From Microbacterium sp. RU33B (GTDB lineage: Bacteria > Actinomycetota > Actinomycetes > Actinomycetales > Microbacteriaceae), in contig NZ_FTPO01000001.1 of assembly GCF_900155915.1 (NCBI RefSeq), positions 124,001 through 188,000 of the forward strand: 64,000 bases of DNA, written 5' to 3'. Shown piece by piece: positions 1 through 64,000 of this stretch. Numbering within the stretch: the stretch's first letter is position 1; the number at the start of each line of letters is the position of its first letter. The notes beneath the pieces are model-generated. The model ran no database searches and had not been told where the DNA came from. It was given only the letters and a program-made list of their open reading frames with translations. The position numbers and the translations under genes are program-made.

Positions 1-858
1 GAACCACTGCTGAGCCGGAGACAGGCTCGCCTCGCTGCGCGTGTAGACCGACACCGGTGAGCTCGTTCCGGGCCAGGGCAGTTCGGCGATCCGCAGATCG
101 GGGAACCAGCCGCAGAAGACCTCCGCGACGTGGCGCGGGAGCAGGACGACGAGGTCGGTGGTCTGCAGCACCGCGGGGACGCTGGCGTATTCCTCCACGG
201 AGAGGGCGACCTGCGGCATCAGTCCATGCTCGATCAGCGACTGGAGGGGATACGTATGGCCGCCGCGCGCGGATACGCGCACGAACCGCCGCCCGGCGAA
301 CATCGGGGGCGCAGTGGAGGGCAGCGGGTGCTCAGCTGAGCAGAGGGCGACGTACTCCACGCTGCGTACGGGTGTGCGCCACAGGCGCGGTGTCGCCAGC
401 AGGGACACGGTGATCGCGAGGTCGACGGCGCCCCGGATCAGACCGTCCTCGACGGAGTCCGCGTCGAGTCGCTGCACCTGGAGGTGCACGCGGGCGGAGG
501 AGTCGGACAGCGCCGACATGAGCGGCGGAAGGAATGTCTGCTCGCCGATCGAGGTGAGGGCGAGGGCGATCTCGCCGGCGAAGTCGGCGGGGTCGAACTC
601 CTCGGGATCGTTCACGGTCGCATCGATCTGAGCGAGGGCCTCGTGCAGCGGACCGAACAAGCGGGTCGCGTGCGCCGTCGGGACCATCACGTTGCCCTCA
701 CGGCGGAAGAGCTGGTCGCCGAACCGAGCGCGCAGTCGCCCGAGGGTGTAGCTCACCGTCGGCTGCGTGACATGGAGTCGCGCCGCCGTCGCCGAGACGC
801 TGCGGAGCTCGTAGAGCACCACGAACGTGCGGAGCTGATTCAGATCGGCGAGAACCAT
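1..858 (-). CDS. LysR-family transcriptional regulator (C-terminus outside window)
   Basis: Reads from an ATG at 858 toward the window edge; 286 codons are visible of a family that is usually about 300 residues, so only the extreme C-terminus is missing. The N-terminus has the LysR winged-helix signature (LNQLRTFVVLYELRSVSATA, then TQPTVSYTLGRLR), followed by a periplasmic-binding-protein-like effector domain. It is divergent from the protocatechuate 4,5-cleavage operon beginning at 969, the usual layout for a LysR activator of aromatic catabolism whose inducer is a pathway intermediate. Regulation of the lig operon is inferred from position; the effector cannot be read from the sequence. Confidence 0.9.
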   Translation of the reverse strand, partial: MVLADLNQLRTFVVLYELRSVSATAARLHVTQPTVSYTLGRLRARFGDQLFRREGNVMVPTAHATRLFGPLHEALAQIDATVNDPEEFDPADFAGEIALALTSIGEQTFLPPLMSALSDSSARVHLQVQRLDADSVEDGLIRGAVDLAITVSLLATPRLWRTPVRSVEYVALCSAEHPLPSTAPPMFAGRRFVRVSARGGHTYPLQSLIEHGLMPQVALSVEEYASVPAVLQTTDLVVLLPRHVAEVFCGWFPDLRIAELPWPGTSSPVSVYTRSEASLSPAQQWF

Positions 859-968
859 GTATCGATCGTATCTATGAGGCGGTGGCGTGGAATCTATTGG
901 ACTGACATCCTCGGGTCGACCTACTCTCGACGGGAGCGCACGCAGCGACGCATGACGAAGGACTCGCG
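859..968. promoter_or_regulatory. Divergent control region between LysR gene and lig operon
   Basis: This 110-bp gap must hold both promoters. A possible plus-strand -35 element TTGGAC lies at 897-902 with a weak TACTCT-like -10 at 922-927. A near-palindrome rich in GATCG lies next to the LysR start (860-875), where LysR proteins often bind. The ligJ ribosome site GAAGGA lies just ahead of 969. Assignments are by eye. Confidence 0.35.
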
Positions 969-1997
969 ATGATCATCGACATCCACGGTCACTACACGAC
1001 CGCCCCCGCCCAGCTCGGGGTGTGGCGCGATCTGCAGATCGCGTTCGTCGAGAACGGCGGGGCAGAGCCGTCCTCGGGCGACCTGAGCATCAGCGACGAC
1101 GACATCCGCGAGACCATCGAAGCCAACCAGCTGAAGCTCATGGACGAGCGCGGCAGCGACGTGACGGTGTTCAGTCCGCGCGCCTCCTTCATGGCCCACC
1201 ACATCGGCGATGTCGGCGTCAGCCGGACGTGGGCACGCATCTGCAACGATCTCGTGGCTCGCGTCTCCGGGCTCTTCCCCGGCCGATTCCTCCCCGGGGC
1301 CATGCTCCCGCAGTCGCCCGGCGTCGATCCGAAGACGACCCTCGCCGAGCTCGACCGGGCCGTGCACGAGCTGGGTGTGGTGACCGTCAACATCAACCCC
1401 GATCCGTCCGGCGGCCTGTGGACGGCGCCGCCGCTCACGGACAGGAGCTGGTATCCGCTCTACGAGAAGCTCGTGGAGTACGAACTGCCCGCGATGATCC
1501 ACGTCAGCACCTCGTGCAAGCCCCAGTTCCACACGACCGGCGACCACTACCTCGGTGCCGACACGACGGCCTTCATGCAGCTGCTCAAGGGCGACCTGTT
1601 CCGCGATTTCCCCGACCTGACCTTCGTGATCCCGCACGGCGGCGGCGCCGTGCCGTATCACTGGGGACGGTTCCGCGGCCTCGCGATGGCGCTCGGCAAG
1701 CCCGATCTGGAAGAGCACCTGCTGGGGAACGTGGTCTTCGACACGTGCGTGTACCACCAGCCTGGAATCGATCTGCTCACGCAGGTGATCCCGACCGAGA
1801 ACATCCTGTTCGCGAGCGAGATGATCGGCGCCGTCCGTGACATCGACCCGCGCACCGGCCATCACTTCGACGACACGAGGCGCTACGTCGACGCCAGTCC
1901 GAACCTCGATGACGCTCAGCGGCAGCAGGTCTTCGAGGGCAACGCGCGGCGGGTGTATCCCCGTCTCGACCGCGCCCTCAGGGCCCGTGGCCTCTGA
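969..1997 (+). CDS. ligJ: 4-oxalomesaconate hydratase, amidohydrolase superfamily
   Basis: 342 residues, amidohydrolase-2 fold. The N-terminus MIIDIHGHYTT carries the metal-binding HxH (His6, His8) and closely resembles LigJ of Sphingobium SYK-6 as I remember it. LigJ hydrates the enol/keto tautomer of oxalomesaconate to 4-carboxy-4-hydroxy-2-oxoadipate, the penultimate step of protocatechuate 4,5-cleavage. A later motif FVIPHGGGAVPYHWGRF fits the metal-site His of this family. It is the first gene of the operon, with GAAGGA ahead of the ATG, and is followed directly by ligK. Function is supported both by similarity and by every neighbour belonging to the same pathway. Confidence 0.9.
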   Translation: MIIDIHGHYTTAPAQLGVWRDLQIAFVENGGAEPSSGDLSISDDDIRETIEANQLKLMDERGSDVTVFSPRASFMAHHIGDVGVSRTWARICNDLVARVSGLFPGRFLPGAMLPQSPGVDPKTTLAELDRAVHELGVVTVNINPDPSGGLWTAPPLTDRSWYPLYEKLVEYELPAMIHVSTSCKPQFHTTGDHYLGADTTAFMQLLKGDLFRDFPDLTFVIPHGGGAVPYHWGRFRGLAMALGKPDLEEHLLGNVVFDTCVYHQPGIDLLTQVIPTENILFASEMIGAVRDIDPRTGHHFDDTRRYVDASPNLDDAQRQQVFEGNARRVYPRLDRALRARGL

Positions 1998-2024
1998 ACG
2001 GTCCGCCCGCACGGAAGAGACTCC

Positions 2025-2729
2025 ATGACCCAGAGACTGAACGACCTCGGCATCGTGCGTACCGGCATCCGGCGACCCGATCCGGGCGACGTCGCGCGAC
2101 TGTCCGCCTTCGGCGTCGCCACGATCCACGAGGCCATGGGACGGGTCGGTCTGCTCCGCCCCTACATTCGCCCTGTGTACGTCGGCGCGAGACTGTGCGG
2201 CCCCGCCGTCACGGTGCTGCTGCAGCCCGGCGACAACTGGATGTTCCATGTCGCCGCCGAGCAGGTGCGCGAGGGCGACGTGCTCGTCGCCGGCTGCACG
2301 ACGGAGAGTGAAGACGGCTTCTTCGGCGAGCTGCTCGCGACGTCGCTCTCGGCCCGGGGGTGCGCCGGACTCGTCATCGACGGCGGAGTGCGGGATGTGG
2401 CCGATCTCGAACGGATGGACTTCCCCGTCTTCGCGCGGGCGATCAACGCCAAGGGCACGGTCAAGGCCACGCTCGGCTCGGTGAACATCCCCGTGGTCGT
2501 CGCGAACGCGCTCGTGAACCCCGGCGACGTGGTGGTGGCTGATGTCGACGGCGTCGTCGTCGTGCCGCGCGACCTCGTCGCCGCCGTCGCCGACGCGTCG
2601 GCGACACGCGAGGCGAATGAGGAGGGCAAGCGCGAGAAGTTCCGGGACGGCGTGCTGGGGCTCGACCTCTACGGCATGCGGGAGCCGCTCGCTGCGGCAG
2701 GCCTGAAGTACGAGGAGGACCGCGGATGA
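2025..2729 (+). CDS. ligK: 4-carboxy-4-hydroxy-2-oxoadipate aldolase, RraA-like family
   Basis: 234 residues, the usual length for LigK/ProA/GalC class II pyruvate aldolases of the RraA fold. The segment [20 protein letters not shown] carries the family's GxxGxVxDGxxRD signature for metal and pyruvate binding. The enzyme cleaves 4-carboxy-4-hydroxy-2-oxoadipate to pyruvate and oxaloacetate, ending the 4,5-cleavage pathway. GGAAGAG precedes the ATG. The stop overlaps the start of ligI (ATGA at 2726), indicating translational coupling. RraA itself regulates RNase E, but this operon context makes the aldolase role far more likely. Confidence 0.9.
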
Positions 2730-3679
2730 CCGGCGCCGGAACATCCCCGCACGGCCAGACCACGGGGGGCTTCGAGAAGACCCCCGGGTGGCTCGACTGG
2801 TACGACGGCCCGAGTGCACCGACGTTCCGGATGCCCGCCGGCGCGGTCGACGCGCACTGCCACGTCTTCGGCCCGGGAGATCGGTTCCCCTACGCGCCGG
2901 AACGCAAGTACACCCCGTGCGACGCCTCGGCCGAGCAGCTCTTCGCGCTGCGCGATCGGCTCGGGTTCGATCGCAACGTCATCGTCCAGGCGACCTGTCA
3001 CGGCTCCGACAACCGCGCGCTCGTTGATGCGCTCCGCCGTAGCGGCGGACGGGCGCGGGGTGTCGCGACGGTGCGGCGCGACGTGACCGACGCCGAGATC
3101 GCCGAACTGCACGAGGCCGGCGTCCGCGGCGTGCGGTTCAACTTCGTCAAGCGCCTCGTCGAGCGCCTCGACACGGCCGCGCTCGAGGAGATCGTCCACA
3201 AGATCACTCCGCTCGGGTGGCACGTGGTCATCTACTTCGAGGCCGAGGATCTGCCCGAGCTCTACGACTTCTTCTCCGGCATCCCGACCGACGTCGTCGT
3301 GGACCACATGGGACGCCCGGATGTCGGCAAGGATCCCGATGGCCCCGAATTCGGCCTGTTCCTGCGCTTTCTGCGCGAGAACCCCAACGTGTGGACCAAG
3401 GTGTCCTGCCCGGAGCGTCTCTCCCTGACGGGACCTCCGGCACTCGACGGCGAGCGGTACGCGTATACCGACGTGGTGCCCTTCGCCCGACGCGTGGTGG
3501 AGGAGTTCCCCGACCGCGTGCTCTGGGGGACGGACTGGCCTCACCCCAACCTGACCGACCACATGCCCGACGACGGGCTGCTGGTCGACCACATTCCTCG
3601 CATCGCCACGACCGTCGCACTGCAGAAGCAGCTGCTGGTCGACAACCCGCTTCGCCTCTACTGGCCCGAAGGAGCATGA
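2726..3679 (+). CDS. ligI: 2-pyrone-4,6-dicarboxylate lactonase
   Basis: 317 residues, amidohydrolase superfamily. The metal or substrate motif [11 protein letters not shown] (His44, Cys45, His46) and the late GTDWPHP motif with Asp270 match the LigI family, which hydrolyses 2-pyrone-4,6-dicarboxylate to 4-oxalomesaconate. The N-terminal extension of about 35 residues ([15 protein letters not shown]) is typical of PDC lactonases. It overlaps ligK by 4 bp and is followed by ligAB after 1 bp. A PDC lactonase, aldolase, hydratase and dehydrogenase in one operon make the assignment secure. Confidence 0.9.
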
Positions 3680-3680
3680 C

Positions 3681-5036
3681 ATGGCACTCGACAAGCCGTA
3701 CAAGAACGTTCCCGGCACGACCATCTTCGACGCCGATCAGGCGCGCAAGGGCTACCACCTCAACCAGTTCTCGATGTCGCTGATGAAGCCGGAGAACCGC
3801 GAACGCTATCTCGCGGATCGCGAGGCGTACCTCGATGAGTGGCCGCTCACGCCCGTGCAGCGGCAGGCCGTGCTCGATTTCGACCTCAACACCTGCATCG
3901 CCGAGGGCGGCAACATCTACTTCCTCAGCAAGATCGGCGCCACGCACGGACTGAGCTTCCAGCAGATGGCGGGCTCTATGACCGGCATGAGCGAGGCCGC
4001 CTACCGCGACATGATGGTCTCGGGTGGCCGCCGACCCGAGGGTAACCGCTTGAAGGACCTCGACGGGTGGACGCCGCCGTCCACCGAGAAGTCGCAGGTG
4101 ATGCGCCCCGACGCCCCTGCACGCTTCACGTCGGCTCTGTTCACGTCGCACGTGCCCGCGATCGGCGCCGCCATGGACCACGGCAAGACCCAGGAGCCGT
4201 ACTGGAAGAAGGTCTTCGACGGGTACGAGTGGACGCGCGCCTGGGCGAAGGAGAACACGCCGGATGTCATCATCCTCGTCTACAACGACCACGCCACCGC
4301 CTTCGACTCGAACATCATCCCCACCTTCGTCCTCGGCACCGGCGATCACTATCCCGTCGCCGATGAGGGCTACGGGCCGCGCCCGGTTCCTGACGTGAAG
4401 GGATACCCCGAACTCGCCGCTCACATCGCCCAGTCGGTCATCCAGGACGACTTCGATCTGACTCTGGTCAACGAGATGGTCGTCGACCATGGGCTCACCG
4501 TGCCGCTGTCGCTCGTCTTCGGCGACGTCGACGAATGGCCGTGCCGCGTGATCCCGCTTCCCGTCAACGTCGTCCAGTACCCGGTGCCGTCGGGGCGCCG
4601 CTGCTACGAGCTCGGCAAGGCCATCCGTCGTGCGCTGGACAAATGGGAGGGCCCGGAGCTGAAAGTCCAGATCTGGGGAACCGGCGGCATGAGTCATCAG
4701 CTCCAGGGACCGCGCGCCGGCCTGATCAACGAAGAGTGGGACAACGCGTTCCTGGACCACCTCATCGCCGATCCCCTGGGCCTGACCGAATGGTCGCACA
4801 TGGAGTACGTCGATGAAGCGGGTTCCGAGGGCATCGAACTCGTGGACTGGCTGATCGCCCGCGGAGCGATGGACGACCAGTTCGGCGGCGGCGCCCCCGA
4901 CGTGAATCACCGGTTCTACCATGTGCCGGCATCCAACACCGCGGTCGGGCATCTCGTGATCAGCAACCCCGTCGCCCGGGACCGTGCGGCAGAGGTCGCC
5001 GAACACGCGCCCGTCGTCGAGGAGGTCACCGTATGA
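3681..5036 (+). CDS. ligAB: Protocatechuate 4,5-dioxygenase, fused alpha-beta chain
   Basis: 451 residues. Residues 1 to about 130 match the small LigA alpha subunit (RARKGYNLNQF-like segment at 21-30; GGNIYFLSK; GSMTGM). Residues from about 145 to the end match LigB, the catalytic extradiol type II subunit. Likely Fe(II) ligands are His157 (LFTSHVPAIG) and His204 (YNDHATAFD), with a Glu in the GSEGIELVDWLI segment. The enzyme opens protocatechuate between C4 and C5 to 4-carboxy-2-hydroxymuconate-6-semialdehyde. In SYK-6 the two chains are separate genes; here they are one polypeptide with alpha first. Gallate cannot be excluded as a substrate. GAAGGAG at 3668-3674 supports this start. Confidence 0.9.
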   Translation: MALDKPYKNVPGTTIFDADQARKGYHLNQFSMSLMKPENRERYLADREAYLDEWPLTPVQRQAVLDFDLNTCIAEGGNIYFLSKIGATHGLSFQQMAGSMTGMSEAAYRDMMVSGGRRPEGNRLKDLDGWTPPSTEKSQVMRPDAPARFTSALFTSHVPAIGAAMDHGKTQEPYWKKVFDGYEWTRAWAKENTPDVIILVYNDHATAFDSNIIPTFVLGTGDHYPVADEGYGPRPVPDVKGYPELAAHIAQSVIQDDFDLTLVNEMVVDHGLTVPLSLVFGDVDEWPCRVIPLPVNVVQYPVPSGRRCYELGKAIRRALDKWEGPELKVQIWGTGGMSHQLQGPRAGLINEEWDNAFLDHLIADPLGLTEWSHMEYVDEAGSEGIELVDWLIARGAMDDQFGGGAPDVNHRFYHVPASNTAVGHLVISNPVARDRAAEVAEHAPVVEEVTV

Positions 5037-5986
5037 GCGAGAGAGTGCGCGTCGCCGTCGTCGGCGCCGCCGGCGCGTTCGGCATGAAGCACCTCGACGG
5101 TCTGGCCGCGATCGAGGACGCCGATGTCACGGTGGTCAGCGGCACGCGCCCCGAAGCCACGCAGTCGGTCGCCGAGAAGTACGGGGTCCCGGTGGCGGTC
5201 GTGGGACTGGACGCCGTCCTCGAGCGCGACGATGTCGACGCGGTGATCCTCGCCACGCCCACGCAGATGCACGCCGCGCAGACGCAGGCGGTGCTCGCCG
5301 CGGGCAAGCACGTGCAGGTCGAGATCCCGCTCGCGGATTCGCTGGCGGATGCCGAGGCCGCGCTCGCCGCCGCGGAGGCATCCGACCGGGTGTCCATGGT
5401 CGGCCACACCCGCCGCTTCAACCCGTCCCACCGATGGGTGCACCGCAGGATCACGGCAGGCGACTTCGCCGTGCAGCAGATGGACGTGCAGACGTACTTC
5501 TTTCGTCGAACCAACACCAACGCGAAGGGTGAGCCGCGCTCGTGGACCGATCACCTGCTCTGGCACCATGCCGCGCACACGGTCGACCTGTTCGCCTATC
5601 AGGCCGGGCGGATCGTGCAGGCGAACGCGCTGCGCGGGCCGATCCACCCGGTCCTCGGCATCGCGATGGACATGTCGATCCAGCTCAAGAGCGAGACGGG
5701 TGCGATCTGCACGCTCTCGCTGTCGTTCAACAACGAGGGCCCGTTCGGCACCTTCTTCCGCTACATCGGCGACACCGGCACGTACGTCGCCCGGTACGAC
5801 GACCTCGTCGACGGATCGGAGACCCCGATCGATGTGTCGCAGGTGGCGGTGAGCATGAACGGGATCGAACTGCAGGACCGTGAGTTCGTCGCGGCGATCC
5901 GGGAGGGGCGGGAGCCCGACTCCTCTCTCCGACAGGTCATGGACTGCTACCGCGTGCTCGGAGGACTCGAGGAACAGCTCGCGTGA
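5033..5986 (+). CDS. ligC: 4-carboxy-2-hydroxymuconate-6-semialdehyde dehydrogenase
   Basis: 317 residues, Gfo/Idh/MocA family with an N-terminal NAD(P)-binding Rossmann motif (VAVVGAAGAFGMKHLDGL). Long stretches such as HVQVEIPLADS, MVGHTRRFNPSH and WTDHLLWHHAAHTVDLFAYQ are those I recall from SYK-6 LigC. It oxidises the hemiacetal form of the ring-cleavage product to 2-pyrone-4,6-dicarboxylate, feeding LigI. The start overlaps the ligAB stop by 4 bp (ATGA). This is one of the most confidently assigned genes in the window. Confidence 0.93.
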   Translation: MSERVRVAVVGAAGAFGMKHLDGLAAIEDADVTVVSGTRPEATQSVAEKYGVPVAVVGLDAVLERDDVDAVILATPTQMHAAQTQAVLAAGKHVQVEIPLADSLADAEAALAAAEASDRVSMVGHTRRFNPSHRWVHRRITAGDFAVQQMDVQTYFFRRTNTNAKGEPRSWTDHLLWHHAAHTVDLFAYQAGRIVQANALRGPIHPVLGIAMDMSIQLKSETGAICTLSLSFNNEGPFGTFFRYIGDTGTYVARYDDLVDGSETPIDVSQVAVSMNGIELQDREFVAAIREGREPDSSLRQVMDCYRVLGGLEEQLA

Positions 5987-6957
5987 TGCTGCCCCGCCTC
6001 GGTCTCGGCTGCATGTCGCTGAGCCACGCGTACGGACTCCCGCCGTCGGAGGAAGCAGGGCTCTCGATGCTGCGCGCCGCGCTCGACGAGGGAGTGCGGA
6101 TGCTGGACACGGCCACTCTCTATGGCGCGGGCCGCAACGAGGAGCTCGTCGGACGGGCGATCGTCGGGCGTCGCGACGAGGTGCTGCTGGCCAGCAAAGG
6201 GGGCATGGCGCTCGTCGACGGCGTGAGGACCATCGACGGCAGACCCGAGACTCTGCGTGCGCAGGTCGATGCGTCGTTGCGTCGCCTCGGGGTCGAGCGC
6301 ATCGACCTGTACTACCTGCATCGGTGGGATCGCCGGGTGCCCATCGGCGAGAGCGTCGGCGCGTTGGCCGAGATGGTCGCCAGGGGGAAGATCGGAGCGA
6401 TCGGGCTCTCCGAAGTGTCGGTTCCGCGTCTGCGCGACGCACTCCAGGTCGCACCGATCGCGGCCGTGCAGAACGAGTATTCGCTGTGGAGCCGCAACCC
6501 CGAACTCGGGATGCTGGAGGAGACCCGACGGCGGGGGATCGCGCTCGTGGCGTTCTCACCTGTCGCCCGCGGATTCCTCGCCGACGCAGTGCGCGATCCC
6601 CAACGATGGGCGGAGAACGACATCCGCCGCAACCTGCCGCGATTCCAGGGCGAGAACTGGCGCGCGAACGCGGCGATCCTGCCCGCGTGGCGCGCGCTCG
6701 CCGTTGAGGCAGGCTGTACGCCGGCGCAGCTCGCTCTGGCGTGGCTGCTCTCGCGCGGCGAACACGTCGTGCCGATCCCCGGCACGACGGACATCGGACA
6801 TCTGCGGCTGAACCAGACGGCACTGGATCTCGATGTCGACGCCGGGATACTCGAGCGCGCGGGGCGGCTCGTGGGCACCGAGACGGTGTCGGGGCCGCGG
6901 TACGGCGCTGCGCAGACGGCCGAAGTCGACGCCGAGTCTTTCGAGGTGGCGCGGTGA
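5983..6957 (+). CDS. Aldo/keto reductase
   Basis: 324 residues with the AKR TIM-barrel layout. The N-terminus is LPRLGLGCMSLSHAYG, the catalytic Asp/Tyr stretch is LDTATLYGAGRNEELVGRAI (Asp, Tyr), the Lys is in LASKGG, and the C-terminal NADPH-binding part is VVPIPGTTDIGHLRLN. It belongs to the Tas/YajO-like group. The start may be GTG at 5983 or ATG at 5986; both overlap the ligC stop. Position inside the lig operon suggests reduction of an aromatic aldehyde or keto-intermediate from a peripheral pathway, but the substrate cannot be read from the sequence. Confidence 0.85.
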   Translation: MMLPRLGLGCMSLSHAYGLPPSEEAGLSMLRAALDEGVRMLDTATLYGAGRNEELVGRAIVGRRDEVLLASKGGMALVDGVRTIDGRPETLRAQVDASLRRLGVERIDLYYLHRWDRRVPIGESVGALAEMVARGKIGAIGLSEVSVPRLRDALQVAPIAAVQNEYSLWSRNPELGMLEETRRRGIALVAFSPVARGFLADAVRDPQRWAENDIRRNLPRFQGENWRANAAILPAWRALAVEAGCTPAQLALAWLLSRGEHVVPIPGTTDIGHLRLNQTALDLDVDAGILERAGRLVGTETVSGPRYGAAQTAEVDAESFEVAR

Positions 6958-7679
6958 GGGCCATCTCGTCCATGGCCACCCGTCACCTGCTCCGCGATCT
7001 CGCGGACCGTGCTGCCGGCGCAGGCCTGACCCGCCTCGAGATCGAGTCCGTGGGCGGAGTCGACGCCGCGCGGCGCGTCTCGGCGGGGGAGGGGTTCGAT
7101 CTCGTGTTCCTCGCTGCGGACGCGCTGGCGGGACTCGCCGCAGGCGGGCACGTCGACGCGGCATCGGTCACCTCGGTCGCCGTGTCGCAGGTCGCCGTCG
7201 CCGTCGCGGATGCGACGGCCGGACCGGCCCGGGGCACCGCCGTTCCGGCCTATGCCGATGCGGTCGGGGTCCGCCATGCGCTGCGTTCCGCCGTCCGGAT
7301 CGGGTACTCGACCGGACCCAGTGGAACGGCCCTCGTGGAGATGATCCGACGGTGGGGGCTGAGTGGGGAGATCAGTGATCGGCTCGTGCAGGCACGCACA
7401 GGAGTGCCCGTTGCGCAGCTGCTCGCGGACGGGGAGGTGGATCTGGGATTCCAGCAGCTCAGCGAGCTCGTCGGGCAGCCGGGCATCCGCATCCTCGGGG
7501 TGCTTCCGCGCGAGTGCGCGATCGACACCGTGTTCGCCGGGGCGGTGGCCGCGACCGCGCCGATGCCCGAAGCGGCGCGTGAGCTGCTCCGCTTCTTCAG
7601 CAGCGAGCGCGTGGCATCGGCGATCCGCTCGCACAGCTTCGATCTCCCTGCGCAACGGAGTGGGGGCGGACGGGAATGA
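6954..7679 (+). CDS. ModA-like substrate-binding-fold protein without signal peptide
   Basis: 241 residues from a GTG overlapping the preceding stop (GTGA). The sequence follows the type II periplasmic-binding fold of the ModA group (GFDLVFLAADALAGLAAGG; IGYSTGPSGTALVEMIRRWG; LADGEVDLGFQQLSELVG). There is no signal peptide, lipobox or membrane segment, and no transporter genes lie beside it, so it probably acts in the cytosol. It is the last gene of the lig operon. The operon lacks a recognisable LigU/GalD tautomerase, so this protein is a candidate for that step or for an effector-binding role; both ideas are inference. Confidence 0.7.
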   Translation: MRAISSMATRHLLRDLADRAAGAGLTRLEIESVGGVDAARRVSAGEGFDLVFLAADALAGLAAGGHVDAASVTSVAVSQVAVAVADATAGPARGTAVPAYADAVGVRHALRSAVRIGYSTGPSGTALVEMIRRWGLSGEISDRLVQARTGVPVAQLLADGEVDLGFQQLSELVGQPGIRILGVLPRECAIDTVFAGAVAATAPMPEAARELLRFFSSERVASAIRSHSFDLPAQRSGGGRE

Positions 7680-7820
7680 AGAGCATCATCCGCACTTCTT
7701 ACGCGCACATCACGCTCTCTTATGCCTGAAAGAGACTAATTCGGATATCGTGGACCCACGGCGTGATGATGCGCCGTCTGATTGCGACATCGCGATCGCC
7801 CTTCACCAGAGAGCGACCTC
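7680..7820 (+). promoter_or_regulatory. Intergenic control region upstream of the fused-CGD operon
   Basis: This 141-bp gap separates the lig operon from the next operon and is noticeably A/T-richer than its surroundings. It holds one member of the 23-bp repeat family at 7719-7741 (left arm CTTATGCCT, spacer GAAAG; the right arm is degenerate). An AT-rich GGATATCG segment follows. The ribosome site of the next gene (GAGAG) lies at about 7809-7813, which favours the ATG at 7821 over an upstream in-frame TTG. Confidence 0.45.
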
Positions 7821-9122
7821 ATGCTTCTCGAGCGAGACCTCATCCAGTCCGTCGGCTTCCGCAATGTCCGCGAGGGCGACGAGATCACCGGATTCCAGCT
7901 GCGGCTGCGCATGCCCTCCTACCGCGGCATGGCGGCATCCCTCATCGACGGAGTGGCCGTGCGCGTCGGCGACCTCGTCGACGTGCCCGCCGACGTGCCG
8001 CTGTGGACGCTGCAGGGGAAGACGTACAGGCTCGCCGAGCTGTGGCAGAGCGACGGGGTGCGCTGGCCCCTCGAGGACGCCGCGATCATCACGGTCCCGC
8101 TCGAGGGCGGCCTCCCCGACGGCGTGCACGAAGTGTCGATCGAGCTGCGTCTGCGCATGTCGTACATCCCGGTCGAGCACCAGCCCTCGACCTACCGGGT
8201 CACCAAGCACGTGACCCTCTCGCCCGAGGCGACAGGCGCCCCGTTCCGCTACGGCGTGAGCCTGTACAGCTTCATGACCGACTACGGCACCGTGCTCGAC
8301 CTCGAGACCGCGATGGCCGGCATCGCCGATCTGGGCGCGACCGGCATCGAGATCCTGGGTGAGGGGCACATCCCGAACTATCCGAACCCGTCCGAGGAGT
8401 GGGTGGCCGACTGGTTCCGGCTGCTTCAGAAATATGGACTCGAACCGACGAACTACGGCTCGTGGATCGACACGCGCCTGCACTCGAGCGGGCCGGACGG
8501 GCGCGACATGACCGTCGACGAGGGCGTGCGGCAGCTCCAGCGCGACCTGCGGCTCGCCAAGCGCCTGGGCTTCCGGTTCGTGCGACCGAAGATCGGCGTG
8601 GTCTCCAGCGACCTCGTCCCGCACCCCATCTGGACCGAGGTCGTCGAGGCGTCGCTTCCGCTCGCCGAAGAGCTCGATGTGATCATCTGCCCCGAGATCC
8701 ACTCACCGACCCCGATCACGCACGAGGTCGTCGACGAGTACGTCGAGTTCATCCAGCGCACCGGAACGAAGCACTTCGGCATCCTGATCGACACCGGCAT
8801 CTTCCAGGACCGCCCGATCCCGCTCCGCCCCGGCGAACTGCCCGGCGGTCGGCCGGCGTTCTTGGACGGCATCGGCGTCGACCCCGCCGACTTCGCCGCC
8901 GTCGCGCCATATGTCGTGTTCGTCCAGGCGAAGTTCCACGACATCGACGAGAACCTCGAAGACCAGCAGATCCCCTGGGAGCCGGTGCTGCGCGCGATGC
9001 GGGATGCCGGCTATACGGGCTATCTCTCCAGCGAGTACGAGGGCGAACGCGAGCCGTGGCGCTCGATCGAGCAGGTGCGCCGCCAGCACTCGCTCATGCG
9101 CCAGGTCGCCGACGCGCTCTGA
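7821..9122 (+). CDS. Fused C-glycoside deglycosidase-like protein (beta-type domain + TIM barrel)
   Basis: 433 residues. Residues 1 to about 135 resemble the small beta subunit of C-glycoside deglycosidases (formerly DUF6379). Residues from about 143 onward form a xylose-isomerase-like TIM barrel resembling the alpha subunit. By alignment with the free alpha subunit at 27902, predicted metal and catalytic positions are Glu292 and His294 (CPEIHSP), Asp324 and Glu405 (SSEYEG). The third metal position, usually His in HVHAKF, is Gln369 here (FVQAKFHDID). The family cleaves the C-C bond of 3-keto-C-glycosides; this member may act on a different glycoside. It heads an operon with a second fused protein and glycoside hydrolases. 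Confidence 0.7.
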   Translation: MLLERDLIQSVGFRNVREGDEITGFQLRLRMPSYRGMAASLIDGVAVRVGDLVDVPADVPLWTLQGKTYRLAELWQSDGVRWPLEDAAIITVPLEGGLPDGVHEVSIELRLRMSYIPVEHQPSTYRVTKHVTLSPEATGAPFRYGVSLYSFMTDYGTVLDLETAMAGIADLGATGIEILGEGHIPNYPNPSEEWVADWFRLLQKYGLEPTNYGSWIDTRLHSSGPDGRDMTVDEGVRQLQRDLRLAKRLGFRFVRPKIGVVSSDLVPHPIWTEVVEASLPLAEELDVIICPEIHSPTPITHEVVDEYVEFIQRTGTKHFGILIDTGIFQDRPIPLRPGELPGGRPAFLDGIGVDPADFAAVAPYVVFVQAKFHDIDENLEDQQIPWEPVLRAMRDAGYTGYLSSEYEGEREPWRSIEQVRRQHSLMRQVADAL

Positions 9123-9159
9123 GTGCGGCATCCCGAATCGACATCTAAGGAATACGAGA

Positions 9160-10635
9160 ATGCCCAACGGACTCATCACCGAAGACAGCCTCCGCCCGCA
9201 CGTGGACGGACTCGCGCTGAAGCTCACCCTGCCCTGGTACCGGAGCCTCTGGCTGTCCTCCGTGGGCACCCTGAAGGTCACGATCGACGGGGCCGCGGTG
9301 CCGGCATCCGATCTCGCCTTCGAGCTGACCGGCCAGCGGTACACCCTGGACCAGCTGCCCGAGCAGAGTGAGACGCTCTGGTACCTGCAGGAGCACCCAC
9401 TGCTGATCGTGCGTCGCGACGCGCCGATCACGCTCGGCGAGACGCACGACGTCGAGATCTTCGGCGAGCTGCGTCTGCCGTACATGCAGATCGCGCCGGG
9501 GCAGGACGGCGGACCGGGCATGTACGTCCCGAACATCGTCCGGCAGTCGTTCACACTGACCGCGACCGACGCGGATGCCGCGCCCCTGGCCGTCGTCTCG
9601 GACGTTGCCCCGCCGCCTCCGGCAACGGACGCCGACCCGTTCCAGCTCGGGCTGACGCTGTACTCCGCCAGCGCGGAGTTCCGCGCGGGCTGGTACGACT
9701 TCGACTCGCTGCTCGGCCGCGTCGCCGAACTCGGCATCGGCCCGGGCATCGAGATCGTCGCCTCGCAGGTGCTGCCGACCTACCCGCACGTATCGCCCGA
9801 ATTCATCGCCGACTGGCGGGCGGCGTTCGACAAGTACGGCTTCGACGAGAGCTCGTTCGGGGCGAACCTCGACATGGGCCGCCGCCGCGATCGCGACATG
9901 ACCGACGACGAGGAGTTCGAATTCAGCGAGATCCTCTTCCGGGATGCCGCGGCCCTCGGCTTCCCGCTCGTGCGCATCCAGAGCGCCAAGCCCGCGCTGC
10001 TGCGACGCCTGCTGCCGATCGCCGAGCAGCTGAACCTGAAGCTCGCGTACGAGATCCATGCGCCGATGGGGCCGAACGCGCCTCAGGTGATGAAGGTCCG
10101 CGACGTCTACGCCGAGCTGGACTCGCCGCTGCTCGGGTTCGTCGCGGACTTCTCCTCGACGATGCACGCGATGTCGCCGACCCTCCTGCGAGCCGTGCAG
10201 CGCGCGGGGCTGGACGACGAGGCCGTGGCGAAGCTCCAAGCGATCTGGGCGACCGACGCGTCGATGCAGGAGCGCCAGCAGGAGTTCATCGGCTACCTCA
10301 AGAGCCGCGACTTCGACCCGGGGCGGCTGGGTGCGTTCGCGCACCTCGCGTTCAACATGCACGGGCACGTCGCGCCACAGGAGTGGACGGACATCATGCC
10401 GCAGATCCTGCACGTGCACGCGAAGTTCTACGACATCGACGAGAACGGCCTGGAGCCCGCGATCGATTATCCCGAGCTCGTGCGCGTGTTCGTCGAGGGA
10501 GGATACCGCGGCTACTGGTCGAGCGAATGGGAAGGCCACGCGTTCGCCGAGCTCGGCGAGGTCGATCCGCTCCTCCTGGTGCGCAAACAGCACGACCTGA
10601 TCCGGCGCTCGATGCGGGCGCTGCAGCCGGCATGA
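9160..10635 (+). CDS. Fused C-glycoside deglycosidase, beta-alpha single chain
   Basis: 491 residues. Residues 1-135 closely match the free beta subunit at 29024 ([19 protein letters not shown]; YMQIxPGxDGGPGxYV). A proline-rich linker lies near 150-160. Residues 162-491 closely match the free alpha subunit at 27902. All predicted metal and catalytic residues are kept: Glu298, His300, Asp330, His418/His420 and Glu456. Known CGDs are alpha/beta heteromers that use Mn2+ to split 3-keto-C-glycosides into aglycone and an unsaturated keto-sugar; this appears to be the same machine on one chain. AAGGA at 9147-9151 supports the ATG at 9160. It lies 37 bp after the previous gene. Confidence 0.8.
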   Translation: MPNGLITEDSLRPHVDGLALKLTLPWYRSLWLSSVGTLKVTIDGAAVPASDLAFELTGQRYTLDQLPEQSETLWYLQEHPLLIVRRDAPITLGETHDVEIFGELRLPYMQIAPGQDGGPGMYVPNIVRQSFTLTATDADAAPLAVVSDVAPPPPATDADPFQLGLTLYSASAEFRAGWYDFDSLLGRVAELGIGPGIEIVASQVLPTYPHVSPEFIADWRAAFDKYGFDESSFGANLDMGRRRDRDMTDDEEFEFSEILFRDAAALGFPLVRIQSAKPALLRRLLPIAEQLNLKLAYEIHAPMGPNAPQVMKVRDVYAELDSPLLGFVADFSSTMHAMSPTLLRAVQRAGLDDEAVAKLQAIWATDASMQERQQEFIGYLKSRDFDPGRLGAFAHLAFNMHGHVAPQEWTDIMPQILHVHAKFYDIDENGLEPAIDYPELVRVFVEGGYRGYWSSEWEGHAFAELGEVDPLLLVRKQHDLIRRSMRALQPA

Positions 10636-11567
10636 GCGACGCGGATCAGGGTGCCCTGACAGTGCCCGACTTCCGACGCATGCCCGTCGCGGAGGCGGTC
10701 CGCTGGCTCGCCGAGAACGGGGAGCCAGTCGATCCTCGCGATGACATCGACACCGATTCGTTGAAGCGGCGCTTTCCGCATCTGACGGGCGTCGAGACCG
10801 CCGATCTGAGCATCGAGGGGCCGCAGGGTCGGCTCGTCCCGGCGAGGCTCTACCGGGATCCCGGAACGCCGGCATCCGGTCGTGCCCTCGTGTGGGTGCA
10901 CGGCGGCGCGTTCATCGGCGGACACCTCGACATGCCGGAGGCGCACTGGGTGGCGCACGAGCTGGCAGCGCGCGGCATCCCCGTGCTGTCTGTCGACTAC
11001 GTGAAATGTCTCGGCGACGTCCATTTCCCCGAGCCTTCCGACGACGTGCTGACCGCATGGCGGCACGCCCGCACGCACGCCCTGGGCCTCTTCGGCGTCG
11101 GCGCGGGCGCGCTCGTGCTGGGAGGGGCGAGCGCCGGAGGCAACCTCGCCGCCGGCGTCGTCGCACGACTCCGGGACGCCGGCGAGTCGTTGCCGATGGG
11201 GCTCGTGCTCGTCTATCCGGTGCTCCATCCCAACGGTCCGGAGGCGTCGGATGTCGTCGACACCGCGTCGCCCCACGGGCAGCTCTCCCTCAACTTCGCG
11301 GGCTCGACCGAAGCGCTGCGCAACCCGCACGCGTTCGCCGCCCTCGGACGGGTCGACGCGTTCCCGTCGACGCTCGTGGTGGTGTGCGAGAAGGACGGGC
11401 TGCGCCCCTCGGGCGAGGCCTTCGCCCAGCAACTCCACGACGCGGGCGTCGATGTCATCCTGCGCCTGGAGGGGGGCGCTGACCACGGTCACATCAACGA
11501 ACCCGCCGATCCGACCGCGCTGCCGACGATCGATGCGATCGCGACATGGATCGGCGGGGCTCGATGA
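10632..11567 (+). CDS. Alpha/beta-hydrolase, HSL-type esterase
   Basis: 311 residues. The oxyanion-hole motif HGGAFIGG (90-97) and the nucleophile elbow GGASAGGN with Ser167 identify the hormone-sensitive-lipase/acetyl-esterase class. Asp255 (EKDGLRPS) and His285 or His287 (GADHGHIN) complete the triad. No signal peptide. It overlaps the fused CGD gene by 4 bp (ATGA), so it is in the same operon. A role in removing acyl groups (acetyl, malonyl, galloyl or coumaroyl) from acylated plant glycosides fits the context but is inference. Confidence 0.88.
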   Translation: MSDADQGALTVPDFRRMPVAEAVRWLAENGEPVDPRDDIDTDSLKRRFPHLTGVETADLSIEGPQGRLVPARLYRDPGTPASGRALVWVHGGAFIGGHLDMPEAHWVAHELAARGIPVLSVDYVKCLGDVHFPEPSDDVLTAWRHARTHALGLFGVGAGALVLGGASAGGNLAAGVVARLRDAGESLPMGLVLVYPVLHPNGPEASDVVDTASPHGQLSLNFAGSTEALRNPHAFAALGRVDAFPSTLVVVCEKDGLRPSGEAFAQQLHDAGVDVILRLEGGADHGHINEPADPTALPTIDAIATWIGGAR

Positions 11568-12454
11568 GCGGTGCAATCCACCGGCGTATTCCGACCTACC
11601 CTCAGGCGCGGGTGATCGTCGACAACGACTTCGCCGGTGATCCGGACGGGCTGCTCGCGCTCGCGCATCATCTCCTCGCCGACGGCGCCGTCGTGCGGGG
11701 CATCACGAGCACGGCCATCCCCCGTGCCGGGGAGCCCATGCCCGAGGGCGACACCGCCCGCGACGCCGTGATCGAGCTGCTCGATCGGCTCGGTGTGGCC
11801 GAGCGACCCGTGGTCTCCGCCGACACGACGGCGCGCTTCGCCGATCTCGTCGAGCCGACCGACGGTGCGTGCGTGCTTCTGGAAGAGGCTGCCCGGTACG
11901 ACGATCTGCCCCTCTTCGTATGCGCGGGAGGGCCGCTCACCAACGTCGCGAGCGCCCTGCGCGCCGATCCGACGCTCGCCGAGCGGATGACCGTGGTGTG
12001 GATCGGCGGCGGGAGCCACCCGGAGGGGGCATGGGAGTACAACCTCATGCACGACCTGCCTGCGGCGCAATACGTCTTCAACCACACGCGCGTGCCGATC
12101 ATGCAGGTGCCTCAGGCCGTCTACCGGCAGTGCGCGATGTCGACGGCGGAACTCGAGCACGGGCTGCGCAGCACCGGCGAGTTCGGCCGCTGGCTCTACA
12201 GCCGGTTCACCTCCCCTCCGTCGTTCGTGCGCATCGCGGGCCACTGGCCGATGGGCGACAGTCCGCCCGTGCTCATCACGGCGCTGACGACCGAGTCCAG
12301 CACGTCACGGAAGATCCCCTCTCCGTGGATCGATGACGAGGGCGGGTACGCGACGAATCCCGCGGCCCGTGATCTCGTCGTGTTCGACACGATCGACGTG
12401 AGACTGCTGTTCGCCGATTTCTTCGCGAGGCTGCACCTCGCGGCAGCCGTGTGA
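11564..12454 (+). CDS. Nucleoside hydrolase (inosine-uridine-preferring family)
   Basis: 296 residues. The family's Ca2+-binding N-terminal motif appears as VIVDNDFAGDPDGLLALAHH, and the mid-protein ICAGGPLTNVA-like segment (FVCAGGPLTNVASALR) is also diagnostic. These enzymes hydrolyse the N-glycosidic bond of nucleosides. An upstream in-frame ATG at 11546 exists, but 11564 gives the same 4-bp ATGA overlap used throughout this operon. Its placement between CGD-like genes and GH43 is unusual for nucleoside salvage. It may act on a ribose- or arabinose-like glycoside rather than a nucleoside; that is inference. Confidence 0.85.
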   Translation: MSGAIHRRIPTYPQARVIVDNDFAGDPDGLLALAHHLLADGAVVRGITSTAIPRAGEPMPEGDTARDAVIELLDRLGVAERPVVSADTTARFADLVEPTDGACVLLEEAARYDDLPLFVCAGGPLTNVASALRADPTLAERMTVVWIGGGSHPEGAWEYNLMHDLPAAQYVFNHTRVPIMQVPQAVYRQCAMSTAELEHGLRSTGEFGRWLYSRFTSPPSFVRIAGHWPMGDSPPVLITALTTESSTSRKIPSPWIDDEGGYATNPAARDLVVFDTIDVRLLFADFFARLHLAAAV

Positions 12455-12470
12455 TTCGCCGGGGACGATC

Positions 12471-13934
12471 GTGACCGCCTTCACGAACCCGATCCTGCCC
12501 GGAGACCGCCCTGACCCGGCAGTCATCAAGGTCGGCGACGAGTACTGGCTGACGTACTCCTCCTTCGAGGCCGCGCCGGGGCTGCCGCTGTACCGCTCCG
12601 CCGATCTGGTGAACTGGACGTACGAAACCTCCGCGCTGCCGAATCCCGTCGGCAACACGTTCGCGGTCGATATCGCCGAGCACGACGGTCGCTTCTTCAT
12701 CTACATCCCGTTCATCCCGACGCCGTGGTCGACGCTGACGGAGGCATCGATCTTCGTGATCCACGCTGATGCGATGAGCGGCCCGTGGTCCGAACCGATC
12801 GACCTCGGTGTCCGCGGCGCGATCGACCCGGGCCACATCGTGGGGGAGGACGGTGCACGCTGGCTGTTCACGAGCGGAGTTCGCCGCATCCAGCTCGCCG
12901 ACGACGGGCTGTCGACGGTCGGCGAACTCGAGCGCGTCTACGACGGCTGGCGCTACCCCGACGAGTGGATCACCGAAGCGTATGCACTGGAAGGGCCGAA
13001 GCTGTTCTGGCGCAACGGCTGGGCCTACCTCGTCAGCGCCGTCGGCGGTACCGCCGGGCCGGCAACCGGACACATGGTGATCGTCGCGAGGTCGCGCTCG
13101 GTGGATGGGCCGTGGGAGAACCACCCGCGCAACCCGATCGCCCGCACCGAGGACGCGTCCGAGGCCTGGTGGTCGCGCGGACACGCGACGCTCGTCCCAG
13201 GGCCGACGGGTGATCCTCAGGACTGGTGGATGGTCTCGCACGGCTACGAGAACGGATACCGCACCCTCGGCCGCCAGATCCTGCTCGAGCCCATCCGGTG
13301 GGGCGACGACGACTGGCCCGAGACGGTCGCCCAGGACGTCGGCACACCGATCGAAGCGCCCGGCGCGGCGTCCCCGGCGCCGACACCGGACTTCACCGAC
13401 GACTTCTCCGCGTTCGAGCTCGGCTGTCGCTGGACGTTCCACGCGCCCGGCCGTCGTGAGCTCGAGCGCGTCCGGATCGACGACGGACTGGTGCTGCGGG
13501 GAAAGGGCGGCTCGCCCGCCGACACCTCGCCGCTCGCGATGCTCACCGGCGACCACGCGTACGAGATCGAGGTGGATGTCGAGCTGCTCGGTGAGGCCGA
13601 GGCCGGCGTGCTGCTCTTCTTCAACAACCGGCTCTTCTGCGGCATGGGGATCGACGGAGAGCACATGTCGAGCTATTCGGGCGGCATCCGCACGCACTGG
13701 CGGGAGCCCGCTCCGGCGACCGATCGGATCACGCTGCGGATCCGCAACGACGAGCACATCGTCACGGGCTGGTACCGCATCCCTGGCGGTGAATGGACGC
13801 GGCACGCGATCCGCTACGACACCTCCGGCTATCACGCCAACACCGTCGGCGACCTGCTGAGCCTGCGTCCCGCGCTGTATGCGACGGGTGCGGGTGGGGC
13901 GCGTTTCCGCGAGTTCCGCTACACCGCCTCCTGA
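12471..13934 (+). CDS. Glycoside hydrolase family 43 (xylosidase/arabinofuranosidase type)
   Basis: 487 residues in two parts: an N-terminal five-bladed propeller (about 1-300) and a C-terminal beta-sandwich (about 320-487, DUF1349-like). Catalytic residues by motif are Asp15 (DRPDPAVIK, general base), Asp119 (IDPGHI, pKa modulator) and Glu174 (LEGPKLFW, general acid). No signal peptide, so it likely acts on imported oligosaccharides or glycosides. The GTG start follows GGGGA and lies 16 bp after the nucleoside hydrolase, in the same operon. It probably removes arabinosyl or xylosyl residues. Confidence 0.85.
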   Translation: MTAFTNPILPGDRPDPAVIKVGDEYWLTYSSFEAAPGLPLYRSADLVNWTYETSALPNPVGNTFAVDIAEHDGRFFIYIPFIPTPWSTLTEASIFVIHADAMSGPWSEPIDLGVRGAIDPGHIVGEDGARWLFTSGVRRIQLADDGLSTVGELERVYDGWRYPDEWITEAYALEGPKLFWRNGWAYLVSAVGGTAGPATGHMVIVARSRSVDGPWENHPRNPIARTEDASEAWWSRGHATLVPGPTGDPQDWWMVSHGYENGYRTLGRQILLEPIRWGDDDWPETVAQDVGTPIEAPGAASPAPTPDFTDDFSAFELGCRWTFHAPGRRELERVRIDDGLVLRGKGGSPADTSPLAMLTGDHAYEIEVDVELLGEAEAGVLLFFNNRLFCGMGIDGEHMSSYSGGIRTHWREPAPATDRITLRIRNDEHIVTGWYRIPGGEWTRHAIRYDTSGYHANTVGDLLSLRPALYATGAGGARFREFRYTAS

Positions 13935-13967
13935 GCTCCACCGCGATTCGCGCGAGGGGGCGGCCGG

Positions 13968-16103
13968 TCAGCGGACCTGCAGGCGAACCGGAACGGTGCG
14001 CTCCAGCGCTCCTCCGACGTGCATCACGAACGCACCCGGCTCGACGGCGAACCGACCGTCGGCGAGCCAGAAGCCCAGCTGCTCGGGGCCGATCTCGAAG
14101 GACAGGGTCGCGGTCTCGCCCGCGGCGAACGTCCGGCGCCGGAACGCGACCAGTCGCCGGACGGGGGGAGCGATACTCGCGACGACGTCCTCGACGTAGA
14201 CCTGCACGACCTCGTCGCCGGCTCGCGCGGAGGTGTTCGTCACCTCCACCTCGAGCGTGACCGCCTCATCCGCCGCGATCTCCGCGGACGACACGCGCGG
14301 CTGTCCGTACGAGAAGGTCGCATAGCCCGATCCGTGCCCGAACGAGAACTGGGGGCCGAGATCGAGGTCGAGGTACTTGGAGGTGTACTTCTCCTGCACG
14401 TTCGCGGGTCCCTCCAGCGCGACGTCGACCGACTCGAGCGTCATGGTGCCGCGCACGGCAGCCGGCCGGCCGGTGTTCTCGTGGGCGTAGTGCACCGGCA
14501 CCTGGCCCGCGGATCGGGGAAAGGACATGGGCAGTCGTCCTGCGGGCTCCTGATCGCCCAGCAGCAGGTCGACGATCGCCGCCGGCGCCTCCGTGCCCCC
14601 GTGCCAGACCTCCAGAACGGCCGGCGCCTCATCGATCCAGTCCGCGACGACGAGGGGACGGCCGTTCGCGAGCACGACCACGAAGGGAATGCCGGTCCCC
14701 GCGATCGCGCGGATGAGGTCGGCCTGCCGTCCGGGCAGTCGCAGGTCGCTGCGTGACGCAGCCTCGCCCGACAGGGACGAGGGTTCGCCGACGCACACGA
14801 CCACGACATCGGCTTCGAGAGCTGCGGTCGCGACCGCATCGACGTCGTCGTGCCGGTCGCCGAAGAACGACACGCCCTCCTCCACGATGACCTCGATGTC
14901 GTCGCGTGCCCGCAGTGCGTCGGCGATGCTCGAGGAACGGGCCGAGAAGCTCTGTGCCCACGCCCCCAAGTGATCGGTGGATGTCGCGTACGGGCCGGTG
15001 AGCAGGACTCGCGAACCCGTCGACAGCGGCAGCGTCCCGTCGTTCTGCAGCAGGACCGCGGAGCGGGCGGCTGCGCGCCGAGCCTGTGCACGCGTCGCGT
15101 CGGTCGGCTCGACTCGCTCGGCGGCCTCGTCGACGTACGGCCGCTCGAACAGGCCGAGGGCTTCCTTGACGCCGAGCACCCGGGCCACCGCGTCGTCGAG
15201 TCGCGCGGGATCCAAGGTCGAGGCATCCCACGCGATCGCCGACGGCGCGCCGCCCATCTCGACATCCACTCCCGCCGCATAGGCCATCCGCACAGCATCA
15301 TCGATGGTCTCGGCCACGCGGTGCGGCACCAGGTTCGCGACGCCGTCCGCGTCGCCGACAACGAGGCCGTCGAAGCCCCACTCATCCTTGAGGATGCCTG
15401 TCAGCAGGGCGCCGTTCGCGTGCATGGGCACGCCGGCGACCGTGTTGAAGGAGGCCATCACCGCCGCGACATCGGCCCTCACCGCTGCCCTGAACGGCTC
15501 GAGGTACACGTTGCGCAGCCTCTGAGCCGACATGTCGACGGAGTTGTAGTCCCGTCCTCCGTCCGGCTGGCCATAGGCCACGAAGTGCTTGGCGGTCGCA
15601 GCCAGAGTTCCCGGCCGAGACAAGTCCTGCTCCTGGTAGCCGCGCACCATCGCGTTCCCCATCACCGACGTCACGTGGACGTCCTCGCCGAACCCCTCGA
15701 CGACCCTGCCCCACCGCGGGTCGCGCGACACGTCGATCATCGGGGAGAACGTCCACGTCACTCCGCCCGAGCGTGCTTCGACTGCCGCGGTGCGTGCGAG
15801 TCGCTCGACCATATCGGGGTCGAACGACGCCGCCTGCGCGAGCGGCACCGGAGCGATGGTGCGCTGGCCGTGGATGACATCGAGGCCGATAAGGATCGGG
15901 ATGCCCAGGCGGGTCCCCTCGACTGCCTCGCGCTGCAAGGCATTCGATGCTGCCGCCGATTGCGGCCAGAACACCGCCCCGATGCCCGCGCGGACCAATG
16001 CCGCGGCCTCTTCGTGCCGAGGCCGGTAGACGATCTGCAGCTGTCCCAGCTTCTCCTGGGGACTCATCTGCGAGAGGAGTTCTCGGATGCGTGAGCTGAT
16101 CAT
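13968..16103 (-). CDS. Glycoside hydrolase family 3 beta-glycosidase
   Basis: 711 residues. Domain order is the GH3 TIM barrel, the alpha/beta sandwich and a C-terminal fibronectin-III-like domain (last 70 or so residues). Motifs are FSPMIDVSRDPRWGRVVEGF, KHFVAYG (172-178) and the nucleophile Asp251 in GLVVGDADGV, where the usual SDW is GDA. It has no signal peptide, so it is intracellular and probably hydrolyses imported glucosides or xylosides. The ATG at 16103 is preceded by AAAGG. It lies downstream of the sugar-binding lipoprotein gene on the same strand, separated by a strong hairpin. Confidence 0.9.
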   Translation of the reverse strand: MISSRIRELLSQMSPQEKLGQLQIVYRPRHEEAAALVRAGIGAVFWPQSAAASNALQREAVEGTRLGIPILIGLDVIHGQRTIAPVPLAQAASFDPDMVERLARTAAVEARSGGVTWTFSPMIDVSRDPRWGRVVEGFGEDVHVTSVMGNAMVRGYQEQDLSRPGTLAATAKHFVAYGQPDGGRDYNSVDMSAQRLRNVYLEPFRAAVRADVAAVMASFNTVAGVPMHANGALLTGILKDEWGFDGLVVGDADGVANLVPHRVAETIDDAVRMAYAAGVDVEMGGAPSAIAWDASTLDPARLDDAVARVLGVKEALGLFERPYVDEAAERVEPTDATRAQARRAAARSAVLLQNDGTLPLSTGSRVLLTGPYATSTDHLGAWAQSFSARSSSIADALRARDDIEVIVEEGVSFFGDRHDDVDAVATAALEADVVVVCVGEPSSLSGEAASRSDLRLPGRQADLIRAIAGTGIPFVVVLANGRPLVVADWIDEAPAVLEVWHGGTEAPAAIVDLLLGDQEPAGRLPMSFPRSAGQVPVHYAHENTGRPAAVRGTMTLESVDVALEGPANVQEKYTSKYLDLDLGPQFSFGHGSGYATFSYGQPRVSSAEIAADEAVTLEVEVTNTSARAGDEVVQVYVEDVVASIAPPVRRLVAFRRRTFAAGETATLSFEIGPEQLGFWLADGRFAVEPGAFVMHVGGALERTVPVRLQVR

Positions 16104-16131
16104 GCGGGGTGCCTTTTCGAAGACGAATGAG

Positions 16132-16164
16132 CCGCAGCCCAGAGACGAGGTCTCTGGGCTGCGG
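16132..16164 (-). terminator. Perfect 15-bp hairpin between SBP and GH3 genes
   Basis: Arms CCGCAGCCCAGAGAC (16132-16146) and GTCTCTGGGCTGCGG (16150-16164) are perfect complements around a 3-nt loop. It lies 18 bp downstream of the lipoprotein stop on the minus strand and lacks a long U-run. It more likely protects or attenuates the transcript, leaving more binding protein than GH3, than acts as a full terminator. Confidence 0.65.
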
Positions 16165-16182
16165 CGGGAGGTGGGACGGGGA

Positions 16183-17475
16183 TCACTGATCCCAGGCGGC
16201 ATCCATGTTGTCGAGGACCTGGTCGATCGTCGTCTGGCCCGTGAGCAGTCCCTGGACGCCGGTGCCGAGCGCGTCGTAGACGGCTGCGTTCGGCCAGGCG
16301 GCGTTCGGAATGCCGGTGTATGCGCCCGACGAGAGCAGTTCGCCGATAGGTGCGTACGACGGCAGCAGCGTCTCGGTGTCGATGCCGGTGATCGGCACGG
16401 CTCCGGAGATCTCGGCGAAGTACTGTGCGTTCTCCGGCTGAGCGGCCCAGTCGAGGAACGCCTGTGCCGATGCCTTGACCGCGTCTTCCGAGGAGGCGTT
16501 GACGCCCCACGCGTAGTTCGCACCGGTCAGCGTGAAGGCCTCCTGACCCGATGCCGGCGGGAACGCCTGCACATTGAGGTCTGAGCCCGTCGCGCTGGAG
16601 ATCGACGCCGCGGCGCTTCCGGGGACGGCGGCCGTGAGGGCCGTGCCGCCACCGAGACCGGCGGTGATGTTGTCGAACGTGCCGCCCGCGGCACCGTCCT
16701 GGAAGCATCCGCTCTCGTTCATCTCGACGATGTCTTCGAGGACGTCGCGCCACCCGCTGTCGGCGAAGGTCACATCGCCGGCAGCGCGCTGCTCGTTCCA
16801 GTCGGGGGTCTCCGCGTAGACCCGCGTCGCGGAGATGAGCTGCGAGAACAGGCCCGTGTTGAAGGGGATGCCACCCGCGAGCACCGTGAAGGTCTTTCCG
16901 GCATCACGCGCGGAGGTGCAGGCCTCGAGAAGATCGTCGTAGGACTCGGGGTAGTCGATGCCCGCCTCTTCGGCGGCGGTGACGTTGAACACCATTCCGA
17001 CGGGCGTGAGCGACGTCGGCTGGGCGAACGTGTCACCGTCGATCTGGAACTGGGCCTCGCTGCCGACCGGCAGGATCGAGGCCGACGTGTCGTCGAGCGG
17101 CTCGAGGAATCCGGCTTCGGCAAGGCTGATGACCGAGATCGGCTGGCCTGTTCCGGGAGAGAGGATCATCGCGTCGGCGGCGTTGCCGGCCTGCAGCTGC
17201 GTCGTGACCTGCGTGTTGTAGGCGTCGGACGGGTAGGTGATGACCTCGATCTCGACACCGGTCTCTTCGGTGTACTTGTTCGCAAGCTGCTCGTAGTAGT
17301 CGTCGGCATCGTTGGCGGCGGCCACCATGATCGAGAAGCCGGTGGCTTCGGGGTCGTCGGTGCTGCTGCCGCCGCCGTCGCTGCTGCCGCTGCATCCCGC
17401 GAGGGCCAGGGCGCCGGCGACCGGGAGCGCGAGAAGCGACCACCGGAGGTGCCGGGAAGTGGAGGGCTGTGACAT
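16183..17475 (-). CDS. ABC transporter sugar-binding lipoprotein
   Basis: 430 residues, type I extracellular solute-binding protein of the carbohydrate uptake-1 group. A lipoprotein signal ends in the lipobox LALAGC, followed by a Gly/Ser-rich linker. The segment PDWNEQRAAGDVTFADSGW and the C-terminal half rich in Trp and Pro are typical of sugar-binding proteins. The ATG at 17475 is preceded by GAAAGG. The partner permeases are not adjacent but at 20949-22742 on the other strand, beyond the rhamnosidase gene. No ATPase is present; such importers usually borrow a shared MsmK-type ATPase. Confidence 0.9.
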   Translation of the reverse strand: MSQPSTSRHLRWSLLALPVAGALALAGCSGSSDGGGSSTDDPEATGFSIMVAAANDADDYYEQLANKYTEETGVEIEVITYPSDAYNTQVTTQLQAGNAADAMILSPGTGQPISVISLAEAGFLEPLDDTSASILPVGSEAQFQIDGDTFAQPTSLTPVGMVFNVTAAEEAGIDYPESYDDLLEACTSARDAGKTFTVLAGGIPFNTGLFSQLISATRVYAETPDWNEQRAAGDVTFADSGWRDVLEDIVEMNESGCFQDGAAGGTFDNITAGLGGGTALTAAVPGSAAASISSATGSDLNVQAFPPASGQEAFTLTGANYAWGVNASSEDAVKASAQAFLDWAAQPENAQYFAEISGAVPITGIDTETLLPSYAPIGELLSSGAYTGIPNAAWPNAAVYDALGTGVQGLLTGQTTIDQVLDNMDAAWDQ

Positions 17476-17552
17476 GTCGAACCTTTCGTGACGTCTTCGT
17501 CGCCAGCGGTGCGGCTGGCTCGGCTTCGGGGGCCGCACTCCCACTGTGGCAC

Positions 17553-17575
17553 CATTTGCACTATTTCGACATAAC
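17553..17575 (-). promoter_or_regulatory. Member of the 23-bp repeat family upstream of the SBP gene
   Basis: On the minus strand the first arm reads GTTATGTCG, the spacer AAATA, and the second arm is a degenerate GTGCAAATG. It lies about 78 bp upstream of the lipoprotein start at 17475, in the 150-bp gap after the rhamnosidase gene. The conserved half TTATGTCGAA is shared with sites at 26320 and 43685. Confidence 0.5.
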
Positions 17576-17625
17576 GTTCGCTTATATGCGGCAATAGGCG
17601 GACTGATCCGCAGGGGCACGCGTGA

Positions 17626-20600
17626 TCAGGGCGCGATCAAGAGGTGGACCGGGCCGTCGAGCCCGGCGGGAAGCGGCCTCGCCGTCGGATCGAACACGCC
17701 GGTGACGGGGGGGAAGAGCTCGCCCGTCGGGTGCTCCGCTTCGCTGATCAATCGGTTCCGCCACGGTGTGGCGACATGGACGACGAGACTGTTGCGCCCC
17801 GTGCGGACGGCCTGCGAAACGTCGACGCGGAATGGCGAGGTCCAGGCGATTCCGCACTCGATGTCGTTCATGACGACGCGCGCGATCGCATCCACCGACG
17901 TGAAATCGAGCAGAGCGGAGCTCCTCCCGCCCGCCTCCAGGGAGAACTCGTGACGATAGACCGCGGTACCCGAGAATCCGGTGTCGGCCGCGGGGAGATC
18001 AGTCCATCGCACCGGATGCGGGGAGGTCGACAAGACCGCCGCATTCGGGAGTTCTACGGTCCACACACCGTCCAGAGCGATACGACTGCGTGGCGAGGGT
18101 GCCGGCGGCGCCGCTTCAGGCACGACGAAGAGAGAACCGAACGGAGGAAGCTCCACCGTCCACGTGGGTCGCGGCTCCGTCGTGTCTCGTTCGATCCTCA
18201 CGCGCTGCACCGTCACGGGGTCCCATCCCGCGAGCGCGTCCTCGTGCGCGGGCGTGAGACGAAGGCGCAGCGTGGCGGCGGTCGGATTGGAAAGGAAGGT
18301 GACGAGTCGATCGCCCACGATGCGGGCGATGCGGCGCACAGCCCCGCCGTCGACGACGAGAGCAGGTGCCATGCCCAGCCCGACGAGCGCATCGGGCAGG
18401 TCGGAGGCGATGACGCGCCCTGAGCTCCAGAGGCGATCGCACGCGATCGAGAAGGCGCGGGGGTCGTCAGCGAGTGAGGGCGATGACTCGGGACGCATGC
18501 CCACGACCACGCCCCCTGCTGCGACGATCCGCTCGAGCTGGGTCAGCGCGGCGAGGGTCATCCGACGACAGGAGCCTCCGAGGAAGAGGAGGCGGTAGGT
18601 CGCTCCCTCGGCTTCGAGCCGCCCGTCCGCGACTCGGATCACATCGGCGAGGGCATCCGGCCCGATGTAGTCGAAGTCGAAGCCCGGGGGGACGGACATG
18701 TCGACGGCATCCTGGTACAGCCCGGTCACGGGCGCTTCCTCTCCGACGAAGACCGCGATGTCCACGGCGGGGCGACCCGCGCTCAGGACGGCGCTGCAGC
18801 GCGCCAGATAGTCGATCCAGGGGCCGGCCATCGTCGACCAGGTCTCGTGCACCGTGAACGACTGTCCCAGAAAAGGCGCCAGTGCGATTCCCGGCGGTGG
18901 CGCAGCAAGAGGCTGATGGGGAGAGGTGTGGATGCAGAATCGGGTGACCCCCAGCGCGAGCTGAAGGTCGGCGATGTGCTTCAGCGACTGCGGTGACCAC
19001 GACCACGGTTGATCGAACGAGGTGAACGCCTCACTTCCCGTCCACGCCTTGCCGTACACGTGGGCGACGGAGGACGCTCCTTTGAGATCTGCCACGTAGG
19101 TGGGACGCGGGCCGACATCGGGGGCGAACGTCCACATCGCACCCATGGGTATGTCGGCGTGGGAGCGCATCGCCAGGTCATCGCCGAGTTGAGGCCGTCG
19201 ATCCTCCAGAGCCTCCGAGTAGTAGGTCATCTGTCGTCGACGCGCCTCGGCTCCGAGCGTGCCGTAGTACTCGGAGCCGAGGAGGTCGGAGAGTGTTCGG
19301 CGATAGTCGAAGAGGAATCGGTCCGTCTCGGCGGCGCTGCCGATCAGCCGGCCGGTGAGCGCAGGGATCCAGGGGAGGGGGTCGTACCCTCGGCGTGCGG
19401 TGAACTCCTCGAGTACCCGATCGGTCCAGTTCTGCGGTCCCGCTTCGATGCTGTCGCTGAGGAGGGCGGCGAATCGCGAGGGCGTGGCATCCTCTCCGCC
19501 GAACCGGCGCAGATGCTCTCTCAGATACGCCGTCACGCGGTCGCCGGCGAGCTTGTCCACCTCCAGCCCGGTCGAATCCTGCGGCGCCGGCCCGTTGGTC
19601 TGGCCGGTGAGGGACGCTCCGACGCGGAGGATCAGCCAGCGGCCCTCGGGCGCGCTCCAGTCCAGCAGCCCGTCGCGGACGCAGGACGTGACGTCGATGA
19701 CGCGATGAGGCGATACGGCCCCGGCATCCTGTTCCCCGTCGACCGCGTAGTAGTCGGCCACGACGCCGAATCCGGCCTTTACCTCCGCATGGTGCACCCG
19801 GGCATCCGTGCGGAGCGCGAACTCCGACACACGGAACTCGTGCGCTCGCCGGAGGACCGGCGGAAGGCGCACGCCCGGTGCGGTCGGCGGGAGGGCCTCG
19901 GCGGCGCTGCCGCCCGAAAGCACGAGGCGAAACCATCGTCCAGCGACGGGGGCGAAGCTGGCAGTCCGCGCCGGCACCGTCGTGGGCTCCAGGCGCACCA
20001 CATCACGGTAGGTCATGCCGTCGTCGCTGACCTGGAGCACAGCGTCCGCCGCGGGGGCGGCGCCGAAGCCCCGCGGGCCGGGGAGTCCGACGGTCACCGA
20101 TCGCACCGTCACCGGCGAGTCGAAGCGCTGCTCGATCCACGCCGCCGACCACGCGTCGGGGTCGCGCGGGAGGGCGACGCACGCATCGAACGATCCGTCG
20201 ACGATCGCGTCCCACGTGCGCAGAGGAGCGGATGCGGACACCTCCGTGGGGCGCAGTGTTTCGTCCTCGGCCCGGTGCGGCAGGGCCAGCGCCCGCCAAT
20301 CCACTGCGAAGTCACCCCTCGGCGGCCCGTCCTCACGCGGGGAGTCCTGATACAACCCGGCGACGGCCGGGAGGGGAGCGAGTCGGACGAGCGCGCGTCC
20401 GCCACCCTCGACCAGGGTCTCCGACCACACCACCTTCTTCATCGCGTCCTCGGCGGCGACCCAGGGGCCTCCGGCCGCGCTCCATCCCGACGACGTCGCC
20501 ACGGCGAGCTCCATGCCCAGCCGGTTCGATGTGTCGACGGCCGCATCGATCGCCTCGGTCCATGCGGGCGAGCCGGGACGCACCGCTTCGGGAACGACGA

Positions 20601-20811
20601 GGGGGACTCCCATGCCACCGTCGAAGAGCTGAACCCCGCGCACGCCCACTGCGTGCAGCCAGGTGAGATCCCGGCGGATTCCGGCGGGATCGATGTTTCC
20701 GTCCATCCAGTGCCACCACGCTCGCGGCCGGGCCGCATCGGGCGGGTGGATGAAATCGGCCCAGAGCGACTGGTATGCGTCGTTTCCGCCGCCGGCATCG
20801 TGGGTTCTCAC
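17626..20811 (-). CDS. GH106-type alpha-L-rhamnosidase
   Basis: 1061 residues from a GTG. The N-terminus (PPDAARPRAWWHWMDGNI, then a WLHAVGVRGVQLFDGG stretch) is the hallmark of GH106 rhamnosidases, and the length fits the family. The C-terminal quarter includes a galactose-binding-like beta-sandwich (TAVYRHEFSLEAGGRSSALL). No signal peptide was recognised, so intracellular action is likely. Rhamnosidases of this family remove rhamnose from flavonoid rutinosides, neohesperidosides or plant cell-wall rhamnogalacturonan. It is divergent from the ABC permease pair, indicating that its substrate is imported by that transporter. Confidence 0.85.
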   Translation of the reverse strand: MRTHDAGGGNDAYQSLWADFIHPPDAARPRAWWHWMDGNIDPAGIRRDLTWLHAVGVRGVQLFDGGMGVPLVVPEAVRPGSPAWTEAIDAAVDTSNRLGMELAVATSSGWSAAGGPWVAAEDAMKKVVWSETLVEGGGRALVRLAPLPAVAGLYQDSPREDGPPRGDFAVDWRALALPHRAEDETLRPTEVSASAPLRTWDAIVDGSFDACVALPRDPDAWSAAWIEQRFDSPVTVRSVTVGLPGPRGFGAAPAADAVLQVSDDGMTYRDVVRLEPTTVPARTASFAPVAGRWFRLVLSGGSAAEALPPTAPGVRLPPVLRRAHEFRVSEFALRTDARVHHAEVKAGFGVVADYYAVDGEQDAGAVSPHRVIDVTSCVRDGLLDWSAPEGRWLILRVGASLTGQTNGPAPQDSTGLEVDKLAGDRVTAYLREHLRRFGGEDATPSRFAALLSDSIEAGPQNWTDRVLEEFTARRGYDPLPWIPALTGRLIGSAAETDRFLFDYRRTLSDLLGSEYYGTLGAEARRRQMTYYSEALEDRRPQLGDDLAMRSHADIPMGAMWTFAPDVGPRPTYVADLKGASSVAHVYGKAWTGSEAFTSFDQPWSWSPQSLKHIADLQLALGVTRFCIHTSPHQPLAAPPPGIALAPFLGQSFTVHETWSTMAGPWIDYLARCSAVLSAGRPAVDIAVFVGEEAPVTGLYQDAVDMSVPPGFDFDYIGPDALADVIRVADGRLEAEGATYRLLFLGGSCRRMTLAALTQLERIVAAGGVVVGMRPESSPSLADDPRAFSIACDRLWSSGRVIASDLPDALVGLGMAPALVVDGGAVRRIARIVGDRLVTFLSNPTAATLRLRLTPAHEDALAGWDPVTVQRVRIERDTTEPRPTWTVELPPFGSLFVVPEAAPPAPSPRSRIALDGVWTVELPNAAVLSTSPHPVRWTDLPAADTGFSGTAVYRHEFSLEAGGRSSALLDFTSVDAIARVVMNDIECGIAWTSPFRVDVSQAVRTGRNSLVVHVATPWRNRLISEAEHPTGELFPPVTGVFDPTARPLPAGLDGPVHLLIAP

Positions 20812-20948
20812 CTCGGCATCCTGCCAGCGCCGAGACTTATAGCGGATATCGCTAAAACTAATGTGTGATTTCGACGCAAGCGTGTGATCATGGGTTCCGA
20901 GGCGCTCCCGTCCGAGCGCATGACGACGAGGTCAGAGAGTAGACGACA
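20812..20948. promoter_or_regulatory. Divergent control region with operator-like inverted repeat
   Basis: The region lies between the rhamnosidase gene (minus) and the permease operon (plus). At 20836-20858 it contains an inverted repeat: CTTATAGCG, spacer GATAT, CGCTAAAAC. The 9-5-9 layout matches the better-conserved site at 26320, and the first five bases of the arm (CTTAT) are shared. A repressor bound here could control both directions. Confidence 0.55.
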
Positions 20949-21902
20949 GTGACGATCGACGAGAACAGCACTCGCACCCTCACCGTTCCTCCCGGAGCCC
21001 GGCGCACCCCGCCGCCACGCAGCACGCGCAAACCGCTCATCAGCTATGGCCACTGGTGGTGGGCGTTGCCGGCTGTCGTCCTGGTCATCGCGGTCCACTA
21101 CGCAGCGACGCTGACAGGCGGCTTCTTCGCCTTCACCGACTGGACAGGTCTGGGCGAGTGGGACTTCATCGGTCTGAAGAACTTCGAGCGGATCTTCGCC
21201 GACCCGCAGCTGCTGGGCGCCACCCGCAACACGTTGTTCCTCGCGTTCGGTTCCGTCATCCTCACGAACATCATCGGTCTGCTGTTCGCCCTCGCCATCA
21301 ACCGCACCCTCAAATCGCGCTACATCCTGCGGACGCTTCTTTTCATGCCGGTCGTCCTCAGCCCGCTCGCGGTGGCGTACGTCTGGAAGTTCATCTTCCA
21401 GTTCGACGGACCGCTGAACGGATTCCTCGGGGTGATCGGGTTGGAGGAGTTCCAGAAGGTCTGGCTCGCCGATCCGACCTGGTCGATCTGGGCGATCCTG
21501 TTCACGGTCGTCTGGCAGCAGACCGGCTTCACGATGGTCATCTACCTCGCCGGCCTGGCGTCGGTGCCCGTCGAGGTGGAGGAAGCAGCGGCGCTGGACG
21601 GTGCGGGCATCTGGGGGCGGTTCTGGAACGTCACGGTTCCCGCCATCCGGCCGTCGATCGCCATCGCGACGACGCTCGGGATCATCCAGGGGCTGCGCAT
21701 CTTCGACCAGATCTTCGCCCTGACCGGTGGTGGTCCCGCGGGGGCGACGGAGACGCTCGCCACCGAGATCTACAAGCAGGCCTTCTCGCTCGGCCAGTTC
21801 GGGTTCGGGTCCGCTCTCGCGCTGGTGCTGACCGTCATCATCCTGGCTTTCGCCATCCTCCAGCAGTGCGTCACTCGCGACCGCGACGCTCGAAAGGCCT
21901 GA
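20949..21902 (+). CDS. ABC sugar transporter permease (MalF/UgpA type)
   Basis: 317 residues with about six membrane segments; the first begins near residue 36 (WWWALPAVVLVIAVHY). The cytoplasmic EAA loop reads VEVEEAAALDGAGIWGRFWN, the docking site for the ATPase. Start is a GTG at 20949. It forms an operon with the second permease 3 bp downstream. It pairs functionally with the lipoprotein at 16183, from which it is separated by the rhamnosidase gene. Confidence 0.92.
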   Translation: MTIDENSTRTLTVPPGARRTPPPRSTRKPLISYGHWWWALPAVVLVIAVHYAATLTGGFFAFTDWTGLGEWDFIGLKNFERIFADPQLLGATRNTLFLAFGSVILTNIIGLLFALAINRTLKSRYILRTLLFMPVVLSPLAVAYVWKFIFQFDGPLNGFLGVIGLEEFQKVWLADPTWSIWAILFTVVWQQTGFTMVIYLAGLASVPVEVEEAAALDGAGIWGRFWNVTVPAIRPSIAIATTLGIIQGLRIFDQIFALTGGGPAGATETLATEIYKQAFSLGQFGFGSALALVLTVIILAFAILQQCVTRDRDARKA

Positions 21903-21905
21903 TCG

Positions 21906-22742
21906 ATGTTCCGCTACACCAAGGCCACCGCCGTTCGCGAAGTCCTCGTCTGGGTCATCACGCTCCTCGGGCTGCTGCCCTTCTACATCCTCATCGTCAC
22001 GGCGCTGAAGTCCGATCAGGATGCTCTCACCTCCAGTGCTGTCGCGCTGCCGACCTCGGTCGACTTCAGCGCGTTCGTCGAAGTGCTCACCAGTACCGGC
22101 CGCAACAGCATCCCCCTGAGCATCCTGAACAGCGTCATCATCACCACGGGGGCGATCGCGGGGCTCGTCCTGCTCGGCTCGGCGGCCGCCTACGTCATCG
22201 CCCGTCGCACGCGCCGGTGGACGACGATCACGTTCTACCTCGTGCTGATCGCGATCATCCTGCCCGCCCAGCTGGGCACGGTGCCGCTGTACATCGGCGC
22301 CCGCAGCGTGGGTCTGACCGGAAACGCCCTCGGCATGATCCTGCTGTGGATCGGGATCCTCCTCCCACTGTCGGTGTTCCTCTACGCCAGCTTCTTCCGC
22401 GGTCTGTCGACCGAGTACGAAGAGGCCGCCGTGATCGATGGGGCCTCGCCCACGCAGGCCTTCTTCCGGGTCGTCCTTCCGCTGATGGCTCCCGCCACCG
22501 GCACGGTCGCGATCCTCGCGGGCCTGATCGTGTGGAACGACTTCTTCAACTCACTCATCTTCCTCGGCGGGTCGGACACGCAGACGCTGCCGGTCGCCAT
22601 GTACACGTACGTCGGCGGACTGCTGTCGGCGTGGAACAAGATCTTCGCCGTCGTGATCATCTCGATGGTCCCGATCCTGGCGTTCTACATGTTCGCCCAG
22701 AAGCAGTTCATCCAGGGTTTCGCCGGCGGCCTGAAGGGCTGA
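21906..22742 (+). CDS. ABC sugar transporter permease (MalG/UgpE type)
   Basis: 278 residues with about six membrane segments. The EAA-loop motif is YEEAAVIDGASPTQAFFRVV, followed by LPLMAP. It follows its partner permease after 3 bp and ends 3 bp before the convergent LysR gene. Together with the partner permease it forms the membrane pore of an importer for rhamnosylated or glucosylated compounds, judging from the adjoining GH106 and GH3 genes. Confidence 0.92.
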   Translation: MFRYTKATAVREVLVWVITLLGLLPFYILIVTALKSDQDALTSSAVALPTSVDFSAFVEVLTSTGRNSIPLSILNSVIITTGAIAGLVLLGSAAAYVIARRTRRWTTITFYLVLIAIILPAQLGTVPLYIGARSVGLTGNALGMILLWIGILLPLSVFLYASFFRGLSTEYEEAAVIDGASPTQAFFRVVLPLMAPATGTVAILAGLIVWNDFFNSLIFLGGSDTQTLPVAMYTYVGGLLSAWNKIFAVVIISMVPILAFYMFAQKQFIQGFAGGLKG

Positions 22743-22745
22743 GCG

Positions 22746-23732
22746 TCAGGGCGCGCCCGCCGCATCGAACTCCGCCAGCGGTTCGATGTAGCGGTCGCCC
22801 GACGCGACCGTCGCCTGAACCTCGCGCGAAGCCTCCAGGAACAGCCGTCGCATCCACGCATGCTCGGGGTCGCGGTCGTGCACCGGGTGCCACCACAGCG
22901 CGTTCGCGGTCGGGGTCGCGTCGAACGGCGCCTCAAGGATACGGATGCCGCCCGAGCGGGCGACGTCGGGGGCGAGCGCGGCCTGCACCAGGCCGAGCCG
23001 GTCGGTCCCTTCGATGAAGTGCCCGAGTGCGAGGAAGCTCTCGACCACCACGTCCACCCTCGGCTCGAGTCCCAGCATCTGCAGCTGACGGCTCGCCGAG
23101 GTGAACGCCGACCGCGACCGGTAGGTGAACACCCAGGGCGATTCGCCCAGCATGCGCATCGTGAGCCCGTTCGCGACGAGCTCGTTCGCCTCGTCGGCGA
23201 CGACGACCCAGCGGTCCCGCCACAGATCTTCATAGGGCAGATCGCTGATGTGGCCGTGCGGGATGACCATCGCGTCCACCGAGCGCAGGCTGTTGGCGGC
23301 GTCGTCGACGATCGGTGTGTTGTGCAGCATGAACCGGAAACGCACGCCGGGGGCTTCGCGGGCCGCCAGCCGGGAGACCGCGGCGCCGATGGTGGCGAAG
23401 CCGTAGTCGGAGCCGTAGATCGAGAACTCGCGTGTGGACTCACGCGGCGTCCACGTCGCCTGGCTCTCGAACACCCGGCGAGCGGCGTCCAGGGCGATCG
23501 TCGTGTGCTCCGACAGGCGCAGCGCCAGCGGCGTGAGCTCGTAGGCGTTCCCGCGACGAGCCAGGATCGGATCGTTGAAGTGGTTGCGCAGCCGCGCGAG
23601 CGATGCGCTCAGGGCCGGCTGACTCAGATGGAGCCGCTCGGCGGCACGCGTCACGGAGCGTTCCGTGAGAAGCGCATCCAGCGCGACGAGCAGGTTCAGA
23701 TCGAGACGCGACAGCAGCGGGTAATCGGTCAC
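22746..23732 (-). CDS. LysR-family transcriptional regulator (NodD/NahR-like)
   Basis: 328 residues. The winged helix is at the N-terminus (LDLNLLVALDALLTERSVTR, then LSQPALSASLARLRNHF), in the style of NodD/NahR/SyrM regulators, many of which sense flavonoids or aromatics. The effector domain follows from about residue 95. It is divergent from the isomerase/C-glycoside oxidase operon starting at 23945, and a 23-bp palindrome lies between them. Control of the C-glycoside genes with an aglycone-like inducer is a reasonable inference. An adjacent LysR gene is the best local candidate for that palindrome, but ROK and LacI proteins are also encoded nearby. Confidence 0.9.
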   Translation of the reverse strand: MTDYPLLSRLDLNLLVALDALLTERSVTRAAERLHLSQPALSASLARLRNHFNDPILARRGNAYELTPLALRLSEHTTIALDAARRVFESQATWTPRESTREFSIYGSDYGFATIGAAVSRLAAREAPGVRFRFMLHNTPIVDDAANSLRSVDAMVIPHGHISDLPYEDLWRDRWVVVADEANELVANGLTMRMLGESPWVFTYRSRSAFTSASRQLQMLGLEPRVDVVVESFLALGHFIEGTDRLGLVQAALAPDVARSGGIRILEAPFDATPTANALWWHPVHDRDPEHAWMRRLFLEASREVQATVASGDRYIEPLAEFDAAGAP

Positions 23733-23862
23733 GGCGTTGTGATCCTTCCGACTCGAATCACGCTCATCCTATCGACTCGATCGATCGCGCACCCCGGTCG
23801 CATCCGTCGGGCGGATGCGCGGCGGTCATCCTCGGGATCGCTGATGAGCAGCATCACGACCT

Positions 23863-23885
23863 CTTATGCACGAATTCAGCATAAG
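23863..23885 (+). promoter_or_regulatory. Best-conserved palindrome of the 23-bp repeat family
   Basis: Perfect 7-bp arms CTTATGC (23863-23869) and GCATAAG (23879-23885) flank ACGAATTCA. It lies in the 212-bp gap between the divergent LysR gene (start 23732) and the isomerase/oxidase operon (start 23945), 59 bp upstream of the latter. Nothing else was recognised in this gap. Confidence 0.65.
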
Positions 23886-23944
23886 TGGCGCATGATGGAA
23901 GAGTCCTCGACGACGATGACCTCCCGTGAAGGAAAGAACCCGCG

Positions 23945-24754
23945 ATGTACCAGCTCTCACCCAACATCGAACTGCTCTACACCGAGGCGGGCGACTACCA
24001 CGACCGTGTTCGCGCGGCCGCTGCGGACGGGTTCGACGCAGTCGAGATGTGGGGGCCGACCGGAGTGGACGCTCCCGCGACGCCGAAGGACCTTCCGGCC
24101 TTGAAGGCCGCGCTCGAGGAGACCGGCACGCAGCTCACCGCGCAGCTCAGCGAGCCCCGAACGCAGTTCATGATCCCGCCGTGGGACCACTCGGACTTCT
24201 TCCGCAAGCTCGACGAGGGCGTCGAGATCGCGCACTTCCTCGGCACGCCGCGCCTGGTCGTCGGCAGCGGAACGGGGTTCGGCGGATGGAAGCGCCAGGT
24301 GCAGCTGGACAAGCTCATCGAGATCTACCGGAGGGCCATCGCGCAGATCGAGGGTTCGGGCGTCACACTCGTGCTCGAGCCGGTCAACGTCCGCGTCGAC
24401 CACCCGGGGTCGCTCCTGGACCGTACCGCCGAGGGCGTCTATGTCGCCAAGGGAGTCGACTCCCCGTTCTTCGGCGTGCTGTACGACATCTACCACTCGG
24501 CCGTCGAGGGCGAAGACATGGCGGCGGAGCTGGCGAACGCCGGATCCATCGTCAAGTACGCGCAGCTCGCGGACGCGCCCGGCCGCGGGGAGCCCGGCAC
24601 CGGCGTTCTGGACTGGCCGGCGACGCTGAAGACGCTCCGAGCGTCGGGCTACGACGGTCCGATCGGGCTGGAGTACTACCCGCAGACCGCGTCGACGGAG
24701 TCCGTCCGCTACATCCGCGAGGTGGCGGCCACGTTCGAGGACGTCTCATCGTGA
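23945..24754 (+). CDS. Hyi-like TIM-barrel sugar isomerase/epimerase
   Basis: 269 residues, in the hydroxypyruvate isomerase group of the AP-endonuclease-2/xylose-isomerase superfamily. The four metal ligands of that family are visible: Glu145 (LVLEPVN), Asp181 (LYDIYHS), Gln207 (YAQLADAPGRGEPGTG) and Glu243 (GLEYYP). It is the first gene of the operon and overlaps the GMC oxidase gene by 4 bp (GTGA). In this context it probably isomerises the keto-sugar released after C-glycoside cleavage rather than hydroxypyruvate; the motifs support isomerase chemistry, and the substrate is inferred. Confidence 0.8.
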   Translation: MYQLSPNIELLYTEAGDYHDRVRAAAADGFDAVEMWGPTGVDAPATPKDLPALKAALEETGTQLTAQLSEPRTQFMIPPWDHSDFFRKLDEGVEIAHFLGTPRLVVGSGTGFGGWKRQVQLDKLIEIYRRAIAQIEGSGVTLVLEPVNVRVDHPGSLLDRTAEGVYVAKGVDSPFFGVLYDIYHSAVEGEDMAAELANAGSIVKYAQLADAPGRGEPGTGVLDWPATLKTLRASGYDGPIGLEYYPQTASTESVRYIREVAATFEDVSS

Positions 24755-26277
24755 GCGAGCGCTACCCCGAATCCGTCGACGTCGCGATCGTCGGCAGCGG
24801 CCCGACCGGCGCAGCGTACGCCCGCATCCTGAGCGAACGGGCGCCTGCCGCCACGATCGCGATGTTCGAGGTCGGACCCACGGTCTCGAACCCTCCCGGC
24901 GCGCACGTGAAGAACATCGCCGACCCCGCAGAGCGGGCGCAGGCCCAGGTGCGCTCCGAGGGTCCGCTGGCGCGCGACGTCACCGATCACGTCGGCGGAA
25001 TCGTGAAGACCACCCAGCGCCGCGCGCGACCCGGCACGTTCCTCCTCGAGGAGGGCTTCCAGGTCGAGGGCGAGGACGGGCTTCCCGTCGCGGCGTTCTC
25101 GAGCAACGTCGGAGGCATGGCCGCCCACTGGACCGGCGCCTGCCCGCGCCCGAACGACAGCGAGCGCATCGGATTCCTCGAGGACGACGGCGTCTTCGAG
25201 GACCTTCTCGCAGAGGGTGATCGCCTGCTCGGCGTCACGACCGACGCGTTCGATTCCTCGCCGTACGCGCCTCTCATCCGCGAACGGCTCGCCGCAGCCG
25301 CGGACGCGGGACGGGACCCGCACGAGCGCGTCCAGCGGATGCCGCTGGCCGTGCATCGCCGAGATGACGGGCGTCTCGTCTGGTCGGGTTCGGACGTCGT
25401 CATGGGCGACGTCACACGCGACAACCCGAACTTCCACCTCTTCGACGAGTCGCTCGTCACGTCCGTCCTCGTCGAGAACGGACGTGCGGCCGGCGTGCTC
25501 GTGAGCGACAGGCGGACCGGCGAGAGCAGTGAGGTGCGCGCCCGCTTCGTCGTCGTCGCCGCGGACGCCCTGCGCACTCCGCAGCTGCTCTGGGCATCCG
25601 GCATCCGCCCCGCCGCCCTGGGCCGCTACCTCAACGACCAGGCGCAGATCGTGTTCGCCGTACGCATCCGCGACTTCACGATCGACGCCGACGCCGAGGG
25701 CGCCGGGTCGACCGGGCTCAGCGAGTACAGCGGCGTGACGTGGGTGCCCTTCACCGACGAGGCGCCGTTCCACGGTCAGGTGATGCAGCTGGACGCGTCG
25801 CCGATCAAGCTCGCCGATGACGACCCCGCCGCTCCCGGCTCGATCGTGGGGCTCGGGCTGTTCTGCGCGAAGGATCTGCAGTGGCAGGACCGCGTGGAAT
25901 TCTCCGCGGACGCGACGGACGCGTACGGGCTCCCGGCCATGACGATCCACTACACCCTCACCGATCGCGATCGCGAGGTCGTCGAGCGCGCGAAGGCGGA
26001 GATCGTCCGGCTGGGCACGGCGATCGGAGAGCCGCTGGACGATCGTCCGTTCCAGATGCCCCTCGGCGCCTCCCTGCACTATCAGGGGACGACTCGGATG
26101 GGCCCTGTCGACGACGGCACGAGCGTGTGCTCACGCGAGAGCGAGGTCTGGGGGACGCCCGGCCTGTTCGTCGCCGGCAACGGTGTCATCCCGACGGCGA
26201 CGGCGTGCAATCCGACCCTCACGTCGGTCGCGCTCGCGGTGAGCGGAGCGCGTGCGATCGCGGCAGGGCTGGCCTGA
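24751..26277 (+). CDS. FAD-dependent GMC oxidoreductase, C-glycoside 3-oxidase candidate
   Basis: 508 residues from a GTG overlapping the preceding stop. An FAD-binding Rossmann motif (VAIVGSGPTGAAYARIL) lies at the N-terminus, and the segment SSNVGGMAAHWTGACPRPND holds the flavin-contacting region. The catalytic His443 (SLHYQG) and Asn487 (CNPTLTS) pair is spaced as in pyranose 2-oxidase. The overall pattern resembles CarA, the C-glycoside 3-oxidase described from Microbacterium, as I recall it. CarA oxidises C3 of the sugar of carminic acid, mangiferin and similar compounds, making the CGD substrate. Adjacent CGD genes strongly support this role. Confidence 0.85.
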   Translation: MSERYPESVDVAIVGSGPTGAAYARILSERAPAATIAMFEVGPTVSNPPGAHVKNIADPAERAQAQVRSEGPLARDVTDHVGGIVKTTQRRARPGTFLLEEGFQVEGEDGLPVAAFSSNVGGMAAHWTGACPRPNDSERIGFLEDDGVFEDLLAEGDRLLGVTTDAFDSSPYAPLIRERLAAAADAGRDPHERVQRMPLAVHRRDDGRLVWSGSDVVMGDVTRDNPNFHLFDESLVTSVLVENGRAAGVLVSDRRTGESSEVRARFVVVAADALRTPQLLWASGIRPAALGRYLNDQAQIVFAVRIRDFTIDADAEGAGSTGLSEYSGVTWVPFTDEAPFHGQVMQLDASPIKLADDDPAAPGSIVGLGLFCAKDLQWQDRVEFSADATDAYGLPAMTIHYTLTDRDREVVERAKAEIVRLGTAIGEPLDDRPFQMPLGASLHYQGTTRMGPVDDGTSVCSRESEVWGTPGLFVAGNGVIPTATACNPTLTSVALAVSGARAIAAGLA

Positions 26278-26316
26278 CGCCCTTGCCCGCGGCTTCTGCC
26301 GGAACACCGTAGATGC

Positions 26317-26345
26317 TTGCTTATGTCGAATTCCGACATTACACT
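26317..26345 (+). promoter_or_regulatory. Promoter with operator filling the -35/-10 spacer
   Basis: TTGCTT (26317-26322) and TACACT (26340-26345) are separated by exactly 17 bp. Those 17 bp are ATGTCGAATTCCGACAT, whose 6-bp arms are perfect complements. The wider 23-bp repeat spans 26320-26342. This layout indicates a repressor occluding RNA polymerase. It drives the CGD gene set starting at 26404, with about 58 nt of leader. Confidence 0.65.
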
Positions 26346-26403
26346 GAAGAAATACTGACAAAGATGTCCGGCCGACCTGCCGGCCCAGAAAGTTGAGGTC
26401 ATC

Positions 26404-26799
26404 GTGATCCCCGACCGAATCATCGAGCAGGGAACGCTCACCACGGATGGCGGCCGTGCGGCCGTCGAAGTCCGGCTGCCCTGGTATCGCGCACTGCCCG
26501 GCTCGTGCATCGCCGGGGCGACCCTGACGATCGACGGCGCCGCGGCGCCCGCCGAGTCGCTCCGCTGGCACATGAACGATCGCGAGTTCACCTTCGACGA
26601 GCTGCGTACCACCACGGACGAGTGGTGGTTCCCCACCGACTCCGTCGTGCTGTCCGGCGATCTTCCCATCGAGGCGGATGCCGAGCACGAGGTGACGGTT
26701 GGGCTCACCCTCTACATCCCGTACATCATCATCTCGGACACCGAGACCCTGCACATCGACGAGTCCAACACCAAGACCATGAAGGCGGTGGCCGCATGA
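26404..26799 (+). CDS. C-glycoside deglycosidase beta-subunit-like protein
   Basis: 131 residues from a GTG. It is the short beta-sandwich family formerly called DUF6379, now linked to the CGD beta subunit. Shared features with the copy at 29024 are LPWYRALPGS ([10 protein letters not shown] there), a TIDGAAAPAESL turn, FTFDEL and a C-terminal YIPYIIIS strand. It is more divergent than 29024 and lacks the GGPGxYV tail. It overlaps the following alpha-like gene by 4 bp (ATGA), implying stoichiometric assembly. The beta subunit completes the active site of the alpha TIM barrel in known CGDs. Confidence 0.8.
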   Translation: MIPDRIIEQGTLTTDGGRAAVEVRLPWYRALPGSCIAGATLTIDGAAAPAESLRWHMNDREFTFDELRTTTDEWWFPTDSVVLSGDLPIEADAEHEVTVGLTLYIPYIIISDTETLHIDESNTKTMKAVAA

Positions 26800-27905
26800 C
26801 CGGCACGCTCGGTGCGCCCATCCAGGGCGTCACGCTCTACAGCTTCACCCGGGCATTCCACGCCCGCGAGTACGATCTCGAGCAGCTGATCCGCAGGACG
26901 GCCGCCGAGGGCTTCGGCCCGGGCCTGGAGATCATCGGGTTCTCCAGCTTCCGCGGATTCCCCGAGATCGACGATGCCTACGCGGGCTGGTTCAAGGACC
27001 TCGTGGCCGAAGTCGGGCTGGTGACGACCTCGCTCGCTGTGAACGCCGACATCGGCATCCACCGCGACCGCCTGCTCGACCAGGACGAGCTCATCGAATA
27101 CATGACGCGTCAGATCAAGGCAGCCGCCAAACTCGGCTTCCCGATCGCGCGCGTGCAGATCTCGATCGAGCCGGACTCGATGGAGGCCCTCGCTCCGATC
27201 GCCGAGGCGCACGGTGTCACTCTCGCCCTCGAAGTGCACGCCGACCAGTACGCGTCGCACCCGCGCATCCTCGCGCTGCGCGACCGCTACGAGAAGGTCG
27301 GCTCGCCCTTCCTCGGCTTCACGATGGACTGGGGTGCCACTGTCACCGGCTTCGCTCCGTCGCTCATCGAGGCCTACCGCCGCCGTGGGGCGTCGGAAGA
27401 GCTGCTCGGCCAGGTCGTGGACCTCTGGAACACCTACTACGAGCAGGGTCCGCCGGCCGACCAGGCCGAGCACGGCCAGCGCTTCGGGTCGTTCATCGGG
27501 CTCGCGGCCCGCAATGGTCGCCCCGATCTCGGCATCGACTTCGGCATCAACGGCACGGGCCTCTTCGGTCCGGCGCGCGTAGACGACTGGCTCGCGATCG
27601 CCCCGTGGATCACGCACGTCCACGGCAAGTTCTTCGGCATCGACGAGAACGGCGAGGAGCCGTCGGTTCCCGTCCGTGACCTCGTGAAGCTCCTCGTCGA
27701 CAACGGCTACAAGGGTGCGATCTCCAGCGAATACGAAGGCTGGCACTGGAACCACTGGCAGTCCCCGTTCGACATCATCCGCGCCGAGCAGGCCGTGCAG
27801 CGCTCCGCCGCCGTCGACGCCGGCTCGCGCATGGTCACCGACCTCGCCGAGGCGCGCGCCCAGCTCGCCGCGTGGCTGCCCACCCCCGAAGGAGCGAACG
27901 CATGA
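26796..27905 (+). CDS. C-glycoside deglycosidase alpha-subunit-like TIM barrel
   Basis: 369 residues, xylose-isomerase-like TIM barrel. Predicted metal and catalytic residues are Glu146 and His148 (LALEVHAD), Asp178 (TMDWGA), His274/His276 (THVHGKFFGIDE) and Glu312 (SSEYEGWH), equivalent to those of the gene at 27902. The C-terminus is longer than in 27902 and ends in an Ala-rich helix. The adjoining beta gene at 26404 is the obvious partner. It may be a paralogous CGD with a different C-glycoside range, or a downstream isomerase. The start codon overlaps the beta stop and its own stop overlaps the next start (ATGA). Confidence 0.78.
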   Translation: MTGTLGAPIQGVTLYSFTRAFHAREYDLEQLIRRTAAEGFGPGLEIIGFSSFRGFPEIDDAYAGWFKDLVAEVGLVTTSLAVNADIGIHRDRLLDQDELIEYMTRQIKAAAKLGFPIARVQISIEPDSMEALAPIAEAHGVTLALEVHADQYASHPRILALRDRYEKVGSPFLGFTMDWGATVTGFAPSLIEAYRRRGASEELLGQVVDLWNTYYEQGPPADQAEHGQRFGSFIGLAARNGRPDLGIDFGINGTGLFGPARVDDWLAIAPWITHVHGKFFGIDENGEEPSVPVRDLVKLLVDNGYKGAISSEYEGWHWNHWQSPFDIIRAEQAVQRSAAVDAGSRMVTDLAEARAQLAAWLPTPEGANA

Positions 27906-28954
27906 GCTACGGCATCGCCGGCACCGGCATCAAGCTCGGGACGACGCTCTATTCGATGACGAGCGAATTCGCTGCGGGTCTGTACACGCCCGAGACGCTC
28001 ATCAGGGCAGTACACGATGAAGGCATCGGCCCCGGCATCGAGTTCAACATCGCCCAGCTGCTGCGCACGTACCCCGACGTCGATGACGCCTTCGTGAAGC
28101 TCTGGTTCGACTCGCTCGAGAAGTACGGGCTGGAAGCCAGCGCGGTCGGCACGAACCTCGACATGGGTCGCCGCAAGGACCGCGACATGACCCCGGACGA
28201 AGAGCACGACTTCTTCGCCCGCCAGCTGAAGACGGCGCACACGCTCGGGTTCACCAAGATCGTGATCCGCTCGGCCGGCAAAGAGCTGCTGCGCCGCCTC
28301 CTGCCGCTCGCCGAACAGTACGACCAGTACCTCGGGTACGAGATCCACGCACCGGTCGGACCCAACGACCCGAAGATCGTCGAGATCCGCGAGGTCTACG
28401 ACGAGCTCCAGTCCGAGCGGCTCGGCTTCACCGCCGACTTCTCCTCGACGATGCACTCGCTCTCCCCGACACTGCTGCGCACGCTCGGCCAGATGGGGAT
28501 GGACGAGAAGCACTTCCCCGTCATGGAGGAGATCTGGCACGAGCCGACGCCGATGCATGTACGCAACCAGAAGTTCGAGGACTACCTCTCCGGCGAGGGC
28601 GTCGACTTCCTGCGGTTCGGACCCTTTACGCGGCTGGCCTTCAACATGCACGGACTCGTGCCGCCGGAGGAGTGGCTCGACATCATGCCGCAGATCTTCC
28701 ACGTGCACGCGAAGTTCTACGACATCGACGACAACGGCGCCGAGCCCGCGATGGACATTCCGCGGATCGTGAAGCAGTTCGTGGACGGCGGGTACCGCGG
28801 CTACCTCTCCAGCGAGTGGGAGGGCCACGCGTTCGCCGATCTCGGCGAAGCCGACCCGATCGATCTCGTGAAGAAGCAGCACGCGCTCATGCGCAAGGCC
28901 ATCGAAGACACGGTGGCAGGAAACGACGCCATGACGGAGGCCGCGAGTGTCTGA
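27902..28954 (+). CDS. C-glycoside deglycosidase alpha subunit
   Basis: 350 residues, TIM barrel. Metal and catalytic candidates are Glu147 and His149 (YEIHAPVG), Asp179 (ADFSSTMH), His267/His269 (FHVHAKFYDID) and Glu305 (SSEWEGHAF). In characterised CGDs such residues hold Mn2+ and a His base that drives beta-elimination of the aglycone from the 3-keto-C-glycoside. It is highly similar to residues 162-491 of the fused protein at 9160. The matching beta subunit is at 29024, after a 22-codon mini-frame. The start overlaps the upstream gene by 4 bp. Confidence 0.82.
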   Translation: MSYGIAGTGIKLGTTLYSMTSEFAAGLYTPETLIRAVHDEGIGPGIEFNIAQLLRTYPDVDDAFVKLWFDSLEKYGLEASAVGTNLDMGRRKDRDMTPDEEHDFFARQLKTAHTLGFTKIVIRSAGKELLRRLLPLAEQYDQYLGYEIHAPVGPNDPKIVEIREVYDELQSERLGFTADFSSTMHSLSPTLLRTLGQMGMDEKHFPVMEEIWHEPTPMHVRNQKFEDYLSGEGVDFLRFGPFTRLAFNMHGLVPPEEWLDIMPQIFHVHAKFYDIDDNGAEPAMDIPRIVKQFVDGGYRGYLSSEWEGHAFADLGEADPIDLVKKQHALMRKAIEDTVAGNDAMTEAASV

Positions 28955-29015
28955 CACGACGATCGCGCCGGCACCGCCGTCGGCGCACGAGCACTTCACC
29001 GACACCTTCGCCTAG
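28947..29015 (+). CDS. 22-codon mini-ORF bridging CGD alpha and beta genes
   Basis: A GTG overlapping the alpha stop (GTGTCTGA) opens a frame of 22 codons beginning MSDTTIAPAPP and closing with TAG. The stop abuts the GGAGAAACC ribosome site of the beta gene. No domain is recognisable. It may keep ribosomes moving across an otherwise untranslated 69-bp gap and so couple alpha and beta synthesis, or be the remnant of a deleted gene. Expression is unproven. Confidence 0.3.
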   Translation: MSDTTIAPAPPSAHEHFTDTFA

Positions 29016-29023
29016 GAGAAACC

Positions 29024-29440
29024 ATGGCAACCCACAATTCCCTCTTTGCCGAGAAGGACGTCCGCCGGACGGGCGACGGACTCGCGGTCTCGGTGCAGCT
29101 GCCGTGGTACCGGAGCCTGTGGCTGTCCGCGGTCGACGACGTCGCGGCAACCGTCAACGGCACGCCGGTCCCGCGCGAGAATCTGCGCTTCGTGCTCGAG
29201 GGCCGCTCGTACACGATCGACGAGCTGCCCGAGCAGTCGGAGACGCTCTGGTTCGTCGCAGAACGACCCGACGTGGCGATATCGCTTGCGAACCCGCGGA
29301 CTGCCGGTGAAAAGCTCACGGTCGAGGTCGTGCTCACGATGCGCCTGCTCTACATGCAGATCATGCCGGGCGTCGACGGCGGACCCGGCCGGTACGTCAC
29401 CAACCGCGTGCCCGTGCAACGAGAGGTCGTGCTCGCATGA
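29024..29440 (+). CDS. C-glycoside deglycosidase beta subunit
   Basis: 138 residues of the small CGD beta family. Diagnostic stretches shared with the N-terminus of the fused protein at 9160 are [42 protein letters not shown] and a terminal basic [10 protein letters not shown]. The very high similarity of this gene and of 27902 to the two halves of the 9160 protein argues that they form one heteromeric enzyme. GGAG precedes the ATG at 29024. It overlaps the following Gfo/Idh/MocA gene by 4 bp. Confidence 0.83.
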
Positions 29441-30618
29441 CCCTCCGCGTCGCGATGATCGGGTACGGCTTCATGGGCGCCGCGCACTCGGTCGGCTGGC
29501 GCCAGGCGCCGCGCGTGTTCGACCTCCCCGACACCGTCGAGATGGCAGTCGTCGTCGGGCGCAACGCCGAGGCAGTGACGGCGGCCGCCGCGCAGTGGGG
29601 CTGGGCGGAGTCGGCGACCGACTGGCGCGAGGTGATCGCGCGGGACGACATCGACATCGTCGACATCGTCACCCCCGGCGACTCGCACGCCGAGATCGCG
29701 ATCGCGGCCCTCGAGGCCGGCAAACACGTCTTGTGCGAGAAGCCGCTGGCCAACACCGTCGAGGAGGCGGAGGCGATGGCGGATGCCGCCGCCCGGGCGG
29801 CGGCGCGGGGGGTGCGCTCGATGGTGGGCTTCACCTACCGCCGGGTCCCTGCCGTCACATTCCTGCGGGACCTCGTCGCCGAGGGCGTCGTCGGACGCGT
29901 GCAGCAAGTACGCGCCGCCTACCGGCAGGACTGGCTCGTCGACCCCGACATGCCGCTCGCATGGCGCCTGCAGAAGGAGCACGCCGGCTCCGGGGCGCTC
30001 GGCGACATCGGCGCGCACATCATCGACATGACCCAGTTCGTCACCGGGCAGTCCGTCACCGCGGTCTCCGGCACGATCGAGACGATCGTGAAGAAGCGGC
30101 CGCTGCAGGGCTCCGGTTCGGGCCTGGCGGGTACGGCCGGAGAAGGATTCGGTGAGGTCACCGTCGACGATGTGGCGATCTTCACCGGACGCCTCGACGG
30201 TGGAGGGCTGGTCTCCTTCGAGGCCACGCGCTTCGCGACCGGCCGCAAGAACGCCCTGACGATCGAGGTATCGGGGGACAAGGGCGCGCTCGCGTTCGAC
30301 CTCGAAGACCTCAACAGCCTGCAGTTCTACGACCGCACGTCGCCGGAGGACCGCCAAGGGTTCCGCAAGATCCTCGTCACCGACGGCTCGCACCCCTATG
30401 TGGCGGCGTGGTGGCCGGCGGGACACATGCTCGGTTACGAGCACGGGTTCAGTCACCAGGTGGTCGATCTCGTCACCGCGATCGCGGACGGCACCGACCC
30501 GCACCCCTCGTTCGCCGAGGGGCTGTCCGTGCAGCGGGTGCTCGACGCCGTGGAGCGCTCGAGCGAGCACGAGTCCGCCTGGGTCCGCGTCGCCGCGGAC
30601 GTTCCGGCATCCATCTGA
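29437..30618 (+). CDS. Gfo/Idh/MocA family oxidoreductase
   Basis: 393 residues. An NAD(P)-binding motif ([19 protein letters not shown]) is at the start, and the dihydrodipicolinate-reductase-like [12 protein letters not shown] segment carries the family's conserved Lys (CEKPLA). The C-terminal catalytic domain includes [10 protein letters not shown] with the catalytic Asp/His. It overlaps the CGD beta gene by 4 bp. Families of this kind reduce or oxidise keto-sugars, so conversion of the 3-keto-sugar released by C-glycoside cleavage is the likely task; this is inference. Confidence 0.88.
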
Positions 30619-30640
30619 GAACCGATCGAAGGAGAGCGCG

Positions 30641-31642
30641 ATGACGCGTCCGATCACCCTGTTCACCGGCCAGTGGGCCGATCTGCCGTTCGAAGAGGTC
30701 GCGCGTCTCGCGGGCGAGTGGGGGTACGACGGCCTCGAGATCGCGTGCTGGGGCGACCACATCGACGTCTCGCGCTGGCACGACGCCCAGTACGTGCAAT
30801 CGCGGAAAGACATCCTCGAGCGCAACGGCCTGAAGGTCTGGACGATATCGAACCACCTCGCAGGTCAAGCCGTGTGCGATGACCCGATCGACGAGCGCCA
30901 TCGCGACATCCTGAACGACAGGGTGTGGGGCGACGGCGACGCCGAGGGCGTGCGGCAGCGCGCCGCAGAGGAGCTCAAGATGACGGCCCGGTTCGCCGCC
31001 GCCCTCGGGGTGAAGACGGTGACCGGCTTCACCGGCTCCTCGATCTGGAAAGCCGTCGCGATGTTCCCGCCCGCCTCGGACGACTACATCGCCCGCGGCT
31101 ACCAGGACTTCGCCGACCGGTTCCACCCGATCCTCGACGTGTTCGAAGAGGTCGGCGTGCGCTTCGCACTCGAAGTGCACCCGTCCGAGATCGCGTACGA
31201 CTATTGGACCGCGAAGGACACCCTCGAGGCGATCGGACACCGCGCGAGCTTCGGGATCAACTTCGACCCATCGCACTTCATGTGGCAGCAGCTGGATCCG
31301 GTGGCGTTCGTGCTGGACTTCGCACCGCACATCTTCCATGTGCACGTGAAGGAGTCGGTCACGAACCTCGACGGCCGCAACGGTGTGCTCGGTTCGCACC
31401 GTCCCTGGGCCGACCCGCGACGCGGGTGGACGTTCGTGTCCACCGCGCACGGCGAGGTGCCGTGGGAGCCGCTTTTCCGCGCCCTGAATGCGATCGGCTA
31501 CGACGGCCCCACCTCGGTCGAATGGGAGGACGCGGGAATGGATCGCCTCCAGGGCGCGCCCGAGGCGATCGAGTTCGTGCGCACCCTGAACGCGATCACC
31601 CCGCCGGCGTCGGCGTTCGACGCCGCATTCTCGACGAGATAG
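30641..31642 (+). CDS. TIM-barrel sugar phosphate isomerase/epimerase-family protein
   Basis: 333 residues of the xylose-isomerase-like/AP-endonuclease-2 superfamily. The motif [13 protein letters not shown] contains the Glu and the ExH pattern; further metal ligands are suggested by INFDPSHF (Asp), FHVHVKE (His) and SVEWEDAGM (Glu). The subfamily with [19 protein letters not shown] usually sits beside Gfo/Idh/MocA oxidoreductases and ThuA proteins in sugar-catabolic clusters, as here. GAAGGAGAG precedes the ATG. A role in 3-keto-sugar isomerisation is plausible. Confidence 0.85.
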
Positions 31643-31660
31643 CGCGGCGCCGAGGGCATT

Positions 31661-31723
31661 GCCGAGTGCACGACCTCGTCTCGAGTGCACGACGTTCCCG
31701 CGTCGCGAAGCCGTGCACTCGGC
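31661..31723. repeat. 12-bp direct and inverted repeat forming a hairpin
   Basis: GCCGAGTGCACG (31661-31672) is the exact reverse complement of CGTGCACTCGGC (31712-31723). CGAGTGCACGAC also occurs as a direct repeat at 31663-31674 and 31682-31693. The element follows the isomerase stop and may act as a bidirectional transcription end, with the minus-strand ThuA remnant terminating on the other side. It could also be a dispersed intergenic repeat. Confidence 0.5.
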
Positions 31724-31761
31724 GCTGAGCCGTGCGCTCGCCACAAGAGCCGGGCGGGCTC

Positions 31762-32207
31762 TCAGCCCACGTGGTCGTAGTACGGCCAGGGGAGGAAGCG
31801 GCGCCTCGTACGCCTCGAGGTCGTCGAATGCGTCAGCAGCACATGTGCACCGTCGTACGGGTCGACGCCGGTGAGGATGTCGTCGCCCGAGACGGTCCAG
31901 GTGGCGTTGATGCCCGCGTGATGGGGTGTCGCGGCTCGACGGTCTCGAGCAGAGCCTCGCCCCAGGGCCGCGGGCGCAAGCCCGTCTCGTACGCGCTGAG
32001 CTTCGCGCCGCGCATGACGTTGTACGCCTCCGGGTAGCCCCAGCGGTCCTCCTGCGCGGCGGACCCGTGGAACCACACGATGCCCTTTCCGTGGTCGTGG
32101 ACGAAGCGCAGGATCGCGGCATCCGTCTCGGCGCCGAACCCGACGGCGTTGTCGAAGTAGCCGTCGCGGCCTTTCGACAGGATCAGGCGTTCAGGAGGTC
32201 GGTCATC
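31762..32207 (-). pseudogene. Decayed ThuA-like gene remnant
   Basis: Reading the minus strand in several frames gives a continuous ThuA-type (trehalose-utilisation, glutamine-amidotransferase-like) segment: ILSKGRDGYFDNAVGFGAET, then GIVWFHGSAAQEDRWGYPEA, then in another frame INATWTVSGDDILTGVDPYD. Restoring one C near 32189 would join the ATG at 32207 (MTDLLNA) to the rest, and restoring one G near 31918 would rejoin the second break (HPITR to GINATW). The region near 31800-31840 may hold two more shifts. The remaining length (about 148 codons) is shorter than usual ThuA proteins, so the ends are also lost. The start overlaps the stop of the upstream fused CGD gene, so it was once in that operon. 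Confidence 0.6.
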
Positions 32208-33624
32208 GGGGCTCTCCGATCAGCGCCCGTCGGGCGAGCGCAAGGTGGTCGCGGGTCATGGTGCCCGGGTCGTCGTCGAGCCACTCGTGCCCGCCCCACT
32301 CGCTGCACAGGGTGCCCGCGAATCCGGTGCCGCGCAGAAGTTCGCCCACAGCGCGGATCGGTGCGCTGACGCGGTGGTCGGCGTCGTCGAGGTCCCAGAA
32401 CTTGAGGTGGAACGCGCCCACCCAGGGAAGGACGTCGGCGATCACCGACGCGTCGGAGCGCCCGAAGCGCACGAGCAGGTCCATGAAGAGCGTGTGCACG
32501 GATGCCGGCACTCCGCCGGTCCGCAGCAGCCCGACGATCGCACCCACGGTCGCGGGGTCGCGCCACTCGTGGCGCAGCGTGTGGATGAGCTCGGGGGGCA
32601 CGCCGCCGGCTTCGAGTTGAGCGAGGTAGCTCTCGGGCACGGCCGGCATGAGCATCGAGATGTCGACGAGGATGCGCACGTGCGGGTCGTCGAGACCGAC
32701 GATCCGATCGATCGCCTGGCCCGCCTGCGGCGATCCGGGGGTCTGCGAGCCCTGGATCTCCTCGAACAGCACGAGGCCGGTCTCGTGCAGTCGGGGTCGG
32801 ATGCGCTCCACGAGGGCGGGACCCGCCTGCCCGATCGGCAGCCGAAGGCCGCGGGCGCCGAGCTGGTGGGCGATCTCGATCTGGGGTGCGAGGAAGGCGT
32901 ACCGCTCGTCGTCCGTTCGGCGTCGTCCGCCGGGCGTCCAGTCGTCGATGCTGGCGCCGAGGATGCTGACCCGGCCGCCAATGGCGTCCAGCCTGTCGCG
33001 CAGGTCGGCGGCGTCCCCTTCGCTCCGGCCCGGGAACGACCGCCACAGCTGGCCGGGTTCGGCCTCGATCTCGCGTGCGAGGCCGCCTTCCACCAGGCCG
33101 ACAGCGAGATCCACGGCGGTCCGGTCGGCGGCGATCATCTCTGGCGTGAGGTTGAACGCGCTCGCGCTCAGTACCCAGTCGGCGGGCAGCGGGTCGGTCT
33201 CCGACTCCGTGGCATCCGCTCGCATGACGTGCGCGGCCGGGACGTGCGGCGCATCGAGAGTGAGGTGCGCCGCGGCATGGAAGGGCAGTGCGAACGGTCC
33301 GTCGGGACCGACCTGCAGGTAGGGGATGCGCAGCGAGAAGTCGATGGACACTTCGTGCGCGCCGGGGACGAGGGCGCGCTCCCACGTCAGCGTGATCCGG
33401 TCCTGCTGGAACCACCATCCGTCGAGGTCCACGAGCTCGGTCGGCACCATCGCGCGGTCGTCCACCATGACGCGCAGGTCCTCGACCAGCACGCCGTCGA
33501 CCATCACGGCCGGGTCGGTGAGCGAGGCGAGCGGCAGGGAGCGGATCCACGGCAGGCTCAGTCGCAGAACCGTTCCCGAGGCGCTCGATGCGAGCGCGTC
33601 ATCGCGCAGCGGTGTAAGCGTCAT
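32203..33624 (-). CDS. Third fused CGD-like protein (beta-type domain + TIM barrel)
   Basis: 473 residues. Residues 1-130 show the beta-type domain (RLSLPWIRSLPLASL; IPYLQVGPDGP). Residues from about 150 form an alpha-type barrel that is strongly diverged. By position the metal ligands would be Glu289, Asp321 (LVDISM), His406 (FHLKFWDLD) and Glu442 (CSEWGGHEW), but the catalytic His of the ExH motif is Gln291 (FEEIQG). It may therefore be a paralogue with altered chemistry or a different metal-dependent lyase or isomerase. It is downstream of the ROK gene on the same strand, with a palindromic gap between them, and was once followed by the ThuA gene. Confidence 0.68.
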   Translation of the reverse strand: MTLTPLRDDALASSASGTVLRLSLPWIRSLPLASLTDPAVMVDGVLVEDLRVMVDDRAMVPTELVDLDGWWFQQDRITLTWERALVPGAHEVSIDFSLRIPYLQVGPDGPFALPFHAAAHLTLDAPHVPAAHVMRADATESETDPLPADWVLSASAFNLTPEMIAADRTAVDLAVGLVEGGLAREIEAEPGQLWRSFPGRSEGDAADLRDRLDAIGGRVSILGASIDDWTPGGRRRTDDERYAFLAPQIEIAHQLGARGLRLPIGQAGPALVERIRPRLHETGLVLFEEIQGSQTPGSPQAGQAIDRIVGLDDPHVRILVDISMLMPAVPESYLAQLEAGGVPPELIHTLRHEWRDPATVGAIVGLLRTGGVPASVHTLFMDLLVRFGRSDASVIADVLPWVGAFHLKFWDLDDADHRVSAPIRAVGELLRGTGFAGTLCSEWGGHEWLDDDPGTMTRDHLALARRALIGEPR

Positions 33625-33707
33625 GGGTACGTCCTCGTGTCGAAGACCGCGTCATGCGCGGCTTAGGACGAGAAACTACACGCTTTAGCCGAAATTCGTA
33701 AGAAGAA
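33625..33707 (-). promoter_or_regulatory. Palindrome upstream of the third fused CGD-like gene
   Basis: In the 83-bp gap after the ROK gene, 33683-33702 reads CTTTAGCCGAAATTCGTAAG, an imperfect palindrome with CTT/AAG ends around a CGAAATTCG core. It is shorter than the 23-bp family and only partly alike, yet shares the CTT...CGAA...AAG layout, so it may bind the same or a related regulator. An A/T-rich stretch here is unusual for this DNA. Confidence 0.4.
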
Positions 33708-34973
33708 TCAGGATGCCGGGAGCACACGTTCGATGGACGGCTTGCCGTCGGCGAACCATCGCGGGAACGTCACGTCGAACAGCTGCTCGCGGAGCATCTC
33801 GGCACCGCCGCGCAGCGGCTCTTTCTCGTCGCCTACGGAGCGGACGGTGGAGAGGTCGCGCGTGGCCAGGGGTAGGGAGAGCTCGTAGATCCGCTGCCGC
33901 ACTTCGGCGAGGAAGATCTCCCCCGCGGAGGATACTGCGCCGCCCACGACGATCACGCCGGGGTTGAACATGTTGACCAAGGCCGCGATGGACTCGCCGA
34001 TGAGCCGCGCGGAGCGCTGCACGAGCGAGATCGCGAGGGCATCGCCGTCCATCGCCGCAAGGGCGATCGACTCGGGGGTGACTGCGCCTCCCTCTTCGAC
34101 GTGCCGCGCGAGGTACCCGCCCGCGCCCTCCGCCAGGGCGGCCTCGGCATCGCGGACGAGGGCCCAGCCGCCAGCCTCGGCCTCGAGACACCCCGTCTTG
34201 CCGCAGCGGCACGGCGCCTCCGAGTCGCGCACCCGCACGTGGCCGATGTCGCCGGCGGCGCCGTTCGCGCCGCGGTGGATGCGCCCGTGTGAGAGGAGTC
34301 CGGCGCCGATGCCGGTGCCGATCTTGCAGAAGATGAGGTCGACGGCGTCGTCCTGGCGGCGCGCGCGCTCGCTCAGGGCGAGCAGATTCACGTCGTTGTC
34401 GACCCACACCGGTGCAGTGAAGCGCTGCTCGAAGCGGCGACGGACGTCGAAGCCGTTCCAGCCCGGCATGATGGGCGGGGCGACGGGTCGGCCCGAAGCG
34501 AAGTCGACGGGCCCGGGCACCCCCACCGCGACCGCCCAGACCACCACCTCGGGCTGGCGGGCGAGGATCTCGTCGATCATCTCGAGAGCCGTGTCGAGAG
34601 TCCCGGCCGGTCCGCGGGAGATGTCCCAGTGCCGGTGGACCTGATCGATGATGTCGCCGTCGAGCGCGGCGATGCCGACGCGGATGTGCATGGCGCCGAG
34701 CGCGCAGATCACGAGGCGACCGCGGTCGGAGCGGAACCGGAGCGTGCGCGGCGCGCGGCCACCCGAGGAGGGGCCGAACTCGCCGTCCTCGAGGTAGCCC
34801 ATCTCGATCGCCTGATCGATGCGCTGGGCGACGACGCCACGCCCGAGTCCGGTGAGTCGGCCGATCTCGGGGCGAGTGGTCGCCTCGCCGGTGCGGACGA
34901 GGTTCACGATGCGCAACAGACTCGTCACTTCATCGGTCTGAGCGCCGAATCGCAGTGTGGAGTCTCTGGCCAT
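33708..34973 (-). CDS. ROK-family transcriptional repressor
   Basis: 421 residues. An N-terminal winged helix (TRPEIGRLTGLGRGVVAQRI) is followed by a sugar-kinase-like ROK domain. The zinc motif is CRCGKTGCLEAEAGG, preceded by GHVRVRD. The ATP-site DxGxT of true ROK kinases is replaced (AALDGDI), consistent with a regulator rather than a kinase. It is divergent from the Gfo/Idh/MocA operon at 35103 and upstream of the third fused CGD gene. A sugar or keto-sugar effector is likely for a ROK repressor. Confidence 0.88.
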   Translation of the reverse strand: MARDSTLRFGAQTDEVTSLLRIVNLVRTGEATTRPEIGRLTGLGRGVVAQRIDQAIEMGYLEDGEFGPSSGGRAPRTLRFRSDRGRLVICALGAMHIRVGIAALDGDIIDQVHRHWDISRGPAGTLDTALEMIDEILARQPEVVVWAVAVGVPGPVDFASGRPVAPPIMPGWNGFDVRRRFEQRFTAPVWVDNDVNLLALSERARRQDDAVDLIFCKIGTGIGAGLLSHGRIHRGANGAAGDIGHVRVRDSEAPCRCGKTGCLEAEAGGWALVRDAEAALAEGAGGYLARHVEEGGAVTPESIALAAMDGDALAISLVQRSARLIGESIAALVNMFNPGVIVVGGAVSSAGEIFLAEVRQRIYELSLPLATRDLSTVRSVGDEKEPLRGGAEMLREQLFDVTFPRWFADGKPSIERVLPAS

Positions 34974-35102
34974 GGTTGATTCTCACACAACATAGGCCCG
35001 ATGTATGCAGTTCTGATTCCCGCAATGGGACTAATGAGTCATACTTAGGCGCACACGCGACGAAAGTTCATGCTCGCGGACTCGAGGATGAGGGATTGAC
35101 GG
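34974..35102. promoter_or_regulatory. Divergent gap between ROK gene and Gfo/Idh/MocA operon
   Basis: This 129-bp A/T-rich region contains TTGATT at 34976-34981 and a CATACT -10-like element at 35041-35046 for the plus strand. It has no recognisable copy of the 23-bp repeat. A ROK autoregulatory operator is expected here but could not be pinned down by eye. Confidence 0.3.
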
Positions 35103-36152
35103 ATGTTCTACGGAGTGGGCATCGTGGGTGCCGGGCCGGGAGTGACGGCGCTCCATCTGCCGACGACGGGTCGACTCGGCGAACAGTTCGCCGTGGTGCA
35201 CATCTCCGACGCCGGCAGCGGACGCGCTGCTGCGCAGGCTGCCCGCATCGGCGCCCGCCATTCATCGGGTCTGGACGATCTGCTGGCCGATCCGCGCGTC
35301 GACGTCGTCGCGATCTGCTCGCCGCCCGAGCAGCACTCCGAGCAGATCCTCTCCGCCGTGCGAGCGGGTGTCCGCGGCATCCTGTGTGAGAAGCCGCTCG
35401 CGATGACCGCGGCGGACGCGGAGGACGCGATCGACGCGTGCCGCCGGGCCGGTGTCGCCTTGGTCGTCGGCACGAACCACTTGTTCGACGACGCGTGGGG
35501 GCGAACGAAGCACCACCTGGTCGCAGTCGGTGGGCCGGTGCAGACCGTATCGGTGTCGATGTCGCTCGCGCCGAACGGCAGATATCACGCCGACGTCACC
35601 GACGACCCGCCCGCCGTCGCTCAGCGCGGAGGAGCGCCGGACCTGCAGAACCCGGTGGTCGCGGCGCAGATCGTCCGCCGCCTCATGCTCGGACTTGCGA
35701 TCCACGACCTGCCGCTCCTGCGCGACCTGGCACCCGAGTTCCCCGTCGGCGGCCAGGTGGTCTACGCCCGCGCGGTCGCGCCGATCGGCCTGTGCGTCGG
35801 CTACCGCGCCGGCGGCGTGCTCATCCACCTCGCGGCGGTGATGCACCAGGACGGCGCGGACACCCTGTGGCGGTTGGGGATCTCGACCTCCGAAGATCGC
35901 ATCGAGATCGACTTCCCTCCGCCATTCGTGCACGCCGGCAGTGCAGCGGTGCGCGTACGGGCGGCGAACGGGCGGTGGACGACGTACGCCCGCACCGAGG
36001 AGGACGGCTATCTGCAGGAGTGGCGGGCGCTCGCCGACCTGCTGGACTCGGGGGAGGCGGTCGAGTACGAGGAGATCCTCGACGACGCGCGCTACGCGAT
36101 CGCGTTGGCGGATGCCGCGTCCGAGCTGGTCCGCGAAGGGGGTGCGCGATGA
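35103..36152 (+). CDS. Gfo/Idh/MocA family oxidoreductase
   Basis: 349 residues. The N-terminal Rossmann motif is a variant (VGIVGAGPGVTALHLPT). The CEKPLAMTAADAEDAI segment carries the conserved Lys. The C-terminal domain is shorter and less typical than in the 29437 protein, so it is a different subfamily. It starts the operon divergent from the ROK regulator and overlaps the next gene by 4 bp. It probably acts on a sugar-derived alcohol or ketone; the substrate is unknown. Confidence 0.82.
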   Translation: MFYGVGIVGAGPGVTALHLPTTGRLGEQFAVVHISDAGSGRAAAQAARIGARHSSGLDDLLADPRVDVVAICSPPEQHSEQILSAVRAGVRGILCEKPLAMTAADAEDAIDACRRAGVALVVGTNHLFDDAWGRTKHHLVAVGGPVQTVSVSMSLAPNGRYHADVTDDPPAVAQRGGAPDLQNPVVAAQIVRRLMLGLAIHDLPLLRDLAPEFPVGGQVVYARAVAPIGLCVGYRAGGVLIHLAAVMHQDGADTLWRLGISTSEDRIEIDFPPPFVHAGSAAVRVRAANGRWTTYARTEEDGYLQEWRALADLLDSGEAVEYEEILDDARYAIALADAASELVREGGAR

Positions 36153-36934
36153 GCGTGGCGATCCTCACCCGGCAGCCGGACTTCCTCGCCGCGGTCGCCG
36201 AACTCCCGCTCGCCGCCCGAGTCGCGGACGGTCCCCGCGGGGCGGTCGTCGTCCTCACCGGCGAACGCGTCGTCGAGAAGGCGCAGCGCGCGCAGGACGA
36301 CGGCGCTGCGGCGCTCGTCGTCTCGGATGCCGCCGCGCTGCGGACGGTCGATCTCGAGGCGCTGCACGCGGGCGTGCGGATTCCCCTTGTGATCGCTCGA
36401 CCGCGAGTGCGCCCGGACATCGCGAACGCCCTCGGCGCGGCATCCGCCGCCGTTCGCGCCGTCGTCGTCGAGGCGTCCGCGACGGCGGACGAGCGCATCG
36501 GGACCACGCGCGACGCCGTCGCCTGGGCGCGACTGATCGCCGGCGGAGACCTGCGGTGGGTCGCCGGAGAGGCGGGGCCAACGGGTTCGCTCGCTCTGTT
36601 CGAGCGGGCAGCCGTGCCGGTGACCGTGCTCATCTCCGTGTCGCGGACCGGGTCGTCGGTCATCCGCGCCCACACGCTCGGCCACGAACGCGTCGAGGTC
36701 ACGATCGATGACGGCGCCCTCGTGCAGCGCGTGGAGCGGACCAGCGCCGACGGCACGACGATCGCGCCGCAGCGCTTCGAAACGCTGCACCGACTCACGC
36801 TCCGCCGGGCGCTCGCGGCCGCTGAGGGACAGGCGCAGCCGACGGATCTCGTCGACGAGGTGCACGATGCCCGATACGCCGACGTGCTCGCGACCGCGGG
36901 ATCCGCAGAACTGCGGCGCCATAAACGATCCTGA
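36149..36934 (+). CDS. Unknown protein co-encoded with Gfo/Idh/MocA oxidoreductase
   Basis: 261 residues, not recognised. It is Ala/Val/Arg-rich with alternating beta and alpha stretches (GAVVVLTGERVVEKAQRAQD; AALVVSDAAAL; IPLVIARPRVRPDIANALG), then a hydrophilic C-terminus ending HDARYADVLATAGSAELRRH. No signal peptide or membrane segment. The ATGA overlap with the upstream oxidoreductase suggests a joint complex or consecutive steps. The first 110 residues look like a Rossmann-type alpha/beta domain. I do not assign a function. Confidence 0.75.
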   Translation: MSVAILTRQPDFLAAVAELPLAARVADGPRGAVVVLTGERVVEKAQRAQDDGAAALVVSDAAALRTVDLEALHAGVRIPLVIARPRVRPDIANALGAASAAVRAVVVEASATADERIGTTRDAVAWARLIAGGDLRWVAGEAGPTGSLALFERAAVPVTVLISVSRTGSSVIRAHTLGHERVEVTIDDGALVQRVERTSADGTTIAPQRFETLHRLTLRRALAAAEGQAQPTDLVDEVHDARYADVLATAGSAELRRHKRS

Positions 36935-37033
36935 TGATCGCGATAGGCGAGAGGGGATTCCCGCATATGCCGATCTCAGACCAAAGTTGTGTGTGGGCGT
37001 TCGTGCCCTGATCACCCAGAGAGAGCACAGCCG

Positions 37034-37990
37034 ATGACGTCTTCCGGACCCGCAGCCCCCTACGCCCTCGCTCGGTTCCGCGACGGAGGCGACGTGGCAC
37101 TCGGGGTGGTCGCCGGCGACCGCATCCGCCGCGTGAGCACGGACGAGCTCGGCGCAGCCGACCTGAACGCGTTCCTCGCGAGGGGCTCGTGGGAGCGCGT
37201 CGCGGAGCTCGCCGAGAAGACCGACGGATGGATGCCGCTGGCGGACGTCACCCTGACCGCCCCGGTGGAGCCCCGCCAGGTGTTGCAGACCGGTGCGAAC
37301 TACCGCGAGCACGTGATCGAGCTTGTCGCGGCGGGGCTCACGAACAACACCGACCGCACGCCGGAGGAGGCTCGTGCGTTCGCCGCGGACATGATGGACG
37401 ACCGCGCTGCGAACGGTGAGCCGTACTTCTTCATCGGCCTGCCCGCCGCAGTCGTCGGCGACGACGTCCCCCTGGAGCTGCCCTCCTACAGCGAGGTGCA
37501 CGACTGGGAGCTCGAGCTCGCCGTCGTGATCGGCCGCGAGGCGTTCCGCGTCTCGCGCGAGGACGCGCTCGACCACGTCGCCGGCTACACGATCGTCAAC
37601 GACATCACCACGCGCGACCTGGTGTTCCGCAAGGACATGAAGGAGATCGGCACCGACTGGTACTCATCCAAGAACGCGCCGGGCTTCCTCCCCACCGGAC
37701 CCTTCCTGGTGCCTGCCGCGTTCGTGGAAGCCGCGAACGCGCACGTCGTGCTCGAACTCAACGGACGGGCCATGCAGGACGCGTCCACGGACGATCTGCT
37801 CTTCGACATCCCGGCGCTCATCTCGGGTGCCTCGCAGATATCGCCCCTCCTGCCGGGCGACCTCCTGCTGACCGGAAGCCCGGCCGGCAACGGTCAGCAT
37901 TGGAAGCGCTTCCTCCGGGACGGTGACGTCATGACGGGGACGATCGCCAATCTCGGCACCCAGGTCGTGCGCTGCGTGGGGGCGTCATGA
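37034..37990 (+). CDS. Fumarylacetoacetate hydrolase (FAH)-family protein
   Basis: 318 residues. It carries the FAH fold signature with metal ligands in WELELAVVIG and the loop TGANYREHVIEL, plus GYTIVNDITTRDLVFRKDM typical of acylpyruvases and hydratases. Enzymes of this group hydrolyse or isomerise acylpyruvates and hydroxymuconate derivatives formed after aromatic ring cleavage. It is the first gene of a run continuing to 43642. It overlaps the cyclase gene by 4 bp (ATGA). The exact substrate cannot be read from the sequence. Confidence 0.88.
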   Translation: MTSSGPAAPYALARFRDGGDVALGVVAGDRIRRVSTDELGAADLNAFLARGSWERVAELAEKTDGWMPLADVTLTAPVEPRQVLQTGANYREHVIELVAAGLTNNTDRTPEEARAFAADMMDDRAANGEPYFFIGLPAAVVGDDVPLELPSYSEVHDWELELAVVIGREAFRVSREDALDHVAGYTIVNDITTRDLVFRKDMKEIGTDWYSSKNAPGFLPTGPFLVPAAFVEAANAHVVLELNGRAMQDASTDDLLFDIPALISGASQISPLLPGDLLLTGSPAGNGQHWKRFLRDGDVMTGTIANLGTQVVRCVGAS

Positions 37991-38979
37991 CCACGCCGTC
38001 CGAGAATCCGGTCGACCTCGACCGCACCGACCCCGAGTCGGAGATCGCCGCACGGGCGGAGGCGTACCGAAACTGGGGGCGATGGGGCCAGGACGACGTC
38101 CTCGGCACCCTCAACCACATCGCGCCCGAGCATCGCGTCGCTGCCGCCGCGCTGGTGCGCGAAGGCACCGTCGTCTCGCTCGCCCAGTCGTTCGACACGA
38201 ACGGACCGCAGAAGGGATGGCGCCGTCGCACCAACCCGGTGCACACCATGACCGACACCGGCACCGATGCCGAGCGGGGCAACCAGGGATTCCCGCACGG
38301 CATCGGCGGCGCCGACGACGTGATCTCGATGCCGCTGCAATGCTCGACGCAGTGGGACGGTCTCGGGCATATCTTCGACCACGGCAACGCCTGGAACGGC
38401 CGGCGTGCCGGCGACGTCGTGACCAGCGAAGGCGACCTCGTGACGGGCATCGAGCATGCCGCCTCCGTCATCGTGTCCCGGGGCGTGCTGCTGGATGTCG
38501 GACGGCACCTCGAGCCCGCGACCGGCGAGCTCGCCGACGGCTACGCGATCACCGTCGCCGACCTCGACGCGACTGCCGCTGCGCAGGGCGTCGCCGTCGG
38601 CGCCGGCGACATCGTGCTCGTTCGCACCGGTCAGCTCGCCCGCGCGCGCCGCGACGGGTGGGGTGACTACGCAGGGGGACCGGCGCCCGGTCTCTCGCTC
38701 ACCACCGCGGGGTGGCTGCACCGTACGGAGATCGCCGCGATCGCGACGGACACGTGGGGCTTCGAGGTGCGCCCGAACGAGTTCGACGTGCCGGCGTTCC
38801 AGCCTCTGCATCAGGTCGTGATCCCGAACCTCGGGCTCACGATCGGCGAGATGTGGGACCTCGACGAACTCGGAGCCGCCTGTGCGGCATCCGGTCGCTA
38901 TGCGTTCCTGCTCTCCGCCGCGCCGCTGCCGATCACCGGCGCGGTCGGATCCCCCCTCAACCCCGTCGCGATCCTCTAG
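37987..38979 (+). CDS. Cyclase-family metal-dependent hydrolase
   Basis: 330 residues of the cyclase/kynurenine-formamidase-like superfamily. The metal-site variant QWDGLGHIFDHG replaces the HxGTHxD of kynurenine formamidase, as in the larger bacterial subfamily of about 330 residues. Other family features are NWGRWGQDDVLGTLNHI near the start and PLHQVVIPNLGLTIGEMWDL near the end. Members hydrolyse cyclic or amide substrates, including isatin. In this ring-cleavage context, opening a lactone or cleaving a C-C bond of a diketone is plausible inference. Confidence 0.85.
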   Translation: MTTPSENPVDLDRTDPESEIAARAEAYRNWGRWGQDDVLGTLNHIAPEHRVAAAALVREGTVVSLAQSFDTNGPQKGWRRRTNPVHTMTDTGTDAERGNQGFPHGIGGADDVISMPLQCSTQWDGLGHIFDHGNAWNGRRAGDVVTSEGDLVTGIEHAASVIVSRGVLLDVGRHLEPATGELADGYAITVADLDATAAAQGVAVGAGDIVLVRTGQLARARRDGWGDYAGGPAPGLSLTTAGWLHRTEIAAIATDTWGFEVRPNEFDVPAFQPLHQVVIPNLGLTIGEMWDLDELGAACAASGRYAFLLSAAPLPITGAVGSPLNPVAIL

Positions 38980-39015
38980 ATCCGCGATCCCATCCAGACC
39001 AACGGAGGAACTGAG

Positions 39016-40149
39016 ATGACCGCAGTCCACAACGTCGCGATCGCCGGCGGAGGCGTCGCCGGACTCGCCGCCGCGATCCAGCTCGCGAAGGCGGGTATCC
39101 AGGTCGATGTGTTCGAGAGCCGCCCCGAACTCACGGCGCTCGGTTCGGGCATCACGCTGCAGGGGAACGCGCTGCGCGTGTTCGACGCCCTCGGCGTGTG
39201 GGAGGACATGCAGGCGGCGGGCTACCCTTTCGTCGGGTTGAACCTGCGGGCGCCTGGTCCGGACGCGACGGTCGTCGCGCGGATGCCCGATGTGAAGTCC
39301 GGCGGCCCGGACTACCCGTCCACGATGGGGATGCCGCGCCCCGAGCTCGCCCGCATCCTCTTCGACCACGCCGTGAAGGCGGGCGCCCGCGTCCGCTTCG
39401 GCGCGAAGGTCGCAGGGCTCGAGCAGCGCGACGACGGTGTCGAGGTCTTCGTCGGCGACGATTCCGCAGGCGTGTTCGACCTGCTGATCGGCGCCGACGG
39501 CGTGAACTCGGTGGTGCGCGAGCTCATCGGAATCCAGACCAAGCCCGAGACGAACGGCATGGGGATCTGGCGCACATTCGTCTCGCGTCCCGCCGAGGTG
39601 GAGAGCAGCGAGCTGTACTACGGCGGTCCCGTCTACATCGCCGGCTACACGCCGACGAGCGAGGACACGATGTACGCGTTCCTCGTCGAGAAGGCACAGG
39701 ACCGCGTCGGACTGTCCGACGAGGAGGCCTCGCAGATCATGCTCGAGGAGTCCCGCGCGTACGGCGGGCCGTGGAACGCGATCCGCGCCGACCTCGAGAA
39801 GGGTGCGCACACCAACTACACGTGGTTCACGAAGCACGTGGTGGACGCGCCGTGGAACCGCGGGCGCGTCGTGATCATCGGCGACGCGGCGCACTCGTGC
39901 CCTCCGACGATCGCGCAGGGCGCGGCTCAGGGGCTCGAGGACGCATTCGTCCTCACCGAGCTGCTCGTCTCGCGTGACGCGCTGGACCAGCAGCTGTGGG
40001 ACGAGTTCCACGCGCGACGCCTGCCGCGCGCCACCGCGGTCGTCGAGGCCTCGAGCCAGCTTGCGCAGTGGCAGATCGACGGCGATCGCGACGCGGACGC
40101 CGGTGGTCTGATCTTCGGCATCGCGAAGAAGATGGCTGAACCCGCATGA
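39016..40149 (+). CDS. FAD-dependent aromatic monooxygenase (salicylate hydroxylase-like)
   Basis: 377 residues of the class A flavoprotein hydroxylases. The FAD/NADH dinucleotide motif is VAIAGGGVAGLAAAIQLAKA. The DG motif is LLIGADGVNSVVRELIG, and the GD motif, holding the flavin ribityl, is GRVVIIGDAAHSCPPTIAQG. It resembles 3-hydroxybenzoate 6-hydroxylase/salicylate hydroxylase. It would hydroxylate a phenolic acid or acylphenol, preparing it for the extradiol dioxygenase encoded at 42160. GGAGGAAC precedes the ATG. It overlaps the following amidohydrolase gene by 4 bp. Confidence 0.9.
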   Translation: MTAVHNVAIAGGGVAGLAAAIQLAKAGIQVDVFESRPELTALGSGITLQGNALRVFDALGVWEDMQAAGYPFVGLNLRAPGPDATVVARMPDVKSGGPDYPSTMGMPRPELARILFDHAVKAGARVRFGAKVAGLEQRDDGVEVFVGDDSAGVFDLLIGADGVNSVVRELIGIQTKPETNGMGIWRTFVSRPAEVESSELYYGGPVYIAGYTPTSEDTMYAFLVEKAQDRVGLSDEEASQIMLEESRAYGGPWNAIRADLEKGAHTNYTWFTKHVVDAPWNRGRVVIIGDAAHSCPPTIAQGAAQGLEDAFVLTELLVSRDALDQQLWDEFHARRLPRATAVVEASSQLAQWQIDGDRDADAGGLIFGIAKKMAEPA

Positions 40150-41168
40150 CCGATCCCCGCCCTGTCGTCACCGACGTCCACGCGCACATCCTGCTTCCCT
40201 CGCTGCACGCAGAGATCGAACGGCGCGCGCCCGAGGGCGTGCGCGCGGCCGCTGCGCTCGAGCTCGTCCGCAATGGAGCCGAGAGCCTGAAGGTGTCCGG
40301 ACCCATGGTGGGTTCGCGCATCCCGAAGCTCACCGACGTCTCCGTGCGACTGGCCGACATGGACGCGCAGGGTGTGGATCGCCAGTGGGTCAGCGCTTCG
40401 CCGAACCACTTCTATCCGTGGGCGGAGGAGGAGCTCGCCGTGTGGGCGGCGCGCGAGGCGAACCGCCTCACCGCAGCGCACGTCTCCCTCGCCCCTGAGC
40501 GTCTGACCGGTCTCGGGCTCGTCCCGCTGCAGCATCCTGGGCGCATCGTCGAGTGCCTCGACGACGCCGTCCTCGTCCACGGACTCGCGGGTGTCGAGAT
40601 CTCCTCGTTCGCCGGCGACGTCGAGCTGTCCGACCCGCGCCTGGAGCCGTTCTGGGCGCGGGCGGCCGAGCTCGGCGCCGTCGTGTTCCTGCATCCGTTC
40701 GGCTGCAGCCTCGACGAGCGGCTCGACCGGTTCTACCTTTCCAACACCGTGGGGCAGCCGGTCGAGAACGCCGTCGCGCTGTCGCACCTGATCTTCGCCG
40801 GCGTGCTCGATCGGCACCCCGAGCTGCGTCTGGTCGCCGCGCACGGCGGGGGCTACCTGCCCACCGCGATCGGACGATCCGACCGCGCGTGGAAGGTGCG
40901 CCCGGAGGCACAGCGATGCGCGCACGCGCCGTCGACCTACCTCCGCAAGATCTGGTTCGACACCGTCGTGCACGACCCGAAGGGTCTGCGCACGTTGGTG
41001 GAGGTCGCAGGCGGATCGCAGGTCCTCCTCGGCAGCGACTACCCGTTCGACATGGGGCTCGATGACCCCGTGGCTCTGGTCCGCGGGGCGGGACTGCCCG
41101 CCGAGGTCGTCGAGCGCATCCTCGGCGGCAACGCCGACGCGCTCCTGACGAGTCGGGTGCCCGCATGA
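40146..41168 (+). CDS. Amidohydrolase-2 (ACMSD/decarboxylase-like)
   Basis: 340 residues. HxH is at His12/His14 (DVHAHILLP), a later metal His is in VFLHPFGC, and the catalytic Asp298 is in LGSDYPFDMG, all as in aminocarboxymuconate-semialdehyde decarboxylase and gamma-resorcylate or salicylate decarboxylases. Non-oxidative decarboxylation of an aromatic acid or ring-cleavage product is the most common role of this subfamily. It lies between the monooxygenase and an FAH-family gene, with 4-bp overlaps on both sides. Confidence 0.85.
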   Translation: MTDPRPVVTDVHAHILLPSLHAEIERRAPEGVRAAAALELVRNGAESLKVSGPMVGSRIPKLTDVSVRLADMDAQGVDRQWVSASPNHFYPWAEEELAVWAAREANRLTAAHVSLAPERLTGLGLVPLQHPGRIVECLDDAVLVHGLAGVEISSFAGDVELSDPRLEPFWARAAELGAVVFLHPFGCSLDERLDRFYLSNTVGQPVENAVALSHLIFAGVLDRHPELRLVAAHGGGYLPTAIGRSDRAWKVRPEAQRCAHAPSTYLRKIWFDTVVHDPKGLRTLVEVAGGSQVLLGSDYPFDMGLDDPVALVRGAGLPAEVVERILGGNADALLTSRVPA

Positions 41169-42148
41169 AGCTCGCGCGGTGGGTCGAGGGCGGGAAGGTC
41201 AGCGAAGGCATCGTCGAGGGTGATCGTGTGGTCGCCTTCCCGGACGCGCTGACGGTCGGCGACGTGCTGGCGCAGGGGCTGGATGCGGCGCTGCGGATCG
41301 GCGAGCGGATCGATGTCTCGACCGGCACAGCCCTCGCCCAGGTCCGCCTGATCGCTCCGCTGGTCCCTTCCTCCATCCGCGACTTCGTGGCATTCGAGGA
41401 GCATGTCGAGGGGGTCAGCGCATCGGTCGACGGCAAGAGCGAGGTGGTGCCCGAGTGGTACCAGGCGCCCACCTTCTACTTCACCAACCCCCACACCGTG
41501 CTGGGCCCGGGTGACGAGGTCAGCCCGCCGGTCACCGAGCGGCTCGACTTCGAGCTCGAGGTCGCCGCGGTGATCGGCGGCGTCGTCGGCTCCAGCGGGG
41601 CGAATCTGACGCCCGATGAGGCGGCATCCCACATCTTCGGCTATACGATCATGAACGACTGGTCTGCCCGCGACCTGCAGGCACGGGAGATGAAGGTGCG
41701 TCTGGGGCCCGCCAAGGGCAAGGACTTCGGCACCGCGCTCGGGCCGTGGATCGTGACCGCCGACGAGCTCGCGCCGCACGTCGACGAGGACGGCTTCCTC
41801 GCCGTCCGCGCCGAAGTGCACGTGAACGGACGCCTCATCGGCGACGACCTCGTCTCGAACATGGGCTGGCCGTTCCCCGAGCTGGTCGCGTACGCCTCCC
41901 GCAACTCCCGTGTCGTGGCCGGCGACGTACTCGGCTCCGGCACGGTCGGCAACGGAGGATGCCTCGGTGAACTGTGGGGGCGGGCGGGCGCGCTCACGCC
42001 GCCACCGCTGGCCGAGGGCGACGACGTGCGCATGGTGGTCGACGGCATCGGAGAGCTGCGCGGTCGCGTGGGCGCCTCCGTCGCCGCGCCCGATCTCCCC
42101 ACGGCCCGCCCGCGCTCACGCGCGCGATACGCGCCGACCCGAAAGTGA
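41165..42148 (+). CDS. Fumarylacetoacetate hydrolase (FAH)-family protein
   Basis: 327 residues, second FAH paralogue of the operon. The metal site lies in LDFELEVAAVIGG, and the diagnostic loop MNDWSARDLQAREMKVRLGP with GKDFGTALGPWIVT near 190-205 places it with the ureidoglycolate-lyase/HpaG-like branch that hydrolyses C-C bonds of beta-diketone acids. It is distinct from the acylpyruvase-like protein at 37034. It overlaps the amidohydrolase gene by 4 bp and precedes the dioxygenase by 11 bp. It probably hydrolyses the ring-cleavage product. Confidence 0.87.
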   Translation: MKLARWVEGGKVSEGIVEGDRVVAFPDALTVGDVLAQGLDAALRIGERIDVSTGTALAQVRLIAPLVPSSIRDFVAFEEHVEGVSASVDGKSEVVPEWYQAPTFYFTNPHTVLGPGDEVSPPVTERLDFELEVAAVIGGVVGSSGANLTPDEAASHIFGYTIMNDWSARDLQAREMKVRLGPAKGKDFGTALGPWIVTADELAPHVDEDGFLAVRAEVHVNGRLIGDDLVSNMGWPFPELVAYASRNSRVVAGDVLGSGTVGNGGCLGELWGRAGALTPPPLAEGDDVRMVVDGIGELRGRVGASVAAPDLPTARPRSRARYAPTRK

Positions 42149-42159
42149 AGGAAACCGAC

Positions 42160-43095
42160 ATGACCGAAAGACTCGTCTCCCACCTGCGCTACGCCGCGCT
42201 CGCGGTGCCGGACTTCCAGACGGAGCGCGACTTCTTCGTCGACTACTGGGGCCTGACCGAGGTGCACGCTGAAGACGGCCTCAGCTACCTCGCCGCCGAG
42301 GGCTCGAGCGAGCCTTTCATCCTCCGCCTGCGCCGTGACGACAAGCGCATCGACCTCGTCGGGTTCGCGGTCGCGAACCGCGCCGACCTCCATGCCCTCG
42401 CCGACAAACTTCACACGGAGGGCGTGCAGTTCGTCCACGACCCGCAGGAGCTCACGGGCTTCAGCGGTGGGTACGGCTTCCGGGTGTTCGACGGCGACGG
42501 ACGCGTCCTGGAGTTCTCGACCGGCTACCAGACGCGCGAAGCGCGCAAGATCCGTGAACGCGAGCCGATCCCCGCGAAGCTCTCGCACGTGGTGTTCAAC
42601 TCCGCGAACCTCAACCAGTCGGCGCAGTGGTACATCGACCACCTCGACTTCTCGATCTCGGACTCGCTCACCCGTCCCGACGGCGCCGACATGATGCACT
42701 TCATGCGCTGCAACACGACCCACCACTCGGTCGCGATCGCGATGGGCCCGCATCACTCGCTGCACCACCTCTCCTTCGAGATGCGCGGGATCGAGGAGTG
42801 GATGCGCGGGGCGGGCAAGATCCTGCGCTCGGGGGCGCGGATGATCTGGGGTCCCGGTCGCCACAATGCCGGCGACAACACGTTCGCGTACTTCCTGAGC
42901 CCTGCCGGCAACACGATCGAGTACACCACCGAGCTGTCGGTCCTCGACGAGGAGACGTGGGAGCCGCACCGGCTCAACATCAAGGAGGTGTCCAATCAGG
43001 ATCAGTGGGGCACCGCCCAGGAGATGAGCGAGCTCATCGCCCGCGAATCCTTCAACGACATCGACAAAGGGCTGTTCGTCGCACCTCCGGTGTGA
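42160..43095 (+). CDS. Type I extradiol dioxygenase (VOC superfamily)
   Basis: 311 residues, two-domain vicinal-oxygen-chelate protein. The second domain has the three metal ligands His143 (KLSHVVFN), His203 (LHHLSFE) and Glu254 (NTIEYTTE), with spacing close to 2,3-dihydroxybiphenyl dioxygenase. The enzyme should open a catechol-type ring next to the diol. GAAGGAAACC precedes the ATG at 42160. Flanking FAH hydrolases and the flavin monooxygenase make a self-contained meta-cleavage module separate from the lig pathway. The aromatic substrate is not identified. Confidence 0.88.
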   Translation: MTERLVSHLRYAALAVPDFQTERDFFVDYWGLTEVHAEDGLSYLAAEGSSEPFILRLRRDDKRIDLVGFAVANRADLHALADKLHTEGVQFVHDPQELTGFSGGYGFRVFDGDGRVLEFSTGYQTREARKIREREPIPAKLSHVVFNSANLNQSAQWYIDHLDFSISDSLTRPDGADMMHFMRCNTTHHSVAIAMGPHHSLHHLSFEMRGIEEWMRGAGKILRSGARMIWGPGRHNAGDNTFAYFLSPAGNTIEYTTELSVLDEETWEPHRLNIKEVSNQDQWGTAQEMSELIARESFNDIDKGLFVAPPV

Positions 43096-43123
43096 ACGAC
43101 GGCGGTACAGAGGAGACTGTGGC

Positions 43124-43642
43124 ATGACACGCATCCACTTCGCCGTGGACCACGGCGGCTACGAACTCGGCCGTGCGCTGGAGGCGCGCGCAAGAACAGC
43201 CGGACACGACGTCGTCTGGCATGGTGCCGAAAGCCTCGATCCCGGTGACGACTACCCCCTCTTCGCGATCGCCGTCGGAGCGGCGGTCGTGAAGGATCAG
43301 GATGCCGGAATCGACGCGTTCGGGGTCCTCGTCCTCGACGAGGGCGCTGCAGGAGTCGTCGCGGCGAACAAGGTGAACGGTGCGCGCGCCATCCAGGCCG
43401 CCTCGCCCCGCGCCGCCGCGAACGCCCGCGAGGTCGTCGATGCCAATGTCCTGGTACTGGAGGGCATCGCGTTCGAGGAGAACGCCTGGCTCACGATCAG
43501 CGCTTTCGTGACGACCTCCCTTCCGCACGACGTCGCTCGCGGGCGGCAGATCCTCCAGATCGAGGAGTACGAGAACGCCGGCACCATCGAGGGCTGGGCG
43601 ATCCAACTCGAGCCGGAGCAGGTGCCCGTCCGGCGCGAGTGA
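43124..43642 (+). CDS. RpiB/LacAB-like sugar isomerase with changed active site
   Basis: 172 residues, RpiB fold, slightly longer than RpiB (about 150). The N-terminal HFAVDHGGYELG carries the DHGG motif, and VAANKVNGARA matches the RpiB phosphate loop. The catalytic Cys of RpiB (in ICGTG) is missing: the equivalent segment is LVLDEGAAG, with Leu71 at the Cys position. It may therefore be an isomerase with another base or a different substrate. It is the last gene of the 37-43.6 kb run; GAGGAG precedes its ATG. A sugar function here links aromatic and sugar breakdown. Confidence 0.75.
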   Translation: MTRIHFAVDHGGYELGRALEARARTAGHDVVWHGAESLDPGDDYPLFAIAVGAAVVKDQDAGIDAFGVLVLDEGAAGVVAANKVNGARAIQAASPRAAANAREVVDANVLVLEGIAFEENAWLTISAFVTTSLPHDVARGRQILQIEEYENAGTIEGWAIQLEPEQVPVRRE

Positions 43643-43668
43643 CCGGCGTCGCGGCGGGCGTTGTTAGG

Positions 43669-43697
43669 TTGATTTTCGACATAAGAATGCCTAGAAT
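43669..43697 (+). promoter_or_regulatory. Promoter of the MFS-oxidase operon with operator overlap
   Basis: TTGATT (43669-43674) and TAGAAT (43692-43697) are spaced by 17 bp. A member of the 23-bp repeat family (43663-43685) overlaps the -35 element and spacer; on the minus strand its good half reads CTTATGTCG followed by AAAAT. The arrangement resembles that at 26317. The leader to the MFS start is about 85 nt, in which nothing else was recognised. Confidence 0.6.
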
Positions 43698-43787
43698 GGA
43701 CGTGACGTCGGGATCCATCGGATCCGATCTGACCCGTGAAGCGGCGGGCCAGGCACACACGGTCGCGTCGACGACCCGATCCATCGG

Positions 43788-45299
43788 GTGACCTCGCATA
43801 TGCCGCTCTCTCCGTGGAGGCTCCGCCTCCTCATCGCCTCCCTGCTGACCGTCTCCTTCCTCGGCGCGCTCGACCACACGGTCGTGTCGACGTCCCTCGC
43901 CACGATCACGGGTGATCTCGGCGCCGTGGAGCAGATGAGCTGGGTGATCGTCTCCTACACCCTCGCGAGCACGGTCCTCCTGCCGGTGCTCGGCAAGTTG
44001 GCCGATCTCGTCGGCGCGCGCCTGGTGTTCCTCTCGAGCCTCGCGCTGTTCATCGTGGCCTCGCTGTTCTGCGGGTTGGCCCAGGACATCACCCAGCTCG
44101 CCCTCGCTCGCATCGCGCAGGGCATCGGCTCGGCGGGACTGCATCTCATGCCGCAGACGATCGTCGGCGAGGTGACGTCACCGCGCGAGCGTCCGAAGGT
44201 CATGTCATGGATCGGCGCGGCGTTCCCGATCGCGATCCTGGTCGGACCTCTGGCGGGCGGGCTCATCACGGATGCGTGGGGATGGCGCTGGATCTTCTGG
44301 ATCAACATCCCGGTGGGGCTCGTGGCCCTCGCGCTCGCCATGGTCGCCGTGCCGCACATCGCGGGGCGCTCCGGGAGGCGGTTCGACATCGCCGGCGCAC
44401 TCGTGCTCGGTGTGACCGTGACCTCGTTCGTCCTCGCGGCCAGTTGGGCTGCGACGGATGGACTCGACGGCGGCTTCCCCCTCCTCGTCGCAGCCCTCGT
44501 GGCTGCCGTGGGCCTGGTCGTGTTCATCGTCATCGAGCTGCGGGTGTCCGAGCCAGTCGTGCCGCTGCGCCACTTCGCGCACCGGACGATCCTCGTGTGC
44601 ATCGTGCTGTCCACCGTCATCGGCGTGGGGCTCTTCTCGGTGGTCTCGTACGTGCCCACCTACATCCAGATGGCGTACCGGACGTCAGCGACGGTGTCGG
44701 GCCTCGTGCCGATCGCGACGGTGTTCGGGATGCTGGTCTCGAGTCTGCTGACGGGCTGGCTCGCGAGCCGCTCCGGTCGCTACCGCATCTTCCCGGTCGC
44801 CGGCACCGCAATGGCCGCGATCGGTCTGCTCATCATGTCTCAGCTCCCGCCCGGACTGCCGCTGTGGGTGCCGATGGCGGCGATGGGCCTGGTGGGCATC
44901 GGCACCGGCGCCTTCATGAACATCATCGTGGCTGTCGCTCAGAGCGCCGCATCGCGCAGCGACACCGGCAGCGTGACGGCGACGGTCTCGCTCGTGCGCC
45001 AGGTGGGATCGACCACCGCGACCGCGATCGTCGGTGGTCTGGTCGGCGTCGGGATCACGATGGGGCTTCCTGCGGCACTGGATGCCGCCACGCTCACCCC
45101 CGCTGCGGTGCACGCCGCATCCGCGGCGGTGCAGGCCGATGTCGCGGCGCTGTACTCCAGCGTCATGGCGCCGATCTTCCTCGGCCTCGCCGTGACCTAC
45201 GCGATCGGCGTCATCGCGGCGCTCCTGCTTCCCGACGGCCGCCTCTCCGACGAGCGCGATGCCGCGTCCGTGACCCAGGCCGAACCCGCCATCGCCTGA
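43788..45299 (+). CDS. MFS transporter, DHA2 (14-TMS) family
   Basis: 503 residues, about 14 hydrophobic segments. Motif C-like and motif A-like signatures include GALDHTVVSTSLATITGDLG near the N-terminus and LGKLADLVGARLVF (motif A) near 65-80. The family exports drugs and other amphipathic compounds by proton antiport. Linkage with a C-glycoside oxidase candidate 39 bp downstream suggests transport of the glycoside or aglycone, either uptake or relief of toxicity. The start may be GTG at 43788 or ATG at 43800. Confidence 0.88.
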   Translation: MTSHMPLSPWRLRLLIASLLTVSFLGALDHTVVSTSLATITGDLGAVEQMSWVIVSYTLASTVLLPVLGKLADLVGARLVFLSSLALFIVASLFCGLAQDITQLALARIAQGIGSAGLHLMPQTIVGEVTSPRERPKVMSWIGAAFPIAILVGPLAGGLITDAWGWRWIFWINIPVGLVALALAMVAVPHIAGRSGRRFDIAGALVLGVTVTSFVLAASWAATDGLDGGFPLLVAALVAAVGLVVFIVIELRVSEPVVPLRHFAHRTILVCIVLSTVIGVGLFSVVSYVPTYIQMAYRTSATVSGLVPIATVFGMLVSSLLTGWLASRSGRYRIFPVAGTAMAAIGLLIMSQLPPGLPLWVPMAAMGLVGIGTGAFMNIIVAVAQSAASRSDTGSVTATVSLVRQVGSTTATAIVGGLVGVGITMGLPAALDAATLTPAAVHAASAAVQADVAALYSSVMAPIFLGLAVTYAIGVIAALLLPDGRLSDERDAASVTQAEPAIA

Positions 45300-45338
45300 A
45301 GCCCCACCCTCGAACACCGCCCTCGAAGAGGAGAAGCC

Positions 45339-46946
45339 ATGTCCCACCACCCCACGATCGCGATCGTCGGCTCCGGCCCGATCGGCGCAACCTACGCACG
45401 GAAATTGCTCGAAGGGCTGCCGCACGCGCGCGTCGTCATGTTCGAAGCGGGCCCCCAGCTCACCGAGCGACCGGGCGAGAGCGTCCGCAACATCCAGGAT
45501 CCCGATGCGAAGGCGAGAGCGCGCGAGATGTCGCAAGGACCGCAGGCGGGAGACCTTCGCGAGTCGCTCGGCATCCCGTCGGCGACCGTCGTCGAGGGCA
45601 TGTTCACGGCGCGGCAGGGCACCCACCTCTTCGACTTCGGAGGCGAGGGCTCGGCGCACGCGCCGACCTTCGCAGCCGCAGCCGGCGCGACCAATGTCGG
45701 CGGTCAGGGTTCCCACTGGACGTGCGCGACCCCGGCGCCCGCCTTCAGCGAGAAGATCCCCTTCATCTCAGACGCCGAGTGGGAGGACTTGATCGGCGAG
45801 GCGAGGAATCTGCTGCACGTCCAGGATGCCGCCTTCGCGGACTCCGCGGTGGGTGCCGCCATCCGATCGCTGCTTGCGGAGGAGTTCGCCGATGAACTGC
45901 CGGAGGGGTACGGCGTCAGCACCCTGCCCGTTTCCGGCGATCCGCAGCCGGACGGGTCCATGCGCTGGGGTGGCACCGACTTCGTGCTCGGCCCGCTCAT
46001 CGATTCCTCCTCACCTCTGAGTGAGCGCTTCGAACTGCGCAACCTGACGCTCGTGCGCCGCATCGATCGCGACGGCGACACAGTGACGGGCGTCACGGTC
46101 GAGGATCTGCGCACGCGGGAGATCGGGTCCGTCGCAGCCGATGTCGTCGTGGTCGCGGCGGACGCCTTCCGCTCGCCGCAGCTGCTGTGGGCGTCCGGCA
46201 TCCGCCCCGCCGCGCTGGGAAGGTACCTCACCGAACACCCCGTCGTGATCACGACGGTCGCCCTCGACGCCGAGAAGATGAGCCGCTTCGCTACGGAGGA
46301 TCAGCTGGATGCCGAGCTCGCGCAGCGCGCGAAGCACGCGGCAGACCCGGTCGCGGCGGTCAACCGCATCCCGTTCTCCGAGCCACGCCACCCGTTCTCT
46401 CTGCAGGTCATGTACTCCGAGAACACCCCGTTCCCGCTGCCCGAGGACAGCCCCTTCGTCGGCAACCGGTGGGGATTCGTCAACATGGGCAACGGCCTGC
46501 GCAAGCGGCCGCGCGTCGAGGACGGTCTCACGTTCACCGACGACGAGCTCGACTACCGCGGGTTCCCCAACTTCACCGTCGACTACGAGCTGACAGACGC
46601 AGAACTCAGCGAGATCGAGGCAGCAACGGCCGACCTCCGTCGTGTCGGCGAGACGCTCGGCGTCTTCGTCGCGGAGCCGCGCCTCATGCCGAACGGCTCG
46701 AGCCTGCACTACATGGGCACGATGCGCATGGGCGAGGTCGATGACGGGACCTCCGTCGCCGACCCGTACTCCCGCGTGTGGGGCGTGGACGGTCTCGTCG
46801 TCGGAGGCAACGCGCTGATTCCGACGGCGAACGCGATGAACCCGACGCTCATGAGCGTCGCGATCGCCGTTCGCGGTGCGCGCAAGGTGATCGAGGAGCT
46901 GTCCGCAGACGACGCGGAGTCGACGCCAATCGAGTCGACGGCGTAG
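45339..46946 (+). CDS. Second GMC oxidoreductase, C-glycoside 3-oxidase-like
   Basis: 535 residues. The N-terminal FAD motif is IAIVGSGPIGATYARKLLEG, and the flavin-contact segment is GATNVGGQGSHWTCATP. Catalytic His457 (SLHYMG) and Asn501 (MNPTLMS) are spaced exactly as in the 24751 protein (44 residues). It differs from that paralogue in the central substrate domain and has an acidic tail. Most likely it oxidises C3 of a different C- or O-glycoside. GAAGAGGAG precedes the ATG. It is cotranscribed with the MFS gene and ends convergent with the LacI gene. Confidence 0.82.
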   Translation: MSHHPTIAIVGSGPIGATYARKLLEGLPHARVVMFEAGPQLTERPGESVRNIQDPDAKARAREMSQGPQAGDLRESLGIPSATVVEGMFTARQGTHLFDFGGEGSAHAPTFAAAAGATNVGGQGSHWTCATPAPAFSEKIPFISDAEWEDLIGEARNLLHVQDAAFADSAVGAAIRSLLAEEFADELPEGYGVSTLPVSGDPQPDGSMRWGGTDFVLGPLIDSSSPLSERFELRNLTLVRRIDRDGDTVTGVTVEDLRTREIGSVAADVVVVAADAFRSPQLLWASGIRPAALGRYLTEHPVVITTVALDAEKMSRFATEDQLDAELAQRAKHAADPVAAVNRIPFSEPRHPFSLQVMYSENTPFPLPEDSPFVGNRWGFVNMGNGLRKRPRVEDGLTFTDDELDYRGFPNFTVDYELTDAELSEIEAATADLRRVGETLGVFVAEPRLMPNGSSLHYMGTMRMGEVDDGTSVADPYSRVWGVDGLVVGGNALIPTANAMNPTLMSVAIAVRGARKVIEELSADDAESTPIESTA

Positions 46947-46957
46947 CCACCGTCACC

Positions 46958-47995
46958 TCATGCCGGACGCAGAACGGCTTCTGAAGACTGACGCACCGCG
47001 AGCCACGTCGGAATCAGCTCGACGCCTGCCGGACCTCGTCCACCTTCCATCGCTTCGAGCAGCCTGTTGGCCGCCCTCCGCCCTACTTCCTCGAGGTTCA
47101 GGTCGACGGTGGTCAGTGGCGGTCGCGACGCTTCTGCGATCACGTTCCAGTTATCGACTCCGACGACGCCGATATCGTCTGGCGAGCGAAGGCCGGCCTC
47201 GCGGATCCCTTCTGTGATTCCCCGGGCGATCTGATCGCTCGCCGCGAAGACCCCATCGACGGGGTGCGACGAATTGACCAGGCGCGCCGCAGCGTCTCGG
47301 CCCCAGCGCTCGCTCCACTCGCCGAAGAGCGCGGTGCCGAGCACGGGCTGCAATCCGGCAGCCTGCAGAGCGCGCATGGCCCCATCCAGGCGGTGCTGGC
47401 TTGCGACATGCCGCTCCGGGCCCATGACCACGGCGATGTCGCGTCTGCCGGTCGCCAAGAGGTGATTGACGGCATCGATGGCACCGGTGGTGTCGTCGTA
47501 GGTCACCGACACGTCGTCGAGATGGTCCGATACTGTCACGGCGTACACGACAGGAACGTTGACCGCGGTTCGCAACGAGGGGCGGACGTTGCGGGAATGA
47601 CCTGTGACGATGATGCCGTCCACCCTCCGTGCTGTGAGGGTCCGGAGGTAGTGCTGTTCGCGGATCGGGTCTCCTCGGCTTTCGCACAGCAGCATCGAAA
47701 GCTGTCCAGCGCCGAGCGCGTCTTCGGCTCCTGCCAGAAGCGGGAGCGTGAACCGACCCCAGTCGTCGGTGCTCAGAATGCCGACTGTGTAGCTCCGTCC
47801 GCTCAACAGGCCGCGTGCCAATTGATTGGGCTGGAAGTTCAGCTCACGGGCAGACTGGAGAACCCGCTGGCGGGTCTCAGGGCGAAGCTGCCCGGTTCCA
47901 TTAACCGCCTTGGAGACAGTGCTGATGGATACACCTGCGCGAGCTGCTACCTCAGCCACGGTGACCGGCCGGTTGGGCCGCGAGCTCGTCTCCAT
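46958..47995 (-). CDS. LacI-family transcriptional regulator
   Basis: 345 residues. The N-terminal helix-turn-helix (VTVAEVAARAGVSISTVSKA, then VNGTG) is canonical, followed by the hinge and a periplasmic-binding-like effector domain. Divergent from an ABC sugar importer with GH127 and GH31, it is the expected repressor of that operon, released by an imported arabinoside or xyloside. The ATG at 47995 is chosen because it directly precedes the helix-turn-helix; no strong ribosome site is visible, and an out-of-frame ATG lies just upstream. Confidence 0.9.
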   Translation of the reverse strand: METSSRPNRPVTVAEVAARAGVSISTVSKAVNGTGQLRPETRQRVLQSARELNFQPNQLARGLLSGRSYTVGILSTDDWGRFTLPLLAGAEDALGAGQLSMLLCESRGDPIREQHYLRTLTARRVDGIIVTGHSRNVRPSLRTAVNVPVVYAVTVSDHLDDVSVTYDDTTGAIDAVNHLLATGRRDIAVVMGPERHVASQHRLDGAMRALQAAGLQPVLGTALFGEWSERWGRDAAARLVNSSHPVDGVFAASDQIARGITEGIREAGLRSPDDIGVVGVDNWNVIAEASRPPLTTVDLNLEEVGRRAANRLLEAMEGGRGPAGVELIPTWLAVRQSSEAVLRPA

Positions 47996-48132
47996 TCGGT
48001 CACCATAGAGCCTTTCTGGTACTTTCCGCAATTCGGAAAATCCTGGCGAGGTTGACGGCCGAAAACGCCGCAAATTACTTTAGGAAAACCAATTCCGTTC
48101 GGGGGTGGTTTCCCTCAATTCAAAGGAGAATG
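47996..48132. promoter_or_regulatory. LacI-controlled divergent promoter region
   Basis: An inverted repeat TTTCCGCAATTCGGAAA occupies 48023-48039 (6-bp arms, 5-bp centre). A plus-strand promoter is suggested by TTGACG (48052-48057) and TACTTT (48076-48081). A second short repeat, GGAAAACCAATTCC, follows at 48083-48096. Both repeats are plausible operators for the LacI-type regulator. AAAGGAG at 48122-48128 is the ribosome site for the lipoprotein gene. Confidence 0.55.
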
Positions 48133-49395
48133 ATGAAACGTGCACTGGCTGCGATGGCAGCAGCAGGGGCCCTCGTGCTGCTGGCCGGATGTGCAGGCTC
48201 AGGGGGAGGAGATGAAGAGTCGGCTTCGGAGCTCACGATGTGGGTGCGCCCCGATGGATCCATCTCGCAAGCCCTCGTCGACGAGTACAACGCAACCCAC
48301 GACACGCAGATCAAGCTGACCGTTGTGCCTGGCGACTCGTACCTGCAGAAGGTGGCGACCGCGGCGGGCAGCAATTCGCTACCCGATCTTCTCGCGTCGG
48401 ATGTCGTCTACGCACCCAACTACGTCGACCAGGGTCTCTATCAGGATCTGACGGACCGCATCGAGGAGCTGCCCTTCGTGGACAGCCTCGTTCCGTCTCA
48501 TCTGGAGGCGGCCAGCAAGGACGGCCAGATGTACGCCGTGCCCCACATCGTGGACAACTCGCTCATCCTGTACAACAAGGACCTGTACGTCGCCGCGGGG
48601 CTGGACCCGGAGGTGCCTCCGACGAGCTTCGACGAGATGTACGAGCAGGCGAAGGCCATTCGTGACAGCGCTGGTGGAGACACGTACGGCTTCTACTTCG
48701 CAGGCAACTGCGGCGGGTGCAATCTGTACACGCTCACCCCCTACCTGGCCGCCGCCGACGAGCCGCCGCTGATGGAGGACGGTGCCGTGGCCAACCTTGA
48801 CACGCAGCCGATGCGCGACGTCATGGATCTGTATCAGCGGATGTACGAAGAAGGTATCGCGCCGACCTCATCGGCCAATGAAGATGGGTCGACTTGGACG
48901 GCCGGCTTCGTGTCCGGTTCCATCGGCATTCTTCCGGCGGGTAGCTTCGTGATGGAGACCCTTCGCCAGGAAGCCGACTTCGAGTGGGGAGTCGCCCCGC
49001 TCCCCGCCCCCGACGGCGCATCTTCGTCTTCGTTCGTGGGTGGCGATGTCATCGGCGTCACCCGCAGCTCGAAGAACATCGACGCTGCCTGGGACTTCAT
49101 CCAGTGGTCGCTGTCTGATGAAGCGCAGGTCGACGTGCTCGCGAAGATCGGCACGTGGCCGGTGCGCGTCGATCTCGCCGACAACGAGTACACCTCGAAG
49201 GATCCGCGTTCGGTCGAAGCTGTCGAGATGCTCGCAGACGGGTACACCGCGAAGTCGCTCAAGACCGGGGAGATCTTCAACGAATCCACCGGACCGTGGA
49301 CGCAGAACCTCCGCGCTGTGATCGTCAACGGAGAGGACTCGGCCACAGGTTCGGCTGCGCTGCAGGAGTCGGTGCAGAAGCTTCTCGACGACTAG
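48133..49395 (+). CDS. ABC transporter sugar-binding lipoprotein
   Basis: 420 residues. The signal peptide ends in VLLAGC, a clear lipobox, with a Gly/Ser-rich linker. The remainder is a type I solute-binding protein (ELTMWVRPDGSISQALVDEY; LPAGSFVMETLRQ). Of two adjacent ATGs, 48133 gives better spacing to AAAGGAG than 48130. Two permeases follow. The binding protein would deliver arabino- or xylo-oligosaccharides, judging from GH127 and GH31 downstream. It is not closely similar to the lipoprotein at 16183. Confidence 0.92.
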   Translation: MKRALAAMAAAGALVLLAGCAGSGGGDEESASELTMWVRPDGSISQALVDEYNATHDTQIKLTVVPGDSYLQKVATAAGSNSLPDLLASDVVYAPNYVDQGLYQDLTDRIEELPFVDSLVPSHLEAASKDGQMYAVPHIVDNSLILYNKDLYVAAGLDPEVPPTSFDEMYEQAKAIRDSAGGDTYGFYFAGNCGGCNLYTLTPYLAAADEPPLMEDGAVANLDTQPMRDVMDLYQRMYEEGIAPTSSANEDGSTWTAGFVSGSIGILPAGSFVMETLRQEADFEWGVAPLPAPDGASSSSFVGGDVIGVTRSSKNIDAAWDFIQWSLSDEAQVDVLAKIGTWPVRVDLADNEYTSKDPRSVEAVEMLADGYTAKSLKTGEIFNESTGPWTQNLRAVIVNGEDSATGSAALQESVQKLLDD

Positions 49396-49402
49396 TCAGC
49401 GG

Positions 49403-49435
49403 TTGGGGGCGGCGCGTTGCGGGCGCCGCCCCCAA
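49403..49435 (+). terminator. Strong 13-bp GC hairpin after the lipoprotein gene
   Basis: TTGGGGGCGGCGC (49403-49415) pairs perfectly with GCGCCGCCCCCAA (49423-49435) around a 7-nt loop. There is no U-run. In binding-protein operons this position commonly carries a hairpin that stabilises upstream mRNA or partly stops transcription, so that binding protein exceeds permease. It parallels the hairpin at 16132. Confidence 0.65.
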
Positions 49436-49461
49436 TCAATACCCGAAAGCAAGGAGTTCCT

Positions 49462-50394
49462 GTGGCCACCGCCACCCCCCTCACTTCACCCACACCGGCC
49501 AGGACCAGGCGTCGCGCGGTCACGCTGCGACGGCCCGCCGTCGGTGCGGCGTTTGTCTTGCCCGCCGCCGTCGTCGTCCTTCTTCTGTTCATCGTCCCCC
49601 TTTGCGTTCTGATCTTCATGTCGTTTCAGGACTGGCCGCTGCTGGGTTCGCCTGAGCCGAATGGACTGGACAACTACACAAGCATCCCTGACAACGAGCT
49701 CTTCATCGGCGCCATCGGATTCACGCTGCTGTACACCGTGCTGGCGACCGTCATCATCTTTCTCGTCTCGTTCTGCCTGGTCGCTGTCGCTGGAAGTCAG
49801 CGGCGCGGAGCAAAGTTCTACCGCACGACATTCTTTCTCCCTTACGTCGTCGGTACGGCGTCGGCTGGGCTCATCTGGTACTCAGCGGTCAACGATCAGA
49901 CCGGAATCGCCAATACCGTTCTGCAGGTCCTCGGTCTTTCGGACGGGCCGTGGGGATTCCTCAGCACGCCTGAGAAGGCGCTGTTCACCACTCTCACGCT
50001 CGTGGTGTGGAAGTTCATCGGTTTTCAAGTGATCGTGCTCGTGGTCGGACTTCAGTCCATTCCGGGGGAACTGTACGAGGCGGCACGGCTGGACGGAGCC
50101 AACACATGGCACCGGCTGCGCTACATCACCTTCCCATTCCTCAAGCCCACCCTCGCACTGCTTCTGATTCTGTCGGTCACGGGCTCACTCCTGAGCTTCG
50201 ACCAGTTCATGGTGCTCACCCGCGGCGGGCCTGACAACAGCACCATCACCATGGTGTACGCGCTGTACAACACCGCCTTCGTGTCGTTCGATCTGGGGCG
50301 CGCCGCTGCGCTGTCGGTCATCCTGCTGATCGCCCTCGTTCTGCTGAACGTGATCCAGCTGGCGGTTCTGCGAAAGAGAGGTTCCGATGACTGA
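49462..50394 (+). CDS. ABC sugar transporter permease (MalF type)
   Basis: 310 residues with about six membrane helices, first near residues 30-50 (AAFVLPAAVVVLLLFIVPL). The EAA loop is PGELYEAARLDGANTWHRLR. The GTG at 49462 is preceded by AAGGAG, which decides this start over an in-frame ATG at 49417. It overlaps the next permease by 8 bp and works with the lipoprotein upstream. Confidence 0.92.
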   Translation: MATATPLTSPTPARTRRRAVTLRRPAVGAAFVLPAAVVVLLLFIVPLCVLIFMSFQDWPLLGSPEPNGLDNYTSIPDNELFIGAIGFTLLYTVLATVIIFLVSFCLVAVAGSQRRGAKFYRTTFFLPYVVGTASAGLIWYSAVNDQTGIANTVLQVLGLSDGPWGFLSTPEKALFTTLTLVVWKFIGFQVIVLVVGLQSIPGELYEAARLDGANTWHRLRYITFPFLKPTLALLLILSVTGSLLSFDQFMVLTRGGPDNSTITMVYALYNTAFVSFDLGRAAALSVILLIALVLLNVIQLAVLRKRGSDD

Positions 50395-51307
50395 CACCGT
50401 CGCAAAGCCATCCACCCGGCGAGGTTCGAAAGCGTCCACACCTTCCCGAGTGATCCCCGCCGCCGTGCGTGTTCGGCGTGGGGTGGCAACGACCGCATTC
50501 CACGGAGTCGCCATTGCTCTGGCAGGCATCTTCCTCGCGCCGTTGCTGCTGGCGCTGGTGAACTCCTTCAAGTCTCCTGAGGAAGCCAACCGGCAGCCCC
50601 CCACCTTCATCCCGGAGTCGTTCTCACTCGGCAACTATGAGAAGCTCGCGACATTCGGGGAAGGCCTCGGCGTCTACTTGTGGAACAGTGTGGCGCTGTC
50701 GCTGGTCTCCGTGCTGGGCACAGTCGTCATCACGGTTCTGGCCGGCTACGGATTCGCGCGGTTCAACTTCCCAGGCAAGAACATTCTGTTCGTCTCCACG
50801 CTGGCCATCCTGATGGTGCCGTACGCGACGATCCTCCTACCGCTGTACTTGGTGATGGGATGGATGGGGCTGCAGAACAGCATCTTCGGTCTTGCCCTGG
50901 TGCTGATCATGTTCCAACTCCCGTTCAGCATCTTCCTGATGCGCAACTCGTTCGAGTCCATCCCGCGAGAACTCGAAGAGGCCGCCCTCGTCGACGGCGC
51001 CGGGCCCGTCAAGGCGTTGCGATACATCTCACTTCCTCTCGTCGCACCCGCTGTTGCGACCGTCGCCCTGTTCGCCTTCATCGCTTCATGGAACGAGTTT
51101 CTGGCACCACTGATCTTTCTCAATTCGGGCGACCAGTACACATTGCCGATCATGCTTGTGAACATTCGCTCCAACGCCTACGGGGTGGTGGACTACGGCG
51201 CCATGCAGGCCGGCATCGTGATCGCCATCGTTCCCACTCTGATCGTCTACCTCCTGTTGCAGCGCTACTACGTGGCGGGACTGACCAATGGGGCGCTCCG
51301 TGGCTGA
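50387..51307 (+). CDS. ABC sugar transporter permease (MalG type)
   Basis: 306 residues, about six membrane helices. The EAA-loop motif is PRELEEAALVDGAGPVKALR, followed by a YISLPLVAP segment. It overlaps the previous permease by 8 bp and the next glycosidase gene by about 8-20 bp depending on start. No ATPase is encoded nearby, as with the other importer. Confidence 0.92.
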   Translation: MTDTVAKPSTRRGSKASTPSRVIPAAVRVRRGVATTAFHGVAIALAGIFLAPLLLALVNSFKSPEEANRQPPTFIPESFSLGNYEKLATFGEGLGVYLWNSVALSLVSVLGTVVITVLAGYGFARFNFPGKNILFVSTLAILMVPYATILLPLYLVMGWMGLQNSIFGLALVLIMFQLPFSIFLMRNSFESIPRELEEAALVDGAGPVKALRYISLPLVAPAVATVALFAFIASWNEFLAPLIFLNSGDQYTLPIMLVNIRSNAYGVVDYGAMQAGIVIAIVPTLIVYLLLQRYYVAGLTNGALRG

Positions 51308-53324
51308 GACCGCGACAAGTCACCCCCCGCTCGACGAAAGAACGCCCGTGACAGACATCGACGCGCCCATCCACCCCACGGCGGGCCGGCTTCGGCCCAT
51401 CGGAGTCGGGGATGCTGACCTCACATCGGGCCCCTGGGCGAAGTGGCAGCAGGACAACGCCGCCATCACCTTCCCTCATGCGCGAGCCTGGCTCGAACGC
51501 GACGGCGCGGTGGACAACTTTCGGAGGCTGCTACCCGATCACGGCGTCGACTCCCCCCGGCAGGGGATGTGGTTCAGCGACTCCGACGTGTACAAGGTCC
51601 TGGAGGGTGCGGCTTGGGAGATGGCCCGGGTTGGGGCCAGCTCCGACCCCGTGATGCGCACCGTCGTCGATGACCTGATCTCCCTCATCGGATCCGTTCA
51701 GGAGGAAGACGGATACATCAACACCAATGTGCAAGCCGGTCTTGCCAGACGTTGGACCAACCTGCAGTCCAGCCACGAAATGTACTGCATCGGCCACCTG
51801 ATCCAGGCAGCCGTCGCCCACTACCGCGCGAGCGGCAGCGACGATCTCCTGAGTGTCGCCACCCGCGCCGCTGACCGCCTCGTGGCGGATTTCGGCCAGC
51901 GCCGGCGGCGTGAAAGCGACGGTCATCAGCAGATCGAGATGGCGATGGTCGAGCTGTACCGGGTCACTGGAACGACCGCCTACCTCGACCTCGCGAAGCA
52001 GTTCATCGACGACCGCGGCAGCGACGTCTTCACCCCGACTCCCGCATGGCCCGTCGACCGCGTGTACCTCCAGGACGACGTCCCGCTCCGAGACCGGGAC
52101 CGTATCGCCGGTCACGCGGTCCGCGCGCTGTACTACCTCTCCGGGGCAACCGACGTCGCCGTCGAGACTGACGACAGCGAACTGCTCGACGCCGTGCGAC
52201 GCATCGCCGACGACATCGCGCGGACGCAGATGTACGTGACTGGCGCTCTCGGATCGCGGGCACACCAGGAGGAGCTCGGCGACGCACACGAACTTCCCCA
52301 AGACCTTGGCTACGGCGAGACGTGCGCCACCATCGGCCACATTGGGCTGAGCTGGCGCCTTCTGCTGGCTACCGGCGAACAGAAGTACGCGGACGTCATC
52401 GAGCGTGGCCTGTACAACCTCCTCGCGGCATCGACCTCCGCAGATCGACGCGGTTTTTTCTACAGCAACCCCGGACACCGGCGGCGTGCCCTGCCCGCGG
52501 CGCCAGTCGACGGCAAGCCCGGGCGTGCCGATGCCCCTGGAACACGACCGGCATGGTTCTGGTGCGCGTGCTGTCCACCCAACATCCTTCGCACCATCGC
52601 TTCCCTTGGCGCTTATGCGCTCACAAGCGACGATGACGGGGTGCAGCTGCACCAGTTCTTCCCGGGGCGGTACCGCGCGCAGACGAAAGCCGGTCGGATC
52701 ACGGTGGACGTGGAGACGATCTACCCCGCGGACGGGCGTGTGACGGTGATCGTTCGCGACTGTCCCGATGATGTCTGGCGTCTGTCCATTCGCCGGCCCG
52801 GATGGGCAGAGCACGTACATGTCGCCGTCGTCGACGAGGCCGAAGCGGCGCTCCAGGATGCGCACATCGACACTGACGGTGTCATCTCTGTGCGGCGAGA
52901 GTGGAAACCCGGAGACCGGGTTCACATCGACATTCCCGTCACACCACGGTGGACGGTGGGGCACCCTGCGGCTGACGCCGTGCGCGGCACCGTCGTCCTC
53001 GAACGAGGTCCGGTCGTATACGCGCTCGAGAGCCACGACCAGGAAGCGGGAGTCGACCTCGAGACCGTCGAAGTGGACACTTCGTCCACAGTCCGAGAAA
53101 CCCCTGTCGAGATCGCCGGTGAGCGGACTCTCGCCCTTGCCGTCGACGGACGCGTCATCGATGATTCCTTGTGGGTCGAGTCCGGCTGGGTCCCACTGGC
53201 GGCTGTCTCAGGTGAGGGCGTCGCGTCGACGGCGACGATGCTGACGTTCATCCCTTACGCCCTGTGGGCAAATCGCGGGCCATCACAGATGCGCGTACAC
53301 GTGCCCAGGGCATCACGCCACTGA
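51300..53324 (+). CDS. GH127 beta-L-arabinofuranosidase-like (DUF1680) protein
   Basis: 674 residues, (alpha/alpha)6 barrel plus beta domains, cytosolic. The metal and nucleophile cysteines lie in WCACCPPNILRT, as in HypBA1, where Zn is held by Cys residues and one acts as nucleophile. The N-terminal family motif is IGVGDADLTSGPWAKWQQDN. Substrates of the family are beta-L-arabinofuranosides of hydroxyproline-rich glycoproteins and some other pentosides. Start uncertain: ATG at 51288, GTG at 51300 (chosen) or GTG at 51348. It follows the importer, so it probably processes imported oligosaccharides. Confidence 0.85.
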   Translation: MAETATSHPPLDERTPVTDIDAPIHPTAGRLRPIGVGDADLTSGPWAKWQQDNAAITFPHARAWLERDGAVDNFRRLLPDHGVDSPRQGMWFSDSDVYKVLEGAAWEMARVGASSDPVMRTVVDDLISLIGSVQEEDGYINTNVQAGLARRWTNLQSSHEMYCIGHLIQAAVAHYRASGSDDLLSVATRAADRLVADFGQRRRRESDGHQQIEMAMVELYRVTGTTAYLDLAKQFIDDRGSDVFTPTPAWPVDRVYLQDDVPLRDRDRIAGHAVRALYYLSGATDVAVETDDSELLDAVRRIADDIARTQMYVTGALGSRAHQEELGDAHELPQDLGYGETCATIGHIGLSWRLLLATGEQKYADVIERGLYNLLAASTSADRRGFFYSNPGHRRRALPAAPVDGKPGRADAPGTRPAWFWCACCPPNILRTIASLGAYALTSDDDGVQLHQFFPGRYRAQTKAGRITVDVETIYPADGRVTVIVRDCPDDVWRLSIRRPGWAEHVHVAVVDEAEAALQDAHIDTDGVISVRREWKPGDRVHIDIPVTPRWTVGHPAADAVRGTVVLERGPVVYALESHDQEAGVDLETVEVDTSSTVRETPVEIAGERTLALAVDGRVIDDSLWVESGWVPLAAVSGEGVASTATMLTFIPYALWANRGPSQMRVHVPRASRH

Positions 53325-53427
53325 CCCCGAATCTCACCACCAAACGCCTTCCCGTGACGCCGATCTCACGAAGGCCAACATCCCCGCGCACGCTGACACG
53401 CAGCATCACGGCAGGAGCAGTCAAGTA

Positions 53428-55662
53428 ATGAAGTTCACCGACGGGTTCTGGCAGCTGCGTCCCGGCGTCACGGCGCTGTACGCGCAGGAGGCCTACGACA
53501 TCTGGCGGACCGAGGACAGCCCCGACGGCCCCGGCCTGGTCGTCACCGCGCCCACGAGCGTGATCACCAAGCGCGGCGACACCCTCAACCGCGCCGTGCT
53601 GACGACGACCGTGTCCTCGCCGATGGAGGGCGTCGTCCGCGTGCGCATCGCCCATCACGAGGGCGCGCGCCGGCACGACGGCTTCGATCTGCCCGGCGCC
53701 GTCGAAGGGGGAGTCGGTGCGGCATCCGTCACGGGAGGCGGGGTCCTCACGACCGGACCCCTCACCGTGCGCGTGTCGGCCGGAACCCCGTGGGACCTCT
53801 CCTTCGAGGTCGACGGCCGCCGCGTGACCGGCAGCGGTCCGCGCGCGCAGGGGTACCTGCAGCTGGCCGGCGACGCGCAGGTGGATCCGGGCATCGTCGA
53901 CAACGCTCGCGCGGGCTCGGCGGCGCCGCGTCCGCGCACGTTCGTCCACGAGCAGCTCGACCTCGGCGTAGGCGAGCTGATCTACGGGCTGGGGGAACGC
54001 TTCGGTCCTCTGGTCAAGAACGGCCAGACCGTCGACATCTGGAACGCGGACGGGGGGACCTCGAGCGAGCAGGCCTACAAGAACGTGCCGTTCCACCTGT
54101 CCAACCGCGGGTACGGCGTGCTCGTCAACGACCCCGGGCACGTCTCGTACGAAATCGGCACCGAAGCCGTCGAGCGCGTGCAGTTCTCCGTGGCGGGGGA
54201 GGTCCTGGAGTACTTCGTCTTCGCCGGGCCGACGCCCAAGCAGGTCATCGAGCGGTACACGGCGCTCACGGGACGCCCTCCGGTCGTCCCGGCGTGGTCG
54301 TACGGGCTGTGGCTGTCGACGTCGTTCACGACCGATTACGACGAGCAGACCGTGACGTCGTTCATCGACGAGATGGCGGCGCGTGAGCTGCCCGTCTCGG
54401 TCTTCCACTTCGACTGCTTCTGGATGCGCGAGTTCAACTGGTGCGACTTCGAGTGGGATCCGCGCACGTTCCCCGACCCCCACGGCATGCTGGCGCGCCT
54501 GCACGAGAAGGATCTCCGCGTCTGCGTGTGGGTCAACCCCTACATCGCCCAGCGCTCGCCGCTGTTCCGCGAGGCCGCCGACCGCGGCTTCCTCGTGCGC
54601 CGTCCCGACGGCTCGGTGTGGCAGTGGGATCTGTGGCAGGCGGGTATGGGGCTCGTCGATTTCACGAATCCGGATGCCACGGCCTGGTACCAGTCGCACC
54701 TGCGACGACTGGTGGCGCAGGGCGTCGACTGCTTCAAGACCGACTTCGGCGAGAGGATCCCGCTCGACGTCGAGTACTCCGACGGATCGGATCCGTCCCG
54801 CATGCACAACCGCTACACCCAGCTCTACAACAAGGCCGTCCACGACGTGCTCGTCCAGGAGCGGGGTGCGGGCGACGCCGTGCTGTTCGCGCGCTCGGCC
54901 ACCGCCGGCGGCCAGACGATGCCGGTGCACTGGGGCGGCGATTCGACGTCGACGTTCGTGTCGATGGCCGAGACGCTGCGAGGAGGGCTTTCGCTCGCGC
55001 TGAGCGGCTTCGCGTTCTGGAGCCACGACATCGGCGGCTTCGAGGGGACACCGGATGCCGGCGTCTACAAGCGCTGGACCGCCTTCGGCCTCCTCGGGTC
55101 GCACTCGCGGTTCCACGGGTCGCAGTCCTACCGGGTGCCGTGGATGTTCGACGACGAGGCCGTCGAGGTGACGCGGATCTTCACCCACCTCAAGATGCGC
55201 CTGATGCCTTACCTGCACCAGGTCGGTCTGGATGCGGCGGCCACCGGCATCCCGCTCATGCGGCCCATGCCGCTGGAGTTCCCCGACGATCCTGCGGCGG
55301 CCTATCTGGACAGGCAGTACATGCTGGGCTCGGAGCTCCTGGTGGCACCCGTGTTCACGGAGTCCGGCGAGGTCGACTTCTACTTGCCCGCGGGCACCTG
55401 GACCTCGCTCCTGACGGGCGACACCGTCGAGGGCGGCCGGTGGTTGCGCGAGACGCACGGATACCTATCGCTGCCCCTCTATGCGCGACCGGGAGCGGTG
55501 ATACCGTGGGGTGCTCGAGTTGACCGACCCGACTACGACTACTTGCAGGGTCTCACCATCCGGGTCTTTCCCGGCGGCACGGGATCGAGAGGTGTCACGG
55601 TGACCGCTCCAGACGGGATCGCACAGACATTCACCGTGGATCTCGGTCAGCCTACCGAGTGA
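53428..55662 (+). CDS. GH31 alpha-xylosidase (YicI-like)
   Basis: 744 residues. The catalytic nucleophile is Asp439 in FKTDFGERIP, and the acid/base is Asp505 in HWGGDSTSTF. The 66-residue spacing equals that in Escherichia coli YicI (Asp416/Asp482), and the GERIP motif is diagnostic for alpha-xylosidases rather than alpha-glucosidases. N-terminal beta-sandwich, TIM barrel, and two C-terminal beta domains in order. It likely frees xylose from xyloglucan oligosaccharides imported by the adjacent ABC system. A 103-bp gap precedes it, in which only GGCAGGAG near 53411-53418 was recognised. Confidence 0.9.
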   Translation: MKFTDGFWQLRPGVTALYAQEAYDIWRTEDSPDGPGLVVTAPTSVITKRGDTLNRAVLTTTVSSPMEGVVRVRIAHHEGARRHDGFDLPGAVEGGVGAASVTGGGVLTTGPLTVRVSAGTPWDLSFEVDGRRVTGSGPRAQGYLQLAGDAQVDPGIVDNARAGSAAPRPRTFVHEQLDLGVGELIYGLGERFGPLVKNGQTVDIWNADGGTSSEQAYKNVPFHLSNRGYGVLVNDPGHVSYEIGTEAVERVQFSVAGEVLEYFVFAGPTPKQVIERYTALTGRPPVVPAWSYGLWLSTSFTTDYDEQTVTSFIDEMAARELPVSVFHFDCFWMREFNWCDFEWDPRTFPDPHGMLARLHEKDLRVCVWVNPYIAQRSPLFREAADRGFLVRRPDGSVWQWDLWQAGMGLVDFTNPDATAWYQSHLRRLVAQGVDCFKTDFGERIPLDVEYSDGSDPSRMHNRYTQLYNKAVHDVLVQERGAGDAVLFARSATAGGQTMPVHWGGDSTSTFVSMAETLRGGLSLALSGFAFWSHDIGGFEGTPDAGVYKRWTAFGLLGSHSRFHGSQSYRVPWMFDDEAVEVTRIFTHLKMRLMPYLHQVGLDAAATGIPLMRPMPLEFPDDPAAAYLDRQYMLGSELLVAPVFTESGEVDFYLPAGTWTSLLTGDTVEGGRWLRETHGYLSLPLYARPGAVIPWGARVDRPDYDYLQGLTIRVFPGGTGSRGVTVTAPDGIAQTFTVDLGQPTE

Positions 55663-55696
55663 CGCATGGCCGAGACGACCTCTGGGAGCGCTTCTG

Positions 55697-56305
55697 ATGT
55701 CCGATCCGCCGGCATCCGACCACCCGCCGACGTGGAAGTTCGACTACCCGATCTTCCATGCGGAGTCGCGGGCGCAGTGGCGGGAGTGGCTCGAGCAGAA
55801 CCACGCGACGACGCGGGGCGTGTGGCTGTGCTCGTGGCGCGGCCCTGCGGGAGGCCCGCGCTGTCCGTATCCGGATGCCGTGGAGGAGGCCATCTGCTTC
55901 GGATGGATCGACTCCACCGCCACCGTCCTCGATGAGGAGCGCGGTCTGCAGCTCTACACGCCGCGTCGGGCGAAGAGCCCGTGGACCCGCTTGAATCGCC
56001 GGCGCGCCGCCGACATGGAGGAGCGCGGACTGATGACGGATGCCGGTCGCCGCGTCATCGCCGCCGCGACCGCCAACGGCTGGTGGACGATCGCCGATCC
56101 CGTCGAAGACCTGGAGGAGCCGGCCGAGCTGGCGGCGGCGCTGGACAGCGATCCCGACGCCCGGCGTGCGTGGGACGCCTTCCCGCCGAGCGCCCGCAAG
56201 CAGATGCTGTGGTGGGTCGTCAGCGCCGCGCGCGACGCGACGCGCGCGGACCGCATCGCGCGCATCGTGGCCGACGCGGCGGAGGGCCGGCGCGCGCAGG
56301 GCTGA
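55697..56305 (+). CDS. YdeI/OmpD-associated family protein
   Basis: 202 residues. Family features are ICFGWIDSTATVLDEERGLQ, YTPRRAKSPWTRLNRRR and the C-terminal RKQMLWWVVSAARDATRADR segment. Members are widespread in actinobacteria and bear YdeI-like names, but their biochemical role is not established; some protect against cationic peptides. No signal peptide. This gene marks the change from glycoside catabolism to general functions. Confidence 0.8.
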   Translation: MSDPPASDHPPTWKFDYPIFHAESRAQWREWLEQNHATTRGVWLCSWRGPAGGPRCPYPDAVEEAICFGWIDSTATVLDEERGLQLYTPRRAKSPWTRLNRRRAADMEERGLMTDAGRRVIAAATANGWWTIADPVEDLEEPAELAAALDSDPDARRAWDAFPPSARKQMLWWVVSAARDATRADRIARIVADAAEGRRAQG

Positions 56306-56372
56306 CAGTAGTGCCTCCGGCCGCGAAGAACCACCTGTTCTCCTGCCGCTCTCCGCCCCCTAAGGTGAGCCC

Positions 56373-57851
56373 ATGGCCACGCCAGCGGCACCACCCCAGG
56401 TTCAGCACAGCGAGCTCAAGCGATCCATCACCGGGCGCCAGCTCTACTTCTACGTCGTGGGCGACGTGCTCGGGTCGGGCATCTACGTCCTCGTCGGCCT
56501 GGTCGCGGCGGCGGTGGGCGGCGCGTTCTGGATGGCGTTCCTCGTCGGCGTCGCGATCGCCACGATCACCGGTCTCGCGTACGCCGAGCTCGTGACGAAG
56601 TATCCGCAGGCCGCGGGGGCGTCCCTGTACGTCAACAAGGCCTTCCGCAGCCCGATCCTCACGTTCTTCATCACGATCTGCATGCTGTCGGCAAACATGG
56701 CGGCGGTGGGCTCTCTCGCGTCGGGCTTCGTCCGCTACTTCAGCGGACTGGTGGGCCTCCCCGAAGACGCGATCTGGGCGGGCACCGGAATCGCTCTCGC
56801 CTTCGTGGCGATCATCACGATCGTCAACCTCATCGGCATCACCGAGTCGGTCGTCGCGAACGTCGTCATGACGTTCATCGAGATCAGCGGCCTGATCATC
56901 GTGATCATCATCGGCGTGATCGCCCTGGTCGAGGGAGTGGGCGACCCGGCGGTGCTCCTCCAGTTCAACGTCGAGGGCGGGGCGGGATCGGCGGCGCTCG
57001 CCGTGCTGGCAGGCGTCTCGCTGGCGTTCTTCGCCATGACCGGCTTCGAGAACGCCGCGAACGTGGCCGAGGAGACGATCAATCCCTCACGCGCGTTCCC
57101 CCGCGCGCTGATCGGCGGGATGATGACGGCGGGCGTCGTGTACGTGCTCGTCTCGATCGCGGCGGCCCTCGCGGTGCCCCTGTCGGAGCTCGCCGGCAAC
57201 ACGCTCCTCGAGGTCATCCGCGCCGACCTCTTCTTCATCCCGGCATCCATCATGCTCGTCGTGTTCGGCGTCATCGCCATGATCGCGATCAGCAACACGA
57301 CGCTGGTCACCGTGGTCGCCCAGTCCCGCATCCTGTACGGAATGGCGCGGGAGGATGTCGTACCCGCCGTGTTCGCGAAGGTGCACCCGGTGCGCAGGAG
57401 CCCCTACGTCGCACTGCTGTTCGGTGCCGGGGTGGTCGGAGCGCTCCTGGTGATCGGTGCCGCCATCCGCAGCAGCCAGTCCGCTCTTCCCGCCGACCAG
57501 CAGCTCGACATCGTCGATCGGCTGGCGACGATCACGGTGGTCTTCCTGCTCTTCATCTACGCCCTCGTGATCGTGTCGTGTCTGAAGCTGCGCGGAAAGG
57601 ACGAGACCGCCGAGACGTACCGGGCCAACACCCCGCTGCTGATCGTCGGCATCCTCGGCAACCTGGCGGTGCTCGCCTACACGCTGATCGACGACCCGGA
57701 GTCGCTGTGGTGGGTGGCGGGGCTGCTCGCCCTGGGCCTGGTGCTCTACCTCCTGGAGAGGTTCTTCGGCAAGAAGCGGCTGCGTCCGCCGGGCGTGGAG
57801 CCCTTCGAGTCGGGCGCGCTCGCCCAACCGGACCCCACGAAGGAAGGCTGA
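56373..57851 (+). CDS. APC-superfamily amino-acid permease
   Basis: 492 residues with about 12 membrane segments. The APC signature near the N-terminus is YFYVVGDVLGSGIYVLVGLV. The central helix FFAMTGFENAANVAEETINP is typical for substrate binding, followed by SRAFPRALI. AAGGTGAG precedes the ATG. A universal stress protein gene follows after 3 bp, a common pairing. The transported amino acid or amine is not evident. Confidence 0.9.
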   Translation: MATPAAPPQVQHSELKRSITGRQLYFYVVGDVLGSGIYVLVGLVAAAVGGAFWMAFLVGVAIATITGLAYAELVTKYPQAAGASLYVNKAFRSPILTFFITICMLSANMAAVGSLASGFVRYFSGLVGLPEDAIWAGTGIALAFVAIITIVNLIGITESVVANVVMTFIEISGLIIVIIIGVIALVEGVGDPAVLLQFNVEGGAGSAALAVLAGVSLAFFAMTGFENAANVAEETINPSRAFPRALIGGMMTAGVVYVLVSIAAALAVPLSELAGNTLLEVIRADLFFIPASIMLVVFGVIAMIAISNTTLVTVVAQSRILYGMAREDVVPAVFAKVHPVRRSPYVALLFGAGVVGALLVIGAAIRSSQSALPADQQLDIVDRLATITVVFLLFIYALVIVSCLKLRGKDETAETYRANTPLLIVGILGNLAVLAYTLIDDPESLWWVAGLLALGLVLYLLERFFGKKRLRPPGVEPFESGALAQPDPTKEG

Positions 57852-57854
57852 CCC

Positions 57855-58319
57855 ATGCACGTCATCGTGGCCACCGACGGTTCGCTCGCATCCCTCATCG
57901 GCGCACGCCAGTTCAAGTGGATCGCGGACTCCCGCGAGATCACCGACGTCACCGTGCTCGCCGTCGTCAGCCCGTACTCCGCCGCGCCCTTCGCCGACGA
58001 GATCGGTCCCGAACGCCCGCGAGGGCAGACCGAGCTGAGCTTCGGCGAGGAGGCCCGCTCCGCGGTCGACACGGTCGCCGCGGAGTTCGAGGGCTGGGGC
58101 CCGCGCATCCACACGCAGATCCGCAGCGGTTCGCCCGCACAGGAGATCATCCGCGCGGCCGAAGACCTCGACGCCGACCTCATCTCGATGGCTGCGGGCA
58201 GTCGCGGCCTGAGCCGCACGATCCTGCTCGGCAGCACGGCGTCGCGTGTGCAGCACTCCGCACCGTGCCCAGTGCTGGTGTGCCGACCGACGCCGAAGAG
58301 CGAGCGCGTCACGAGCTGA
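57855..58319 (+). CDS. Universal stress protein (UspA family)
   Basis: 154 residues. Starts MHVIVATDGSLASL (the Asp of the ATP site) and ends with the ATP-binding G-2X-G-9X-G-(S/T) motif near AAGSRGLSRTILLGSTASRV. It follows the permease gene directly, suggesting regulation of the transporter by ATP or energy state. A single-domain Usp. Confidence 0.9.
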   Translation: MHVIVATDGSLASLIGARQFKWIADSREITDVTVLAVVSPYSAAPFADEIGPERPRGQTELSFGEEARSAVDTVAAEFEGWGPRIHTQIRSGSPAQEIIRAAEDLDADLISMAAGSRGLSRTILLGSTASRVQHSAPCPVLVCRPTPKSERVTS

Positions 58320-58363
58320 CCCCGATCCTCCGTCGCGCACACGCAACACACAGCCCCGCGGGG

Positions 58364-58437
58364 TATGCTGATCTCGATAGGCGGATTTCTCATCCGTCTC
58401 GCCCCGGCCGCGTGGTAACGGTCGGGGCTTCTTCTTT
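58364..58437 (+). ncRNA. Possible short sRNA with two hairpins and terminator
   Basis: In the 142-bp gap after the Usp gene, a TATGCT -10-like element lies at 58364-58369. It is followed by a small stem (GGCGGAT...ATCCGTC, 58380-58398) and a strong stem GCCCCGGCCG/CGGTCGGGGC (58401-58410/58419-58428) with a T-rich tail. A convincing -35 is missing. It may be only a terminator, but the layout would suit an RNA of about 60 nt. Confidence 0.3.
58401..58437 (+). terminator. Rho-independent terminator
   Basis: GCCCCGGCCG (58401-58410) pairs with CGGTCGGGGC (58419-58428), with one G-T pair, and is followed by TTCTTCTTT. It can end transcription from the permease/Usp operon and, as the stem is symmetrical, from the opposite ArfB-like gene that ends at 58462. 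Confidence 0.75.
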
Positions 58438-58461
58438 GCCCGGGCGACCGGGCGGGCGCGC

Positions 58462-58899
58462 TCAGTCGGTGGGGCGCTTGCGGAGTGTCTTGACCTCCGT
58501 GCGCTGCTGCTTGGCCTTCAGCCGCCGTTCCTTCGAGCCGCGTGTCGGGGCCGTCGGTCGACGGGGCGCCGCGGGCGGGCGGAGCGCCTCGGCGATGAGC
58601 GTCGCCAGGCGGGCGCGGGCGGCCTCCCGGTTGCGCAGCTGTGCGCGGTGCTCGGATGCCGCGATCGTCAGCACTCCGTCCACCAGGCGACCTTCGACCC
58701 GCTCGAGGATGCGGGCGCGCTGGGGAGGGGTCAGCGCAGGGGAGCGCGCGACATCCCACAGCAGCTCGACGCGGGAGTCGGCCGTGTTGACACCCTGACC
58801 GCCGGGACCGGACGAGCGCGAGAACCGCCACGACAACTCCGATTCGGGAATCGTGAGCCGTGCCGTGACCCGCAGTCCGGGGCGGTGAGGGGCAGCCAT
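58462..58899 (-). CDS. arfB: ArfB-like alternative ribosome-rescue hydrolase
   Basis: 145 residues. The GGQ motif in SRSSGPGGQGVNTADSRVEL is the peptidyl-tRNA hydrolysis signature of class I release factors. Absence of codon-recognition domains and a basic C-terminal tail (RGSKERRLKAKQQRTEVKTL) fit ArfB/YaeJ, whose tail enters the empty mRNA channel of stalled ribosomes. The ATG at 58899 gives the usual length; longer frames upstream have no family support. Confidence 0.88.
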   Translation of the reverse strand: MAAPHRPGLRVTARLTIPESELSWRFSRSSGPGGQGVNTADSRVELLWDVARSPALTPPQRARILERVEGRLVDGVLTIAASEHRAQLRNREAARARLATLIAEALRPPAAPRRPTAPTRGSKERRLKAKQQRTEVKTLRKRPTD

Positions 58900-58939
58900 G
58901 CCTCCATCATCCTGGCGCGGCCCCTGCGCGCGGGGAGGG

Positions 58940-59095
58940 TCAGGAGGTCGGAGAGCCGGTGGTCGCGTCCTCCGCGGCCTTCCTGGCCGCTTCGCCCTCC
59001 TCGGGCGATTCGGATCCGGCATCCGCGGCGGAGTCCGTCGTATCCGCGTCTGCGTCGTCGCGCGGCCGCTCGGCTGCGGCAGTGGTCTCGCTCAT
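58940..59095 (-). CDS. Small acidic low-complexity protein
   Basis: 51 residues starting MSETTAAAERPRDDADADT. It is rich in Asp, Glu, Ala and Ser, with no hydrophobic core, so probably intrinsically disordered. AAAGGA stands at normal distance before the ATG at 59095, supporting real translation. It is the first of four comparable mini-genes within 900 bp. Function unknown. Confidence 0.6.
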   Translation of the reverse strand: MSETTAAAERPRDDADADTTDSAADAGSESPEEGEAARKAAEDATTGSPTS

Positions 59096-59120
59096 GGCGT
59101 TCGTCCTTTCGCTCCGGCGA

Positions 59121-59264
59121 TCAGCCGGACGGATTGTCGACGGGAATCCCGCGCTCGTCGGTGGTGTCGGGAAGCGGCTGGTCGTCGGGGTGCGACGCCT
59201 CCGATGCCTCGTCGTGCTCGCCGTCGTCGGCGGGTGCCGGTGCGGTGTCTCTTCCTGTCGTCAT
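59121..59264 (-). CDS. Small acidic low-complexity protein
   Basis: 47 residues starting MTTGRDTAPAPADDGEHDEA and ending DERGIPVDNPSG. It has high Asp/Glu/Pro and no predicted fold. GGAGAGGAG precedes the ATG. It lies 25 bp upstream of the 58940 gene on the same strand and probably forms an operon with it. The ending GIPVDNPSG recalls tails of small actinobacterial proteins annotated only as hypothetical. Confidence 0.62.
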   Translation of the reverse strand: MTTGRDTAPAPADDGEHDEASEASHPDDQPLPDTTDERGIPVDNPSG

Positions 59265-59444
59265 GGCGCTGCTCCTCTCCCTGCGTGGGTCCAGTCCACG
59301 CCGGAGTCCGCCGTCGGTCACGGGGCTTGCGGGATGACGTGAAAGGTGCAGGGCGGGCCGCCGTGACGCGAACGCGACGCTGTCAAGCCCCTCGGTGGGG
59401 AGCGGACGTCGCGTCAGCATGGGATCGATCGATGAGGAGAAATG
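59265..59444. promoter_or_regulatory. Divergent gap between the acidic mini-gene pairs
   Basis: This 180-bp gap separates the minus-strand pair from the plus-strand pair. No clear promoter, palindrome or RNA was recognised apart from the ribosome sites at each edge. It is expected to carry divergent promoters. Confidence 0.3.
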
Positions 59445-59615
59445 ATGGCGAACCAGCATCCGACCGCGCCGAACGGCGACGACGAAGGCTACGAGGGCCC
59501 CGACATCGAGACGACCGTGGAGAGCGAGCCTTTTCTCGACCTCGACGGCGAGCTCGACGAGAGCGCCGACTCCTACGTCAGCCCGGCACGCACCGAGAGG
59601 CCGGCGCAGCAGTGA
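59445..59615 (+). CDS. Small acidic low-complexity protein
   Basis: 56 residues from the second of two adjacent ATGs (59442 or 59445), the second having better spacing to AGGAG at 59435-59439. The middle part EGYEGPDIETTVESEPFLDL is rich in acidic residues. It may be related to the other mini-proteins by composition only. Function unknown. Confidence 0.6.
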   Translation: MANQHPTAPNGDDEGYEGPDIETTVESEPFLDLDGELDESADSYVSPARTERPAQQ

Positions 59616-59658
59616 GCAGCACGATCCACAGCGCGAACACCCCAGGAGAGGCCATCCG

Positions 59659-59805
59659 ATGAGCACCCCGACCCCCCACGAGCACCACGCCGACGACGCG
59701 CGCGCCGACGACGGTCCTCCCACGGACGCGTTCACGGATGACGTCCGCCAGGAATCGGCCGAGGCCGGTGCAGAAGGCCCCGACCACGACGGGGACGAGG
59801 ACTGA
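59659..59805 (+). CDS. Small acidic low-complexity protein
   Basis: 48 residues starting MSTPTPHEHHADDARADDG; about a third are Asp or Glu. AGGAGAGG lies a few bases upstream of the ATG. It follows the 59445 gene after 43 bp. The His/Asp-rich start could bind metal, but that is speculation. Function unknown. Confidence 0.6.
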   Translation: MSTPTPHEHHADDARADDGPPTDAFTDDVRQESAEAGAEGPDHDGDED

Positions 59806-59872
59806 GCCGTCGGTCCCGACGTCGAGTGCCCGCGACCCGCGTAGGGTGTGAGCGCAGAGGACGGGGCCGCAC

Positions 59873-60574
59873 ATGATCGCGCGATTCGAAGAGCTCGACT
59901 GGCAGGACACCCGGATGGGCGAGCTCACCCTGCGTCGGCGGGCCGATCCCGAGACGCAGGAGATGATCTACGAGGTCAAGCTCGGCGACGAGTACCTCAT
60001 GTCGAGCCTGTTCACCGTGGCGGAGGAGGAGCTGGCGACCCTCGGCCTCGCGGCGGCCACGGGTGACGCGCTCGCCGTGCTCGTGGGCGGGCTCGGCCTC
60101 GGATACACCGCCGCGACCGCGCTCGAGGACGACCGCGTGCGATCGCTCGTCGTGATCGACGCGCTCCGGGCCGTGATCGGATGGCACGAGCGCGAACTCC
60201 TCCCGGTGTCGGCCGCGCTCGTGCGCGATGCACGCACCGCCCTCCGGCACGCGGACTTCTTCGCGGTGATGCGCGCCGCGCCGGAGGTCGTCTACGACGT
60301 CATCCTGCTCGACGTCGACCACTCGCCGCGGCACACCCTCGACCCGAGCCACGCCGATCTGTACACCGACGCCGGACTGCGCGCGCTCGCGCGGCACCTG
60401 CGAGACGACGGCGTCTTCGCCCTGTGGTCGGACGATCCGCCCGACGAGGAGTTCACGGCGAGGCTGGAGGCGGTCTTCCCCGGATGCCGTGCCCACGAGG
60501 TGGTCTTCGCGAATCGCCTCACCGGCGGCACCTCGTCGAACACCGTGTACGTCGGAGTCCGACGCGGCCGGTGA
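59873..60574 (+). CDS. Spermidine-synthase-like methyltransferase-fold protein
   Basis: 233 residues. The nucleotide-binding glycine stretch ALAVLVGGLGLGYTAATALE and the acidic VVIDALRAVIGWH turn are those of class I methyltransferase and spermidine synthase folds. A LLDVDHSPRHTLDPSH segment follows at the position of the spermidine synthase catalytic Asp. Members of this actinobacterial group are usually labelled only as spermidine-synthase-like; aminopropyl transfer or methylation is not proven. Confidence 0.75.
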   Translation: MIARFEELDWQDTRMGELTLRRRADPETQEMIYEVKLGDEYLMSSLFTVAEEELATLGLAAATGDALAVLVGGLGLGYTAATALEDDRVRSLVVIDALRAVIGWHERELLPVSAALVRDARTALRHADFFAVMRAAPEVVYDVILLDVDHSPRHTLDPSHADLYTDAGLRALARHLRDDGVFALWSDDPPDEEFTARLEAVFPGCRAHEVVFANRLTGGTSSNTVYVGVRRGR

Positions 60575-60609
60575 CCCTCGCACGAGGTGCGACCTCGTAC
60601 GCTGAACGG

Positions 60610-61290
60610 ATGCAACGGTTCCGTGTCGTGATCCCCTGGCGCCCTGCGCCGTCGCGTGTGGGCGCGTTCGAGTTCGTCACCGCGTGGTACGCCGACAACG
60701 TGCCCGAAGCTGAGGTGACCACGATCGACACCCCCGACGACGTCTTCGTGCTCGCGGCCTGCCGCAACCGTGGCGTCGACGGCATCGGAGCCGACGAGGT
60801 CGTCGTGATCAACGACGCCGACACGATCCCCGAGCCGGCGGCGCTGCGCGAGGCCGTCGCGGCGGCGCGCACGAGCGGACGCGTGCATCTGCCCTATACG
60901 CGCTACCACTGGCTGGGCGCCGAGGGAACGGCGCAGCTGCGCGGCGGAACGGCGCCCGAGGAGTGCACATACGAGCTCGTCAACGGCGCATGCTCGGGCG
61001 TGTACGTCACGACCCCCGCCACCTGGCGGTCGCACGGAGGCCAGGACGAGCGATTCCGCGGCTGGGGGTTCGAGGATGCCGCGTGGTACCTCGCCCACGA
61101 GACCCTGCTGGGCGCCCCGCCGGTCCGCCACGACGGACGTGTCTACGCTCTGCACCACCAGGCCGAGGTGCGTGCGGGCGAGCGCTACGACGCCAATGCG
61201 GCGCTCATGGAGCAGTACCGCGCCGCCGCCGGCGACCCGGAGTCGATGGCTCAGCTCGTCGGCGTCGCGCGCCCGGCCAGCAGCTCGTAG
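60610..61290 (+). CDS. Glycosyltransferase family 2/27-like
   Basis: 226 residues with a GT-A fold. The VVVINDADTIPEP stretch supplies an acidic metal and nucleotide-sugar site, and GWGFEDAAWYLAHE is the galactosyltransferase-type acceptor motif. No membrane anchor. The 3' end overlaps the convergent glycosyltransferase gene by 40 bp. Likely adds a sugar to a cell-surface or secreted compound. Confidence 0.75.
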   Translation: MQRFRVVIPWRPAPSRVGAFEFVTAWYADNVPEAEVTTIDTPDDVFVLAACRNRGVDGIGADEVVVINDADTIPEPAALREAVAAARTSGRVHLPYTRYHWLGAEGTAQLRGGTAPEECTYELVNGACSGVYVTTPATWRSHGGQDERFRGWGFEDAAWYLAHETLLGAPPVRHDGRVYALHHQAEVRAGERYDANAALMEQYRAAAGDPESMAQLVGVARPASSS

Positions 61291-62561
61291 GCGATCTGCG
61301 GCCCCGATCGCCGGTCCTGGTGCCGGGCGATGCGCTCCAGCACGTCCCGCCCGTCCGCCGGGAGGTCGCGGATCGCGCGCAGAGCCTCGGCGAGCTCCGA
61401 GGCATCCGCCGTGTTCGGAGCCAGGGCGCGGCCGACACCGGTGCGCTCCACCGCCGCCGCGCCGGCGAACTGATCCGTCGAGAACGGCAGCACGAGCAGG
61501 GGCACGCCCTGCCCGAGCGCCTCGGTGACCGAGTTGTTGCCGCCGTGGGTCACGGCGAGCCGGGCACCCGCGAGGAGTCGCACCTGGGGGAGATAGTCGC
61601 GCACGAGCCAGTCCGACGGGATGTCTCCGAGCTGGTCCCGCGGCGTCGAGCCCGTCGCGATGGCGGCCCGCATGCCGATCTCGGCGAGGGCGTCGGCCAC
61701 CCGGCGCAGCACGTCGCCGCGGACGGACAGGAAGCTGCCGAAGCTCACGTACGCGTAGTCGCCGGCCGTGGCGATCCACTGCTCGACCTCGGCATCCACC
61801 GCCTCCACACGGCGTGTCGAACCGAGGAACGCGTGGGGCGGAAGGGCACGTCCGTCGCCCGCCGCGAGCTCTGCGGGGTAGTTGTAGAGCACCGTGGCGC
61901 CGTGCTCCGCGAACGCGTCGGAGGTGAGGGCGGCAGCGGGGTCGAGGGCGCGCGCCGCACGGTTCCACTCGGCGGTGAAGCGGGTCGAGACCTCGTCGCA
62001 GAGCGCGCGGAGCTCGTCGAGCGCGCCGGGGTCGGGGGTGAACGCCGCGGGCCAGGAGGGCGGGAATCCATAGACCTCGCCGGCCACCGGGAGTGCGCTC
62101 GGATGTCCGAGGACCACGTCGGCGTAGGCGATGCCCGCGGTCTGCAGCGCCAGTCGGGCGCTGAACGCGAGGTGGTCGACGATGATCGCCGACGGGCGCA
62201 CCTCCTCGACGGCCGCGAGCACGCGCCGGCCGATCGTGACCGGATCCCACATGAGGTCGGTGAGGCGCTCCGAGGCCTGGTAGCGCAGCGTCTCGGTCAT
62301 GCCTTCGCGGGTGGCGTCGAAGAATCCGCGCAACGACGCCGATTCGTCTTCGGGCTGCTCGTCGGCCGAGATCACCCGCGCATTGCTCCCGCGGCCGAGG
62401 GACAGGTCGAGTCGCTCCATGCCGAACTCGCGCACGATCGGATCGGTCGCAGGTCCCGTCGCCACCACGACGTGTTCGCCCGCGTCGCGCCACGCCGTGG
62501 CGAGCGTGGCCAGCGGAAGCAGGTGAGAGGCGTAGTCGGGGCTGATGACGAGCAGCGTCAC
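61251..62561 (-). CDS. GT1-family (macrolide-type) glycosyltransferase
   Basis: 436 residues, GT-B fold. The C-terminal nucleotide-sugar motif is VTHGGNNSVTEALGQGVPLL, followed by PFSTDQFAGAAAVE with the terminal Asp-Gln pair that contacts the sugar. The group glycosylates lipids, macrolides or phenolics. It overlaps the upstream GT4 gene by 4 bp, so the two act together. Confidence 0.88.
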   Translation of the reverse strand: MTLLVISPDYASHLLPLATLATAWRDAGEHVVVATGPATDPIVREFGMERLDLSLGRGSNARVISADEQPEDESASLRGFFDATREGMTETLRYQASERLTDLMWDPVTIGRRVLAAVEEVRPSAIIVDHLAFSARLALQTAGIAYADVVLGHPSALPVAGEVYGFPPSWPAAFTPDPGALDELRALCDEVSTRFTAEWNRAARALDPAAALTSDAFAEHGATVLYNYPAELAAGDGRALPPHAFLGSTRRVEAVDAEVEQWIATAGDYAYVSFGSFLSVRGDVLRRVADALAEIGMRAAIATGSTPRDQLGDIPSDWLVRDYLPQVRLLAGARLAVTHGGNNSVTEALGQGVPLLVLPFSTDQFAGAAAVERTGVGRALAPNTADASELAEALRAIRDLPADGRDVLERIARHQDRRSGPQIAYELLAGRATPTS

Positions 62562-64000
62562 GGGGCCACCCCCGCTGTGCGGATGAGCTCCGCCTCTTCG
62601 GCCACGACGTCGCGGTACACCGGGCCGAGGGCGGCGGCCATCGCCTGGATCGTGAAGCTGCGGCGCACCATGTCATGGGCGATGTCGGCCCGATCGCCCT
62701 CCGGCCGCGCGGCGGCGTCGAGCGCCGTTCCGGTGGCGACCTCGAGCTGGTCCGCGTCCCAGGTCTGGGTCAGCACCCCGGTCACGCCGTCCTCGACGTA
62801 GGTGGCCGGACCCCCGCCGTCCGGCGCGACGACCATGAGGCCCGTCGCCATCGCCTCCAGCAGCGCGATGCCGAACTCCTCCTTCAGGCTCGCGCAGACG
62901 TACACACCGCCGGGAGCGGTGAGACCGGGCATCCCGAACCGCACGGCGGCCAGCCAGGATGCGGCGATGTCATTGGGCTGGTGTCCGGCGAGGATCAGGC
63001 CGGCTTCCGCTCGCCGGGCCTCGGGCACCGCCGCATCGATGCGGTCGAGCTGCTCGCGCTCGTCGAGGGAGGGATGATCCAGGTCGCCGCCGATGACGAG
63101 CAGGTTCGCCCGATCCCGCAGCGGTCCGCGCGCCCACACCTCCACGAGCGTCGCCATGCCCTTCACGCGGTGCAGGCGCCCGACGGTGACCACGATCGGA
63201 AGCTCCCGGCGCTCGGGCGCCAGCGCCGCGACACGGGCGCGCAGGTCGGCGATGGCGCCGTCGGCCTCCGCGCCGTCGGCATGGGCCCGTGCGACGGCGA
63301 CCGAGCGGTCGACGACCTCGAGGTCGACGCCCTCCGCCACGATCGTGTGGCGCTCGGGCCGCGAGGTGATGTCGATGCCGACCAGCTGGTGCATGTCCTG
63401 CTGCAGACGGGGACGGGGGAACAGCACGGTGTGGGCGGCGTTCGCCGCCAGGTTCTGCACGAGCCGGGTGCGGAACCAGAAGTGCTCGCGCAGATCGACC
63501 TCGCCGAAGTGCTCGCGGGTCAGGGCGCCCGAGCGGTCCATCGACTGGATGACGCCGTGCGGGTCGGGGGCGACGGTGAACACGACCGGGATGCCCAGCT
63601 CGCGCGCGACGTCGGCGGCGGCCAGGCTCCCGACGTCCGCCATGCGCAGGTGGAGCAGATCGACGCGCCCGGCGGCACGGAGAAGACGACGGATGCCGCG
63701 CCGCGCCGTGACGCGCAGGGGCCAGGCGGCGGCCGACGGCACCGGCTGGGACTTCAGGGGCACGTGGCCGTAGACATGCCCGGACTGCACCGAGCCGATG
63801 TCGAGGAGATCCTCCGCGGCCTGGGCCACGGGCCCCCGCGACAGCGTGATCACGCGGCGCACGCCCGCCGCAGGGTCGGCCACGAGGGCGTCGCCGAGGC
63901 GCACCAGGAGCGTGGCGATGCCGCCGTTGTCGCCCGCGCCCGCTGCGGCGAGCGACGGATCGATGTCGGCGTGCAGGAAGAGCTGGGCGATCGTGAGTCC
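62558..64000 (-). CDS. GT4-family glycosyltransferase (N-terminus outside window)
   Basis: 480 residues visible; the frame stays open to the window edge, and the N-terminal SxGGIA-like loop (GDNGGIATLLVRLGDALV) shows that only a little is missing. The GT4 donor-binding region is IVVTVGRLHRVKGMATLVEV, and the EX7E motif is EEFGIALLEAMATGLMVVAP. It resembles sucrose-synthase/trehalose-synthase-like or glycan GT4 proteins. It forms an operon with the GT1 gene. Confidence 0.85.
   Translation of the reverse strand, partial: GLTIAQLFLHADIDPSLAAAGAGDNGGIATLLVRLGDALVADPAAGVRRVITLSRGPVAQAAEDLLDIGSVQSGHVYGHVPLKSQPVPSAAAWPLRVTARRGIRRLLRAAGRVDLLHLRMADVGSLAAADVARELGIPVVFTVAPDPHGVIQSMDRSGALTREHFGEVDLREHFWFRTRLVQNLAANAAHTVLFPRPRLQQDMHQLVGIDITSRPERHTIVAEGVDLEVVDRSVAVARAHADGAEADGAIADLRARVAALAPERRELPIVVTVGRLHRVKGMATLVEVWARGPLRDRANLLVIGGDLDHPSLDEREQLDRIDAAVPEARRAEAGLILAGHQPNDIAASWLAAVRFGMPGLTAPGGVYVCASLKEEFGIALLEAMATGLMVVAPDGGGPATYVEDGVTGVLTQTWDADQLEVATGTALDAAARPEGDRADIAHDMVRRSFTIQAMAAALGPVYRDVVAEEAELIRTAGVAP

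Follow-up and report, generated by a model that had tools for sequence, protein, structure and literature searches.

C–C glycosidic bonds are hard to break. The C-glycoside deglycosidases (CGDs) that have been characterised are protein pairs, with the active site formed at the common interface of the two chains, according to the portions of PMC8563793 available to us. They include MiCGD, AgCGD1, MtCGD and PurBC from soil and PuCGD and EuCGD from the gut, all of which occur as alpha-beta dimers or alpha4-beta4 octamers in the accessible text of PMC8563793 and PMC12724307. A review (PMC12141560, excerpts) regards evolution between heterodimer and fusion enzyme as noteworthy and calls for phylogenetic work on it; in the accessible parts of these three open papers, the description of CGDs as heteromers from which the earlier note on this DNA had started holds. 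A single-chain form is present in the PDB, where the entries 8QRZ and 8UN2 (the latter from cryo-EM), released on 2025-04-23, contain a 435-aa beta-alpha protein deposited as a C-glucosyl deglycosidase of Microbacterium testaceum.

We analysed a stretch of 64,000 nucleotides from Microbacterium sp. RU33B (the window). The gene at 9160..10635 (+) encodes P0001, a protein of 491 aa whose reading frame (9160-10632 plus the stop codon) contains zero internal stops on translation; AAGGA, which resembles a ribosome-binding site, lies upstream of its ATG. We interpret P0001 as a single-chain CGD, in which a beta-sandwich and a TIM barrel would do the work of the beta and alpha subunits, and give this reading a probability of roughly 0.8. 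The beta-sandwich (CGDB domain, residues 1-134, 9160..9561, +) includes Tyr27. A joining stretch of 35 residues (128-162, 9541..9645, +), made up of the end of the beta domain and a proline-rich linker, leads to the alpha domain, a TIM barrel with a lid (9640..10632, +).

Pfam searches matched CGDB (PF19906) at residues 14-108 with 58.7 bits against a cut-off of 27.6, and AP_endonuc_2 at residues 188-484 with 34.3 bits against a cut-off of 31.1, while NCBIfam matched none of the proteins P0001-P0007. Residues 3-127 are 51.2% identical to the free beta subunit P0007 (29024), and residues 162-485 are 55.2% identical to the free alpha subunit P0006 (27902). Translation, Pfam and alignments therefore bear out what had been proposed from the letters of the window: one frame with a CGD beta domain, a proline-rich linker and a CGD alpha barrel, similar to the two free genes, with an N-terminal domain that profile searching places in the CGD beta family. 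The closest PDB match is AgCGD2 (AgCarB2-C2; 7DNM and 7DNN) from Arthrobacter, with an E-value of 2.4e-128 and 59% identity for the alpha part and an E-value of 3.2e-28 for the beta part. This closest characterised relative has the same metal and base residues and the lid, but differs in consisting of two chains, in carrying Arg123 where P0001 has Gln and in its shorter beta loop. Gene order differs too: among AgCGD2 relatives the beta gene, where found nearby, follows alpha, whereas P0001 runs from beta to alpha. The soil and gut enzymes named above belong to the same family and share the chemistry proposed for P0001, and differ from it in not being one chain.

A gap-free alignment to AgCGD2 shows that P0001 has E298, H300, D330, H420, K422, E456 and E458. 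By homology, E298, D330, H420, K422 and E456 are the predicted metal ligands, H300 the predicted base and E458 its predicted partner. In AgCGD2 numbering these are E147, H149, D179, H269, K271, E305 and E307, and all are kept in 21/21 alignment rows nearest P0001 (17 from its own clade and four split relatives). The lid is likewise kept in the P0001 rows: across AgCGD2 positions 182-246 their median length is 65 residues, the same as in AgCGD2 itself. The earlier statement that metal and catalytic residues are kept is thus right overall, although only His420 of the pair His418/420 corresponds to an AgCGD2 metal ligand; Lys422, as a further ligand, and Glu458, as partner of the base, come in addition to that list. 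As reported in the available sections of PMC8563793, replacing any one of the five metal ligands of PuCGD and MiCGD by alanine causes a dramatic drop in activity, and the base and Glu mutants of MiCGD retain 1.8% and 1.9%. The equivalent His and Glu mutants of PuCGD keep 10.4% and 49.8% (same excerpts), so these residue rules are not absolute. On the beta side, Tyr27 corresponds to Tyr39 of the PuCGE beta subunit, where the Y39F exchange lowers C-glycoside activity about 1.2 x 10^4-fold (PMC10628242, in part).

The clues to the substrate, C6 versus C8, conflict. The alpha pocket, which retains AgCGD2 Phe242, Asn248 and Met249 with Arg123 replaced by Gln, is mostly AgCGD2-like, and the AgCGD2 substrate is a C8-glycoside. 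Close to the aglycone, the beta loop exceeds that of AgCGD2 by about six residues, and the accessible text of PMC8563793 describes a four-residue insertion in this loop in C6-acting soil enzymes.

Metal-dependent beta-elimination of 3-keto-C-glycosides is the most likely function of P0001; this reaction, its metal and the roles of the residues are all carried over from characterised homologues. In a mechanism drawn from the available parts of PMC8563793 and PMC10628242, C3 of the sugar would be oxidised by a glycoside 3-oxidase, for which the GMC enzyme at 24751 is the probable candidate, and the resulting 3-keto-C-glycoside would bind a divalent metal ion coordinated by E298, D330, H420, K422 and E456. 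His300, aided by E458, would then remove the C2 proton, with Tyr27 of the beta domain holding the aglycone phenolate, and beta-elimination would split the C–C bond to give the aglycone and 3-keto-glucal.

Directly upstream of P0001 lies a second beta-alpha fusion, P0002 (7821..9122, +), which is lidless and 84% identical to 8QRZ chain A over all 433 residues. Since 8QRZ and 8UN2 are already in the PDB, the fused CGD is not new as an architecture, contrary to the novelty suggested in the earlier note. A fused CGD is therefore on record as a deposited structure, albeit one from another CGD subfamily. The deposited protein and P0001 share the CGD family and the order of beta then alpha in one chain; they are, however, only 28% identical over 285 structurally aligned residues and fall into separate clades in both alpha and beta trees, and 8QRZ is lidless with Gln at the metal His269 position, whereas P0001 is lid-bearing and AgCGD2-like. 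Sequence and fold searches of the PDB found no fused structure from the subfamily of P0001. We found no publication on a fused CGD, the 8QRZ paper included, in the open-access literature, subscription papers being outside the scope of the search, and text searches of PMC10646112, PMC10807413 and PMC11673046 gave no occurrence of ‘fused’ or ‘fusion’.

The change of the metal ligand His269 (AgCGD2 number) to Gln in P0002 is found in 22/23 P0002-type rows, 8QRZ included, and these rows keep the other metal and catalytic residues. Because the only exception is a deep split row (G791), the change probably predates the P0002-type fusion, as far as these sequences indicate. One metal His is thus missing from P0002, although the related 8QRZ was deposited as a CGD. 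The joining stretch of P0002-type proteins measures 21 residues in 49/50 and 22 in one, using landmarks that differ from those behind the 35 residues of P0001.

An AF2 model of P0001 built from 49 sequences reached a mean pLDDT of 89.9 and a pTM of 0.89. Its alpha part aligns with 7dnm_A (VIA Z 39.6, rmsd 2.7, 335 residues) and its beta part with 7dnm_B (Foldseek E 7.3e-14). The whole chain, by contrast, fits 8UN2 poorly, with an rmsd of 17.6 Å over 506 columns, and the VIA rows of the model to 8QRZ and 8UN2 cover the alpha part only. As a control, P0002 modelled by the same method reproduces full-chain 8QRZ with an rmsd of 1.3 Å over 431 residues. This poor fit, set beside the successful control, suggests that the domains of P0001 may be arranged within the chain in a way unlike 8QRZ, as predicted by AF2.

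The third fusion, P0003 (32203..33624, -), is divergent. Its CGDB match of 20.6 bits lies under the Pfam cut-off of 27.6, and its alpha part matches 7dnm_A with an E-value of 5.6e-22. P0003-type rows retain the metal ligands, but the base His is Gln in 14/14, Glu307 is Gly in 13/13 readable rows and the beta Tyr is Ile in 13/13 rows having a beta. Having lost all three of these residues, P0003 is probably no efficient CGD, although some deglycosidase activity would be in keeping with the partial activity of the PuCGD His and Glu mutants. The joining stretch ranges from 17 to 45 residues in the 12/18 P0003-type proteins in which the markers were found. P0003-like genes are fused in some genomes, and in others are split or carry an in-frame TGA between the parts. 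Our searches found no description of this CGD-like clade.

All five CGDB copies of the genome lie within the window, three of them fused and two in split pairs. In the first split pair, the beta subunit P0004 (26404..26799, +) overlaps the alpha subunit P0005 (26796..27905, +), in the order beta-alpha. In the second, the alpha subunit P0006 (27902..28954, +) is 80% identical to AgCGD2 alpha and the beta subunit P0007 (29024..29440, +) has AgCGD2 beta as its top PDB match. The GMC oxidoreductase gene (24751..26277, +; start codon uncertain) encodes the candidate glycoside 3-oxidase, which would supply the 3-keto substrate. The cluster as a whole comprises this oxidase, the two split CGD pairs, Gfo/Idh/MocA, GH and transport genes, and its core is syntenic in relatives. 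A GH106 alpha-L-rhamnosidase (17626-20811, -) and a GH43 enzyme (12471-13934, +) are encoded near the CGD genes and fit the breakdown of rhamnosylated glycosides.

Genes upstream of the fusions, at 969-6957 (+), encode two amidohydrolases, an RraA-like aldolase, a one-chain LigA+LigB, a Gfo-type dehydrogenase and an aldo-keto reductase. We take this set to resemble protocatechuate 4,5-cleavage, and it could presumably degrade released aglycones. We considered this Lig-type neighbourhood as a source of fixed partners, but none of the 13 named loci with P0001 relatives contained a match to the aldo-keto reductase or solute-binding genes immediately 5' of P0002, which were rejected in that role. 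All of these loci except L045 extend 4 kb upstream from the P0001 match, a distance that does not take in the lig genes proper.

Other accounts of P0001 have to be weighed against this evidence. It could mainly be a beta-eliminase of 3-keto-O-glycosides for which C-glycoside cleavage is a minor activity: PuCGE cuts both kinds of bond, OGE and CGE have common active-site chemistry (PMC10628242, accessible text), and the GH106 rhamnosidase and GH43 enzyme of the window fit O-glycosides. Against this, all 21 of 21 rows in the P0001 set retain the beta-domain tyrosine on which PuCGE depends specifically for C-glycosides, and the nearest enzyme that has been characterised is a CGD; we regard such a preference for O-glycosides as unlikely. 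P0001 might instead act in the cell as a heterodimer, with the alpha part also made alone from an internal start or by linker cleavage, as the proline-rich and presumably exposed linker and the separate alpha and beta genes of relatives would allow. The joining stretch in the window sequence, however, contains no in-frame ATG, GTG or TTG, its length is 35 residues in 47/49 distinct orthologues (34 in the other two), and mean dN/dS in the linker is below 1. Across the 49 orthologues, mean dN/dS is 0.35 for beta, 0.43 for the linker (residues 135-160) and 0.14 for alpha, using only pairs with pS < 0.55 (1121, 607 and 1128 of 1176, respectively). A cellular heterodimer is accordingly very improbable in our estimate.

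An isomerase or epimerase built on the TIM barrel, with a borrowed beta domain and no lyase activity, is harder still to credit. AP_endonuc_2 is common to isomerases, and P0003 provides an example of a CGD-like fusion that has lost the base, but P0001 retains both His300 and Glu458, the two residues that P0003 does not.

The single-chain CGD represented by P0001 recurs across the genus. CGDB was detected in 80/366 genus genomes, and a single-frame P0001 match that starts at residue 1 and extends to residue 480 or beyond is present in 70 of these 80, the window's own included (a hand count over the matches listed); the other 69 orthologues show 72-91% identity. In the remaining ten, P0001 is broken (G903, G968, G1174) or has no full-length match, some possibly at contig ends. 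Beyond the genus, CGDB occurs in 17/249 family, 4/394 class and 4/296 phylum genomes, with the window's own genome counted in each, and the full P0001 is found in 10/21 CGDB-positive genomes outside the genus, at 79-81% identity. Given the recurrence of the full-length frame in both sets of genomes, we rejected a sequencing artefact or chimera. These genome counts cover Actinomycetota; the wider looks comprised a plasmid collection and a contig scan that detects close relatives only.

Among the 13 named loci, which overlap in part with the genomes above and whose counts were not summed with theirs, 11 hold intact ORFs of 490-493 aa, one (L044) is disrupted by a deletion at the junction and one (L045) ends at a contig end; ten of the 13 are titled Microbacterium. 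In the genome concerned (L195/L044), the deletion leaves little of the linker and destroys the reading frame. L044 and L045 come from records titled Planococcus and Stenotrophomonas maltophilia, with copies 92% and 87% identical, and are possibly mislabelled or contaminated assemblies. A 1-Mb plasmid of Arthrobacter sp. StoSoilB13 (another family) carries P0001- and P0002-type fusions and much of the core cluster, with the alpha gene of the P0005-type pair split over two frames. The plasmid location hints at movement of the CGD cluster between genera. This was the only full-length, one-piece fused match in the plasmid collection among the matches listed (20 and 15 of 23). A match on a Niallia plasmid, in one piece, spans two annotated genes.

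To place the fusions, we built trees from 111 alpha and 104 beta rows; these were quick trees with long-branch warnings, the beta alignment having few columns, and they agree on the main clades. The P0001-type clade contains 17 rows, two of them broken genes (G1174 and G903), with a support of 99 in both trees. Its neighbours are split, namely G528 and G539, where beta precedes alpha, and the AgCGD2 type, where alpha precedes beta if a beta was found. The tree proposed in the earlier note thus puts P0001 near the AgCGD2 type and apart from 8QRZ, which falls with the P0002-type fused clade (13 rows, support 100 for alpha and 95 for beta). This second clade adjoins split G045 and then eight further split rows, and in the P0003-type clade fused and split genes are mixed.

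Once four broken or incomplete rows had been removed, the alpha tree required at least six changes between the fused and split states over 107 rows (35 fused, 72 split), a count that is blind to direction, fusion or fission. One origin for all three fused types is not favoured by this number. As the P0001 and P0002 fused clades each sit among split relatives, the sequences are most simply explained if the three CGD paralogues of this cluster fused in separate events, always with beta then alpha. P0001 itself would then most simply be a fusion that arose independently, in a subfamily for which no fused structure is known.

The junctions of split relatives indicate how such fusions may have arisen. 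Derivation of P0001 from the alpha-beta pair at 27902-29440 by stop loss was considered and rejected, the gene order there being the opposite one and the nearest split relatives, G528 and G539, being beta-alpha. In G528, from another family of the same class, TGA closes the beta gene and the alpha ATG, in the same frame, comes after a gap of four codons; the pair is therefore one stop codon from a fusion. Comparing this junction with that of P0001, we infer that the linker may consist of the former intergenic gap and the N-terminal tail of alpha. The corresponding genes of G539 are in different frames. In two split relatives of the P0002 type, G045 and G103, the genes overlap as ATGA in another frame, so the P0002-type fusion needed a frame change.

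Herein, the single-chain CGD architecture was already known from 8QRZ; what is new is the presence of three fused CGD paralogues in one cluster. A tentative reading, to which we give less than even odds, is that the three single-chain CGD folds encoded in this cluster evolved separately and differ in their functional parts. P0002 would be the 8QRZ-like, lidless version with a Gln metal site. P0001 would be lid-bearing and AgCGD2-like, with its beta domain packed at a different place from that in 8QRZ, so that oligomeric state and aglycone pocket would differ as well. P0003, with a metal site but no base, would carry out different chemistry on 3-keto sugars. Soil actinobacteria might then have used fusion repeatedly, as an adaptation that settles which partners join where five CGD beta-alpha pairings coexist.

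A one-gene enzyme of the AgCGD2 type should be easier to make and engineer. The recurring fused and split states, together with a relative that stands one stop codon away, offer a way to test what leads heteromeric enzymes to fuse. Where a single cell contains five CGD pairings, we suggest that fusion may serve to prevent mispairing.
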